64,000 nucleotides of DNA, from contig OU744725.1 of assembly GCA_916613615.1 (NCBI GenBank), positions 7,236,708-7,300,707 on the forward strand. Reading direction: 5' to 3'. Under the pieces are notes generated by a model that saw only the letters and a list, made by a program, of their open reading frames with translations, did not search any database and was not told the origin of the DNA. Positions 1 through 64,000 of this stretch are shown piece by piece. Positions within the stretch are counted from its first letter, which is position 1, and each line of letters opens with the position of its first letter. The stretch is from Steromphala cineraria. Taxonomy: Eukaryota; Mollusca; Gastropoda; Trochida; Trochidae. The position numbers and the translations under genes were made by a program.

Positions 1-1330
1 GCTGATAGACCTTGTTGAGGAATGGCGACAATAAGCTTTTGGGACAATTCGGCCCATACATTAAAGGTCCAGTTCGATTCAAAAATCGAAAATTTAACAT
101 TGACTTTTTTTTCAAAATGCACTTAGAGACCTAATTTTTTTTTTTAAATGTGCGCAATCAAAAATGCTGCAAAAAAACAAATCATGGAAAATTCGTAGGT
201 CACGTGGTTTGGCCGCCATCTTGGATTTAGTGCATTTTTGATCATTGCCGACCCCACCCACCTTTGAAAATCTTCTTCTCTGAAGATACTTGCACTAGAG
301 ATCTTCTACAAAGTCCTAACGTTGATACTTTTCTTGCTGTGATTTTTCAAAGTTGACCAAAATCTAAAAATCGCAAACTTCAAGGGCGGATAACTCAAAA
401 ACCACAACATAGAATTTTATAATTTTTGCATGAGAGTTAGACATTGGCAAGGTCTTTAAGATAAAAGAATAAAATCGCTCGCGAACAGTGATTTCCGGTC
501 AGGGTCAGAGGTCAAACTTTCCATTTTGGACATGTTGTTTTGGTTGGTATGTTTGAAATATCGTAGCGAATCAACGGCGTACGATAACGCTTTGTTCTAT
601 ACATCATATGAAAGCCAAAAGTCTATAGATTTCTTTAAAATTTGACAGTAAATTCCTATATTTGTTTAACTCTGAGTTACGGCCCTTTGAATATTGTCAA
701 TTCTGCTTTCGTTTTGAATATATACGATATAGGTATGTTAAAAAAAGCGTTACTCATCATTGACAGACGACAAATCATTGCTCCATATATCATTCGAAAG
801 CCAAAAGAATACAGAATCTTTTAAAGATGAACAATAAATTCAGTTACTACATATACATTGAGTTATGGACCTCTGAATATTGTCAACCCTGCATGCGTTT
901 TGAATGCATTTGATAACTGTATGTTTGCAGAATGCGTTAATCATCAACAAAAGATTATTTCCCAGAAGCTTTTGACTGAAATCATTACCTTTGTGAATTA
1001 CATTAACACCATACAGCGCTGAATCCGTTTGTCGTCGCTTGCGACTATATTTTTGTTTACTATTTGCAATAATTCTTTCATTTCATCTCTTCACATTTTA
1101 CATTAGAAAACACTTAATTTAATTTAAATCTGAAAATATATTTGATACAAAGAGTGACGTGGCTGACTCTCATTCATTTATTTGTCAAGACGTTTACATT
1201 CTTTATTCACCAAAACCGTGTGGAACATTCAGGAAAATGTTCATTGTCGAAACAGAAACAACTTTTTAAAGCAAAATAAACTATATGACGTTTTTCTTAT
1301 CAGAAAACGGATATTTGGGTTGCAATGAAC
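1..1330. repeat. Gene-free stretch with a diverged tandem duplication
   Basis: I see no exon here. Two diverged units of about 180 bp lie side by side at roughly 606-783 and 787-965. Both contain 'gaaagccaaaag', a 'gagtta(c/t)gg' segment, 'gaatattgtcaa' and a 'gcgtta.tcatca' block in the same order. The short open frame across the first unit has no recognisable domain and is not treated as a gene. The sequence upstream (1-600) looks like ordinary AT-rich intergenic DNA. Confidence 0.5.
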
Positions 1331-1332
1331 AT

Positions 1333-1968
1333 TGATAATTTATAACACTAACTCCCTCTAACAGATGAGATATGATCATTTATAACACTATCCCTCTAAC
1401 AGATGAGATATGATCATTTATAACACTAACTCCCTCTAACAGATGAGATATGATCATTTATAACACTAACTCCCTCTAACAGATGAGATATGATCATTTA
1501 TAACACTATCCCTCTAACAGATGAGATATGATCATTTATTTATAACACTAACCCCCTCTAACAGATGAGATATGATCATTTATAACACTAACTCCCTCTA
1601 ACAGATGAGATATGATCATTTATAACACTATCCCTCTAACAGATGAGATATGATCATTTATAACACTAACTCCCTCTAACAGATGAGATATGATCATTTA
1701 TAACACTAACTCCCTCTAACAGATGAGATATGATCATTTATAACACTAACTCCCTCTAACAGATGAGATATGATCATTTGTAACACTAACTCCCTCTAAC
1801 AGATGAGATATGATCATTTATAACACTATCCCTCTAACAGATGAGATATGATCATTTATAACACTAACTCCCTCTAACAGATGAGATATGATCATTTATA
1901 ACACTAACTCCCTCTAACAGATGAGATATGATCATTTATAACACTAACTCCCTCTAACAGATGAGATA
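1333..1968. repeat. Minisatellite, 16 copies of a 38-40 bp unit
   Basis: Sixteen consecutive units share the core 'ccctctaacagatgagat' followed by 'atgatcatttataacacta'. Two unit lengths occur: a 40-bp form reading 'cactaactccc' and a 38-bp form reading 'cactatccc'. The sixth unit carries an extra 'attt'. Units are otherwise almost identical, which implies recent expansion or gene conversion. There are no unique spacers, so this is a classic minisatellite and not a CRISPR array. Confidence 0.95.
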
Positions 1969-4900
1969 TATGAGCTCAATTTTAAATAACTGATCAATAG
2001 ATGTGTCACATTTTGAATATATGTGCTTTAGTAATAATTTGTCAATAAACGAAAAGAAATCACGTGCACGGTGACAGTTTTTATGTACACAATTTAATTA
2101 AACAACATGTTTCTTTTGTCAACATCTAAGCCAATATGTACGTAGAAAAATATATGTTCATCGATATGACACCAACTGTTGCCTACTGGTATTTCTTAAA
2201 CCGCATCTGTTCTTTGAGCTTCCGGTAGTATTGCGCATGTCAAATCAGGTATGTTTACAATCAGTATTTCAAACTGACGTAGGTTTAGGAATTATTGATA
2301 TTTTATGGCTATCTCAGGTCAAAATACAAACAGTTGGATAAAAGATGATTATGTATGAATAAACAATCGAATGGATATGACATACAGTCAAGTCGTAAAA
2401 ACGTAATTAGTAAACCTCCTTTTTGTAATTAAATATACGAATAGGATTTCGAATAGGATTTAAGTTACGAAAATGTGGTTTAAGACCAAAAAAAACGATA
2501 ATAAAATCATTTCACTGAACACGACATTATTGAAATTGTACTAGAATGTTAAACAGAAAGCAGTAAAAAAGTGTTAACCTCGTCTGTTTGACTTCAAGGT
2601 GTTGAAAGTCGGTCTGCAAGTTTCAAGTCAAGTACATATATTGAAACAAACACGCTACTGTTTCTGAAGGAGGTACTGTATCGACAACAGTTAGTCTTCT
2701 TTATCTGCTATACTCGTTAACATTGAAAGTAATTAAAGAGTTTAAACAAAAAGAGTAGAAATATTTCGGTGAAGTAACTTTCGATGCATGAAGTGAAAAT
2801 TTGAAATAGGCCTAATTCATAAGTTAAAATATAGATATTAATTTTAAGCCCTCGTATTTCTCAATAGTGTAATGAAATGGGGATCGAAACCTTATCATCT
2901 TTATCAATGTTAATATCTATAGAATACTGAATACACAGTCATTTCTCTGTTAATACGTACAATCAGGGAAGTATAATACTTATGATATAATATCCCTGGT
3001 ACAATCATACAGAAATACGAACAGACAAAGCACGCCAATAGCCCTACCGGTCAACTATCGAATATTGTTTTCAGACTGTAGTAGTGAACAACAACTCTTA
3101 TTTTATTTAGCAGATATTCTGGCAACTTACCTGAAGTCAGATGGCCGCAAGCTATACCTATCAAGGTATTCAATGACGTAATCCCACACGTGATTTAAAA
3201 ACTGAATTCACGTAAATTGGCTCTATCTCTCACAGAGGCGTTGTTTTAAAACTAATATCAGAAATTGCGATGCATATACATGACACATGGACCACTTATA
3301 ATCGTTTTATCGACATCTTCCATCTGTTGCCTAGGTTTACCTCAACGCGGGATTCAATGATCGTCTGCTCGTCAATGCACGTGACGTGGCAAACTAAAAT
3401 CATTAAACTTGTCGTCTGCTCGCTACAGTGTCGAAGGTCAATGTTTGTTATTGAATAGAAAACGAAATAAAGTGAGTAGGATCGATAAGGGGTAGATAGG
3501 GTTTGATAATTCATGTTTTCATAATTTATCATATAGATCTACCGGCTTTCTAGAGGGGGTTTCTTCGACAAGACTAACGACAGCACGAGGTACAGTTAAT
3601 CTGCTCGATCTGATGCATCTTGTAAACCAGGCGACTTTTTTTCTTTGATTTTTTACTTAGAAATAGTATTATTTAAAAGTGAAGAGAGAGAGAGGGAGAA
3701 ACAAATGTCTGGTTTACAGGTGGGTCTGATGTAACCCCTTATTCAGTTCTGGTGCAATCTTTCGTCATATATTATATTGGACATAATACATAAGGGATAT
3801 TTGAATTCTGATGATTCGTATTTCATAAGTGTGTCCATGAACAGATAGACCATAAATAATCAATTATTAATGTACATGCGTCACTCCTTCAGTTTACACT
3901 ATAAATCGGTAAACACGAATACTATCGCTTAAAACAAAGAATGGAAACTGTTAAGACATTGACCGGGTAACAAAGCTCCAGATAAGCTTTTGCTTATGTG
4001 GGTATGTTACCTGTATTTTCGAAACGTAGTGGTTATTTCTGATTTCAAATGGGTATCTATACTTTTGATACCCGGTCCCTTTTAAAATGTGGGTATTCAA
4101 TTTAAATGACGATTTTAACATGTTAAACGCTTTAATAAACAAAAAAGAACAAACAATCTGTATTCACTTGTTGAGTTTATTGTCATAAGATCATCACATA
4201 AAACATGAATTTGAAAACACACATTTACATGCATGTATTTACTAAGTTTTCAGTTAAGTTAAGTTTTAATTGTGTCGAGAACCATGTGGAAGCTTTCGAC
4301 AACGCTTATTGGCCACTGCTGATAAGTCATTAGATTGCAAGTAATGTTTGAGTGGTTACTCTTTACAACAAGGCCATCATAAGTAACAAATAATGACTGG
4401 AATTTGACGAATAGCTGACGAAAGAGCCTATATTTCTTTTTGGTTGATCAAGAATCAGTAGGCCTATAGAGCGTTTGAGGTTTGAAACAGGATAAACACT
4501 CGCTCGCTGGGTTCAGACGAGTTTGAATGTAGCTTTGACATCGTTCATTTTCCAACACTTAACTGACATTCAATTCTTTATAGAAAGGTTGTTATGAAAA
4601 CAAGACCAAGGTTCTTGACACATTCTGAAACACTGATATCAGAGTCTCCTACTCGGACAGTCTTCATCTCTGCTGCCAACCGTTTTGGAACGCATTGATG
4701 TCCAGGATTGTAATTTGTTGATATAGGCTATATCTTCCCTTCTTTTCGTGATGGACATTATAAATTCTACTTGTGAATAAACAATTTGGTTGTGCCAAAT
4801 ATTACAATAACCTATTTTGTTTAGAAGCTCTCTTATGTCAGTCACCCAATTCCTTTCTTATCTCACAGTTTCAACATTTGTTAGAGAATCTGTGAGATGG

Positions 4901-5744
4901 GACATTAATTTATTTTTTTCCAATACTTTTAATTTAAATTTAAAAGTTCTATTTGAATAATAAATGAATAATGAAAATCTGCCTAGTTCCCAATATACCA
5001 TTGTACAACTTGTGCTTGGTTTCACACACAATGAGTCTACAATATGATTTTCACTTTGGTTAATATTAGTAAATACTGCATCGACACATTTGTCAAGTAA
5101 GTCTTGGGGACTTTCAGATAACAAATTATTACGACATTGAGAGAGAAAATCGTCATTCTAGAAATAGTTCCTTGGATATTGTCTGTGGTTTGCTTTCGAG
5201 TGTCATTCTTGTTTAGTGCTCACGTACATCTAATTTAATTGAGATGGGAAGATTCGGCTCTGGTAAGAATATCTGTATTTAGAACATATTTAGAACTTGG
5301 TCAAATAGATCTGCAGAGGCAAGGATGTAATATATAACACATTTCTACCTATAAATGTTATTTCATGATTAAATTATAGAAAAATGAATAGGACATCGAA
5401 CTGAACTTCTGTCACTGGCAACATTTGTGGTCCAGGATATGATTTCCTTTGAGAAGTTCAGGATTTAAACGTTATGGTCAGAACGTTATGATCATGGAAA
5501 CTGATGCTAGTTGAAACAATGATAGAACCGAAAGTAGAAAACCAGATCTGAAGAAAGAGAGTCCTCTGTTGAGTTATTAAATGTGTATGTTTTGTAGATC
5601 TGCAATCATAACGGAGTTTTTGAGGAAGTTATTTTGTCTTATCTCCCAAAATATACATGCTAGCTGAACTTACCTCATTACCATTTTGTGTTGGGTAAAT
5701 TTTAAAATGTAAAATACCCTGTTTAATGTTATCTTATAAAATGT
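1969..5744. other. Gene-free AT-rich stretch
   Basis: No exon with convincing splice sites or recognisable protein similarity was found on either strand. Short open frames (up to 88 codons) are compatible with chance. A short GA-rich tract lies near 3684-3700. This appears to be intergenic DNA beyond the 3' end of the minus-strand NACHT gene. Confidence 0.5.
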
Positions 5745-6370
5745 TTACTGTAGAACTAAATTCATGGAGTTTCATAACAAAAGTCATCAGAAGAATAAGT
5801 AGCATATGTAGATGTGCTTTTTTGTATTTCAAACTTTTTCGGATTTATATTTATTCCATGGAAACATAATCTACATATGCTGACTAATCTACTTACTAAG
5901 TTTCATTGAACTAGGTCTAATAGTTTTTTAGTTATGCTCCGTAATGATCGAACTCTAAGTAACGTTTCCATGTAAACCGCCAAAAATATAAATCCGAAAA
6001 AGTTGAAATTACCAAAAGGCATCTCCATTTGCTGACTATTTCACATACCCAGTTAATTCAGCTAGGTCTAAACATTTTTGAGTTATGCTCTGGAAACCAA
6101 ATTCTAGGTTACGTTTTAATGATAACCGCCAATTATAAAAATCTGAACTAGAAAATTTGTGTCCATGGAACACAGATGCCCCCGCTCATAAAAAAATCGA
6201 GGGTAATCAAATATGCCCCTGCCATATATGGCGGGAACATAAAAAGTTGAAAATACCAAAGGGCACATATACATATACTGACTTATCTGCATACCAAGTT
6301 TCATTGAACTAGGTCTAACAGTTTTTGAGTTCTGCCCTCGAAACGAAATGATTAGGAACAGACGTACGGT
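5745..6370. repeat. Diverged dispersed repeat with three internal units
   Basis: Three related blocks start with 'ctgact' near 5879, 6032 and 6278. Each continues through a variant of 'gtttcattgaactaggtcta' and 'ttttgagttatgct', then a 'gaaac' segment. The piece 'ttttcggatttatat' near 5838 recurs inverted near 5988-6001. No coding potential was recognised. This is probably a fragment of a dispersed repeat family. Confidence 0.55.
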
Positions 6371-6387
6371 TAGGGAGATGACTATAT

Positions 6388-6828
6388 CCATCCTGCTACA
6401 TCAGCGTATATGTCTCCGCTAATGCTACAACCTATCCCCTGATATCCTCCTATAGTCTTCTGTCGTATCGCTATATATAGCAAGCCAATCAAATGGTGCC
6501 CTTTCAGCGATAGCGGCAAACTTGTTTCTTGGCTTCGTTCCGCTTGCTCACCTCCTGATTCAAATTAACCAATAGGAGTGCTATTAGATAATAAATCTGA
6601 TTCTCATTGCAGTCTCCCGCTAAGCTCCGAATCGCGCGCTCTTAGATTTCAACGTGCGACATCACTAGACAACAGTGTATGGAGTTCGAAATAGTTTGAC
6701 TGAAAACAGACGGGCTATAAATAGCGCTGAGCAACCAACCGTCAGCGATACAACAAAAGACTATAGGAGGATATCAGGGGATAGGTTGTAGCATTAGCGG
6801 AGACATATACGCTGATGTAGCAGGATGG
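6388..6828. mobile_element. TIR element with about 90-bp inverted arms and 7-bp target duplication
   Basis: The left arm (about 6388-6475) starts 'ccatcctgctacatcagc' and is the near-perfect inverse of the right arm (about 6740-6828), which ends 'gctgatgtagcaggatgg'. The 7-mer ACTATAT abuts both ends (6381-6387 and 6829-6835) and reads as a target-site duplication. The roughly 265 bp between the arms are unique. No transposase is present, so the element would be non-autonomous. A TATA-like motif lies just inside each arm, at 6471-6480 (reading leftward) and 6716-6723 (reading rightward). A CCAAT motif sits near 6569. Confidence 0.8.
6716..6723 (+). promoter_or_regulatory. TATA-box-like motif facing the right arm of the TIR element
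   Basis: The sequence TATAAATA lies in a GC-richer setting ('cgggctataaatagcgc') and points into the right inverted arm. Its mirror is a 'ctatatatag' motif at 6471-6480, reading outward on the other strand. The two are about 245 bp apart. A CCAAT motif lies upstream near 6569. The pairing is seen in the sequence; promoter function is inferred. Confidence 0.35.
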
Positions 6829-7116
6829 ACTATATCCCACGGTATAACATACCGGTGGGATAAAAATATGTTTGAGGTAAGGCAACTAGGAGTACGACTA
6901 CTCTAAGAGGAGACAAGGAGTTTTGTGTATGACCAACTTCTTCATTGTGGAAAGTAGCTACCGTTTGTTATAGATCCTTATACCGTTTTCAAGGATCTCT
7001 ACAGAAGCGTCACTACTTTATACAATAAAGAAGTTGATCATCCATTGTCTTTGATAAATTACGAACTCCATGCCTCTAAAACAATAGTCTAAGAGGGTCA
7101 CTTTGTTACATTTTAA

Positions 7117-7475
7117 AGGGGCAGTAGCACGTTTTAGGGGGGAATAAAAGGTTAGGTCAGAAAAATTTAAATAAATGGTTTCAAATGAAAGACAATGTAC
7201 AAAACTAAATGAAGAAGTAATAAATCAAATGTTTAATGTTAAGTTCAGCAGTGCGATTTCTTTTTCTTACTCAAAATTAATTACCGTAAAGGTATTCACA
7301 TAAAACTGGCAGCAAATGGACTCTATGTGAAAACTCGTAATTTGTTATCAGACTATGGATGGTTTGATTGTGTAAGGAGATTTTTTGACACTATCAAATT
7401 AATTCAGTTAGCATTAACATACAATTATCAGTGAATAAAGTAAAAATATGCAATTTTCAAAAAAATTTCATAAAA
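7117..7475 (-). mobile_element. TTAA-flanked MITE, copy 1, one end eroded
   Basis: The left end reads TTAA then 'aggggcagtagcacg', the terminus of the family also found at 8843, 16377 and 46297. The interior is inverted relative to those copies: for instance 'gcgatttctttttcttac' here matches 'gtaagaaaaagaaatcgc' elsewhere. The right terminal repeat is no longer recognisable beyond about 7475. There is no coding capacity. Confidence 0.75.
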
Positions 7476-8842
7476 TTTTTAAACCCAACTGAAAATCACC
7501 CGGCTCATCCCTCCCTTGTAACAAATGAGCAGTCCACCGCAGTTCCTGACATGAAATCATCAGGCAGGTTTGACCCACACAACACCAAGTCTACTGACAG
7601 TTACATTCACTATACAACCAGAAATTATTATTGTTTTTATACAGATATGAATGATATAATTTTAAAGACAAGGATTGATGTTCAAACATTTACAACCGTT
7701 GGATTCTTAGCTAAGTAAAAGGAGAAAGTTTCATCAGTCTGCATAATATAAAACACAAGAATTTGGCAAAGTGTTAAACATTTATTAATCTAAAATATAT
7801 CCGGGTTACATAAAGAAGAAATATGACTAGCAGTGTTGATATGTATTTGTGATAAAGGAATAAGTAACAAAGTTTCTGAAAGTTTCAGTAATACAGTAAT
7901 TACAAAAGGAATGATGAGTAAAGATAACAATTATATCAACAGAAACAGCTTGGTGTAAAAGACTAACAATGTAAAAGTCAGAAAAGTTTGTTGTAAAAGT
8001 AAATCTTCTGAATAACAAAGAAATATTTCTGTAAATAGCATAGACCATTAGAAGCACTCATTCAAAAGCAAAGATTTTGATGATGGAAAAAATAAACCTT
8101 ATGGAAATGGAAAAGAAACTCTCACAACTAATATCAAATTGTGATATAAATATGAATAGTGGTAACAAGATAAATTCATCATAACACTAAAGTAAAACCA
8201 TGAACTTTCAAAGCCTCCAATACACCTAAAGGCAAATTAGGCCTGTATCATTTTAAAACTGCCTGTGATACATTTAACAAATCACATGATAATAATGATT
8301 TTCAGATGTTATTTAATATTCATATATACTTTCTGATTATACTATACTTATACTTTATAAGGATTCTTCATTGGCTTTGAAGAATGAAAAAATACACAAT
8401 TTTGTAGACAAAATACAACCACGTTTATCTTGGGTATGATTGAAATAATTTGGCATTTTAGCATTTCTCCTTTGGGGACTATGGTCTGCAATAACACAAC
8501 TCTAACAAACTGCAAAGCAATGGATAAGCACAATTGCTATGTGTTGATGTATCAGGCCAACTCGATCATTCCCTCCTTCAAAAGAGACAAGTAATATAAC
8601 TAAGGCATACTTTTGGCGAATCTCCACCACCATAACTGTGTTAGAAACTAGCTCTAGCCAAAGGCTAGTAGAAAACTTGCTGGGCTAGTGAAATGTATCA
8701 AGTTGTAGTGCAAGTGACATAAGGATAACAAAATCATTTCAATGTTTTAGACTAGCTGGAATTGCGTTTGGGCTGTTGGTTTCAGAAAATCACTAGTGTG
8801 ATTGGCTAGTACCGTAATAAGACTAAATTCGACGCCTGTTAA
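7476..8842. other. Gene-free stretch
   Basis: No supported exon, RNA gene or structured repeat was seen. Open frames at 7431-7718 and 7827-8057 have AT-rich, low-information translations without a domain or splice context. Confidence 0.5.
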
Positions 8843-9199
8843 AGGGGCAGTAGCATGTTTTTTGGGAATTTTATATTTTAAATTTTTCACTGGTAATTGT
8901 AAGTTAGTGCTAAATGTATTATTGTGACAGTGTCAAAAATCTCATTACACCCACCAATCATCCATAGTCAGGGGACAAAGTATGAAGATTCACATAAAAT
9001 TCATTGGCGGCCATTTTTTTGTGAACACCTTTAATTCATTTTGTGTGAGAAAAAGGAATCGCATGGCTAAACTTTATGTTATATATTTGAATTATTACTG
9101 CTCCATTTAGTTTAATAACATTGTTTTTCAATTGGAACCATTAATTTTCATTTTCCTGACATCACCTTATAGTCCCCCTAAAAACGTGCTACTGCCCCT
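8843..9199 (+). mobile_element. TTAA-flanked MITE, copy 2, complete (357 bp)
   Basis: Both ends are intact: 'aggggcagtagca' at the left and its inverse 'tgctactgcccct' at the right, bounded by TTAA at 8839-8842 and 9200-9203. Copy 4 (46297-46653) has exactly the same length and matching internal blocks. The TTAA target duplication is typical of piggyBac-type transposases, but the termini do not begin with the usual CCC, so superfamily assignment is tentative. Confidence 0.85.
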
Positions 9200-9414
9200 T
9201 TAAGTATTGCAGCATTTCATCAACTTTTGCCAGGCCTCTTCCTACTGCAGTTGAATTTTATAGTGTCCTTAGAATTAGAACTTATCAACAATTCTGAAAA
9301 AAAAAAACAAGACAAATTATGGTGCCCAGCAGTAAACCCTCAATAATTGTGACTGGTACAGGTTATACCTTCAAGGGACATTTCAAATACACTTGACAGA
9401 CTTTATGTCTCTAT

Positions 9415-10004
9415 TAGGGATGTCACGATACACCAGTTCATCAATGCATAGCTTGGTACAGTTCACGATACACCAGTTCATCAATGCTTGGTACAGTTCA
9501 CGATACACCAGTTCATCAATGCATAGCGTGGTACAGTTCATGATACACCAGTTCATCAATGCATAGCGTGGTACAGTTAACGATACACCAGTTCATCAAT
9601 GCATAGCGTGGTACAGTTCACGATACACCAGGTCATCAATGCATAGCGTGGTACAGTTCACGATACAATACACAATACAGTAACTGTATCATGATACAAA
9701 TTTAGTGAATATCGTTTACTTTTCTGGTGAATATTATTAAATTTTTGTCTAAAAATGAAATCAAGAAATCAAGAGTTTGTTAAAATCCTTGTCAAGATAC
9801 ATTTAATACAGTATTAAATTACTTTATCATGAAGAAGTTGTCTTATTTTTGTGTTTAAATGTTGGTTATTCAGAAAATTTGTTAGAAATATTGAATTTAG
9901 ATCCTTGAATGTTAATTTCACTGTCATAACATCGCATTTATTGTATCGCGATATATATTGTATCCTGATACGTATCTTATCGCACCTGTATCAAGACATC
10001 CCTA
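9415..10004. mobile_element. hAT-like MITE (590 bp) with 8-bp target duplication
   Basis: The element starts TAGGGATGTCACGATACA and ends with the imperfect inverse, 'tgtatcaagacatcccta'. The flanks are GTCTCTAT (9407-9414) and GTCTTTAT (10005-10012), an 8-bp duplication with one mismatch. TAGGGATG-type termini plus an 8-bp duplication are characteristic of hAT elements. The interior has a tandem array and copies of 'gatac' that make it foldable. It has no transposase. Confidence 0.85.
9425..9665. repeat. Tandem repeat inside the hAT MITE, about 6 copies of 40 bp
   Basis: The unit contains 'cacgatacaccagttcat' followed by 'caatgcatagcgtggtacag'. One copy has a short deletion of 'catag'. The unit begins with the terminal 'cacgataca' motif of the host MITE, so the array probably arose by expansion of its subterminal sequence. 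Confidence 0.9.
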
Positions 10005-10012
10005 GTCTTTAT

Positions 10013-10672
10013 CAATGATGGTTAAGCTTCAATATCAAATGGCTCATACTAGATATATAAGTCATTGTACAACTTTTTATATTTACATAAGCATGAACTA
10101 CAGGCATATTACTCAGTCCTTACTAAAATAAAAATAAAATCCTCGTTCTCAGAGAACATGGCAACAAAACAAATGTTCAATGTAAAATGACATTTACAGC
10201 AAGAAGCTGGAACTTTGGCTGGACAAATATGTTTATCACAGAATGCTAACCCTAATCTCTATGGATACCCAGACTTGGTACAATAACTTGGCCATTTTCA
10301 AGTTATCAGAAGAATGGGGTTTGAAGAACACTACTGTGTTTCTCCCAAGTCCCTTGTCTTTTCAAAGTTTCTGTACATCATTATGATTAGAATGAGAATT
10401 CATATCTCTATGAGATTGCAGAAAATGACCAACATCATACTTTACTATTTTTCCCTGAGATCGACTACCTGAGTGGAAATGAACTTGACATCTGATTTGA
10501 CTTTTCACAAAATTATCCCGCAAATGTAATCACAGCGAATAATTGTCTCTTAACCCCTGCATAAAAACTAGCTTGTTATATTGACCTTACGAGTGAAAGG
10601 GTCAAGTGATAAACAGTTCTGGGCTCCCGAAAAATATCCTGAAAAACGCATCAGGTCTCTGAAAGAAACCCT
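10013..10672. other. Stretch without recognisable features
   Basis: This AT-rich DNA lies immediately 3' of the terminal exon candidate of the minus-strand NACHT gene. I found no clear minus-strand polyadenylation signal that could be assigned confidently. Confidence 0.4.
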
Positions 10673-11017
10673 TTATGAGAAACCCCCGACAAACGCACAC
10701 ATCCTCCCAAAAGTGCCGAAGCTGCACTGGCCACAGAGTCGCCCCTCCATGTCCCCGCTACGCTTCGTCTTCAGATGGAGGATGGTGGAGCAGACGACAC
10801 ATCGGGCGCAGTTGGGTGGAGCTTTCGAGTGCAATGTACAGAAACTTGCTGTGGCCTTGTCAAAGAAGGCGCAGTGAGCACCGCAGATAACACAGCTCAT
10901 TTTGCTGAGGCGGTTGTTGGCAGGGTTGAAGCATCCGGACTTGTTGACACAGAAGAGACAGATCATGACGGGGGAGCAGGACCAGTTGCCTTGGACAGGC
11001 CGAGTACATCGACACCA
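10673..11017 (-). CDS. Cysteine-rich terminal exon candidate (zinc-binding-like)
   Basis: A GC-richer island follows a good minus-strand acceptor ('ttttcctactccag'). In the frame with a phase-0 acceptor it stays open for 114 residues, ends at TAA, and has repeated Cys pairs: WCRC, CLFC, CVIC, CGAHC, CTLH, NCARC, CGQC. The spacing suggests a treble-clef or zinc-ribbon fold. The order CxxC, then C-x2-H, then P-x-C-x2-C loosely recalls C-terminal zinc modules of WD-repeat or TFIIIC90 proteins. The frame does not match the phase-2 donor of the preceding NACHT exon (12871): joined directly, that exon reads only GVDVLGLSKATGPAPPS and stops at 10963. Either an unseen exon restores the phase or this is the end of another gene. 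Function unknown. Confidence 0.5.
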   Translation of the reverse strand, partial: WCRCTRPVQGNWSCSPVMICLFCVNKSGCFNPANNRLSKMSCVICGAHCAFFDKATASFCTLHSKAPPNCARCVVCSTILHLKTKRSGDMEGRLCGQCSFGTFGRMCAFVGGFS

Positions 11018-14000
11018 CTGGAGTAGGAAAAGGATGGGTTAGGTTTATCATTGTCCTCACACAAAACTCCCTTATCTTCCGTCAGCTTTCAGCAGATCCA
11101 TTAACACACTAGCTTCATAAGGCCTCTCAAAGTTATTTTACAGAGAACTTCATGCATTCATGTAAATGATAGATATATTCAAATGTAAGCTGTTTAAAGC
11201 CTTAATTATATTGAATGACAATCTGGATTATGGTAAATTTTGCATCCATTATGGACAAAGTATTTTATCAATTTATTTATGCTCTTGTTCTTACTGAAAG
11301 CATACATATTCTAATAATGAACCTAATGTTTTGGATCTTTTAGACCAGATCTTGGCAAATATTTGCATAATGATAAATAGAGATTATTACACGAGGAAGT
11401 GTGTCATATGACTTTTACGAAACGGGTGTGAAATTTTGTATTACCCGAGCGAGAGCGAGGGTTATACACAAATTTGCACGAGTTTCGTAGTAGTCATATG
11501 GCACACTTCCGAGTGTAATAATTTCTTTATTACAGATTCTATTCCATTTTACCATCTTAGAAATATCCAAGAAAGGGGCCGCTTCCCTTACGACGGCCGG
11601 CTACAGTGACGTCACGAACAGTGGTGTTATGACGTCACAGGCGAAAAAATATGGGAACTCGCGCTACAACAATTGTTGCTTGGCAAATGTGATATGTGCA
11701 CTAGTGCTCATATTGAAAATATGTCACCACTTATTTTCAACCATATGAGTAATAATAACTTATCTCAAGCATTAGAAAATTGAAACGATATTATTATAAT
11801 GATTTACGTAAAAACATCTGTTTATTAATTGCTTAAAGTCAGAAACTTGTTTCTGATTCTTGATGTAGAGTAAATGCATGCATTATCAACATAAATATGT
11901 ACACACACACCTTCAAAGCATCACTACGTCTGAATGGTGCAACCCGCCAGGAGTCACGGTCGGTGCGCATGAAATCAACAAGTCTGGAATAACACAAATA
12001 GAACATGACCTTCAAAATATGACTTCTTGTCTATCAGATAATCTAATCCAAATAAAGTTATTCTCACTAAGTCAACATCAAGTTCAACAAATGTTAATTG
12101 GAAATTCAAAGAACATGATGTATTTCCACTTCAATTAAAACAAGAGACCTTTAACATAAGATTGAAGATAATGTTGGAATTGTGAAATTTGACCTACATA
12201 GAACTTTTAATGCCAAATCTTATTCAATTATTTATGCTTTACTTATGGTACATATATATCATGAACATAGCTCTATGACAGTGTTTGCACATAACATGAC
12301 ATGTAACGACATTGCTAGACATTGCTCAGCAATATAAGAAGAAAATAACATTTTTATAAAATGAAAATAAACAATGATCATATAAATTATCTGATATGAA
12401 ATTGAATGATCCATCTACAAACTCTTTCACCCAAAAGAAACCAGTAAGTGTAAAATACTGTTCACAGGCGTAGAGATTTTCAAAAGTTGAATTTGTTTAT
12501 CAACAAGGCCCATGTAATTACAGAAGGGAAAGCTTGTTTGGACACAAATATTTAATAATTGAAGTAGTAGAGCCCCACCCCCCCTCCCCCAACCCACAAA
12601 CCAAAAACAATCTTGCCCCCCAAACTTTTACTTCCTATGCTTATGGCTTGTAACAAGGAAAGGGTTAACACTCTGACCTGTCCTTCTGACTGCTGCTACT
12701 ACTAATACTACTTATCATTCACTCTGAGAGTGCTGTTAAATTGGGTTTTCCCTTGATCAAACGATATCAGTCTTCATGACACGTCTTTTAGCACTCAACT
12801 TCCTTTACTTCCTGCACTTATAGTTTGTACGTGTATGTCTTGTAGTGAGGGAAAAGGTTAACACTCTGACCTGTCCTTCTGGCGGGTGTTGCGGAGGAGG
12901 TCCGGTAGGAGGGAGCCCCTCAGGGTAGAGTTGTTACTCCAGTACTGGTAGAAGTCCGCTAGGTGCAGCATCCATTTCTCTCTCTCATCAAACGTGGGCA
13001 TAACATGATCCTTCACTGCCTGTATATAGATTGATAAATGAGTAAATGTGTCATATTATGATATTTGATAAGCTTGTCATATAAAAGTTGGATCAACGTC
13101 TCTCTTCTTATACTGTGAGTGATCTTGAACCGGCTATAGCAGTTACCATATAGAATGATTACAACATGAGCATGTGTGTCATATGATTCTGACAAGTTGT
13201 GACATCAACTTGTGAAAAGTGCAGCCATTTTTCTCACTATCGTTCCTTGTACGTATCAGCAAGTGATCTTGCACCACCTTTACAGGTTCCAGTACACAAA
13301 GATTAGATTTCTATATGAGCAATAAGATTTGTTGATGTAAAGTTTTGTATAATCTTGGCAAAAGTCAAGGTTATCAGAACATTCCACAAGTCTTATCAAT
13401 ATCAAGTTGAATAACTTGTACCAGAACCCTATAAGGACACTGATGATAATTCAGCACCTGTACGTTATAGGGAAGACAAGAAAGCACTTACATAGGAGAT
13501 TTTTTTAGTCTTTATATCACAAAGTTGAACTCAATTCCCCTGAAGAGCTATACAAAGCTAAAGAGAACATAAGACATAGATAGAATACTTTCTTTGTTAG
13601 CATAATGAGTTCTCAAATGAAAAGATGTGCCCAGATCTATTAACTTCATGAGGCCTATTTTGGTTAAGCATAATCAGTTCAAGATTCCAAATATTGTTTT
13701 GGCCAACAGATATAATTATAACTTTTCTACCTCTACAAATCTAGCAATATCAAAAAAGTTTACAACAAATCTCCTACCTTCCAGATCTTCTCATGAGAGA
13801 ATGTGACATACTCATCGGGGAAGCCAGCGACTCTGAGGTAGGGTTTGAGATGTCTGCGAGCAAGAGCCCAGCTGATTGGTGCAGCCTCCTCCTTCGTCTT
13901 CACGTTGCCTAGCAACTTGAGTAAATCTTGGGTTGGCATGCCAACACTAGAGCTTGCTATCAGACACAGGCTCTGGATTTTGGGATTGAAACAGAATGAT

Positions 14001-17000
14001 TGAATGACATTTCTATTTCAAGTTTCCTTTATTGATATTTCCGGTCCCATCACCAAACAACAATAAATATATTATTCTACCATGAAAGTGATGAATACAA
14101 GATTCAGATTGGTTCACCTACAAAATCAATTTGATCAATTATGGATTTAACATCCTCTGATTTTGAGACAGGTATGTCGCGCATTGACAGTCATCCGACT
14201 GGCATTTTTAGAGTTGGTATTCTGTTGTTTATTGAGATTTATATTTATCAATAGTTATTAAAACAAATTAAAACTCTGAACAACAAAACAAAATTTCATA
14301 CAATAAAAACTCCTTAAAACACTGACCTTTTTAACATCCCCCGTGCCATCCTCAGCCAGGAGCCGAGTGAAGATCTCCCCAAACAGTCCATCCAGGGTAT
14401 CAGGCAGACTTCGGATCTTCTGGGTGACCGTCCGGAAATCTCCAAACACTCGTAGCTCTTCACAGATCAAGGTCATCCACAGGGGGCTGTTCACCTTTGA
14501 CCCCTGGGTAAGGGCAGATAACTGAACTTTGTCCAGGCGCTGTCCACATATAAAAGGTTCAATAAGATTATGTTGACAATTGAACATTTCGAAATATTAC
14601 CTTTCAAAAGCCAAAGGTTGATAGGATAAATACTAATTTGTCAGCTCATGTCATTGGGAGGCTTTATCTATTAATTGTCATGCAAATGATGGTGTTTAAG
14701 AAATCTTTATTACTACCCTGGTATATCTATTCACTGAATAACCATAGAATTTCTTACAAGAGATGAACTGTCTTTAATCAGGCATTAAAGTCATGGGGGA
14801 CAAAAAAGAAAATATGAATCATTGCCTTATTCGTTAACATTGGACAGGTTTTCTATTAAAGTGCATTAACAAATCTGATACGGGATCTAAATGAATTTCA
14901 AAAGTTTACTTTATTGTATCTGCCCAGGTAAGAGACTGCAATGCTGGCCATATGAGTCTCTGCGAGCTCCCTGACAGACAGCCAGTAGCAGGGGTGTTCT
15001 CTCAGTCTCGCCAGGGTCGGAGGGTGTTCATTACAGCTCACGATGACCTTCACATTGGGTGGAACCAAGGGAGGTAACCAGATGAGGTGGTCAATTGAAT
15101 TACAAAGGTCCAGCTGAAAATAGATGTGTGTGAGAGAATAAGGAAAGCATTCCGGGACCATAACCTTACATGAAGCAATATAGAGAACATGTATCTCTCA
15201 TCAGAAAGTCACAAGTTCAAATTGTTTTTGAATACTGTTTTTGTTCATCTTTGATCATTGGATTCAACATAATGTGGTGTAGGAACTCTTTATAGGTTAG
15301 AGAGCTTTACTACTCTCTGCAAATAATGTGCAAATTATCTTTGATATGTCACAGAATATTTGTCAATGATAGATTAACCATTTCATCCTTACAAGCCAGA
15401 AAGGCTCAAACTGTTTTTACTGGTATCTGAAAGGATAAGTAAATCAAGTCCAAAGAACTTTCACCACCAACCTCATTGACAGCATCAATGATGATTACAA
15501 TCTTGTCCTCAGACTTGCGGAACTTCTTTAGGGCTTCCTTCAGCCTCTCCTGCTGGTTAAGAGATGATTCTTCATCTTCCTCATCTATAATGATAATCAT
15601 GTTGATATTTATTACTCCCAAATGGTTGATATTTATTAATCCCAAATGATTTCAGACTCAAAACATGGTCACTCACACAATTATTTCCCTCAATGAATTG
15701 TACTTACTGTGTCTTCTAAGCACCTTGTAAGTACACCTACTTAAACTGCTGGATTGACTGAGTACAATGTGGATGAAGTGCCTTCCCTAGGTATGAGACA
15801 CAGTTTAAAAACATTTAATGTCTCCACTGGTATTTGAACATTTTTTATGAGACGCCAGCACACTTAGCACTTGCTCATCTGTCACAAGGACAGCATTACT
15901 GTTTTTTCTTTTCAGATTTGTTTCTTAAATTTTTAAGCTTTAACATTAATTAATAAGTGTGGGTAAATTGAGGTTTATAACCTTTATTGTCTCTGTCCCT
16001 GTCAAGAGTTTTCAGAAGACGAGCTAACATATCTGTTGTTCTTCTGCTATGGCTTGTGCTTCCACTGAAGTGATAGAACAGTTGATGTCCTTGCTGGAAA
16101 ACATAATAATAAGAATGTAGCCACCAAGTGTCAGGTATCTTTTGTCGAAATTTATGATAATTCAATATCAATATGTTACAAATCATAATGTTTCTACTGT
16201 TGAACTAATTGGTGCCAAACTTTGTCTAGTGGTAATACTAAAAACAATGGGCTTTTACAAGATTGTGATTTTCCTGAAAAACAGTTACTTTATGTTTGAC
16301 TTCAGTTTGATTAAAATTAAGCAGTAACTTACAATTATCAATGAAAATATTAAAATATAAAATTATCAAAAAATGTGCTACTCCCCCTTTTTTGATAATT
16401 TTATATTTTAAAATGTTCACTGATAATTGTAAGTTGATACTTAATGTATTATTTTGTCATTGTCAAAAATCTCATAACACAAGCCAATCATCCATAGTCA
16501 GATGACAAAGTATGAAGATTCACATAAGATCCATTGACGGCCATTTTGTGTGAACACCTTTAATTCATTTTGTGTAAGAAAAAGCAATCGCATGGCTAAA
16601 CTTTACGTTATATATTTGAATTATTACTGCTCCATCTAGTTTAAATACATTTTCTTTCAATTGGAACCATTAATTTTCATTTTCCTAACATCACCTTTTA
16701 TTCCCCCTCAAAAAGTGCTACTGCCCCTTTAATATATGCTACCTGTAATGCTGTGAGAGTAAGATGAGCTAACAGTGAAGTTTTTCCCCACCCACTCTTG
16801 GCCTGCACTACACAGATCAGGTTGTCCTCGGGCGATGTGTTCCATGCTTCAATATTACCTGTCAGTTCAAACATAGAACAAATTATGTTAGACAATACTA
16901 AGTACCAGTACTTGTTTTTGAGTTTAGATTTATTGAGGTATTAGGTTAGACAATACCACTTTCTGAATTCATTTTGGAAAATTCTTTTTTTTTACAAATC

Positions 17001-20000
17001 AAAAGTTACCCAAAATTGGTTCAGATAAGCATGATGTAAAACAATTAATCAAGGACATAATTACTGTTCACCTTAATTTGAGTCTGTTGTACATTTGACA
17101 ATATTTTTGCATTAGAAGGATTCTCAGTATTTTATTTTACACTCCAAATACTTTTAACTTCATGACAGGAAAAAATCTTGTCCTTGAACATTTCTATAAC
17201 GTTTTTCTGCCTTACCGAAGATTCCAACATCTGTGTACAACTAAATTCTTGAAAGTTGCCCTTCTCCATTGCACATACAATAATAAACACAGATTATGCA
17301 CAATAATTTCAAAAGAATGATCATAGAGTACTTACGTAGGTGTGCCTTATCTCCACCTAAAATTGGAGAAGTAGATGATATAAATATAAAAAATCTCCAT
17401 GACCTTTTCATTGACACAATATAAAATATTTTGCAATACCATTGTTCATCTTACATCACTTTCTTAAAAAAGTAACTGAATATATCAAAGCCCAACAGAG
17501 TTATTGAAGACAAGATATTCAGTTTTATCACCTTCAACAGAAATCTGCAATTTTTTACCGCCACTATGCTTTCTGATGAGAGTATGTTTACAAATATACT
17601 ATGCAACAAAAGTTTAGACTCATCATCAAATAATGCAATCAAATTTTGTATTGACAGGCATTGTAAAACTCATTTATGCTTTCTCAAGCGTCAAGTTATT
17701 AACAATGTGTTCATTGCATTTGTCATTAATGGACCTCGATTAACATATGCATCATGTAACTTAACAGGAAAATGCTCAACAGAAGTCCATGGACATCTTT
17801 GAAAATGCAATTTTTTATGTCATTAGGACACCCTTCGTAACAGGGACAGTTTTTCATTATCGGGGTCCAATAAAATGTTCAAGCATCCTTTACATCATGG
17901 CTATTGCGTTTATTCCAAAACATGAAGAAAATAGTCTCTAGATTTCAAGATATTTGTGCTAGAAAATAGAGATAACATCCTGCTCTGAGTCTAAACTCTT
18001 GTCCTTTAGCAAACTAAATATTCTTATATCTATCATTAACACAGACAAACTTCACATGATATCCTTAACTGTTACAAAGTATGAAACGAAATGAGACCTT
18101 GCAAGCGATGTTTTTCTAAAAACTGCATCTGAGTTCATTTAAATGACACCCTACTAACTGATTTTCTCCAGTCCACAAGACTGCGGGTCCTTGATGTATC
18201 CCAGAAGACTCTCTTCCTCTTCTTCTCGACCAATCACAAGCTCAGCTTTCTCCACAATAAATATCCTCTGTAGCTCTTGTTCTGTGGTCAAGAATGATGA
18301 TGAATATTAAATCAAATTATTACAACCCATGCAATTCTTCAACATGTATGTTTTACCTTTAGCGAAATGTTGGACCAATGAGAATTGATTCTTGTCATTT
18401 GGCAGATCAAAGTTTTGGTACCTATTATTAATTGAAAAGCTTTTGTATCAAAGAAAAAATATTTGATAAAAACTTAATATATTTTACAAATGATTCAGAT
18501 TCAGTTCAGATATTTTAAGAACAATTTCTATCCAGGACTGATGGTTAATCTTTTCATACTATTGCAAAGCTTTCGTCATTGTTGTAAGTAAGAATTAAGA
18601 ACCGATAACTATCGATCTTGCAAACTGATTTCAAACTTCTAAATGTTTTTTAAAAAAGAAAAGTTCAAATAGCAAGGACATGAGATTCTTGAGAGGCATT
18701 TAGAAGTTGGTGTATACAAGTAAAAGACAACTATATGGATGACAACTTCTTGTTTTTTGTCGGTCACGTTTCTGCGTTAATCAGACGAAGGGGCATGGAA
18801 TAGCTAAGAAACGTTTCGACCCACAACAAACAAGAAATTGTCATCCATATATTTGTCTTTCACTAGCAAGGTCATGACATAAAATCTGTTTGTCCAGATA
18901 AAATGGTCCCAGTAAGCTGTAACTATTTATCTAACCTTGCTCCTCCTCAGAGAGATTCTCCACGCCTGTCTGCTGGGGATACTTCCTGGATATAGCAGAC
19001 TTGAAGAACTCCAGACACTTGGCAGCAAAGAAATCCATGTCGGTTAGCTGAACCTGGGTTGATAAGAAAGGAAACTCATGACACATTAACCATACCTTGA
19101 AAACTGGTCATAAGCCAGATCGGGCGGGCGGCCCGGGTTGCAGGGAAGGCAGCTGCCTCAAATTTATATGAAATATATAAAGCTGAAATGTTTTAAGGCA
19201 ACAACATTATAACACATGTTCAAACTTGCCCCATGTTTTTACTGGGGAACACTTCCGGCCTCAAAATCAATGTATACCTTTAAAATTGCTTATTTAACCT
19301 TAAATTCAGACTATTTTCAAAGTTATTTGTTTTTTTCTATTAAATACCCTGAAATAGTGATGGTGACATTATTGTATTGAATTTTGTTGTTCTTTAATAT
19401 CATGATATGTATAGTATCTGGACATGACTGTGTTATTGCAACCCTATAACTGTCCCTATCTAACTTGAATCACATATCATAATAGTCTAATCAGTGGAAA
19501 AAATACAAAAACTCACGAAAAAAACCTGTTACTAGGAATGTACACGTCACTTTTTGGATAATAAACCATAATAAATCTTGTATAACCAGTGGACTTCACA
19601 TAAAACCTTTGGTGTATTGAGACTGTTCAACAAGCTAGTCTCAATCATCAATAACACACAGGTTATGAAAAAACAAACATTCTTACCTATGTGGTACTTC
19701 GAAAAGGGGTTTCATAACAATTTGTTATGACACATATGGGTCATAACACCTCAAAGTGATTTGATTGGTTTGCGCTGAACTTTGACATTGTCCGGACTAC
19801 TTTATTCATTCATAAAACGAACGTGTTTTCATTCACAAATTCGAATGGCACTGAGTGAGTCGGAGTCGTTCTTCAAACATTCAGTTTATCTTTTGAATCT
19901 TCCTTACCTAATTGATAAGGAATAAATCGGAGGACAAAAGAATTACAATAAAACATCTTACTGATATCTCAAGGCTCAAATAAACACATAAGGGTTTAAA

Positions 20001-23000
20001 TTCAGCACAATTTGATCATCGAATTTCATTAATTTGACCCATGTCGCTCCAAAATGACGCAGACAGACATTGCTTGTTATCTATAGAATATAAAGACAAC
20101 TGAATATTCTTTAGACAACATTTCTTCAAAACAATACGCGTTTGAACAATGATAAGCATCTTAAACTTACTTTGAAGGCGGTTGTTTACACAATTTGACG
20201 AAAAGATAAGGCAAATGGCGGCCGTCATGACATGCCGTTGATCAAAGAAAGATAACTCTGACTGTTCTCGTGCAGTGAGATTTTATTTTCACGTACGCTT
20301 CGTTCATGACTAAAGTGCTTATTACTTACATTTCACCAGACACTATGAATTAACGTATGGTAGAATTTAGAAATGTGAATATTTGACGTCGTAATTGTAT
20401 AATATTTGAGGCTGTGACATGGTTTGATATTCATCCGCCGTTTCGTCTCTTTATAGGCATAATAAAATTTGTTTAAAAAAGCAATAAATCGTCTGAAATG
20501 CAAGTTGGTAATAAATAGGATACATAACTCGTTCCCCTTTCATATCAAGTTTATGTCCCTCGTGAAATAATTTTGTTTTGTCACTCGCCAAGGCTCGTGA
20601 CAAAGCAAAATTATTTCACGAGGGACATAAACTTGATATGAAAGGGGAAGCTCGTTAGATATCCTATAATTCTTACCTTCTCAGTTCCTGTGGCAGAGGA
20701 AACACCCGCAAACTGTACTCGATACTCAAACACCTGGCCAGGAAACCTCTTCTTTAGTCTGGCCTTTAGGACCTGGAGTAAGGAAACAAGTCTATAACTA
20801 TATCTTGCTCTGAAATAACATAAAGTCTCATGCATTGACAGACATACTAACTGGAATTTGATTTTCAACACAAAATAGTTGAAGCATAACATATTTATGG
20901 TGGTGATATGGGAGGGGTGTTTAAATAAGCTCCTACAGTTAGTGGTGTTTGCTGCTTTGAAGACAGGAGAATTAGGAAACAGCTTTTGCTGATTGATGGT
21001 TGAAAGGGCTGGACACTTCAAATTCTTGAAATTTGTAATAAGATACGAGCGACTGACAGGTTGGTTAAAGAATGTATTGCCTGTAGATGTGTCTGCTTTA
21101 AAGCCTCTGACTCTGTGAACTTGCCGAGATGATCATCTGGTACAAAGGCCAGGAAGTCAGGATTTCTCAGAAAGAAAACAGCATTTGGATTCCGACGTCT
21201 GCAAGTGAAGAGACTTGCTAGTTACAAAATGAAAAAGATAACATTCTGGACAGTCTGTATGTATGATAATGACCGCTTTAATAACAGCATGGTCTTAGCA
21301 CTTCAAATGTTTCCTCGGTTAAAGGACTTGTTACACTTGTCCTTAACTCGGTGAGTAATACAACTTAAGTTTTCAGAAAAGTGTTTGGATAATTGGTGCC
21401 AAAATCTCTGTTAATCTGAATATCTTCAATGTAAACCAATTTTGTTGGAACCAGTGCAAAGTTCAAGCGTGCAAGTGAGACAAACCAGTAGCAGGAATGG
21501 CAGGACTTTTGACACAGAAACTTCATCATGAAAATAATTACCAGCTATATTATAAAGCAAATAAATATAACTCTACCAAAAACTATTGGCAGTTCTAACT
21601 GTGCTGTATCTTAGAGCTGAAAAACAATAGCTCTATTAAAGTTCATAAAAACAAAAATGATAGTGTTAAATTTCTAGACAGAAATTTTGAATTTGAAAAA
21701 GGTTTCTAACAGAGTCATCCCTTCACCAAGAATGCTATATTTCACACAAAATATGTTAAACATTCATACCCTCATGTCAATTTGAATCTCAATACCAAGT
21801 TTGATCAACCTTTGAGTTAAAATGTTTTGGACCAGGACTCATACCAGTTTTTTTTTCACAGCAATCCTCCTTTTTTGCCAATTTACATAAAATTGTTAGT
21901 CATGACATATGTTCATGTCAGTCTGTATCACCAGTTCGGGCGGGAAATTTGTGTGTGTTTTTTTAACAGAGTCCTTACTTTTCCAAAAATTAGAGTTTTA
22001 AAAAAAAGTTTTACATTGTTATCTTTGACACACCTTCATATGATTATTTATCTTGATGTCAAATTAGATTCAGTTGACTAATATAGTCTTTAATTTTTGC
22101 CAAAAAAGGCAGAATTTTACAAAAATATTTTCAAAATTGTCTTCATGACACACCTTCATATGATTTCTATCTCCATATATCAAATTTGAATTGAAATGGA
22201 TGATTAGTTACAAAGTTATGAGACGGACACAAAGTGTAACGGACGGAAGGACGCTACTCATTTGAATACCCCCCGCAACTTCGTTGTTGCGGGGGATAAT
22301 AATTAAGTAAGCAAAGATACAAGTAAATAACCTTCACCTGTAGGCACCATGAAGAATCTCCATCATGGTGATGGAAGTCCCCTCTATCCAGTTGTATTGC
22401 TCCATAACTTCCTCTGTGTTTTCTTCCTTGCTTGGAATCCAACCATATCTATATGGTGAAAACAATAGTATTACGCTCCTGTAAAATACTGCAGTGTAAT
22501 TTATCAATACAACAATATTAAACTAGTGTGGTACCACAATGCAAGTATGACGTCACAGCAGCCTGTTGTTGTGATGGTACAATGTGAGTGTTTGCCGTGA
22601 TGTCATGTCTAATTGTGATGTCATCGTGTTCATTATTGTCATAGCATTGTGATATCATTATTTGATTATGTAAAACAACTGATGCCATATTGGGCATTGT
22701 CATAAAGAGAATCTACTGTTAAAACTATATCACCGAGGAGATAGTACTCGATCTACTATAAGTGATACCTGTAATATTCTTCATGCACAACTGACTCGGC
22801 TTCTTCATGATAACTTTTATTCCAAAGTTATTTAGGAATGACAACAAACATGGCGTTGGCCACAACTTCCAAGTTACAACTAAAAACGTAACTGTAAAAG
22901 ATACGGATTATAATTCATAATCTTATAAAACGGAATGTGATCATATTACATCCCCTTTCTTTTGAATAAAGAAACGTGTGCACTTTAACAGTGAATGCAA

Positions 23001-26000
23001 ATGTCTACACAAAATTATTTTCTTTCTTTGAAATTAAAATTCTTGCATGTCTCATACAGCAGTATGTTCACATTGAAATCATCATGATACATTTATCATT
23101 TTAAGTGAAATGAAATAAATTCTCATTTTTTAAAAATGCTTAAAATCTTTAACAAACTGTTATGAATTTTAACTGCAATCAACAATTACATTTTAACATC
23201 GTTCAATCAAGCGGTTAGGTCTGCTGAACATTCTACCACTCCTGGTGTTGTACTGTCTGTACTCATTATCTCGAGTGGTAACTTCACTGTCATTGCATTC
23301 ATCAGGACACTATGTGTCCTCATCAGACAAGACAAGCTGGTTAGTCTTATCACTATCACACAGGGATTCATCTTGTGCAAATCTCACTTTTCTTGGAGTT
23401 CCAAGCATATCCCTCAAATGGCGCCTGTTTCTTCTAAGCACTTTGCCATTTGGGGTTTCCACCATATAGGATCTGGGCTCATCACACTTAGCCGATATCC
23501 TACCGGGTACCCATCTCCTACTGTCTTGATCTTGAGTCAAGACTTTCTGACCAACATCTAGAGTAGGCAAATCCTTAATCCCAGTTCTGTCATGGTAGTA
23601 CTTCTGGGACTGTTGTCTAACATGCAGTCTACTCATGATAGCATCCTTCTGTGGGTGATTATTCCCAATCGACACTGGTAGGTTGCCTTGTAACTTTCGA
23701 CCATCCAGGATCTCACCAGGTGATGGAATAGCACTATCAATAGGAGTTGTTCTAAGACTGAGCAAAGCAAGATCAGGGTCAGTTCTGGACTGTTTCGCCT
23801 TGGTAAGACACTGCTTTATGGTTTGCACTGCTCTCTCCACAAAGCCGTTACTTTGTGGATAACGAGGACTGGAAGTTACATGATCAAAACACCACTCCTC
23901 AGCAAAACGTCTAAATTCTTCACAATCAAATTGTCTGCCATTGTCACTGATTACCTTGCTGGGTATCCCCTGTTCTCCAAACAGCTGTTTACAGTGATCT
24001 ATGACAGCTCTACTTGTACACTGTCCATGTATCCTTCGCACAAAGAATGATTTAGAGTAGTAATCAGTTATCAACAGATTTTCACAACCATCGAAGTGAA
24101 ATAGATCCATTGCGACAGTCTGCCATGGTCTCTGTGGAAAATCGTGAGGGAGTAAAGACTCATGTGGCTGTGACTTCTGATTCTCTTGACATATCTCACA
24201 GTTCGCTAACAGCTCTTCGATCTCCTTGTTAATACCTGGCCAGTAAATGCATGACTTTGCCCTGAGCTGACACTTGACCACACCTTGATGGCCAACGTGT
24301 AATTGCTGAAGTGCCTCACGTCTCATCGGAGGTGGTATCATTACCCTGTCACCTTTCAGCAACAAACCATCCTCTACTGTCAGCTCATGTCGACACGACC
24401 AGAATGGACGTACTATCTTTCGCACTTGTTTTGCATCCTCCGGCCATCCAGATACAATGATAGTCTTCAAAGCACTGAATGTTTCGTCTTTTTCAGTTTC
24501 CTTGCGAATCATCTCAAGTTTTTCACTCGAGAACTGGACATGGTGAATAGTTCTGTCAATGCTGATGGTCGGACCTGGAGATGGATTCTGCCTAGAGAGC
24601 ATGTCTGAGAGAGTCATCTCTTTACTAGGTTTGTATTTGATTTCCAAATCATATTGCTGGAGTTGGAGCATCATCCTCTGGAGTCGAGGGGGAGTATTTG
24701 CTAGATTCTTGTGCTGGATGCTCTCCAGTGGTTTATGATCCGATTCCACAACAAAATGGCTGCCGAACACATAGATATGAAATCTCTTGCATCCAAACAC
24801 AACAGCAAGAAGCTCACGTTCGATATTTGCATACCGCTTTTCTGTGTCGGTTAGTGCCTTGCTTGCATATGCAATGGGATATCCATCTTGCATTATCACA
24901 GCACCCAGTCCTTTCAGTGAGGCGTCAACTTGCACAACTGTAGGTTTCTTTGGGTTGAAGTACTTCAGAGTACCATCGACACAAATCATAGTTTTGAGCT
25001 TGTCAAATGAAGCCTGATGTGATTCAGTCCACTGCCATTCAATGCCTTTGTGAGTCAATACCCTCAATGGTTCTGTGAAATCAGCCAAGTTGGGTATGAA
25101 TGATGACATGTATTGTATCATACCGAGGAACCGCTTTAGCTCCACAGTGTTTGCAGGCGGTGGTAGGTTTTGGATCTCCTGTATCTTCTCAGGATCAGGG
25201 TGTACACCTTGGGCGTCATAGTAGTTCCCAAAGAACTTGATTTTCTCCTTTCTGATCTCACACTTGTCAATGTTGAAGATCAAACCATACCTTGCAGCAA
25301 CTTTCATGAGATGATGCAGATTTCTGTCATGTTCCTCAACAGTCTTTCCATACACAGCTGCGTCATCACTGATGCCAAGTGTTCCTGGGCATTGTTCAAG
25401 TATCATATCCATCTTTTCCTGGAAGATGTCCTGTGATATTCTCAAACCGAAAGGTAATCTGAGGAATCGATACCTCCCAAAAGGTGTATTGAAAGTTGTA
25501 AGGAGACTGGAACTGTCGTCAAGAGTTATACTCCAATAGCCGTGTCTGGCGTCTAACTTACTGAACACTGTTGCTTCACTGAACTTGTGAGTAATTTCTT
25601 CCAGTGTCGGTGTTTTGTGATAAGTCCTTTTAATGGAACGGTTTAAGTCACTCGGATCAAGACACACCCTCAGTTTTCCACTTTCCTTTCTACTAAATGC
25701 AAGTGACGACACCCAATCTGTAGGCTCTGTTACCTTGGTTATGACGTTGATTGACTCCATCCTATCAAGTTCTGATTTCAACTCGTCCCTCAGTTGAATT
25801 GGATACTTTCGTACTGGATGTATCACTGGTTGGGCGTCTTCCTTCAGAGTTATGTGACACTTTCCAGGGAATTGACCGATGCCCTCAAATCTGTCAGGGT
25901 ATATTTTCTGTAGAGTTTCTTTATTAGGAATAGGAACTGATTTCTCTACACTGTGAACTGATGTAGTGGGACAGTTTGGGGTGATAAGATTCAGAGCAAG

Positions 26001-28785
26001 TGTTGAAGGGAGACCAAGTAGAATAGGACCTGGTGCATCAGCGACAAAGAACTCTGTGTCCAGCCAGTTACCATCAAATCCACATGGTAATCTAACACTA
26101 CCATACTGGGGAATCTCAGTCCCGTTATATGCACTCAATTTGACATGTTGAGCTCTTGTAGTTCCCACTTTGGGAAAACCCGATGCATCTAGGTGCTCTG
26201 GAAACATTCTTCTGTACACACGAAGTGGTAAGAGATTACCTTGAGCCCCTGTATCTACCTTGACTCTCATGGTGTGATATCCTTGACGGTTATTTACCTT
26301 GACATCCAAATTCACTTTTAATTCATCAACATTGTCCCCTGATATCTCATCAATAAATGTGACAGTTTCAAAATGGAAATGCTCAAAATCTTCTCTCACA
26401 AAGTCAATATCATGTTGCTTTTGAGAATGATGTGCTGGTTGTTTCCTATGATGAGAACAACTTGACGTATCTGCACTTCGACGCGACTGACGGCCGTGAC
26501 TCTTTGACCTAGACTGATGACGATACTTTGACCTATTATGCTTGTGCTGTCACCCGGTCTTCCTCTGCCCTGCTGACACATTTCCTGCCAGTGCCCAAGT
26601 TTGCCACACATCTTACACTTACTGTTCACTGCTGGGCATTTGTTTCTTGATGTAAAGGAATGCTTGGTTCCACAAAACCAACACACACGTTGAATCTCAT
26701 CTGTATGTAAAACCTTGCCATCTAGATTTTTAAACTGTGACATATGGTTACTGCTTGCTTCATGTCGCCTTCCAATATCAACCGCTTCTTGGAGAGTTAA
26801 CTTTTCATCACGTCCTAACAGTGTTTTCTGCACTTCTGGATATGGCACACCAGCTATAAGAACTTCAATTATCCTCTTCTCTGATGCAGCATTGTCTTTG
26901 AATAAACACTTCATGGCTTTGGCCTTACACCTAGTGACAAAGTCATCAATAGTCTCACTATCTTTCTGTTTGTATCGAAGAAATTCAAGTCTATGAATTC
27001 TAAAATTCTCAGAAGGCTCTATTTGTGACGAAAATTTAGCCCATAAATGTTTTGGATCTTTTAATTCTTCATCAGAAAGATTCCAAGTGTTGAACATACG
27101 AAGACCTTCCTTCCCAGACCATAAAATAATGTAGCTATGCTGATTTTTTGGTTCTATGGCTTTAATCTTGAACCAAAGTTCACTTGTTTGTTTAAACTCT
27201 TTAAATGCCTGACCCCTGTCTGGGTGTGACCAGTCCATGCAAGGTGACGGTACTGACTCTGCCATGGTTATTTTATGTGCGCTTCAATTTGACATGTGAT
27301 TCATGATGCGTGTGTAGAAAGTCATTGTTGTCTACTATCTAAATCAATGTTACGAGATAATGTTAATTCGTTCAATGTCACCAAGTTATTTTCCTATATT
27401 GAGAAGTTTCGTTACAAAATATCAACTTCAACAGTCACAGTGACATTCACAGATCCAGTCCACATGGCGCGTAGTCGAAACAGCACGCCGACTGGGAGAG
27501 AGATACAGTCCGAGACACGCTACTCAGTTATAAGGCATGATTATGTCGGTAATGCGTAGGATTGTTCAAACCGCTGCCACCATGTAATATTCTTCATGCA
27601 CAACTGACTCGGCTTCTTCATGATAACTTTTATTCCAAAGTTATTTAGGAATGACAACAAACATGGCGTCGGCCACAACTTCCAAGTTACAACTAAAAAC
27701 GTAACTGTAAAAGATACGGATTATAATTCATAATCTTATAAAACGGAATGTGATCATATTACAATACCCATCTCTCACAATTTTAGATAAAAAAGAAGAT
27801 TATTTCAAATACATTTTTCAACATTTTTTCAAACTGAACATACCGCTCCCCCATGAGGTTGAGAAAGAACGGCTCCCCCTCATTTATTTGATGGCAGTCG
27901 TCAAGTTCCTCCAGACACACAGCGATTGTCTCCCCTGTTGTTGAGTCGTGTGGCACCCCCCATCTCAGGTCGCAGTCTATGATGTGGATCTTCCTCTCCG
28001 ACCCCCATTCACGCAGCTCGGGAAACACCTGAACATAAGTTAAAATAAACTTCATTGTTCAAGCATTTCAGCATAAATAGGTTTAATTCTTATTATTTTA
28101 AATATATCATAAATCATTTGAAAAATCATACTAGAAATCACATACCTTCTTAACAAGGATTTCTCTTTCACTGAAGAAGTCTGAGAATGTTGAAGACACA
28201 AATATCCTGGCAGTTCTCCAGCCCTGGATTCCTGGAGCTCTTGGAGGGGGTGGGCTCCAGTCCTGGTACCGGCTCTCCTCGGCATCGATCTGGCGCCAAC
28301 ATGACAACACAGGGCTGTCTTCACTCAGCGTCTGGAAGGAGAAATGAATGGAGTAATTATCCTAAGTGATGTCTGCATTGGATACAAGGTATAATCCCAG
28401 AATTCAAAGGGCAACATTCCAACATGGGGTTGGCATCACTCTATGTCATGTGAAAAACTGCATTGGTGGAAATTTTCGGAAACATTGATTCACATTACCA
28501 TTCTGAAAAACATATACATGTAGGTAAATATATGGCAGTTACAACTTTGGAGAAAACGGTCGGTTTGGAGAGACTGGCACATAGTGAGAAGTGCATTTGT
28601 GGAATTTTTAGATACATATACAGTTAGAGAGCAAGTAAAAACTTTTGCCAATAGTTTTTAAGGTACAACTACAAGATTAAAGGGAGAAACTAATGATTAT
28701 CTGAATGTCATAATCACTTAATAAGTCCAACCTTTTCTATACTTTCAGGTCCATTTTCCTGCTGTGATATGAACTTCTTATACAT
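10963..28785 (-). CDS. DUF4062-NACHT STAND NTPase (nephrocystin-3/TTC41/TEP1-like), multi-exon
   Basis: Exons on the minus strand, 5' to 3': 28785-28732, 28331-28146, 28028-27844, 22448-22338, 21198-21081, 20772-20677, 19053-18936, 18281-18159, 17356-17336, 16858-16743, 16093-15982, 15584-15472, 15113-14910, 14539-14327, 13972-13778, 13019-12871, 11017-10963. All phases join, giving about 722 residues. The N-terminal part has the DUF4062 signature (RIFVSSTFSDFF, then DLRWGVP and LMGERYGW). The NACHT domain follows: Walker A GWGKTS near residues 360-365, Walker B IIIDAVNE near 444-451, then the helical region. STAND NTPases of this type act as nucleotide-switched scaffolds, and nephrocystin-3 is ciliary, but the exact orthologue cannot be fixed. 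The expected C-terminal TPR or WD repeats are not seen. The first exon, a possible upstream exon and the C-terminus are the least certain parts. A gypsy element occupies the intron between 27844 and 22448. Confidence 0.82.
11383..11522. repeat. Imperfect palindrome (about 60-bp arms)
   Basis: The left arm ('attattacacgaggaagtgt' onward, through 'gtcatatgac') is inverted in the right arm ('gtcatatggcacacttcc' to 'gagtgtaataat'). The centre is 'cccgagcgagagcgaggg'. No transposase is present. It is probably a foldback MITE inside the last NACHT-gene intron. Confidence 0.75.
12627..12884. repeat. Duplicated segment including an exon 3' end and splice donor
   Basis: About 60 bp at 12627-12690 ('ttacttcctatgcttat' through 'ctctgacctgtccttct') recurs, diverged, at 12803-12884. 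The second copy includes the real donor of the NACHT-gene exon 12871-13019. The first therefore carries a decoy donor and the last 10 or so exon bases without the rest of the exon. Confidence 0.6.
15601..15650. repeat. Short tandem duplication in an intron
   Basis: Two copies of a 27-bp unit ('gttgatatttatta' followed by 'tcccaaatg') lie just 5' (on the minus strand) of the acceptor of exon 15472-15584. This is low-complexity intronic DNA with no inferred function. Confidence 0.6.
16327..16728 (+). mobile_element. TTAA-flanked MITE, copy 3, with a palindromic left end
   Basis: From about 16384 the interior matches copies 2 and 4, and the right end 'tgctactgcccct' abuts TTAA at 16729-16732. 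The left end is rearranged. Sequence from 16327 ('acttacaattatca', then 'aaaatataaaattatcaaa') is the inverse of 16384-16436, producing a hairpin of about 50-bp arms around a remnant of the terminal repeat ('gtgctactccccc'). Confidence 0.75.
17336..17356 (-). CDS. 21-nt microexon of the NACHT gene
   Basis: Flanked by 'caattttag' and 'gtaagt' on the minus strand, this microexon joins 18281-18159 (ending phase 1) to 16858-16743 (needing phase 1). It adds the residues SGDKAHLR across its junctions. Without it the two neighbours would still be in frame (21 nt is seven codons), so it may be alternatively skipped. It lies just upstream of the Walker A segment. Confidence 0.7.
18720..18865. repeat. 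Foldback repeat with a 'GACGAAGG...GAAACG' core
   Basis: The left arm ('aaaagacaactatatggatgac' region) is inverted in the right arm ('gtcatccatatatttgtctt' region). The loop contains 'tcagacgaaggggcatgg' and 'aagaaacgtttcgac'. This core resembles the more complete motif at 47584-47614. It is probably a fragment of a Penelope-like or related retroelement terminal repeat. Confidence 0.5.
20518..20663. repeat. Near-perfect palindrome (about 65-bp arms)
   Basis: The left arm contains 'cccctttcatatcaagttta' and 'gtccctcgtgaaataatttt'. The right arm repeats these inverted, around a small 'tcgccaaggctc' centre flanked by 'gtcac/gtgac'. The arm ends differ slightly (ataactcg versus aagctcgttagatat). 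It is a probable foldback MITE just 3' of the exon at 20677-20772. Confidence 0.8.
22267..22297. repeat. GC-rich hairpin ending a dispersed repeat
   Basis: The run 'ccccccgcaac' pairs with 'gttgcggggg' around a 'ttcgtt' loop. Upstream (about 22020-22260) is a decayed repeat with 'cacaccttcatatgat' occurring twice and a 'ggacggaaggacgc' segment. The arrangement looks like the structured 3' end of a dispersed element. A Helitron-type CTRR terminus does not follow. Confidence 0.6.
22770..22950 (-). repeat. 3' LTR of the gypsy element (181 bp)
   Basis: It is the copy nearest the pol end. It begins 'tgtaatattcttcatg' on the plus strand, ends 'tcatattaca', and matches the other LTR at all but one position by eye. 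TG/CA ends and the flanking ATACC support the boundaries. Confidence 0.95.
22951..22963 (-). promoter_or_regulatory. Polypurine tract of the gypsy element
   Basis: On the minus strand the bases immediately 5' of the 3' LTR read AAAAGAAAGGGGA. A purine run abutting the 3' LTR is the expected primer site for plus-strand cDNA synthesis. Confidence 0.8.
23310..26399 (-). CDS. pol: Gypsy Pol polyprotein (protease, RT, RNase H, integrase)
   Basis: The frame is open for about 1,029 codons. Domains in order: aspartic protease with VDTGAQG near residue 49; reverse transcriptase with LPFG and the catalytic ISDDAAVYG, where many gypsy elements have a YxDD or VDD form; RNase H with VDASLKGLGA; integrase with an HHCC zinc module (HVGHQG, CEICQ) and a DDE core (MDLFH, ISDNGRQF, the PQSNGFVE glutamate). 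The frame has no ATG at its head. The first listed codon is a GTG overlapping the gag stop, and the frame stays open upstream inside gag, so expression by -1 frameshifting from gag is likely. No internal stop is present. The domain order and the fused head suggest an autonomous copy. Confidence 0.95.
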   Translation of the reverse strand: MREDFEHFHFETVTFIDEISGDNVDELKVNLDVKVNNRQGYHTMRVKVDTGAQGNLLPLRVYRRMFPEHLDASGFPKVGTTRAQHVKLSAYNGTEIPQYGSVRLPCGFDGNWLDTEFFVADAPGPILLGLPSTLALNLITPNCPTTSVHSVEKSVPIPNKETLQKIYPDRFEGIGQFPGKCHITLKEDAQPVIHPVRKYPIQLRDELKSELDRMESINVITKVTEPTDWVSSLAFSRKESGKLRVCLDPSDLNRSIKRTYHKTPTLEEITHKFSEATVFSKLDARHGYWSITLDDSSSLLTTFNTPFGRYRFLRLPFGLRISQDIFQEKMDMILEQCPGTLGISDDAAVYGKTVEEHDRNLHHLMKVAARYGLIFNIDKCEIRKEKIKFFGNYYDAQGVHPDPEKIQEIQNLPPPANTVELKRFLGMIQYMSSFIPNLADFTEPLRVLTHKGIEWQWTESHQASFDKLKTMICVDGTLKYFNPKKPTVVQVDASLKGLGAVIMQDGYPIAYASKALTDTEKRYANIERELLAVVFGCKRFHIYVFGSHFVVESDHKPLESIQHKNLANTPPRLQRMMLQLQQYDLEIKYKPSKEMTLSDMLSRQNPSPGPTISIDRTIHHVQFSSEKLEMIRKETEKDETFSALKTIIVSGWPEDAKQVRKIVRPFWSCRHELTVEDGLLLKGDRVMIPPPMRREALQQLHVGHQGVVKCQLRAKSCIYWPGINKEIEELLANCEICQENQKSQPHESLLPHDFPQRPWQTVAMDLFHFDGCENLLITDYYSKSFFVRRIHGQCTSRAVIDHCKQLFGEQGIPSKVISDNGRQFDCEEFRRFAEEWCFDHVTSSPRYPQSNGFVERAVQTIKQCLTKAKQSRTDPDLALLSLRTTPIDSAIPSPGEILDGRKLQGNLPVSIGNNHPQKDAIMSRLHVRQQSQKYYHDRTGIKDLPTLDVGQKVLTQDQDSRRWVPGRISAKCDEPRSYMVETPNGKVLRRNRRHLRDMLGTPRKVRFAQDESLCDSDKTNQLVLSDEDT
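26396..27265 (-). CDS. gag: Gypsy Gag polyprotein with zinc knuckle
   Basis: The 289-residue frame starts at an ATG about 320 nt inside the 5' LTR. The N-terminal region is a retrotransposon gag/capsid type (MDWSHPDRG, WFKIKAI). Near residue 220 is a CCHC knuckle (CKMCGKLGHWQEMC), preceded by another Cys/His-rich stretch (CWFCGTKHSF). The stop TGA overlaps the first codon of the pol frame, which lies at -1. The protein should package the genomic RNA. Confidence 0.93.
   Translation of the reverse strand: MAESVPSPCMDWSHPDRGQAFKEFKQTSELWFKIKAIEPKNQHSYIILWSGKEGLRMFNTWNLSDEELKDPKHLWAKFSSQIEPSENFRIHRLEFLRYKQKDSETIDDFVTRCKAKAMKCLFKDNAASEKRIIEVLIAGVPYPEVQKTLLGRDEKLTLQEAVDIGRRHEASSNHMSQFKNLDGKVLHTDEIQRVCWFCGTKHSFTSRNKCPAVNSKCKMCGKLGHWQEMCQQGRGRPGDSTSIIGQSIVISLGQRVTAVSRVEVQIRQVVLIIGNNQHIILKSNMILTL
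27571..27582 (-). promoter_or_regulatory. Putative primer-binding site of the gypsy element
   Basis: Directly after the 5' LTR on the minus strand the sequence is TGGTGGCAGCGG. A TGG start at this exact position is the usual tRNA-primed site in LTR retrotransposons. The cognate tRNA was not identified. Confidence 0.65.
27583..27763 (-). repeat. 5' LTR of the gypsy element (181 bp)
   Basis: It starts 'tgtaatattcttcatg' and ends 'tcatattaca' on the plus strand, followed by the ATACC duplication at 27764-27768. It should contain the element's promoter, read leftward. No clear TATA box was singled out. Confidence 0.95.
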
Positions 28786-29856
28786 TGTTCCACCGGGTCT
28801 TCCTTCACATTTGAAGTGATTTACAAAACATATCCCAGAATCCTCTCTGGGACAATCTCAGCATTCTTCATCCACAGGAAATCAAACTATTCAATATAAT
28901 CATAAATATAATTACCTTGACATTTTTAAAATTATGTAACTTTTAAGATTATTTTATAGTATATATTGAAAACGTTCTAACGTCAGTAACTCAATCTCCT
29001 TGATCATCAACTACCTTAAGCAATCATTGTTACTACTAAATCTTGTATCAAATCATTAATTGTACATCAACCCTTTTTTATTGGAAATAAAATACACCAG
29101 GCCATGTATGTATATATATCACCCTTCTTGGGAAAGATAAAAAGTTGCTTATTCATACAAATATTTTCCCTTACAATATCAATGAAGTCCTATTATTTGC
29201 CTTAGTTGATACATATATAATTTGATCAAATTACATGAAATTAATAATTTTGGGGTATTCTATATTTATCCAATTTAGCACACACATACATTTAGTCATA
29301 TATGTTATTTTGAAAGACAAAGAAGACAGAAGCATCTTTTTATCATATCATATGACAAAAACAATCGAATTGTAGATCTTTCAAGGCATGGAACTGTCCC
29401 TTTACGACTTCATCATTTCTATTTCCGGGTTTAATCTTTGAGTTTAATTTTGCCCAACAAATTTTGTCAATACAAAAAAAAAAATATTAAAACATTGGGG
29501 TCATTTTCACAAAATCTTTATATTTGAATAAATGTGGTTTTTTTTCTTATTGGATGAGGGGAATGGAACTTAAATTTCGTACCTTATTTGATATTCATTT
29601 GTTGTAGAAACCGGCCACATAAAAAAGCTGAATTAGAATCGAAATTTGAATACCTATAGAGAAACAAATTAGATTGAATTCAAATGGAACTGCATTTGTA
29701 GTATATTGTCAAATTTTAATTCTAAATATTTAAGTTAATTACTTTATTCCCCAAAAAATCTCCACAATAACAAAAAGAACTATTTGAATAAGTTTATTTT
29801 CGTTTTATTGACAAATTAGCCTTTTGGATTTCCTGCGAGAATGTACGAGATTCAAT
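28786..29856. promoter_or_regulatory. Head-to-head intergenic region between the NACHT gene and LAS1L
   Basis: The inferred start codons of the minus-strand NACHT gene (28785) and plus-strand LAS1L (29857) are about 1.07 kb apart, so this AT-rich interval probably holds both promoters and 5' UTRs. An extra upstream coding exon of the NACHT gene is possible, because its first exon's frame remains open upstream to about 28860. No clear TATA or CpG-rich core was seen. Confidence 0.5.
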
Positions 29857-32800
29857 ATGTCAGCTTCCATTGGCGAGCGTGTTGTTCCTTGGATCACAAG
29901 GTTGTTTAAGATTTGTTCATCTATGGAACGTAGAGTGGTGTTTCCTTTTAGGCTAAATTCACTATCATTACGTCATACTGTCATTTCTAGCCCTTGTATA
30001 ATTATCGTGTCTTGTTTTCACCCATAACATTCATTCAGAGACGACTAGACCGGAGTCGAGATGCGGTGGATTCGTACCCAAAACGAATTCGTACCCACAA
30101 ATCTCGGTGAATTCGTACCAAAATCAGGCGGAGGATTCGTCCTCACCTTCTAGTGATAAGCAGTAATACCCTTAGAAATTTTGTTGCTTTGGCAAACACT
30201 TTTTTTTTAGTAAATTCAAGTTATGTTGTTAGTGAAACTTAATTCATTGAACCAATAAAGCTGCTTTTCTTCCATCTTGGTTGACATATAATCATCATGT
30301 ATGGAAATCAATCCCCTCTCTATATTTGATGAGATCAGTGGTGATTCGAGTGCAGCTTCAATAAGCTGTTCAAACCCCTCTGATTCCAAAACCAGGTACC
30401 GTACCATGTTGAGCTGAGTAGATAAAGGTACAAAGTAACATAATTAAATGGAATGATGTGTGTCCATACATGAAGATGTCATGGAATCAGGATGTGGAAG
30501 AAGAAAGACTTCAAAGAATATTTGTTTTCCCGCTTGCATGACATCTTGATTAAAAGACAAACAAAAAGTAATAATCATGTTTTATTTTATTTGCTTTTCT
30601 GTTTTTTTCATCTTAATTTTTATCCTTCCAGAAAAGAGTTTGTTGAAGTATACAGGAAGCTGTTCAGCGAGAGCCTGACACTTCAACAGGAAGCACTTGA
30701 TCATATATCTTTGTGGCAGAGCAGGTAAGTGTTGCATCGAACTATGAAGCTGTGGTCTCACTACTGTTCACTTGTTTATCAAACATGGTAGATTATCATT
30801 ATTGTTTGAAAAATCTTCACATATATAAAAGTGTACTGGCAATGTACCAGAAGTGATTTTGAGACCATCTCCACTGGGATTCGAACCAGGGACCTCCGGG
30901 TTCAGAGTCCTACACTCTACCTGTTCTAGCCAAAGCCAGCAGGAATGCTTATAGCTCACCCTGAGTATTTATAATAAACTGATATTTCTAATCTGTGTCT
31001 CCTTGTGTTGTCAATTTAAAAATGTTTAACCTACCTAACTTAGTATATGCCACTCACCTTTCTCACGAGAGACAGAGGTTTACCGCGAAATTCATCGTGC
31101 TTACCGGATGGGCTGCCCCCAGCCCACTGCGCATGAGCGGGAAACCGGAATCCTGGGTAAAATTCGTGTCATACTTTCTTTCTCTCTCTCCGAGATCGCA
31201 TGTATTTTCGTCTTGCTTATCGATTTCTTCTACGGTTGGTTTTTCTGGTCTTTTTCCTTCCTTTCCTTCCGTCATTATCCTTTTGCTGCCCCCATCGCTT
31301 CTAATGTATCGATGTTTTCCATCTAAGTTCGCTTTCGCGATCTTTTTGCACTTGGTGATTTTGCTATGTCCATGGCTTCTCGCCATGTTACGTACCTTGC
31401 ATGTTCTATTTCACTTGGAAATACCTTCTTGGGGGTCGATCTGCTTGTTTTCGCACCCCCTTCCTCCTTTTCCCTCTTGCTTTTCCATCTACGTGGGCTG
31501 GCTTTGTTGACCTGCTTTTCTGCACGTCCGCATTCCTGCTTACGTCACATCTACCTTTGGTCTGGTCCAAAGACTATGGCTATCTGTTTTTGCCATCTAA
31601 AAACTCGTTTTGCATTTATAATCACTTTCTAAGTATTTCTATGCATTACTTCCATCAGCTTATTTCCCCTTGCATATAAAAATAACAATATATCTTAATA
31701 TATTTTATTTTCTATATCTTTTCATCAAAAAATTTCATAAAATTTTTTCAATCACAAATTAATATATATCATTATCACTTATTCCTATATATTAATTTCA
31801 TATTACATATTCCATCAAATGCATTTCATTTTTGCATTTACTCTTTATTAAATAACCTTGTAATAATAATTTTTTCTCCAAAATTATTCCATTACATCTT
31901 ATTTAATTTTCTACGGCAACCCTTTCGGGACATAAATTTTCCCCTTTTGCTTGCCCCTTAAAGGGGCACGCTCTTAAAAATTTCAAAACCTTTTTATTCA
32001 TTGCCGTAATGTTTGCCCATATTTTGGCATGCTCTGTTTCCTATGTTACAGTCTTCATGCCAGGGTCTTTTGGTGTCCTTTGTCGCTTTTTCTAGTCGGC
32101 CAAGGATCCCCACCTCCGGTTCCCCGACTGTCTCCTCTGGGTCTGCCTAGTGGACGACCGTTGTGACGAGTGCTGCAACCTCTCCCTCCCTGACGTCAAG
32201 AGCTTCGTCTCCGCTCGCAGGAAGAGACTCACCCATATCATATTACTATTACATTCTATTATATATATTTTTAATTACTAATTATAAATATATTAATTTT
32301 TCTTTTCTTAACAAAATATATAATATATAATAAATTCTTTTAAAATTTATATTATATTTTATTCTTATCATTGGCAAGCTTTTTCCTTCTTCCATAATTT
32401 ATTTCCCCATAATTTATAAATTTGGGTATTTATTTTATAACCTTTTTATTAAAATAAAAATAAAAAGCTTGCTTTGCCCACACCCTGGCATGCTCTGCTT
32501 TCTTACAGTTCTCTGCTAGTTTTTTGTGTGGCTTGTTCTGTCCTAGTCGGCAAGGACCCCTCCGGATCCAGTTGCCCCTCGGACCCTTCCTGCCAGGTGT
32601 TCCTTCCTGCCTTGTGGGTTTCCTCAGGTTGCTCCTCCAGGGCTACAGCCTGGACCAGCGCCCTGACCAGTGGCAGAACTAGTACCAGCACTCTGAGTTC
32701 TCTGCACTCTGAGCTACGTCTGAGCAGCTCCTTCACTCTGAGTACTCTGTACTCTGAGCTACGTCTGGACCAGGACCTGCATCGGGACTAACGTCAGGAG

Positions 32801-35800
32801 CAGCGCTTCGTCTGGACCAGCACCTGGACCAGCGCCCTGTCCTCTGTACTCTGACCTACGTCTGAGCAGCTCCTGCACTCTGAGTACTCTGTACTCTGAG
32901 CTACGTCTGAACCTGCACCAGCACCAGCGCCAGGACCAGCGCCAGGACCAGCGCTAGGAGCAGCGCCAGGACCAGCACTAGGAGCAGCGCCAGGACCAGC
33001 ACTAGGAGCAGCGCCAGGACCAGCACTAGGAGCAGCGCCAGGACCAGCACTAGGAGCAGCGCCAGGACCAGCACTAGGACCAGCGCCAGGACCAGCACTA
33101 GGAGCAGCGCCAGGACCAGCACTAGGAGCAGCGCCAGGACCAGCACTAGGAGCAGAGGGTCCAGCGCCTGGGCCAGCACTCTGAGCACTACGTACTCTGA
33201 GCTACGTCCGTCTCATCGTCAGCAGCAGCGTCAGGAGCAGCGCTAGGACCAGTTCCGGCTCTCTAGTTGTCCTGGGACTACACCTAGCCTAGCGCCGGCG
33301 CTTCACCAGCGCCGCCGCCAGTATCCTGTCCTATCCTGGCCTACCCTGGCATATCTTTGAGCTTCATTTTGACCAGCGCCGACGCCACTTCCGGCGCCGG
33401 CGCCAACCATTGGACCAGCACCAGTATCCTGTCCTGTCCTGTCATAGCTTTGAGCTTCACTCTGACCAGCCCCGGCGCCACTTCCGGCGCCGGCGCCAAC
33501 CATTGGACCAGCGCCAGTATCCTGTCCTGTCCTGTCATATCTTGGAGCTTCACTTTGACCAGCGCCGGCGCCACTTCCAGCGCCGCCGCCAACCATTGGA
33601 CCAGCGGCAGTATCCTGTCCAATCCTGTCTTATGCTTGAGCTTCACTTTGACTAGCGCCAGCGCCACTTCCGGCGCCGCCGCCAACCATTGGACCAGCGG
33701 CAGTATCCTGTCCAATCCGGCCTTATTCTTTGAGCTTCACTTTGACCAGCGCCGGCTTCACTTCCGTCGCCGGCGCCAACCATTGGACCAGCGGCAGTAT
33801 CCTGTCCAATCCGGCCTCATTCTTTGAGCTTCACTTTGACCAGCGCCGGCGTCACTTCCGCCGCCGGCGCCAACCATTGGACCAGCGGCAGTATCCTGTC
33901 CAATCCGGCCTTATTCTTTGAGCTTCACTTTGACCAGCGCCGGCGTCACTTCCGGCGTCGGCGCCAACCATTGGACCAGCGGTAGTATCCTGTCCTACCC
34001 TGTCTTATCTTTGAGCTTCACCTTGACCAGCGCCGGCGCCAACCATTGGGCCAGCGCCAGTATCCTGTCCTACCCTGTATCTTCTTTGAGCTTCACCTGG
34101 ACCAGCGCCGGCGCCACTGCCGGCGCCGACGCCAACCATTGGACCAGGGCCATCGTACAGCGTTTCCTGTCCTATCCTGTCTTATCTTTGAGCTTCACCT
34201 AGTGCAGCGCCGGCGCCATTACCGGCACCGGCGCCAACACTTTGGCCAGCGCCAGGACCTAGCTGCGCTGTCTTTGATATTCGCTTAGACCAGCGCCGGC
34301 GCCATCACAGGCGTTGGCGCCAACACTTGGACCTTTGCCAGGGCCTTTTTAGGACTACCGCCTACTCTGACCGGACTCCGAGCTACGCTGTGCCTAGCAG
34401 CAGCGCCACCTCCTTCGTCCTGACCATGACCTTCTGACAACACCAATGCCAGTACTCTGAGTTACTCTGAGTTACGCCTAGACATTCCCAAGCGATAGAG
34501 ATTGGCAAGCTCTTCTGGGACTCCTCACGTCCGCCCAGGCTCTCACGCTCAGAGGACGTCTCTTGATCCGCCCTCTCCAGGTGTTTCTCAGCCCTTACAT
34601 CCGGTCGGACGACACGTCAGTAAGGATCCTCCTGCCAGCGCACCTCAGCCAGTACCTCCGTTGGTGGACACAGCCATCGAACGTCTGCGAAGGCGTCTCT
34701 TTGCTAGAGTTTCAACACATTCAGGAACTGTTCGTGGACGCTTCGCTCCAGGGCTGGGGAGCTCATCTCGGGGATCAGACCGCGTCAGGCATCTGGGCAC
34801 ATCCTCAGACCACCTGGCACTCAAACAACTTGGAGATGCAGGCAGTAATCCTAGCAGTGACGCACTGGCTTCCGGTTCTTCGAGGCAGTCGCCTTCTCCT
34901 GGCCTCAGCCAACTCCACGGTCGTTTGGACAATCAGGAACCAAGGAACGACAGGCTCTCCTCAGCTCCTAGACCAGACCCTCGAGCTCTTCCATCTTCTG
35001 GACGAGAATCAGATATTCATCAGAGCTCAGCACATTCCAGGCTGCAGGAATGTCCTCGTGGACGCCCTGTCCAGACCAGACAAGCCGTCACCAACAGGGT
35101 GGATGCTGAACCCGGAGGCTTTCGCACTCATTGCTGCTCAGGTCCACCGTCCTCTCCTTGACCTGTTCGCCACGAAGCAGAACCATCAGCTCCCAGTGTA
35201 CGTCTCGCCTCTCCCTGATCCAGCAGCTTGGGCCGTCGACGCCATGTCCTTGTCGTGGGAGAATCTGGACGCGTACGCCTTTCCACCTGCGATTCTCCTG
35301 ACCTAAGTCGTCGCCAGGTTCAAGGACACCCTCCTCCTCAGACTGACTTTGGTCGGGCCCTACTGGCCGGCAAGAGGCTGGTTCCCCGATCTTCTTCTTC
35401 TCGTCGAGGAAGATCCGCTCCCTCTTCCACAGTGGCCGAACCTACTCCTTCATCCTCACAGTCGTCAGCTTCAGCCAAAACCCGAGGGGTACGCTCTGCA
35501 CGTATGGACCATATGCAGAGATCCCTCTGTGCCAAGGGCTACTCAGGACGGGTAGCCAGTGCCATCCCCAGAGCCCACAGGCTATCCACGAGGTCGTTAT
35601 ACGATGATTAATGGCTGCCCTTCGAGAACTTCTGCAGAGACCCAGGCCGGGATCCTTTGTCGGTGGACACCCAGTTTGTGGCCAACTTTCTCCTTCGTCG
35701 CAAACGTCACTTGGAGGTTGGGACCTTATCTACGTACCTGTCGGTTTGGGACCTCTACGTCGTCCTCAGGTATCTTCAAGGAGCTCCCTTCGAACCGTTG

Positions 35801-38800
35801 TCAGAGGCCTCTTTCCAAGATCTCAGGAAGACGGCCTTTCTCCTGTCATTTGTTACGCCTGCCAGAGTGAGTGAGCTTCACGCACTGGACGTCACCAAAG
35901 TGCGGTTTGAGCAGTCCAGGAAGGGGTCAGTCCACCTCGGCCTCTTGTGGAACTTCGTTGCCAAGAACCAGCTTCCTTGACAACCTGGCAGGACCGTCAC
36001 CATCCCCTCCCTCTCCAAGATCGTGTTGTCTTCAGATGTGGAGGAAATCTCCTTGTGCCCTGTTTGTGCCCTTCGGGACTACATTGACCGCTCTGCGCCA
36101 AAGAGAGGCACCAGGAAAAGGCTCTTCATCCCCTTTTCACCGTCTGCCAAGGGAGAAGTCACCAGAAACACCCTCTCGCTGTGGCTCCGGACCGTCATTC
36201 TAGCAGCATATGATGCAGCCGGCTTGCCTCACCCCGTCACCAGCAACCCGCTCGAGTTCCGGGCACTTGCTTCCACCATGGCCTTACTTCGCACTTGCTC
36301 AGTCCCAGCCATCATGGAAGGATGTTTCTGGCGTTCTAGGACGGTCTTTGCGTCCGGGTCCTCGCCGTGGAAGACGTGCAAGGACTGCAGACCTTTGGAC
36401 CGTTGGTGGTAGCCTATCAGCTAGCCGTCCCAACGTCTCTTTAGGGTAAGCTGAACGCTTGTCTACTTCGTTACTTCTCACGTTGCACTTGGTGAGTTGT
36501 TGCGTTGTTGGCGACTTCTTGGGGTTCACCGTTTGCTTCTCGGTGCGCTTCTCTGTGCAGTTTGCTTCGGTCGTTCCCTCTCTGGGAGGATGTTTGATGG
36601 ATGCTTTCTGCCTTGATGACTCGTCCTCCCTCCTCCCTACTGTCGGATCAGTGGCATATACTAAGTTAGGTAGGTTAAAAATTTATTAAAATCTAAATAT
36701 TTTAGATATTTAAATACCTACCTAACTTAGTAGGAATTACTCCCGCCCGGCCTCCCCTTCGGACTTCGCTGGATGTCTCCTACAAGACTTCGTTCCAGAA
36801 AGTATGACACGAATTTTACCCAGGATTCCGGTTTCCCGCTCATGCGCAGTGGGCTGGGGGCAGCCCATCCGGTAAGCACGATGAATTTCGCGGTAAACCT
36901 CTGTCTCTCGTGAGAAAGGTGAGTGGCATATACTAAGTTAGGTAGGTATTTAAATATCTAAAATATTTAGATTTTAATAATTTTGCTTTTTGTATTTGCA
37001 GTAATGTTTTTATTATCTAATTCCTGTTAAATGCAGGTGTGAGGCAAATGTACCACTAGCAGTAACATCGTCTGCAGATCTGATTGCAGCCCAATTGGAA
37101 CATCGTCTCCATGGCAACAGTTCCATATCACATTCTAAAGATTCTCGACTCAGACATGGATACACTCTCGCCCTTATCAGGTTTGATTACAATGTTGAAA
37201 TATTTACTTAATCCTTGTTCTCTTTGAAGTCATTAACAATATAATTTTACTAGTTGATCCTAAAGAGGATCCTAGGCAATTTTACTTTGATTTTTGGCTT
37301 GGTGAACCGTATAAAGATTTTAAGGAGAAGGAACTTTTACCATTGCAATAAATCATGTCCCCCTCAGCCGATCACCATGTAATGACACTGGTTATAGAGT
37401 AATTTTACTGCTTAATGGTGACAATATTGAACAAATGAATCTTGATATCAATTCTACATCAACAAAGAGATACTATACTGTAAATGTGTTTTTGTTTTTT
37501 GCAGATGCTTGTAGTACAAGACAAACTAAGTGTAGGGATAAAGACTCATCTTTGTTTTGCTTTCTTATAGATTTGTGAATTTTATGACGGACCGTTACCA
37601 GAAGGATGGCAATAATGTTGCAATACCTCTTCATCGTATTGGACAAGAGGTAGTATTCATTTCATCATGGACAAAAGTTTTGCTTTAAGAATTTCCAGCT
37701 CCAAAAAGCACAGACATTGGATTTGTAAAAAATTATTTTGTCATTTTGACATGTTTGACTTTCAAGTTTGTTGAAATTTACTCTTTCCATTTGCATGTTT
37801 ATTGTTTAATAATGAAAATGAAATAAAACAGATCTGATACTAACTGTATTCAAACATATATCGCAAATGAAAAGTAGTTAGGGCTTGGAGATCTTCAATG
37901 ATTCTTATTAGCAAGATGATTCTTGATCATACAGATGAAAAATATATAACTGTAAAAACGATTTTGTTTGCATTTTCATTTGTACATGTATAATCAATAT
38001 TAAGAGTACATTATATTATTTTCTGTAAAAGCTTTCACGGTTGAGTTTCTCATATGAATGCAGGGATTGGGAAAAGCAGGGACCAAGGGCTAATTTGCAC
38101 ATTGTATGAAAAAATGGTCCATTAAATATATTTTTGAAGTTAACCATTGATATATGGACAATGGCCTTTTATAATTCAAACAGAGCCTGAAATTTTCACA
38201 TTGTTAAAGATGTCTTTCCAATCCCTGTGAATGCCCTGTGATTCTCTGATCATGTGCCTACCAGATCGGAATCCCCGAGTGGATCGTGAGTCTGAGACAC
38301 GAGGGCACACACCGAGCCCTGCCCACTCTCGAGGTCCTCTCCAGGGGCTGTAACTGGGCTCTCTCCTGGCTCAAGGTATTATCATGCTCATCCTCTCCTA
38401 ATAGAGGTAGCGGGGTTCATAAAGTTCTGATCTATCCTCATTGAAGAAAATCATTCATTGTTTCTTATATATATCCTTTACTATTTGTCTATTACCCAAT
38501 ATGTACACTAAATCTGTGAATGTATTTAATTGCTTATTGACAACTTCTGTGAATAATTTGACGGTTTAATAAGTTATTTATGTCACGTCAGGATGTTGTC
38601 AGGATAAAAGTCCACCTTGTAAATAATTTCACAATTTTAGATTTAAAGTTTAATTCAAAGGTGTAAAAAAAAATTAGTTGTTAGATATGAAAAAAAAAAT
38701 GATGATACATATATTTCAGGAGGGATTCTGGGAAAGACAGTTGCCATCACCAGATGAATTTCAAGGTGAAAGGTCACAATCTAATCCAAGGTCAAGGCCA

Positions 38801-41800
38801 ACTGGTTCAACAAGAAAACCCAAATCGTACAAGAAGATTCAGTTCCAGTTAGGAGAAGTGAGTTGAAACATCATGTGAAATAATGTGAATATTTTGCACA
38901 AAACTTTGCAGTGCATGAGATAAGCCTTGAAGATTATCAGCCAGAACTATGATTTTCATCCTAAAATGGTACAGAAGTTAACACCCAAAACCAATAGTCT
39001 CCCTGATATTGAACCGTGAAATGTCTTCATAAACAAGATGTTTGTGAAAAACATGAGAAGCAATAACAAAGTACCATATATCTAAATGACATGGGGTTAT
39101 GTTCTTCACCTGTAAAGAAGGAAGAGGTTTTAAGTAAACTTGTTTATACATCTGTCTTATTTATGCTTAACATCCTTTCCCGTTACAGAAAGGGTTCCCT
39201 GTGATCTCTAGCAGCAATGTGGAAGAAGAAGGGGTTATAGCACGTCTCCTTGTCGCCTTCCAACAAATAAGATTCCAGGTACATCAAACTTTTACCTCTT
39301 AAGTTAATCAGTGCAGGAGCTTCATACACTGAATGGCACGAAAATATTCAGTTTAATGGATAAACATCATCATTATTTGGGAAAAGATTTTGTTATGATA
39401 GTGAATAAATTTGATACATGTACTACTGCATATAGTGTTACCCTTGATATTAATTTACAATGTTACCCATGAACGTTATTATGATGTTTTTTGGTTCATC
39501 TCTGTTTGTTTAATTACAATGTAGAACAACTTGGGCAAAATCTAATGTGACCTGAGTTAAGGGACTCCTACAACAATGTCTTGTTGGCCCTATCAGATTT
39601 AGACGAGTCCTTCAGTCAGTAAGCAATACAACCACAAGACAAAGTTTGCATCCTCCGACTCACAGCTTAAATCTTTATGGTCCTTTCTAAATTTTTGAGG
39701 AATGTATCTATTACTGTCTGTGTCTCCAGGAGCTTGCTGGGAGGAAGTTCAGGATTGAGGATCTGGAGACAGGCAGGGAGGGCCAGCAGGTTGTTGAGGA
39801 AATCAAGAAATACCTAGCAGTCCAGTGGTGAGTAGAACTTTGTTTTATGTTGATGTTTTTATGATTAGCCAGTTATGGCTTTTACAAATCTGAGAAACAA
39901 GCTACAGTAGAACACGGATATAACGAACTCCAAGGGACCAAAGAATTTGATCGCTATATCCGGTGTTCGCTTTACGCATATAATTTTAATGATGTATAGA
40001 GATGGGACTTGAATTTATTTTCGATATATCCGAGTTCGCTATATCCGTGTTCAACTGTATGGCATAAAAGTATCTTTATGCTAAGAAGTCACTATTGATT
40101 TGGATGGCAACATCAATGTGCTGAATAGCTGAAATCTTGTTGACAATTTGTTAAAACATTATTCACTCAAAATGTTGATGGTGTCATAATTTTCATGTGG
40201 TCATAATAACCCTAACCCCACTGAGATCAGTTCATTAGACGCACTATGAGGAGAAATATTGTTTTTGCTAAACTATCCTTAGTCTCTTAAAGGATTTTGT
40301 TAATGTAAATAGAAATCTCATTCCAGTATATTTAAAAATGAGTTAAGATTGAAAGCTTTAGATAATTGATCATCTTACCTAAATCTATTATGAGACCTTA
40401 CATTGGTGAGATTCTATCACCTTTATTGTTGTGATAATAGTAACATGTCCCAGTAAGATACATATCACAATATTGAAGAACCTTAAAGCGAGACGCCGTC
40501 CCCGTAAATGTGTTGCATCACATTTATTAATTAGTGGCTCGCTACCGTGTACCGAGTCTCTCCTAAGCTCCGCAGCAGTGTTGATTATTCATCGCTGTAC
40601 GGAGCTTGACTGTGACAGTGAACCGGTTTACGTCAACTCTTCGGTTTCTCTGATTGAGTTGTTTGTTTAATCATATACATTATTTAAACTGCTATAATGC
40701 GGCTTTAATTTATCATGATTGATTGAGTTATCTCACTGTGACAGTGAGTTGTTTTGGTAACAAATTAATGCATCTAGAAATTCTGAATAGAATAGCTTTT
40801 GCATATGTCATAACATTATTACTAAATCATCATTTCAACACATTTTTTTGTATTGGATTACTGTTTTCTTTGGAAATTTCTAAATAATTACAATTTCAAT
40901 TACTTAAAAATAAAACAAATAAAATAAAAATGTGTCTTTCAAATATCCTGTAACAATAGACATGCAACCGCAAGACAATATTCTTTGACATATAATTAAT
41001 AATAAACATTATTATTTAAAAAAAATAAATTTAATCTTTTATTTACCAATTCATTTATAAAACGGTGTGCTGTTTCAAACTGCGTAAGAAATATCAGTTA
41101 TATGTAGTTTCCAAAAAAAGGATAATATTCACGATAATGTGAGGATAATGAAGGGTAGTCCAGCAAAATAAGCGTCTCCTTCGGGTGCGCAGTCGCATGT
41201 ACAATATGTCCTTAACAATACTGGACTTTCTTATATATTTGAACATCCGTCATTTGTACAACCCAATGGCTCGTTTCGAAAGTTGAACTTACCCTCAAAA
41301 ATCAATTTATCCAAAACTGGCACAGTAATATTTGTTCTAGCCCCAAGGGAAGTTATTATCAAGAATTAAAGATATTTCCCAACTTTGATGTATATCTCCT
41401 CCTACCAAAATATGTTTCACTACCAATATTGAGATTTCGGACAAGTAACCACAATTTACCTATCGAAACGGGCCGCTGGTATAATATCCCAAGAGATGAA
41501 AGAACGTGTAAATTATGTAACTCCACAACGATCGCAGATGAATATCATTACATTTTTCATTGTAAAGCGCTTAACAATTTAAGGAATCAATATTTACCTA
41601 ACTCTCTTACGAAATTTCCAACTTCAGAAAAATCATATCGACAAATAAATCTCAAGACTTAGTCAATTTTCAAAATTTATCAAACGTCTTTCATCTCTTG
41701 TGAAAAAGAAATAAGTGCATTTTTAACTTTGTGAGTCTATCTTCTATCTTGAATCATATATTTATTTATTTATATGTATAACATTTTGTGAATATGCTCT

Positions 41801-44800
41801 TGTACCACCAAGGTGGTTTTATGAGAATAAAGAATTGAATTGAAATTGAATATACCGAAGTTTAGATTATCATTATCTAAATGAGGGACAGTCAGACAGA
41901 CAGACAGACAGACAATAGTTTATTAACGTCTCACTTCTGTACAAAGCTAGAATACATTTACATTTATACACACAATTCCTTTATAAAACATGTACAGAAC
42001 CATTCAAAGCAGAATTATGAGAGACATAAAACAATATTTAACCATATAACAAGTCTTTCCTACGTTGTAGTATTAAAAAGCAGATTTTGGCTGTATAAAA
42101 ACAGATATCATGATTTGTGAAAATAAAATAAATTTTTTCAAGATCCGATTTATCTAAAAAGTCTGGAGATAAAATAACACATTGATTAAACAGAGAATCT
42201 CTCAGATCATCATATAATACACAGTGAAACAAAACATGTAATTCATCTTCAACGTCATTAATACAATTAAAACATTTTCTATTTTCTAATAAAATATTTT
42301 CATAACGGCCGGTTTCCACTCTAATGGGAGCAACGCCACATCGAAATTTAGACATAGCCGACCTGTAATGTCTTGGCATGTGATGGACAATATAATTTTC
42401 AGAGTTAAAATTATACTTAAAATGTTTATAAAGTCGAAGTTTATTCGAACCAGTTCTCCCATCTTCTCTATTTAACAATGAATGCCATAAAATAACAAAT
42501 TCATTCATAACCCTATCCTCAACAGTTGTACATAAAACAGATTTCTTAATCTTCACAGGTGCGTCTAAATAATAGTGTAAATCAAGGGACGTCATGTAAT
42601 TTGAAAAAGCAACGATTAGGATTTGGTTATTTATCATCAATACGTTATCGATAACACATCTTTAAAGTTGGGATATTTTTTCTATTTAATTTTGTATTCT
42701 GTAGATCGTAAATAAGAACCATATTAGAAGTGTTCAATAATGGAAATTTGTTGCGGACGATTAAACGTTCACCTACTGGTTTTCATTAGTCAGATATAAT
42801 GTTTTACCGTCTCATTTGGTTTTGAAAGCTTGACATCCTGTCGGGGATTGAAATAAAGTTTAATTGGCGGCAATTGTCTTGTATATGTCTTGTATGTGTA
42901 TCCATTGTCCACTCAACCAGACAGGATGGCGCCATCAAACAGTGACCCGGCAGTTATATGACCTGTTACGACACATGACTAGAGTCACTGGACGACAATA
43001 AACTGACACCTCACACCTGTTTTATCTGTAAAATCCGGCTCCATAATACACAACATCAAATGACAGTTCCCCGTTATATCAAGTGTTATTTCAGGCTGTT
43101 CAGTGTATCACACATATTCAAAACGATGTTATTTAACCATGAAAAATCACAAAACAAACTTACCTCTCCTACCTATTAGTTGTCTCGGCAGTTATAATGA
43201 GCAGCAATGTTTTTTTAAAGTGATTGGTGTAAACAATAAACACAAACAATTGGCGAACGGGCTGTACAACGCTTATTTAAGTATTCACTCTTTTTCACGA
43301 TTCATAAATCTGAACACAAACACAAGAAATTGTGAAAATTCAAAAGCTAAGGGATCCGTGTCAACATGTAGGTTTTCAAATGTTCATTATTTGGTATGTC
43401 TCATTTTGAAGTTGTCTACAGCATCAGCTAGATGAAACCAAATTAATTGAAAAATGATTTAACCCATACTGTTACTCTTCACTACCGTATAGACGCAGGT
43501 TTCGCCAATCATTTGTAGCAAATAGTATACGTTGCTTAATAGAAAATTCCCGTGTCCTTTCTTAGAATAAACTATCCAATGAAGTTGAATGGTATTTGAA
43601 TTTTTGTTTATTTTAATAATTGATTATCTTCATATTTTACACTAGACAGTAATTATTCTTCTATTTGATAACTTTTTAAACAAACTTTTCAAACAAACTT
43701 TTCAAAAACATTTGTATCAAAACTTGTTGATACAATTAAGTGTTTTATAAATTGAACTAAATTGAAACAGGTTTATTTCATAATTTGAAACTGTTAAACA
43801 AACAATAGCTAAATACTAATATTTTGTAAATAAACCATGACATGTTCCTTATCTTGTTTTTGGAGCGGTTTTGACATCAGCTTTAAGCTTGTCTACCAAT
43901 ACAATTCTTATTTGAAATAAATATGTTTTAAACCACAAGCAAAATTCTTATGGTTATACCACTCCGATATAAACAGATATATAACATTTTGTGGTGATTT
44001 AAACAAAGAGGACTCTAAATAAACAAGCAAGAATGCGTTCATGATATACAGACAATACTGTTTGTATACAATTTCCTTTGAAAAACACTTTACCGTTGTC
44101 ATGATTTTCAGACATCAATTGAGATTGTATGAAAATAGCATAATTAAAAAAATTAATTTATCAGAATTAGAAAATCCTTAGCATTGTTTCACTGAGTAAG
44201 TTTCATGACGCTTTGTCAATATTCCAGTCATTAGGGAAAGTTGAAAACTTACAATGTCTTGGCAAGCGTATTCGTTTGGATATTACAATTAAAATACTCT
44301 TACGAAACTAAGACGTTATATATATGTCAAAAGTAGTGGATGTATTATTAACCAATCAGCGCGCATGATTAACGAGGGGATTCCCCTAAAGAAAAGCGAA
44401 CCCTAAACCGCTCTCTTCTCCCCCATCTCATTAATGAGCAGGCTTCTCAGCACGGGCCGAAGGCCATTTTGTTGGCGACGGCGGGTCCCTTTAAGATTAG
44501 ATAGGATACATGCAATGAAACACAATTTTCAGGCAATTGTATAGAAAAAAATAATAACTTTGACAAACATCTTGGACTTTAGGTTAAAGAAGCAATTTTA
44601 GAATCAACAATACCTATGATGATATAGACATTGTATCACGATATGTATATTGTCAAATTATGTATCACAAATCTCACTTTATCGATATATTGTCACAACT
44701 CACTCTTGCAACTCACTCCATCCATCCATCCATCCATCCATCCATCCATCCATCCATCCACCTATTTCCATGTATATCTGCAGTGATGAGTGTGTGGAGG

Positions 44801-47800
44801 TGATGATTCAGGCAGGGTATCTCCGTCCCTCGGTGGACCAGCTCTCTCACATGGGACTCAACCCTCACAGTACGTACATCTTCCATACACTCTATCAAGG
44901 GCTTCATAATATCTGTAGATTTCAATAATTCATCAAGCTCTAATGGGGTCTGCTTCTGTTTCAAAGGGATTTCTGTCATTTTTTGGTTGTTACATGAACA
45001 AATACATCTGTAATTTTAGATCATTGAAGGTCACCAATGCGGGTTCCTTTCAAAGTCTGGTGTAGTTTGCTTTTAAGAAATTTCAATGTTACACAGGATA
45101 CTGGATATGTAGTGAACACATTTCAATATGAACTAACAGAGATATCCCCTTTGAATTAATCTTTAATAGAAATCCCTTAACAGAACTATTTTGTTTCAAG
45201 TTTATACCACCGTAATTCCTGTAACATCAATATGTGAAAGAGTAGAATAATGAGAAAGATTTGTAAGTGTTCAGGATGGTACAGTAAAACTTAAATTATG
45301 TTTAGTTTACCAACATGAAATTTTCCTGACATATCTGTTAAGTCATGTATGAAATTCGCAACATTTGAATGTATCTTTATCATTGCTCATCAAAATTCAT
45401 TTTTTCAACAGAAAGTTCCATGGGCAAGTTAGGGTGGGTGTTGGCAATATTCTGGCGACCACTCCTCCGAGAGATCAACCACCTGCGACTGACTTCCTGT
45501 CTGATAGAGAGGCTGGTTTCCATAGTAACAGAGGAGGAAAGCCACTGGAACAAGATGACCCATGTCTGGATACAGATGCTGGTTCCTCCGTATCTCATCT
45601 CGTGTAGGTGCAGGGAGCATTCAGTTACAAATCTATTAAAGATCTATAGGATCTTAAGTTAATGAAAATAAATATTATCAAATTCGAACAATCTATTTTT
45701 GTCATAAAAAAAACATGTATAAAGCATACAGGATCCAATTTGAAAATGAAATGAATTGTTTTGAATGACATTCTAGTCAAATCATACAAATTATCAAACA
45801 CAGAACAAACATAAGATGAAAGAAATATGCAACAGTCCTTTATACATACATAATCATTCAATTCACAGAGATAAGACTTTGTGTAGGACAGTGATAATGT
45901 CCCATTTACAGGGCAAGTCAATAATTTGAGTTCTTGTATTTCAGTCCCCTCGGGTAAATCCACGAGTTTGTTTCAACACCAGGTGTCGCTCTCAGAGCTT
46001 CCGTTACTGCAGACTTGTCTCCAACATATAAACAGCTTCACTCAGGATGTCCTCACAGCGTGAGTCTTGTTGAGCTAGGAGCAATCACATACTTGACTAT
46101 CTCCAGAAAGATATATCTATTGCTAGATCCAATATGTAGACGGGTTGGGGAGTGCAAGCAGAAAATTAGATTGAAAGTCATTCCTGAGGCTGGTACAGAT
46201 ATGAGTTTAATTATTCCAAAAATAATAGTTTTTATTAAAATGTAATGGAACTTACAAAATTTTCATAAGCTAACAAAAGCATTTCCTCTGCTTTAAAGGG
46301 GCAGTAGCACGTTTTTTGTTAATTTTATATTTTAAATGCTTCACTGCTAATTGTAAGTTGATGCTAAATGTATTAATTTGACAGTGTCAACAATCACATT
46401 ACACAAGCCAATCATCCATAGTCAGAGGACAAAGTATGGAGATTCACATAAAATCCATTGGCGGTCATTTTTGTGTGAACACCTTTAATTCATTTTCTGT
46501 AAGAAAAAGAAATCGCATGGCTAAACTTTTCATTATATATTTGAAATAGTACTGCTTCACTTATCTTTAATACATATCCTTTCAATTGAAACCAATAATT
46601 TTCATTTTCCTGACATCACCTTATATTCCCCATAAAAACGTGCTACTGCCCCTTTAAGGATGTAGGATTTAGGTCTAAAGTCATTTATTAAGTCATGTAA
46701 AGAATTTCTAGTCATATTCATATTCAGATTTTCGAGCCGCACCAATTCTCTCCTAACGCCAGCAATGGTATCAAAGCTGAGTGAACTGATCCAAGTGTAT
46801 CTCAGTACTCAAGCCGGAGAGGGGAAGAAGAGTCTGGCCACACACAGGTCTGAAGCATCAGGGGATGCAGCAGAGTCGTTCTATAGTGTTCAAGGTAGTA
46901 ACTTCCTTTGACCCTTCAGAGGCATTTATATTTTTAATTCAAGTTTAATGCAAAATATTATTGGTGAAAATTGTTCTTAGTTGTAAAATTGACATTTTGT
47001 AGTTGGGAATATGATAAGGAAGAAAAAAAATCATCAATATTTTATTCCTTTTATTTCAAATTTTATTCATTGAACTCTTAACATTATTGCTTGGAGTACA
47101 AGACTTTATGAATGGGATACAGGAAATCAATGATACTAAAGTGTTGACAAAATGTAATATGTTTAAAATGCTTTGAAGGTTTCTGTTATATTCAGAAGTA
47201 TTAGATACGTGTATGTACATCCTTTAACAGATCATCTTTTCGCATGGCTCTAGAGTCATTGGGATGATATTTGTATTGTCTTATAACTACCATCTTCTAT
47301 TGGTCCTGTCACTAAGTCCTTCAATGGATCCTCACTTGTTGTAAATGTTGTCCCTACCAGGCCCTTTAATGTGGACTTCAAGTGCCTCGTGTTTGTCTTG
47401 CTTGTGCTTTAATGGTATTTCTTCAAGCTACAGCAGTACCGGTAGTTCAACTAAACCATGACATGGCAATTGAAACATTGCTAAAATATTTCATGCCTCT
47501 GCACAATCATGCGAGCAAACATCTTGTTTTAGTATCTTAAGTTTTGAGGTAAATAATACTGTATAATAATACTGTATCTTTGTCTGATGAAGGGGGGCGC
47601 AAGCCTCCCGAAACGTTATTAAAATGTTTGCTTTGCTTTCAACACTGAGTTGTTTGTTCCGTTGGTCGGTTACCTTCCCTGTTCTAAATAAATTGTTGTC
47701 ATATTTGATCATTCTTCCAGATGTTCTGAGTAATGTTTCCAGTATCAAACCAAAGAAAAGACCAGCAGCTTCACAGTGGAGAGGGTGTCCAGGTAATGAA

Positions 47801-49316
47801 CCTACCAATTATCTCCAAACAGATTATATCAAAGTAGTTTCTTATCAAATGACCTTTGCATCCTGTCTCGTGGTACGAACATTACGCTAACTCCACTAAT
47901 CTGAACCCTGGGCTCAGAAGGTAGATTCGCTCTCGCGGCCTGACTTGGGATATAGCCAATATAATCATTTTCTTGTTGAAATTTTATCGAGAAAATTATT
48001 TGATTGGCTATATCCCAATTGGGTCCGCACAAGCAAATCCAGCTTCTGAGCCCAGGGTACAGATTAGTGGAGTTAGCGTAATGAACGTACACTGAGACAG
48101 GATGGTGACCTTTGTAACAAGTAGTGTATATCTTTGTGTCCAGTCCTGTTCACTGGCAGATTTAAACCTTGTTAAGGGCCAACATGTGTAGTGGGGATGC
48201 AGTGCCCTTTTTTGCACCATTTTTAAGGTGTCTTTGGCCTACAATATAGAGCTTTGTCACAGTATCATGGAGAGCTTGCACAGAAGATTTGTCAAATGTT
48301 TCAAAACTTTTATACTTGAGAACATATTTTGGGATACATGTTTATTTCAATATGAGATCATGATTCATCCTTTTATGGCAAAACTGATCAGATATTTATC
48401 TTAAACAGTTCAATATCCTTGATTTAGTCATTGGGTTTGGCCAAATCCTGTAAAATTGTTACATGTATCATTTTTGGAAATGTGACAAGCTGAAGAGAAA
48501 ACCTTTCATATTCTGACAGTAAAATATGGTTGAAATAACATCTCATTATTGACCTCAAAGGAGGGACATCATGGCAACATGTTCCAATTGGTCTTCTACC
48601 ATGGCAAGATGTGGACCAACTGTACAATGACCTTCACCTTGGCTTGAGTGACCAAGGTCAGAGGTCAACTTTAGAGGATGGGGAGCAGCTGTCTGGTGAC
48701 AGTGAACCCATGGAAGTGACAATGTGAGTTTCAACACTTCTATTTGCTCAATTTGATGTTCATGACTGACTTGCATCTATAGATAAATGATTTCTAGAAA
48801 TGCTTGTTTTATTTCAATGATATTCTTAATTTAAGAGATATTTACCTCAATGTAAATCATACAAGAAGTATTCTAATTGTCTTGAATGTCAAAAAGCTGT
48901 TGCTACCATTTTAAAAGGAGTCAAGTACTTGCGTATTCAATTATTTGTTGAATAAATCTCACTCAAATCTCGCTGTTTCCCATCTAAGGCAATGTTGACA
49001 TGGTTAGAAATTTGCAGGATTTAATATTATTGCGTATCTCTGTTTACATTTATGGAAGAATGGTTACAGACAAGGCCAACTCACACCCCTTATTGGGAAG
49101 ATCTCACAGGGTGGTATGAGTGATAGCTTTCATCTGACGTCAACAAAATTGGCTATAGAAATCTCATTCTTTGATAATCATCACATACTCTATTGTTGAT
49201 ATTGCAGAGAGAGAAGACAGCAGGATGAGGACAGTGCCACGGACAGTGCAGTACAGAGGGGCACCTGGTCTCAACACCAGATCCATATGATGAGGAATAA
49301 AATCACTGTTTTATAG
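29857..49316 (+). CDS. LAS1L: LAS1L, pre-rRNA processing HEPN endonuclease (complete, 15 exons)
   Basis: Exons: 29857-29900, 30632-30724, 37037-37180, 37571-37649, 38265-38375, 38720-38857, 39189-39278, 39730-39827, 44784-44869, 45412-45603, 45945-46059, 46728-46894, 47721-47792, 48561-48723, 49208-49316. They sum to 1,701 nt, exactly 566 residues plus TAG, and every junction keeps phase. Las1 cleaves ITS2 of pre-rRNA in the nucleolus with the Grc3/NOL9 kinase. Family marks are [12 protein letters not shown], the HEPN nuclease motif RHEGTH at residues 131-136, FWRPLLREI, the [13 protein letters not shown] segment, and a terminal WSQHQIH block matching the vertebrate WSQGQLH end. Exon 1 encodes [14 protein letters not shown], matching the family's VVAWLS start. 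Intron 2 carries a SINE and a 6-kb DIRS element; intron 8 carries a MITE and LINE ends. Confidence 0.95.
30770..30962 (-). mobile_element. tRNA-derived SINE-like element
   Basis: On the minus strand a tRNA-like head contains 'tggctagaacaggtagag' (A-box-like) and a perfect B box GGTTCGAATCC within 'ccctggttcgaatcccag'. The ends do not form an acceptor stem, so it is not a functional tRNA. A non-tRNA tail follows to about 30770. It lies in LAS1L intron 2, about 60 bp outside the DIRS-A insertion. Confidence 0.65.
31029..31179 (+). repeat. DIRS-A left inverted terminal repeat (151 bp)
   Basis: It runs from 'acctacctaacttagtatat' to 'gtgtcatactttct' and is the exact inverse of 36797-36947. Identity over 151 bp indicates recent replication of this copy or template-driven homogenisation of the ends. 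Confidence 0.95.
31180..32470 (+). other. DIRS-A 5' internal region without a supported gene
   Basis: Most of this interval is AT-rich. GC-richer islands near 32040-32220 and from 32470 resemble each other ('catgctctg', 'tagtcggc(c)aaggatcc/acccc'), a sign of internal duplication. Plus-strand frames such as 30995-31510 run across the terminal repeat and show no gag-like domain. Confidence 0.5.
32905..33165 (+). repeat. 24-bp minisatellite in DIRS-A
   Basis: About ten copies of a 24-bp unit ('ggaccagcactaggagcagc' then 'gcca') stand in tandem with few substitutions. Because 24 is a multiple of three, both strands show long low-complexity frames, for example a Leu/Val/Ala-only frame on the minus strand. 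These are by-products of the repeat. Confidence 0.95.
33355..34330 (+). repeat. 93-bp minisatellite in DIRS-A, about 10 copies
   Basis: Units start at 'tgagcttca' near 33358, 33451, 33544, 33638, 33731, 33824 and 33917, then irregularly. Each contains 'gaccagcgccggcgccac' and 'ccaaccattggaccagcg', and the GC-rich half has overlapping 'cggcgcc' palindromes able to fold. The 93-bp period equals 31 codons, and a plus-strand frame reads a repeated [10 protein letters not shown] motif across several units. The array ends where RT-derived sequence begins (about 34495). Confidence 0.95.
34495..35306 (+). pseudogene. DIRS-A RT C-terminus, RNase H and methyltransferase-like remnant
   Basis: Translation from about 34495 reads [13 protein letters not shown], matching the post-catalytic end of the DIRS-B RT. 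It continues through RNase H ([29 protein letters not shown], a damaged SANSTVVW where DIRS-B has TDNATVVW, and [10 protein letters not shown]). The DIRS methyltransferase-like region follows ([29 protein letters not shown]). The RT palm with its YIDD box is absent, so the element cannot encode its own reverse transcriptase. The active-site Asp in the third RNase H motif appears replaced by Ser. Confidence 0.88.
35228..36440 (+). pseudogene. DIRS-A tyrosine recombinase, inactivated
   Basis: A single reading frame aligns with the DIRS-B recombinase but carries nonsense codons at 35609 (after RSLYDD) and 35979 (after KNQLP). About 45 codons of the core-binding region are missing (after STYLSVWDL). 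A small deletion removes the HYLRDL catalytic-tyrosine segment near 36350. The conserved His also reads PLEFRALAS instead of PHEIRALAS. The first catalytic Arg block ([11 protein letters not shown]) remains. The protein cannot catalyse integration. Confidence 0.88.
36651..36733 (+). repeat. DIRS-A internal complementary region
   Basis: The first half ('gtggcatatactaagttagg' through 'taggttaaa') is the inverse of the left terminus from 31025. The second half ('ttattaaaatctaaatattt' through 'ctacctaacttagta') is the inverse of the right terminus up to 36980. This joined copy of both ends is the DIRS feature thought to template circle closure. Confidence 0.9.
36797..36980 (+). repeat. DIRS-A right inverted terminal repeat plus 33-nt extension
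   Basis: 36797-36947 is the exact inverse of the left repeat. The extra 3' part (36949-36980) reads TTTAAATATCTAAAATAT then TTAGATTTTAATAA. It is missing from the left end and is nearly identical to the extension of the unrelated-ITR element DIRS-B. Confidence 0.93.
39905..40057. mobile_element. Tc1/mariner-like MITE (153 bp, TA duplication)
   Basis: The ends 'cagtagaacacggatata' and 'tatatccgtgttcaactg' are inverted and flanked by TA on both sides. Subterminal 'cgaactc/gagttcg' extends the pairing. It lies in LAS1L intron 8 and has no coding capacity. Confidence 0.8.
41334..41661 (+). pseudogene. LINE reverse-transcriptase C-terminus (3' fragment)
   Basis: The translation ends with the typical post-RT segment of RTE/CR1-type LINEs: [21 protein letters not shown], and a YHYIFHC zinc-knuckle-like block. 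A 3' UTR follows, with 'gaataaagaattgaattg' near 41823. The upstream RT is missing, as in a 5'-truncated LINE. Confidence 0.8.
41880..42640 (-). pseudogene. Second LINE C-terminal fragment, opposite strand, with (CTGT)n tail
   Basis: The minus-strand frame 42640-42038 (200 codons) has the same C-terminal LINE module in diverged form ([28 protein letters not shown]). Its 3' tail runs into a CAGA/TCTG microsatellite at 41888-41914. It faces the fragment at 41334-41661 tail to tail. No RT catalytic domain is present. Confidence 0.8.
42641..44700. other. LAS1L intron 8 sequence without recognisable features
   Basis: The DNA is AT-rich. A GC-richer block near 44360-44495 (containing 'gggccgaaggcc' and 'gcgacggcgggtcccttt') stands out but has no coding or tRNA-like signature that I can support. 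Confidence 0.4.
44716..44760. repeat. (CATC)n microsatellite
   Basis: Eleven or so uninterrupted CATC units lie just before the acceptor of LAS1L exon 9 (44784). The distance is short enough that array length could affect the branch point or pyrimidine tract. Confidence 0.95.
46297..46653 (+). mobile_element. TTAA-flanked MITE, copy 4, complete (357 bp)
   Basis: It lies in LAS1L intron 11, bounded by TTAA (46293-46296 and 46654-46657), with 'aggggcagtagcacg' and 'cgtgctactgcccct' ends. Its length is identical to copy 2 and the interior blocks ('caagccaatcatccatagtc', 'tcgcatggctaaac') are shared. Confidence 0.87.
47584..47614 (+). ncRNA. Hammerhead-ribozyme-like core (possible Penelope-like element remnant)
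   Basis: The core CTGATGA (47584-47590) is followed by 'ggggggc', a GCAA tetraloop, 'gcctccc' (a seven-pair stem with one G-U) and GAAAC (47610-47614). This is the conserved two-strand core of hammerhead ribozymes, widespread in Penelope-like elements. Downstream 'acgtt' and 'aatgt' could form stem III ahead of a UH cleavage site, but I could not find a good stem I. Activity is therefore doubtful. It lies in LAS1L intron 12. Confidence 0.45.
47850..48117. mobile_element. Foldback element with about 75-bp inverted arms
   Basis: The left arm (from 'gacctttgcatcctgtctcg' through 'cgctaactccactaatctg' to 'gggctcagaag') is inverted in the right arm ending 'gagacaggatggtgaccttt'. Inner subarms ('gggatatagccaat', 'attggctatatccc') extend the pairing. 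There is no transposase. It sits in LAS1L intron 13. Confidence 0.8.
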
Positions 49317-50303
49317 CAGAAACTCTGTTGTGATTCTCTCTTTGTAGGGACCTTGAGTCGTTTCTTATTCGTTCAAAATTATTGAAGATTTAAGAATGTT
49401 TGATTTTGCATCTCACTGAAAATTCTGAAATTATACTGATGGTATAATGAGTTCAGCTATCTTGAACGGGAGTATTTAGCACACCAAGTGTACATCCCTG
49501 CATTCAAAATTGTTTCCGGATCATAACTTGAACACTATATCACTCACACACTTCAGATTTTTAAAATGAAACCTCATTGAGATTATTCCTAGAAGAGAAG
49601 CAACCATAAATAGACAGGGCACCCAGCAACAAAACTCAAAACACAAGGAATTTTATTGAAATAGTTTATTGAGAGCACTTCTAGATCTAGATTCTTTGGA
49701 ATCTAATTAAAGCTTGATCATTTCAACATAAAAATATATGAAACTATAACAACATATTCAGCCATACAGAAGGCGTATCTTATTTTCAAGCATATAATAA
49801 AAGAAAACAAAGCAAAATTTCACAGACATTTTATACAAGAAGCACTCAGATTTCAATAGACACCTTACCAAAAACATATCACAAATTTCATTAACAATAA
49901 GGACAATTCTTATTGATGAACAACTTCTATTATTTATTAAGTTGTTCATCCATAAGAATTGTCCTTATTGGCGTGATGAACAACTTCTAGAATGCCAATC
50001 AAAGAAGACAAATTTCATTTTGCTAGAATGTTTTACAACAATTAATCATAGAACAAAAGGTCATTTAAGCGTGCTATTTACTATCATAATTATTATATTC
50101 AGTGCACAATGAGCCTAAAACAAGGTGCAAACCTTTTAACATGTACAGCTATTGTTTGATAATTAAAAACAAGTTTAGGACTCATCAACCGAATACTTTG
50201 ATTGATACACTCAATATTTCAACAATTGTATACTTCATATCGTAAAATATATGACCAGAGATACCGGGGATGTAAAAAATTTTTTAAAGTACACTGCAGA
50301 AGG
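49317..50303. terminator. Convergent 3' region between LAS1L and NADSYN1
   Basis: The stop codons of LAS1L (49316) and NADSYN1 (50304) face each other across about 1 kb. For the minus-strand gene, 'attttattg' near 49652 and 'tttattg' near 49668 give AATAAA on that strand and are candidate poly(A) signals. No equally clear AATAAA was found for LAS1L. A short inverted repeat ('gttcatc...aagaattgtccttatt') lies near 49888-49983. Confidence 0.45.
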
Positions 50304-51292
50304 TTAACATGCTAGAACTAGTTGTTGAAGGTCGACAACATTTGACCTTTCCTCACTCCCACAATGCTTCATGGCTTTATCCACTTCCTCTCTGAAGGAT
50401 CCCGTCCAATGGTTGTCCACCTCAGACATAGTGACGGGGATAGGTTGGTTTGATGAGGAAGTTGTTGGAGAAGATTTGATGATATTCGGCTGAACATTTT
50501 CTGATCTTGCTTTCTTAGCATCTCTGTGTTGATTCTAGAAAAGAAGCAAGCATCATGTTTGACATTAGATGTGTAATAACTGGTCCGCAATTTAAGTAAC
50601 CAACCTGTATCCTTACATCTCTAGTTGACATTATAAGAGAAATCCGTAGAAAATTGCTAAAAGGGATATCAGTTTCTAATTTTGTGTCAAGTTGTCTTGA
50701 GTACCAAAAAAGCCAAGGGTTGAGTTTCCATCATTGTAAAACAGAAATATTTCAAAAATGACAATTATCTTCTGGTACTCACTTGAATAACAATATATCC
50801 TTTTCTGTCAACACCGAAGCCATCACTATCTTGGGACTCCATATCATTGCTAACATGGCTGCTAGTAGGGTTGTAGCTTTCATCTGAACTCCCGATACTG
50901 ACTTCTTGATCAGCATAACTTGATTCCTCAGCATTACTCTTACTCTTGAAGTCGGTGACGAGTGGAATGATGTTTGTTGATTTAACCTCCAATTCCTCTA
51001 TCATCTTGTTCGCATGGACTGCAACCATGTTTGACTGTACATCTGTTACCAATCCAGTGGTTCCGTGTTCTGAAGCCGAGGCTACCTCTAAATCTAGGAT
51101 TGATCCTGTATCTATATTTGTTGACACTGTGACTCCCATCACTGACCCACTCCCCGACCCTGACCTTCCTTCCTTCTCCGATTCCTTCCCTGCACCAGTT
51201 GTCTCCCTTCTAGAACTTCCACTCCCTCGCCCTCCACTCTGGCTTCTGGTAAGTTCAGGGTTTCGGGCTAGATGGTTTGTGATACGTGCCTC
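50304..51292 (-). CDS. NADSYN1: Lineage-specific C-terminal extension of NADSYN1 (last two exons)
   Basis: Exon 51292-50783 (170 codons) joins in phase after [11 protein letters not shown], and exon 50534-50304 (77 codons including TAA) ends [11 protein letters not shown]. The translation is rich in Ser, Gly, Asp, Glu and Asn, including a GSGSGS run, and looks disordered. No domain was recognised. Vertebrate NADSYN1 ends within a few tens of residues of the WPWQF block. Both exons have consensus splice sites and stay open across 246 codons, supporting real coding sequence. Confidence 0.8.
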
Positions 51293-54200
51293 CTGAAATC
51301 AGTTTAATTCTTAACAGATTAGCATATTTCATCTGTGTTTCACATGATTAAAAGTTCTGAAATCAATAATGGTTTAAAACAAAAGTCTCTCATTTATGAT
51401 GTGTTCTAAGTGAGTGACTTAATTTTTGTCAGGGAAAAAACTTCTATTGCAAATAGCCTTCTAATTTGAGGTGAGTTGTTCAAAATAAAAATCTGATAAT
51501 GATAAGTTTAATTCCAAACTCTAAACATATCCTTTACAACTTTGATCTCTAGTCCTATCAAACTTATATGTATTCAGATATATGTGCCATGCAAGAGGCT
51601 TGATAATTGACAAAACAGAAATCAATGAACTGATAACATTCTGATACAATGCTACCTTCACACAACCTACCCTTGAAGAAACAGCAGGACAATCTAGATA
51701 ACAACTTCTATATTATGAAAATCAAGAGGTTTAGGCATATATATGCTTACTCCTTTATCAAGTTGTTAACCAGAAAATATTGCTCTCTTTATGTGTACCA
51801 TTTATAAATGCTCTTCAAAGACTTGAAGAAACAGTACTATCGTATCAAACCCAACAAGAAGCTCAAGAGTGCACCAACCTCTTTATCAATCGCAGCAAAC
51901 TGCCAGGGCCACTGAGTGTTGTACAGAAACTGGCGGTGGTCGAAACGGTTGTCATCAGGGCTATAGCGCTCGGCATGATATGCAGGGGTCAAGGTCGTCA
52001 TCTTGTGTCGGTTGATTGAGTAGGAACGGAAGAAGAACTTGACCTTTTCAGCAATCTGAAGTTAGAGAGCAATTTTGTTACTTCATTCCACGATCAATAT
52101 TTATATACCTATTTTGATCCCCAACATTATTGGGATTGTTTCAGATGTTTAAGAGTCTGTCCATGTAAGCAAAGAGGTCCTATCTATACATTCCCTCTAG
52201 CTCCAAACTTTGTAAAGACAATCATTACAGAGCTCTAAAAGCACTGTTTTACTGTATGGAATCAAGTAGACCAACCTGTGCAGGAGTGAGTCGCTCGGAC
52301 CACGTGTGGATGAGTTTACAGAACATGCTGTATGGGCCACAGAACTTCTCCTTCCTCAACTTGCCATACACAGAGAGCTCGTCGTACGTCATACCCATGT
52401 CAGCCTGCAGGCAGACATACAAACTTACAAACATACAGAGTGTCAGACTTGTACACGTACATGTACTTTCTTAGAAAGTTTGACTACAGTCACAGTGTTC
52501 TTCATCAAGAGATCAAAGGATGTGTGAATTTGAAGAATTGTAAAATGATATTCTATTGTTTCTTTCACTGGACACGCCGCTAATAAGATAAAGATAAGAT
52601 AAGATAAGATAAGATAACACTTAATTACCCAAAAGGGAATTCTTCTTGAATCAAATAGAGCTCATGGCATGAAATACATATGGACATTTATATAATAAGT
52701 TAAATATTAATAAAATATGGCTGTCAATATGGCTGAAATATTGTCCAAGCAGCGTAAAACAATAACTCACTCTTTCACTGGTGACTTGCAATCTCATTCT
52801 CTTTGAAAGATGCTAGTATTTGACAAGCAATCATTTGATAAATGTAAAAGTCAACACCATAGATTGATGGAAAGCTGAAGGATAACTTTACATTTAAATA
52901 GGCATCAAAATTAATTGATCTAGGATAATATTTCAATACCACATTAAGGTTCTATATTCAATGTTACCTCATCTGTCTGTGCAATTTGTCCGTTAGTTAA
53001 CGGCTCCAGCTCAGCTGTGGGCGGGGCTTGGAGTATACTGGAAGGGAAGTAGGATCAATCAAATTAATATTGCAATATCATTGGATGAAATAAGGCCCAG
53101 CTATAGCCTGATTGCTTTTGGTCTGTGCTTCTTAACTTGTGAGGTTATTCAGTTCTGCCTGTCAAAATTGACAAAATAACACAATCCCTACTGATAGAAA
53201 CACTACTAAAAAACAATGGGATCATAGGTTTATTGTCCCTAAAACACCATTTGTTATAAATACATGGTTAAAATACAAATGATAAAGAACATGCTATCTT
53301 ATTGACATATTGAGATCAAGGATTGATAATGATAGAGTTTCTGTTTTGAAATTTGATGTCAGAAACATAACAGGCGTCAATAATAAAAATCACATGTTAA
53401 CATTCTTGTCTTGGATTATTGTATTGCTTCGAAAGTGAACTTCCTAATTAAGAAGAGGTTGATAAAGACATTGCTATAAAATAATGTAATGAAACTTTCA
53501 TAATTACAAAATTTACAACATTTATCATAACTCTAGAAGTATGAATATACATGTGTATTACCAAACCTTCATACTGATAGTTTCCTTTTGAGCTGAAAAC
53601 AGTTAATGTTGTACAAATGGTTGATACAACTTGTTTGTTTCTTAACTGCTTTGAAGAAGTATGTAACTACAGTAATTAGTTGAACATTCATCACAGTGCC
53701 CTTATGCTGAGAACAAAACAAGGAATCATTAATCGCATCTTCTTATGTTCTTTGGTTGCAAAGAATCAAACCCATCCTTCTGGGTAAAGAGCAAATATTC
53801 TAATATCTGAGCAACATATCCTGCGCATATATTCCCTGAAACCATGGCAGGTTTACAGTATGACACATGTATTTTGAGATTATTTTTGTGTAGATGCACC
53901 TAACAGCCACAGTGCAGCACCATTTATGGAGCTTTTATATCTTTTCAATGCTGAGGGTCCAATTGCACAAATTTAAAACATCATTTGATATCACAGCCAG
54001 GATTCAAACCAAATTGAACAGACTCTCTACAGAGCCCAACCGTTTCCCTGCTACTCTATATAAGGTATGCGGAACAACACAAGCGTACCTGGAGAGAGCT
54101 GTGAGCTTGTACTTGTTGATGCAGTACTGGATGAAGGAGCGCAGGTCCGTCTTACTGATCCCTCCGATAGGGTTGATGTCTGCGCTCGAACAGTCGTACT

Positions 54201-57200
54201 TCGTCATGTACCCTCGTAAACTGTTAAGTAAATCAATCAATGGAATTTTATAGAATTTGTTTTCAAATAAATAAGCTATAAGTACTGTGGTGGTAGTAAG
54301 TTGGTCTTGCCTTTAATTTATTGCTTTGACTTTGACAACTTGTTTGGCAACCTCATTAGTATCACTGTCTGCATATAACAAGACTAAACTTTCACATTTG
54401 CAACCTTCTATTCCTTCATGGACTTACTAAGTTATCTGTAAATACATAATGAAATTAAAACTTATTTACAACTGAATAAAGAGCAAATTTCTTACGCCTC
54501 ATCAACATTGGCGGAGCCGAGGACAAGCAGACCTCCTGACCTCCCCCGCGCCCACAGAGTCAACTGGGCAAACAAGTAGGCTAGCACCATCCGTACTCTC
54601 GCCTGCAGTGATAAAGTTGCATTCCAACTGATAAATCAGATATCAAGTCTTGCCTTTATTTCTATGTGGTGATGTCTATATTTTCTGTATTTGGATGAAC
54701 AGATGCAATGGATAACAAATACATAATTCATAACCACAGTCATAGATTGCCTTCATGTTTAAATTTCTATATGGTGAGGTTCAAAGTTCATGATCATGTG
54801 ATAGATAGTTTTTTAAACCATAGAAAATATTATTAAAATCTAATTATTTTAGATATTTAAAAATACTTACCTTGCTCTACATATGCATCTTCAATTACCT
54901 TAACGAGAAAGCTGAAAGAACTAGTCTTCGTAAGCGAGAGTTGAAACCTGACTCACAGTCTGTAGCAAACACGAGTAACACCCGGCTTGCACGTGCATCT
55001 GGTCCGTGACGTCAGCCGACTATATCCCTCACTTTCAATTTCCAAGAGAAAAAACCAGCTGGCGCCCGGAGCCCAGGGGAAGGCTTGGGTGGGCAAAAAA
55101 ACTTGTAGAGCAAGGTAAGTATTTTTAAATATCTAAAATAATTAGATTTTAATAAATTCTTTAATACTTACCTTGCTCTACATATGCATCCTTATCGGAC
55201 AGTCTTGGGTCGGTGGGAGCGAAGGGTGTCCAGCCAGTCTGAAGCAAACCCAAAATAAATAATTACAACCAGAGGTAAACCTCAAACTAAGGATACATGG
55301 TCATAAGACGTTTAAGACGATTGGCATGCCAGCGCAACCGGACTTAAAGTCTAGTAAACTCAAGGTGAAAAGAATGAGAACATGACAGAACTCACCTAAC
55401 ACCAAGGTTTAGTCAGTCGCTGTGCCACCACTAGAGGACCAAAGGACTGCAGTCCTTCTACGTCCTCGACCGACAAGTCCCTGAGATAATGCGAAGCAAA
55501 CACCGACGTTGATCGCCAAAAGCATCCCTCCATAATAGAGTTCACCGAACAATTCCGGTGAAGCGCCAAAGTGGAAGCTAAAGCTCTAATTTCATGAGGG
55601 TTATGAGCTGCTGGAGGATCCAATCCTTTAGCCTTATAGGCTTCTAAGATAGTAGTCCTCAACCAAAGGGTCAAGGCGTTCCTGTTGACCTCTTTGTCCG
55701 AAATCGAAGACAGAGGTATAAAAAGCCGCTTCCTGGACCGACGTTTAGCCTTAGACCTTGCAATGAAGATTCTAAGGGCTCTTACTGGACATAAAAGCAA
55801 CTCCTCCTCATCTTCTGAGCCCACAATAGAAGACACAGGAGAGATAGTGAACTCCCTGTCAGGCTGACCTGGGAGTTGATTCTTAGCAATAAAATCCCAG
55901 GCCAACCCCAGGTGTACTGCTCCATGCCTTCCCTTCTCAAACCGGATTCGTGTGACATCCAAAGCATGGATTTCACTGACTCTGGCTGCAGTGGCCAAAG
56001 ACAATAAAAACGCTGTCTTCCTGGTCAGAACCTCGAAAGAAGCATTCTGTAAAGGCTCATATGGCTTCTCTCTTAGGTGATCCAGAACAACGTTCAAATC
56101 CCAAGCAGGGGGTCTGAACTTCCTCTTCTGATCCTCTAACTTAAAGGCTTTCAACTTAGAAAGAAGCTCAGGGGTTCTAGAGATCTTCTTATTTCGTCTG
56201 ACAGCCAAAACAGAATTTATGGCAGCCAAGTAAGTGGCAATCGTGCCACCCTTGAGATGTCGTACCTCCCTCAAATATATGAAAAATTCTGCTAAAAACT
56301 GTGGAGAAGCCTCCAAAGGGTCCTTCTTTTTTCCTTTGCAAAAAGCCTGGAAAGAAGACCATTTGTCATCATAGAGACCTCTAGTTGAAGCTCTATGGGC
56401 ATTAGCAATAACCCTCGCTGCCTGAGTCGAATAACCCTTGGCTCTCAAAGCTCCCTGCATATGCACCATGCGTGCAGACGAAACTTTAGAGGGTCCGGAT
56501 GAGGAAGTCTGGTGCTTGGATGTAGAAGAAGATCCTCTCTTCCCGGAAGCGGGATGGGATCTCCCTCTACTAGCTCTCTCAGAGCGGGGAACCATGGACG
56601 AGCTGGCCACCAAGGCGCGACCAAAATCAGTCTGAGGGCCCTCGTTGTCTTTATCTTGGCTACTACCCTCGACAACAGAACTGGCGGAGGGAACGCGTAT
56701 GCCTCGAGACCCTCCCATGATAGCGACAGAGCGTCTACTGCCCAAGCTGCTGGATCTGGCACTGGGGACACAAATACTGGAAGACGTTTGTTTAGTGACG
56801 TTGCAAAGAGATCTAGGCAAGGTCGAAATGTCATCCCGACCAGAGCTTCGAAGACATTTCTGTGAAGCATCCACTCGGTTGGAGCTGGCTTGGACGGTCT
56901 GGACAGGGTGTCTGCTAGAACGTTTGTACACCCTGGAATGTGGCGAACAGACACGTCCATCTGCAGATTGTCTATCAGGTTGAAAAACTCGAAGGTCTGA
57001 CTGAGAAGGTGCTGAGATCCTGTCGACCCCTGGTTCTTGATGAACCACACAACCGTTGCATTGTCTGTCGCCACCAGCACATGCTTTTGACGTAACACTG
57101 TGGACCAATGATGGACTGCTAGAATCAGTGCCTGAAACTCTAGGCTGTTGATATGCCACTGACTCTGAGCCTGAGACCAGACTCCCGAGACTGTCTTGCC

Positions 57201-60200
57201 GTCCATGTAAGCGCCCCAACCTTCTAGTGAGGCATCCACGAACAACTCCAGTTGATGTTCCGGCACGCCGAAAAAGACGCCTCCGCAAACATTCGAGCTC
57301 TGAGTCCACCACCTGAGATACTGGTGAAGCGGTTCTGGAAGAGACCATCGAGACACCAAGTCGTCCATCCTGATGAGAGGGTTGACAAACCGTTGGACTG
57401 GCCTCAACATTAATCTCCCCCGCCGGGTGAGATCCTGAGCCGACGTTAACAGACCCAACAGGGTCTGCCATTCGCGCAGAGATAGCGGCTTGCTTAGAGC
57501 GGATGTTACTGCTTCTAGAATCTTCAACCGTCTCTCCTCGGGCACTATCAGTTTGCCGATGGACGATAGGAAGCGGCCCCCAATGAAGTCCAGATCCTGC
57601 GACGGAATAAGGTGGGACTTCTCTAGATTGACCAACCATCCCAACTGCTTCATTAGCCTGAGAGTGAACTGCAGTTGAGTCTCCAACAACCTCCTGTTGG
57701 CATTGGGGAGTAAGCAATCGTCTATGTACGGAAAAAAGCGTACTCCCCGGAGATGGAGAAACCTCACAACTGGTGCCGTAATTCTGGTGAATAACCACGG
57801 GGCCCAGGAAATTCCAAATGGGAGGACCGCCCACTGGTAGTGGACCCCATTGAAAACAAAACGGAGGAACTTCCTGTGCCCCGGGGCAATAGGGACGTGC
57901 AGGTATGCATCCTGGATGTCCAACGACACCAACCAGTCGTTCCTGGCTACCTCCAGACGTAACTGGGGCAGAGTAACCATTCGGAAGTGAGGGGGTTGAA
58001 CGAGGAATTGTTGGTTGAAGGCTGCCAGATTGTGGATCATTCTCAACTTGCTTGACCCCTTTTTCTTCACTAGAAATATTGTCGAATAAAAGCCGGGAGA
58101 GCCGTCCACTACTCTCTCCACTGCCTTCTTCGCAACAAGAATGTCGATGTTTTCCTGCAGAGGGGCCTGCTGTTCTATTGGGTAAACTTGATCTATTGAG
58201 AAGGATGTCAGAGGGGGGGGCTCTTCTATCGGAAGAGAAAATCCGTCCTTCAGAATATCTATGATATAAGGATCCTCTAAGAAAGCCCAATTCTCCCAAA
58301 AGACCCCCAGTCTCCCGCCTACTGGGATGTCTGTTATCTTCACGACTGGAGGCGGGAGTTCCCAGTCGCTTGTCAAGTGCGCCTCATTGGCGCTTACCTC
58401 CTCTTTTGAAACGGGAGGGGACGTCCTTCTTGAACTTGTAAATCCCTCTCCCGAAACCCTTGGAACCCTTGGGACCCTCCTGGCGAAAACGCTGGGAAGT
58501 GTAATTGTTCTGTCTCTTCCTCGGAGACTTCTTCGCAGCCAGAGTCCTCAGAAGCCTCAAAGTGACCTCAGACTGCGCCGATTCCGACAACCTCTTATGC
58601 AAATCGGGAATGCTGTTGGCAAACAACCACTGCTGATCCACAGGCAGGCGTAAAAGCTTCTTCTTGAAGGATTCCTCCCAAGAAGACAAAGAGAGGAAAC
58701 CTGACCTTCTCAGTGCCAGAAGACCTGCCCAAGCTCCACGTAAGTGAGAGAGTAGGTCTGAGAAAGATCTTGCTTGCCAAGCCATGAGGGTATGCAACTG
58801 CTGAACCATATCCGGATTATCCAAGTCCAGGCTCTGGTCAATAGCGTCTGTAGCGGAAAACAAGACTGACAGGATCTTGAGAGACCTCTTCACCTCTGCC
58901 TCAATGTTGGCGATCTTGCTATCAGGTGTCTTGTACGATGTATTGGACGAAGATCCCGTAACCAACTTGATGTCCTCATCCACCTTAGCTGCTGCATCCA
59001 AGTAGTCTAGACTATGCACAGCATAACGTTCCTTCTTGTGGGTTGACACCTTAAAAGATGGATTCAGAGAAAGCTTGGCAAAATCCTCTGATAAAGTCTC
59101 GACAACATCCAGAGCTGATGGGTGAGGAGGAAGGAGAAACGGATCAAGCTGTACTGTCTTGATAGGAGGAACCTCAGGTCCAGGAGATGGACACAAATCC
59201 CCAAGGTTGTCCGCTATCCAGGGAATGACCCCAGCAAACCCCAGAACATTCTCATGGTCCACATCACCCTCATATATGGGTTCAAAGTGAGACTCCGACT
59301 CTGGTGAACGCACCGGGGACCTGCTTCTGTTCCTGACAGAAATCCCACGAGACGTAGAAGGTTGAACCTCAATCTGATCAGCAGCCTTAGAGACAGGAGG
59401 CCCCTGTGTCACGGGTGCCTCTCTACGTGGCGTCGTAGTGCCAGGAAACGTGACATCCGGTGTGGAAGGTCGTGTTGTAGGAGGCACTGGCGTAGGGGGC
59501 TGAGCCCAAGGTGCCACTTGAGGAGACATCATAGCAAACATCTGTTGGAAAGGATTCATCATGGGCTGCCAACCCTGCTGGGGATAGGGCGCCTGCAGCT
59601 GATTGGGCCAAGCAGGGGCCAGGGGCCACCCAGGTGACGTCTGCTGGGTAAAGGGCGGCCCCTGTTGAAGAGGGGCCCCAAACCCTGGAGTCTGTAAAGG
59701 TACCCCAGGCGTCTGAGAGGGGCCAGGAGCCATCACAGAAGCAACAGAAACCTGAGGCTGCATCAGACTAGCAGACAGTGACGTCTGAGCCGGCAGTGAT
59801 GGCCCCTGCTGCCCCAAAAGGGGCGCAGAGGACACCACCGACGCCACAGAAAGCGTGACTGAACCACCGGCCGAAACAACCACAGGCTCCGACTGGGACG
59901 TCAGTGTAGACACCAGGGACGTTGACGAAACAGGCACAGGGGGAGCAGGCGGGATCTCATCAGCCTCAGTTGTCTGAACTGAAGACATCTTCCTAGCTCT
60001 GCGTAACAGTCTCTTGTGTAAAACTTTAATATAAGTTGAGAACTCCAACGACGATAAAGTGACACAAGACGCGCACTTATTGGTCAAAGAGCACGGGGGA
60101 ATACAGTCTGGACACAAACAGTGTGGGTCCTTCGCCGATTTGCGTCCCTTGCAACTCACACACTGATTATTGTACATAAACAGTAGCGTAGGCCAATCTG

Positions 60201-63200
60201 TAACAGTACAGAAAAAAATGTCAGAAAAAGTCGCCAAAATTGTAATTTTATATTTTGAGATGGTCCCTCGAAAAAATACAAAAATTTACCTTGAGACGAC
60301 CCCTCAAAAAATTGACAAAAAAATTTTTGAGACGGTCCCTGAAAAAAGGGAAAAGTAAATTTTGAGACGGTCCCCGAACACCACCAAACAAAATGGCGGC
60401 GCCGAAGAATTACACACGACGAAAATGCGAGTGAATTTGAGGAAAATGGAGGAAAATTACGAGAGAAAACCATACAAAATGGTGAGAATTTGCAAAACGA
60501 AGCAAAATGGAAGCTACAGAGGCAGGAAAACGAACCTGCCAGGCACGCAGACCGTGAGAAATACGAAAAATAATACCGACCACGAGTGGGACGATAAAAG
60601 CACACGAAGAAAAAAGGTAGGTAGCAATAATACGCACCTATTCATGTACAATACAAACACATACAAAAAGAATCAATAGACAAATAAGGATATAAACTCT
60701 CAGTGCCAAAGACACGTCCTCTCAACTCGAACGAGAAATTGAAAGTGAGGGATATAGTCGGCTGACGTCACGGACCGGATGCACGTGCAAGCCGGGTGTT
60801 ACTCGTGTTTGCTACAGACTGTGAGTCAGGTTTCAACTCTCGCTTACGAAGACTAGTTCTTTCAGCTTTCTCGTTAAGGTAATTGAAGATGCATATGTAG
60901 AGCAAGGTAAGTATTAAAGCATGAGATATATTTGCTTGGTTATAACCGTAACTTGTAAGTTTGACTTGTATGACATGCTGCAAAGAAGTTTTCTAAACAA
61001 ATATCCGATTAGCTAATCTTTAAACATTTCCAGGCAATAAGTATAAAGGAACACCTCAGGCATAAAAGACAAAATGAACTTCAAAGATTAAATGACTGCA
61101 AAGTAATTACCTGAACATTTTGCAATGCAAGATTTTCCCTGAGACTTCCACCGTGAACTTTGAACTTGGGTACAACAGAACAGGCGAGGGTGAAGATGGA
61201 GAGAAGAGCTTGGACAGCGGCGTCGATATTGATGTTCAGGTGATAGCTGTTGGAGAAACACAAATACACAATTCCTCCTAGCATGTAAGAAAATAATAGA
61301 TGTCACAGGAAGTTTTCATAAGAATGTCTTCAGTACATAAGAAGGTATGATCAATAAACTATATAACTTTTTCTTATGACTTCAGTTCATTCACTGGCAA
61401 AAGTCAGGTTTTGACTTAAATGACTAGAAAATACTCCATTTCAAAGATTGAAAATTCTAAATATGGCCTCCACTGAGATAAAGTTGTAGGCACTACGAAA
61501 CCTTCAAAATCCATGTTCAGACTCCTTTGTAGAGTGTAACTTAAAGGCACCACTCGATCGGCTTTCATCCGCCATCTTGAAATGTTAGCATTGCAAGAAA
61601 ACAAATGTGCTATATTATGGTATTTCATTAACTAAAATAAGAAACAACTATCTGATTATTAGAAGAGGAGCAATAATTCATAATAAAAGTTATCAGTTAT
61701 GACATCATTTTGTCGTAGGAATGCATTCCAAGATCGTAGCTTCGATGATTGGCTTCATTTCACGATGTTTTTCTTTTTTTGAGCGCTTAACTTTATTCTT
61801 TGCCAAATTGTTAACTCTTGAACAGCTAAAATGTTAACCTCAAAAAGATATTTGTAATTAATTGTGAAATTATCATGTAAAAATCATATTTGTTAATAGG
61901 AAAGTCCTCCTGAATTTTGTTTCAACAAAAAAAAAACCCGCTCGAATGGTACCTGCCAATTTGCTGGGCTATTGCTGCAGCTCTACTCTTGGTATCCTCG
62001 GAGCTGTTCTTCGAGCCCATGTAGCACGTGGTGAATATCCTGCTGGCCAGGTCGCGGGGGTCGGTGGGTATGTACTTCTCCTCTCCCACTAGACGCTGGG
62101 CATCCTTCAGCACCTGCGTATCTGTTATTATATAAATATGAGATACATAATTAGAAGGAAACATTGATTAACAAAACTCAAATTCATGTCAAAGAGATTT
62201 ATGTTACAACAGCTACTGTTACACCAAGTTCTAAAAGGTCATGGTTAGAAATTAAAATCACATAAAGTGTGTTTCATTGTCAATGCCTTGCTAACAATAT
62301 CTCTGTTTCTTTCACCTGAGTGATATATTTTACTCACCAATATACTGTAAGAAATAGAGGGTAAGTTTACCTAGAGCTTTCCTAAGGCAAATGCACTGAA
62401 TGAATGTATTCTCAATGTTAACCCTTACGATGTGGGGCGTGTGATATTTCCGGAAGCCCTCTTGGCGAAATCCCTAACTTTCAGGATAAGGCTATAATTG
62501 ACTGCAAGCAGTCTTGGCTGCTCCCGGATATATAATATCAAACCTTTTCTCAAAAATGATTGAGGGTACCCACCTTGCGGCATTCATATCTCACGAACCA
62601 TTAGAGATAATTCTATAATTTTTACATCATCGTGTAGAAGAAAGAATTGTCTTTATTTCCATGTATCATATGTATATGCGCACACAAAAACACAGAAACG
62701 GCAAGCGTTGCGACAAGTGCTGCAAATTTTATTTTTTACCTCAAAATGATTGAGGGTACCCACCTTGCGGCATTTATATCTCACGAACCATTAGAGATAA
62801 TTTTATAATTTTTACATCATCGTATAGAGGAGAGAATTGCCTTTATTTCCATGTATCATATGTATATCAGCGCACAAAAATAAAGAAGCGGTCAATCAGG
62901 ATATAACGGTGGCTGGCACCGGACAAAACAATTCCCCCACGTGGGCTTGTAGAGCAAAAATATATACCCGCATTGTAAGGGTTAAACATGTGATTGGTAA
63001 TGTCTTAGATCTAAAAGTGCAGTGGCTGTTGCATTCAATAATATTACAAACTAATAATGTCATCAATGACTTATTCATCTATTGTTGTGACTTTGGTGTT
63101 TTGTACTTACAACAGCAGAGTCATTACTTCATTTTTAAAACTGTTATTGCATAAATGATTCATTCTCAGTCAATGTGTTCGATCTGTCCTCACCATCTTT

Positions 63201-63930
63201 TAGCGCTAGTAAGAGAGTGACTTCACTTTTCACATGTTTTCTACATGTAACTAGGGTCAAATCAAAAGGTATAAAAACCAGAGACCGTCTGCTTTTGGTT
63301 GAGTTTGTTTCAGGGTTTGGTAGTAGCAGCTCCACTTTGGAATAAAAGGTATGCTTTTCTGGTTTTGCCTAAGTTTTGGATAAGTTTGCTAAGTTATTTT
63401 GAGTCCGAAATATTAAATATTAAGATTTACTGGATAGAAATTGTCTAAATTTTACAAGTAGGATGATTTACTAGTTAATGCTAGGTATTACTTTTGATCT
63501 GTACTTAGTGAAAGTTCTTGATTTAGCATGAAGGCATGGCGTCACTTAGATTCACCACAGTAAACTTGCAAATATATCATTTATGCATTCACCTTATGTC
63601 TTGTGAATAAATCATTATTACTTAAAGTATCTAGTCTTCCAAGACTATTTCTTCCAAGTTTGCTTTCTGAGTTTATTTGTAACGAGTGGACGGTAATGTC
63701 GAGGTAACAGTGAACAAGCAGGAAAACTCGGGAGACCACCTCCAGTTAGAAGTTAACATCAGCTTATCAATAAATCTAGTTCAACCTACTTCCAGCAGTG
63801 ACGGCGCGACACACGTGATGACACATGGAGCTGACGACACACGCAGTACTGGAGCTGTCCACGCCTCCACTGAGGGGCAGGAAGAATCCTCCCTGGCGAC
63901 TCCGACGTAGGTAGTCCCACAACCAACACG
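50304..63930 (-). CDS. NADSYN1: Glutamine-dependent NAD+ synthetase, synthetase domain and C-terminus (5' part outside window)
   Basis: Exons on the minus strand: 63930-63790, 62121-61953, 61246-61111, 54602-54496, 54220-54089, 53037-52968, 52404-52276, 52055-51879, 51292-50783, 50534-50304. All phases join. The enzyme makes NAD+ from deamido-NAD+, ATP and glutamine-derived ammonia in the cytosol. Visible family marks are the ATP-pyrophosphatase loop [86 protein letters not shown] and [15 protein letters not shown]. The N-terminal nitrilase-type glutaminase must lie right of 64000. The usual end ([11 protein letters not shown]) is followed here by about 246 extra residues. DIRS-B sits in the intron between 61111 and 54602. 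Confidence 0.96.
52583..52618. repeat. (GATAA)n microsatellite
   Basis: Six to seven tandem copies of a 5-bp 'gataa' unit lie in a NADSYN1 intron. Confidence 0.9.
54830..55042 (-). repeat. DIRS-B 3' inverted terminal repeat with 33-nt extension
   Basis: The ITR proper (54863-55042) runs from 'atacttaccttgctctac' to 'cactttcaatttc' on the plus strand and mirrors 60735-60914. The outer part (54830-54862) reads 'ttattaaaatctaattat' then 'tttagatatttaaa', the same extension as in DIRS-A apart from one or two bases. Confidence 0.93.
55104..55190 (-). repeat. DIRS-B internal complementary region
   Basis: The left half ('gtagagcaaggtaagtattt' through 'agattttaataa') is the inverse of the 3' terminus. 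The right half ('ctttaatacttaccttgctc' through 'tacatatgcatc') is the inverse of the 5' terminus. The junction is at about 55155-55158. Confidence 0.92.
55396..58299 (-). CDS. DIRS-B tyrosine recombinase frame (overlaps RT)
   Basis: The open frame is 967 codons. The last 350 or so residues are a tyrosine recombinase: an N-terminal core-binding part ([25 protein letters not shown]), the catalytic Arg in [11 protein letters not shown], the H-x-x-R box [10 protein letters not shown], and the nucleophile in ASHYLRDLS. It should integrate the circular cDNA. The first 600 or so residues are the alternative reading of the RT/RNase H gene, Ser/Pro/Gly-rich and without a domain. DIRS elements typically overlap these two genes. 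The true start is unknown, since the most upstream codon of the frame is TTG. Confidence 0.9.
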   Translation of the reverse strand: MGELGFLRGSLYHRYSEGRIFSSDRRAPPSDILLNRSSLPNRTAGPSAGKHRHSCCEEGSGESSGRLSRLLFDNISSEEKGVKQVENDPQSGSLQPTIPRSTPSLPNGYSAPVTSGGSQERLVGVVGHPGCIPARPYCPGAQEVPPFCFQWGPLPVGGPPIWNFLGPVVIHQNYGTSCEVSPSPGSTLFSVHRRLLTPQCQQEVVGDSTAVHSQANEAVGMVGQSREVPPYSVAGSGLHWGPLPIVHRQTDSARGETVEDSRSSNIRSKQAAISARMADPVGSVNVGSGSHPAGEINVEASPTVCQPSHQDGRLGVSMVSSRTASPVSQVVDSELECLRRRLFRRAGTSTGVVRGCLTRRLGRLHGRQDSLGSLVSGSESVAYQQPRVSGTDSSSPSLVHSVTSKACAGGDRQCNGCVVHQEPGVDRISAPSQSDLRVFQPDRQSADGRVCSPHSRVYKRSSRHPVQTVQASSNRVDASQKCLRSSGRDDISTLPRSLCNVTKQTSSSICVPSARSSSLGSRRSVAIMGGSRGIRVPSASSVVEGSSQDKDNEGPQTDFGRALVASSSMVPRSERASRGRSHPASGKRGSSSTSKHQTSSSGPSKVSSARMVHMQGALRAKGYSTQAARVIANAHRASTRGLYDDKWSSFQAFCKGKKKDPLEASPQFLAEFFIYLREVRHLKGGTIATYLAAINSVLAVRRNKKISRTPELLSKLKAFKLEDQKRKFRPPAWDLNVVLDHLREKPYEPLQNASFEVLTRKTAFLLSLATAARVSEIHALDVTRIRFEKGRHGAVHLGLAWDFIAKNQLPGQPDREFTISPVSSIVGSEDEEELLLCPVRALRIFIARSKAKRRSRKRLFIPLSSISDKEVNRNALTLWLRTTILEAYKAKGLDPPAAHNPHEIRALASTLALHRNCSVNSIMEGCFWRSTSVFASHYLRDLSVEDVEGLQSFGPLVVAQRLTKPWC
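56445..58376 (-). CDS. DIRS-B reverse transcriptase, RNase H and methyltransferase-like protein
   Basis: The open frame is 643 codons. RT motifs are [25 protein letters not shown] and the catalytic box FFPYIDD. RNase H follows ([49 protein letters not shown]). Then comes the methyltransferase-like DIRS domain ([49 protein letters not shown]). No stop interrupts the domains. The frame is open upstream into the end of gag (58384) and lacks an ATG at its head, so a frameshift or reinitiation near the gag stop is likely. Confidence 0.93.
   Translation of the reverse strand: MTSDWELPPPVVKITDIPVGGRLGVFWENWAFLEDPYIIDILKDGFSLPIEEPPPLTSFSIDQVYPIEQQAPLQENIDILVAKKAVERVVDGSPGFYSTIFLVKKKGSSKLRMIHNLAAFNQQFLVQPPHFRMVTLPQLRLEVARNDWLVSLDIQDAYLHVPIAPGHRKFLRFVFNGVHYQWAVLPFGISWAPWLFTRITAPVVRFLHLRGVRFFPYIDDCLLPNANRRLLETQLQFTLRLMKQLGWLVNLEKSHLIPSQDLDFIGGRFLSSIGKLIVPEERRLKILEAVTSALSKPLSLREWQTLLGLLTSAQDLTRRGRLMLRPVQRFVNPLIRMDDLVSRWSLPEPLHQYLRWWTQSSNVCGGVFFGVPEHQLELFVDASLEGWGAYMDGKTVSGVWSQAQSQWHINSLEFQALILAVHHWSTVLRQKHVLVATDNATVVWFIKNQGSTGSQHLLSQTFEFFNLIDNLQMDVSVRHIPGCTNVLADTLSRPSKPAPTEWMLHRNVFEALVGMTFRPCLDLFATSLNKRLPVFVSPVPDPAAWAVDALSLSWEGLEAYAFPPPVLLSRVVAKIKTTRALRLILVAPWWPARPWFPALRELVEGDPIPLPGREDLLLHPSTRLPHPDPLKFRLHAWCICREL
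58384..60237 (-). CDS. DIRS-B Gag-like ORF1 protein
   Basis: The frame has 617 codons. A Cys-rich N-terminal module comes first ([24 protein letters not shown]), a likely zinc-binding element. A long Pro/Gln/Ser/Thr-rich low-complexity region follows (roughly residues 95-330), then a predicted helical capsid-like part, and a basic tail ending GGKRQ. The likely initiator is an internal ATG (MYNNQ) at the Cys module or the upstream ATG. The assignment rests on position before RT and on composition. No sequence-level capsid match could be checked. Confidence 0.75.
   Translation of the reverse strand: MATFSDIFFCTVTDWPTLLFMYNNQCVSCKGRKSAKDPHCLCPDCIPPCSLTNKCASCVTLSSLEFSTYIKVLHKRLLRRARKMSSVQTTEADEIPPAPPVPVSSTSLVSTLTSQSEPVVVSAGGSVTLSVASVVSSAPLLGQQGPSLPAQTSLSASLMQPQVSVASVMAPGPSQTPGVPLQTPGFGAPLQQGPPFTQQTSPGWPLAPAWPNQLQAPYPQQGWQPMMNPFQQMFAMMSPQVAPWAQPPTPVPPTTRPSTPDVTFPGTTTPRREAPVTQGPPVSKAADQIEVQPSTSRGISVRNRSRSPVRSPESESHFEPIYEGDVDHENVLGFAGVIPWIADNLGDLCPSPGPEVPPIKTVQLDPFLLPPHPSALDVVETLSEDFAKLSLNPSFKVSTHKKERYAVHSLDYLDAAAKVDEDIKLVTGSSSNTSYKTPDSKIANIEAEVKRSLKILSVLFSATDAIDQSLDLDNPDMVQQLHTLMAWQARSFSDLLSHLRGAWAGLLALRRSGFLSLSSWEESFKKKLLRLPVDQQWLFANSIPDLHKRLSESAQSEVTLRLLRTLAAKKSPRKRQNNYTSQRFRQEGPKGSKGFGRGIYKFKKDVPSRFKRGGKRQ
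60735..60919 (-). repeat. DIRS-B 5' inverted terminal repeat
   Basis: It runs from 'gaaattgaaagtgaggg' to 'agagcaaggtaagtat' plus 'taaag'. It matches the inverse of 54863-55042 except for one base (catcCggtcc versus catcTggtcc contexts). It probably contains the element's promoter, reading leftward. Confidence 0.94.
62422..62981. mobile_element. piggyBac-like MITE (560 bp) with TTAA duplication and internal repeat
   Basis: The ends CCCTTACGATG and CATTGTAAGGG are inverted, begin with CCC, and are flanked by TTAA (62418-62421 and 62982-62985), the piggyBac signature. Inside are two direct units of about 186 bp (starting 'aaaatgattgagggtaccc' near 62557 and 62743) with matching 'tctcacgaaccattagag' and 'tttccatgtatcatatg' segments. 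It has no transposase. It sits in a NADSYN1 intron. Confidence 0.87.
63240..63345 (+). promoter_or_regulatory. LTR-like promoter/poly(A) motif pair
   Basis: A strong TATA-like 'ggtataaaaacc' near 63270 is followed about 70 nt later by AATAAA ('ggaataaaagg' near 63341), on the strand opposite NADSYN1. Close TATA-AATAAA spacing is typical of retrotransposon LTRs. No LTR partner or clear TG/CA boundary was identified, so a solo LTR remnant is only a possibility. Confidence 0.3.
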
Positions 63931-64000
63931 CTGGACCCAGGCTGCAAGAACATAATTCTTGTTAACATTGTCACAGGACCTAAAAATCACATAAGAATCA

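Follow-up and report, generated by a model that had tools for sequence, protein, structure and literature searches.

The 64,000-nt stretch of Steromphala cineraria DNA analysed here (the window) contains two DIRS elements, DIRS-A and DIRS-B, which end in the same 32-nt right extension (rE) next to inverted terminal repeats (ITRs) whose bodies cannot be aligned (best blastn E 0.45), and this raises the question of what has kept so short a terminal sequence in common. The DIRS-A rE was located at 36949-36980 on the forward strand, while the DIRS-B rE is the reverse complement of 54830-54861; the two differ at one base out of 32, a T or an A at position 18. Each element carries a further internal copy (36683-36714 in DIRS-A and 55124-55155 in DIRS-B), and the copies inside one element agree with each other. 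A 17-mer probe with up to two mismatches matched only these four places of the window, against 0.11 expected from shuffles, thus confirming the four near-identical copies described by the sequence-only reading, which had started the DIRS-B copy correctly at 54830 and ended it one base too far, at 54862. The next best 32-mer of the window showed 10 mismatches. The 1.27-Gb assembly contained 596 exact copies of the 32-mer with position 18 left free (304 + 292), all retrieved through exact rE and therefore a biased measure of its conservation, and none of the reversed-pattern control. The sequence is AT-rich, as a random likeness would require, but the four places against 0.11, the distance to the next best 32-mer and the 596 copies against none leave chance a vanishingly small probability.

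DIRS-A (31022-36980, forward strand) is a damaged non-autonomous copy bounded by ITRs that are identical over 151 of 151 positions (31029-31179 on the left and 36797-36947 on the right, forward strand). The tip of the left ITR, TTTAACCTACCT, starts at 31025 and is preceded at 31022-31024 by ATG in place of the ATT of the circle; the terminal AGGTAGGTA of the right ITR adjoins rE, an imperfect predicted hairpin followed by the trinucleotide TTT. The core of the internal complementary region (ICR; 36669-36723, reverse strand) is made up of an AGGTAGG box, the internal rE, the ATT junction and a CCTACC box. At the expected place of the gag and reverse transcriptase (RT) coding sequence the element holds a minisatellite block (32684-34255, forward strand), with 12/24-bp and 93-bp units. 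Remnants of the RNase H/downstream region and of the tyrosine recombinase (34491-36432, forward strand) show stops, a 39-aa deletion and a frameshift; the RT polymerase domain is missing and the recombinase has lost its His and Tyr. Amino acid identity of this damaged copy to DIRS-B amounts to 59% in the RNase H region and 54% in the recombinase. Since the element is damaged and yet its ITRs are identical, the copy was probably made in trans. We rejected it as proof that DIRS-B enzymes move A elements, as L099, an A-family copy whose RT and recombinase regions are open, can explain it without DIRS-B.

DIRS-B (54830-60922, reverse strand) is apparently intact, with open ORFs and ITRs of 181 nt differing by one mismatch (right, 54862-55042; left, 60735-60915; both on the reverse strand); an earlier figure of 180 bp was thus one short, that of 151 bp for DIRS-A being correct. 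The left tip CTTTAATACTTACC starts at 60919 and is preceded by ATG (60920-60922), and the terminal rE (reverse strand) is followed by TAT. The ICR core (55113-55172, forward strand) again shows a box (AGGTAAG), rE, the ATT junction and a second box (CTTACC). The coding capacity, all on the reverse strand, comprises a first open ORF, gag-like by position and without Pfam match (58384-60237), an RT/RNase H ORF (56445-58376; Pfam RVT_1 1e-18, RT_RNaseH 5e-9) and a tyrosine recombinase (55396-56619). The recombinase has Arg, Lys, His, Arg, Trp and Tyr among the invariant columns of 45 aligned sequences; a PDB profile matched the N-terminal part of Cre, the model was closest to Cre, giving a Cre-like predicted fold, and the Pfam integrase match stayed under the cut-off of that profile. 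No Pfam methyltransferase match was found in the RT/RNase H ORF at E 0.01, and this family's domain is possibly missed by Pfam.

Elsewhere the window holds a 1029-codon open frame (23310-26399, reverse strand) with RT, RNase H and integrase domains in Pfam, as in Ty3/gypsy pol, and an adjoining open frame without Pfam match (26396-27265, reverse strand). A large fold-back consists of two adjoining 123-nt arms, 82% complementary and without spacer (47859-48104), and two tandem arrays of 40-bp units occur at 1333-1969 and 9423-9667, with about 16 and 6 copies respectively.

The two elements share their general plan with the DIRS1-like elements of Piednoel et al. (2011; PMC3266345), in the parts of that article drawn on here: inverted ITRs (here 151 and 181 nt), two overlapping ICRs, a right extension, a 3-bp ATT circular junction, an RT/RNase H together with a tyrosine recombinase, and a short conserved sequence present in each ITR and each ICR. 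The ICR matches both ends with the right extension, and insertion occurs without target-site duplication, as judged from the empty sites of two insertions elsewhere in the genome, also as in those published elements.

The distribution of rE among ITR families was assessed at 62 sites, holding 100 listed places of the 596, which together with the window gave 89 unique copies; a rule based on sequence assigned 55 of these to right ends. Among these right ends, all found through exact rE, the ITRs fell into an A-group (40), B (4) and C (3), the others being L059, which matches C over 48 nt, one pair and five singletons, some of them decayed. The tabulation of ITR families at these right ends thus gave at least three families with unalignable ITRs that carry rE. 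Over the loci L010-L079, 75 of the 95 copies found at up to five mismatches were exact and six more differed at position 18 alone.

We then compared one representative per family, L099 for A, the window element for B and L081, with one stop in its RT, for C. RT identity was 60% for A-B, 71% for A-C and 61% for B-C; the corresponding values were 66%, 76% and 66% for the recombinase and 64%, 70% and 64% for the coding DNA. The 150 nt before rE, tips included, returned 54% (A-B), 59% (A-C) and 60% (B-C), against 56, 55 and 57% after shuffling. Because the ITR lies near the shuffled level while coding DNA is still 64-70% identical, rE appears, on these alignments of copies found through rE, to have been kept while the adjacent ITR lost nearly all detectable similarity. 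Judged by their proteins, A, B and C are related DIRS families and not unrelated ones. The earlier description of the ITRs as unrelated therefore holds for their bodies, which share the tip AGGTARGTA adjoining rE, and was too strong for the families; as for a recent common origin of the ITR families, RT identities of 60-71% make them kin, and their ITRs stay unalignable. Among the C-family copies, L080 (3867-6663 in element orientation, the reverse complement of the locus) shows identical 170-nt ITR stretches with much of the interior missing, and is probably another non-autonomous derivative.

More distant elements were obtained by scanning prokaryotic genome records with an RT alignment, which returned eight loci. 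Five were long relatives (L001-L005), and three weak RT matches (L006, L007 and L008) were excluded from the fold tests. The five have RT regions without stops, each followed by a recombinase, and their RTs are 37-39% identical to that of B; their contigs, filed as bacterial genomes, are probably eukaryotic contamination, and L002 sits in the bin of a Bathymodiolus (mussel) symbiont. Their ICRs, that of L005 seen from a contig-edge piece only, bear AGGTAAG toward the right ITR, as in B (A has AGGTAGG), and CTTACC on the opposite side. The tip AGGTAAGT of the B, L001 and L002 ITRs is identical to the 5' splice site consensus. The segment between the boxes has a different sequence in each clade. 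Since these more distant DIRS carry quite different extensions, rE is, as far as sequence comparison goes, a signature at the level of the clade and not a universal one. Within the group formed by L003, L004 and L005 (79-84% mutual RT identity) the arms are common, with one or two base changes, and the loops differ, so that the A/B pattern is repeated here independently. In IMG/VR, exact and gapped searches for rE and searches with the B RT and B recombinase gave no match, and the RT alignment gave only L009, a 23% match at which no inverted repeats were found; searches of plasmids and of Rfam for a match were also negative.

These comparisons bear on the simplest account of the shared extension, namely that A, B and C hold rE in common by descent or by a recent exchange of ends, without special constraint. 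Their kinship, at 60-71% RT identity, is what such an account expects. It is opposed by the ITR next to rE, which is within about 4 points of the shuffled level at 64-70% coding identity, by the A/B similarity, which falls off beyond the boxes, and by the repetition of kept arms in L003, L004 and L005, so that we regard shared history alone as quite improbable.

As the extensions of different clades had no sequence in common, their predicted folding was compared. The segment between the ITR tips folded better than dinucleotide shuffles in all six elements considered, which represent four DIRS clades only, three of them from contaminant contigs (p =.029 for A,.037 for B,.0045 for L001,.0005 for L002,.0005 for L003 and.001 for L004); a Fisher combination over A, L001, L002 and L004 gave about 2e-7. 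The incomplete L005 was also folded (p =.002) and kept outside these counts. Depending on the element, 0 to 5.6% of other windows folded equally well relative to their own shuffles, AT-matched windows in this comparison being few (0 to 19, L002 excepted with 232). A single shape was returned in 6/6 folds, in which a stem of 5-6 bp is followed by a single unpaired base, placed on the arm toward the right ITR, and then by a second stem of 6-8 bp and a loop of 3-9 nt, with unpaired spacers separating the predicted hairpin from the boxes. A strict descriptor of this shape missed L001, L002 and L003, whose other arm has one or two additional bases. A and B taken individually were weak. An inverted-repeat test without gaps returned p =.385 (A) and.77 (B), and when a wider segment was folded p was.097 and.118, respectively; by raw energy, folds as good were shown by 28% of 29 GC-matched windows for A and by 3/5 for B, some of these windows possibly overlapping rE. 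When the six ICR cores were aligned with MAFFT, the arms of L003/L004 fell out of register, and this alignment was left aside. On the predicted folds, the shape of the hairpin and not its sequence would be what is kept between clades, and the fold tests give the same answer for a double-stranded palindrome and for a folded strand. A poly(A) signal was also considered for rE; AATAAA occurs in the A and B ICRs, but it offers no general explanation, because by eye it lies on the other strand in L001/L002 and is absent from L003/L004.

The position of rE relative to the insertion point was defined from the ends of the elements. ICR copies have ATT after rE nearly always, whereas the trinucleotide after rE was NNT in 48 of the 55 right ends (TTT 16, AAT 12, TAT 8, ATT 5, GTT 4, GAT 2, CTT 1). 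Both ends were readable in 27 elements, from 16 of 18 fetched left-end stretches and 11 others, and their left trinucleotide was ATT in 23, ATG in 2, TTT in 1 and AGT in 1. ATT stood on the left with a different right trinucleotide in 21 of them, on both sides in 2 and on neither in 4, and the reversed arrangement, ATT on the right only, did not occur. The sequence diverges right after rE at right ends and directly before ATT at left ends. The left flanks of the 27 elements contained no half of rE, the right ends, found by rE, having it whole.

Unoccupied paralogues were recovered for three of 18 joined flank pairs. Two of these empty sites, in a satellite of about 150 bp, aligned without gaps over 60 columns (60/60 and 59/60 identical), and the third aligned with a single gap, located 12 nt away from the junction; L113/L063, a fourth candidate, was set aside as it gave only a weak gapped match of 74%. 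Insertion thus takes place at a single point, where rE ends on its outer side, and at the two sites the target is neither duplicated nor shortened; since the empty sites are gapless, the left ATT comes from the element and the right trinucleotide pre-existed in the target. The pooled target consensus was AAT-NNNN-WA/WWTT, the slash marking the junction. DIRS insertions or copies in or beside the satellite were seen at L010, L023, L028, L047, L080, L082, L096, L103 and L109, and two A-family insertions lie one base apart within its unit.

In the published model, as given in the parts of PMC3266345 at hand, the 3-bp junction recombines with a genomic trinucleotide identical to it. Here, differently from those DIRS1-like elements, the left trinucleotide is the element's and the right one the target's, and the two are usually unequal, both ends being ATT in 2/27. 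Equal ends are not strictly defining for the family, because 8 of the 28 published elements have unequal ones and two have 2-nt junctions (Table 3 of PMC3266345). In the same table the junction complement stands at both ends in 18 of the 28 elements; it is unlike the end trinucleotide in seven, all right-extended, among which AmDIRS2 has both extensions, and unlike the start in one, which has the left extension only. The published exceptions therefore agree with the polarity observed here, and most published elements, within that table, do not show it. A staggered double-strand exchange would leave a 3-base heteroduplex and, after replication, both polarities, and for this reason the single polarity suggests that the junction is inherited through one strand only, or else that its repair is strongly biased.

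Taken as a whole, the ICR site runs from an AGGTARG box through a short spacer, the predicted hairpin of rE and ATT to the left-ITR tip with the complementary box. We consider it rather likely that, in this DIRS clade, the shared 32-nt rE makes up the outer portion of the recombination site. The Cre-like tyrosine recombinase of the element would recognise boxes and hairpin, recognition would hold rE fixed while the ITR bodies drift, and related families would retain a site that is possibly interchangeable. The earlier suggestion of a shared recognition site thus gained a real feature of families with unalignable ITRs, organised like a recombinase site and with the insertion point on its outer side, and lost in generality, the feature being clade-level and the families kin; that one family's enzymes act on another stays at the level of a hypothesis.

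A role of rE and ICR in reverse transcription would place the hairpin elsewhere, in end templating, circle closure or an RNA signal, for RT or RNA packaging, and leave the recombinase to act on the ITR tips only. The ICR does template the circle junction in the published model, where missing ends are copied from it (PMC5633606 and PMC3266345, in the parts drawn on here), and the two rE copies of each element agree as templating predicts. Templating alone, however, keeps no likeness between families whose ITR bodies have diverged, and we judge this explanation unlikely. The 1985 model of DIRS replication and integration is itself described as not fully proven in the part at hand of a 2017 review (PMC5633606).

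If rE does belong to the recombination site, the way in which it is used has to be considered. It could be a normal double-stranded recombinase site, either a loxP-like inverted-repeat core or arms flanking ATT, with the one-sided junctions arising from biased heteroduplex repair. The enzyme model closest to Cre, the 11-14 paired bases flanking a centre of 3-9 nt, which resemble a lox-like core, and the equal end trinucleotides of most published elements, expected from 3-bp homology (PMC3266345, in the parts at hand), are in favour of it. In Cre-loxP, however, the crossover lies in the central spacer, and DIRS elements are joined at one of the two outer ends of the palindrome; a central crossover predicts half of rE at the left, and none was present in the left flanks read, so that the loxP-like core with central crossover was ruled out by the left ends. 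The extra base on one arm, kept in 6/6 folds, and the 0/27 reversed junctions also speak against a double-stranded site, which we find doubtful overall.

More speculatively, the site would act as a single strand that folds, the product being resolved by replication, as with the attC site of integrons, because shape and not sequence appears to be kept between clades and only one of two expected polarities was seen. Single-stranded DIRS cDNA was reportedly described by Malicki et al. in 2020. In attC, as summarised in the portion of PMC2727003 drawn on here, sequence is conserved in two boundary boxes only, the R''-L'' arm carries the extra-helical bases and recombination is confined to L'-R'. 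The DIRS junction is alike in having boxes at the ends, an unpaired base on one arm and the join on the other (predicted folds, 6/6 elements); the join would fall where the hairpin ends on its outer side, within the unpaired spacer that adjoins the left-ITR box. It differs in its boxes, AGGTARG and CYTACC against the GTT/AAC-bearing R boxes of attC, in the number of extra-helical bases, one against two or three (PMC2727003, same portion), and in belonging to a eukaryotic retrotransposon and not to an integron. The DIRS site is not an attC, but may by analogy work like one. In its full form this reading, which we hold as a tentative possibility, would have DIRS integrate via an attC-like folded single-strand site: the box-spacer-hairpin-ATT-box junction of the cDNA would fold, its shape would be recognised by the Cre-like recombinase, one strand would be joined to WA/WWTT targets at one point and replication would resolve the product.

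In the open-licence literature, including the parts of PMC3266345 drawn on here, we found no description of rE sharing between families or of a conserved rE fold. What is new here is the conserved predicted fold, together with the boxes, an insertion point with polarity and the consensus of the target. A defined candidate site (boxes, hairpin and ATT), together with the insertion point, the target consensus and the polarity rule, makes the integration step of DIRS testable, and an rE common to at least three families turns cross-family mobilisation into a concrete hypothesis. If the folded strand is used, recombination at single-strand sites would extend from bacterial integrons to animal retrotransposons. 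If the attC-like reading is true, integration of these elements would be the counterpart, in a eukaryotic retrotransposon, of the insertion of integron cassettes, and this would explain why rE is free between clades and frozen, and perhaps interchangeable, within one.
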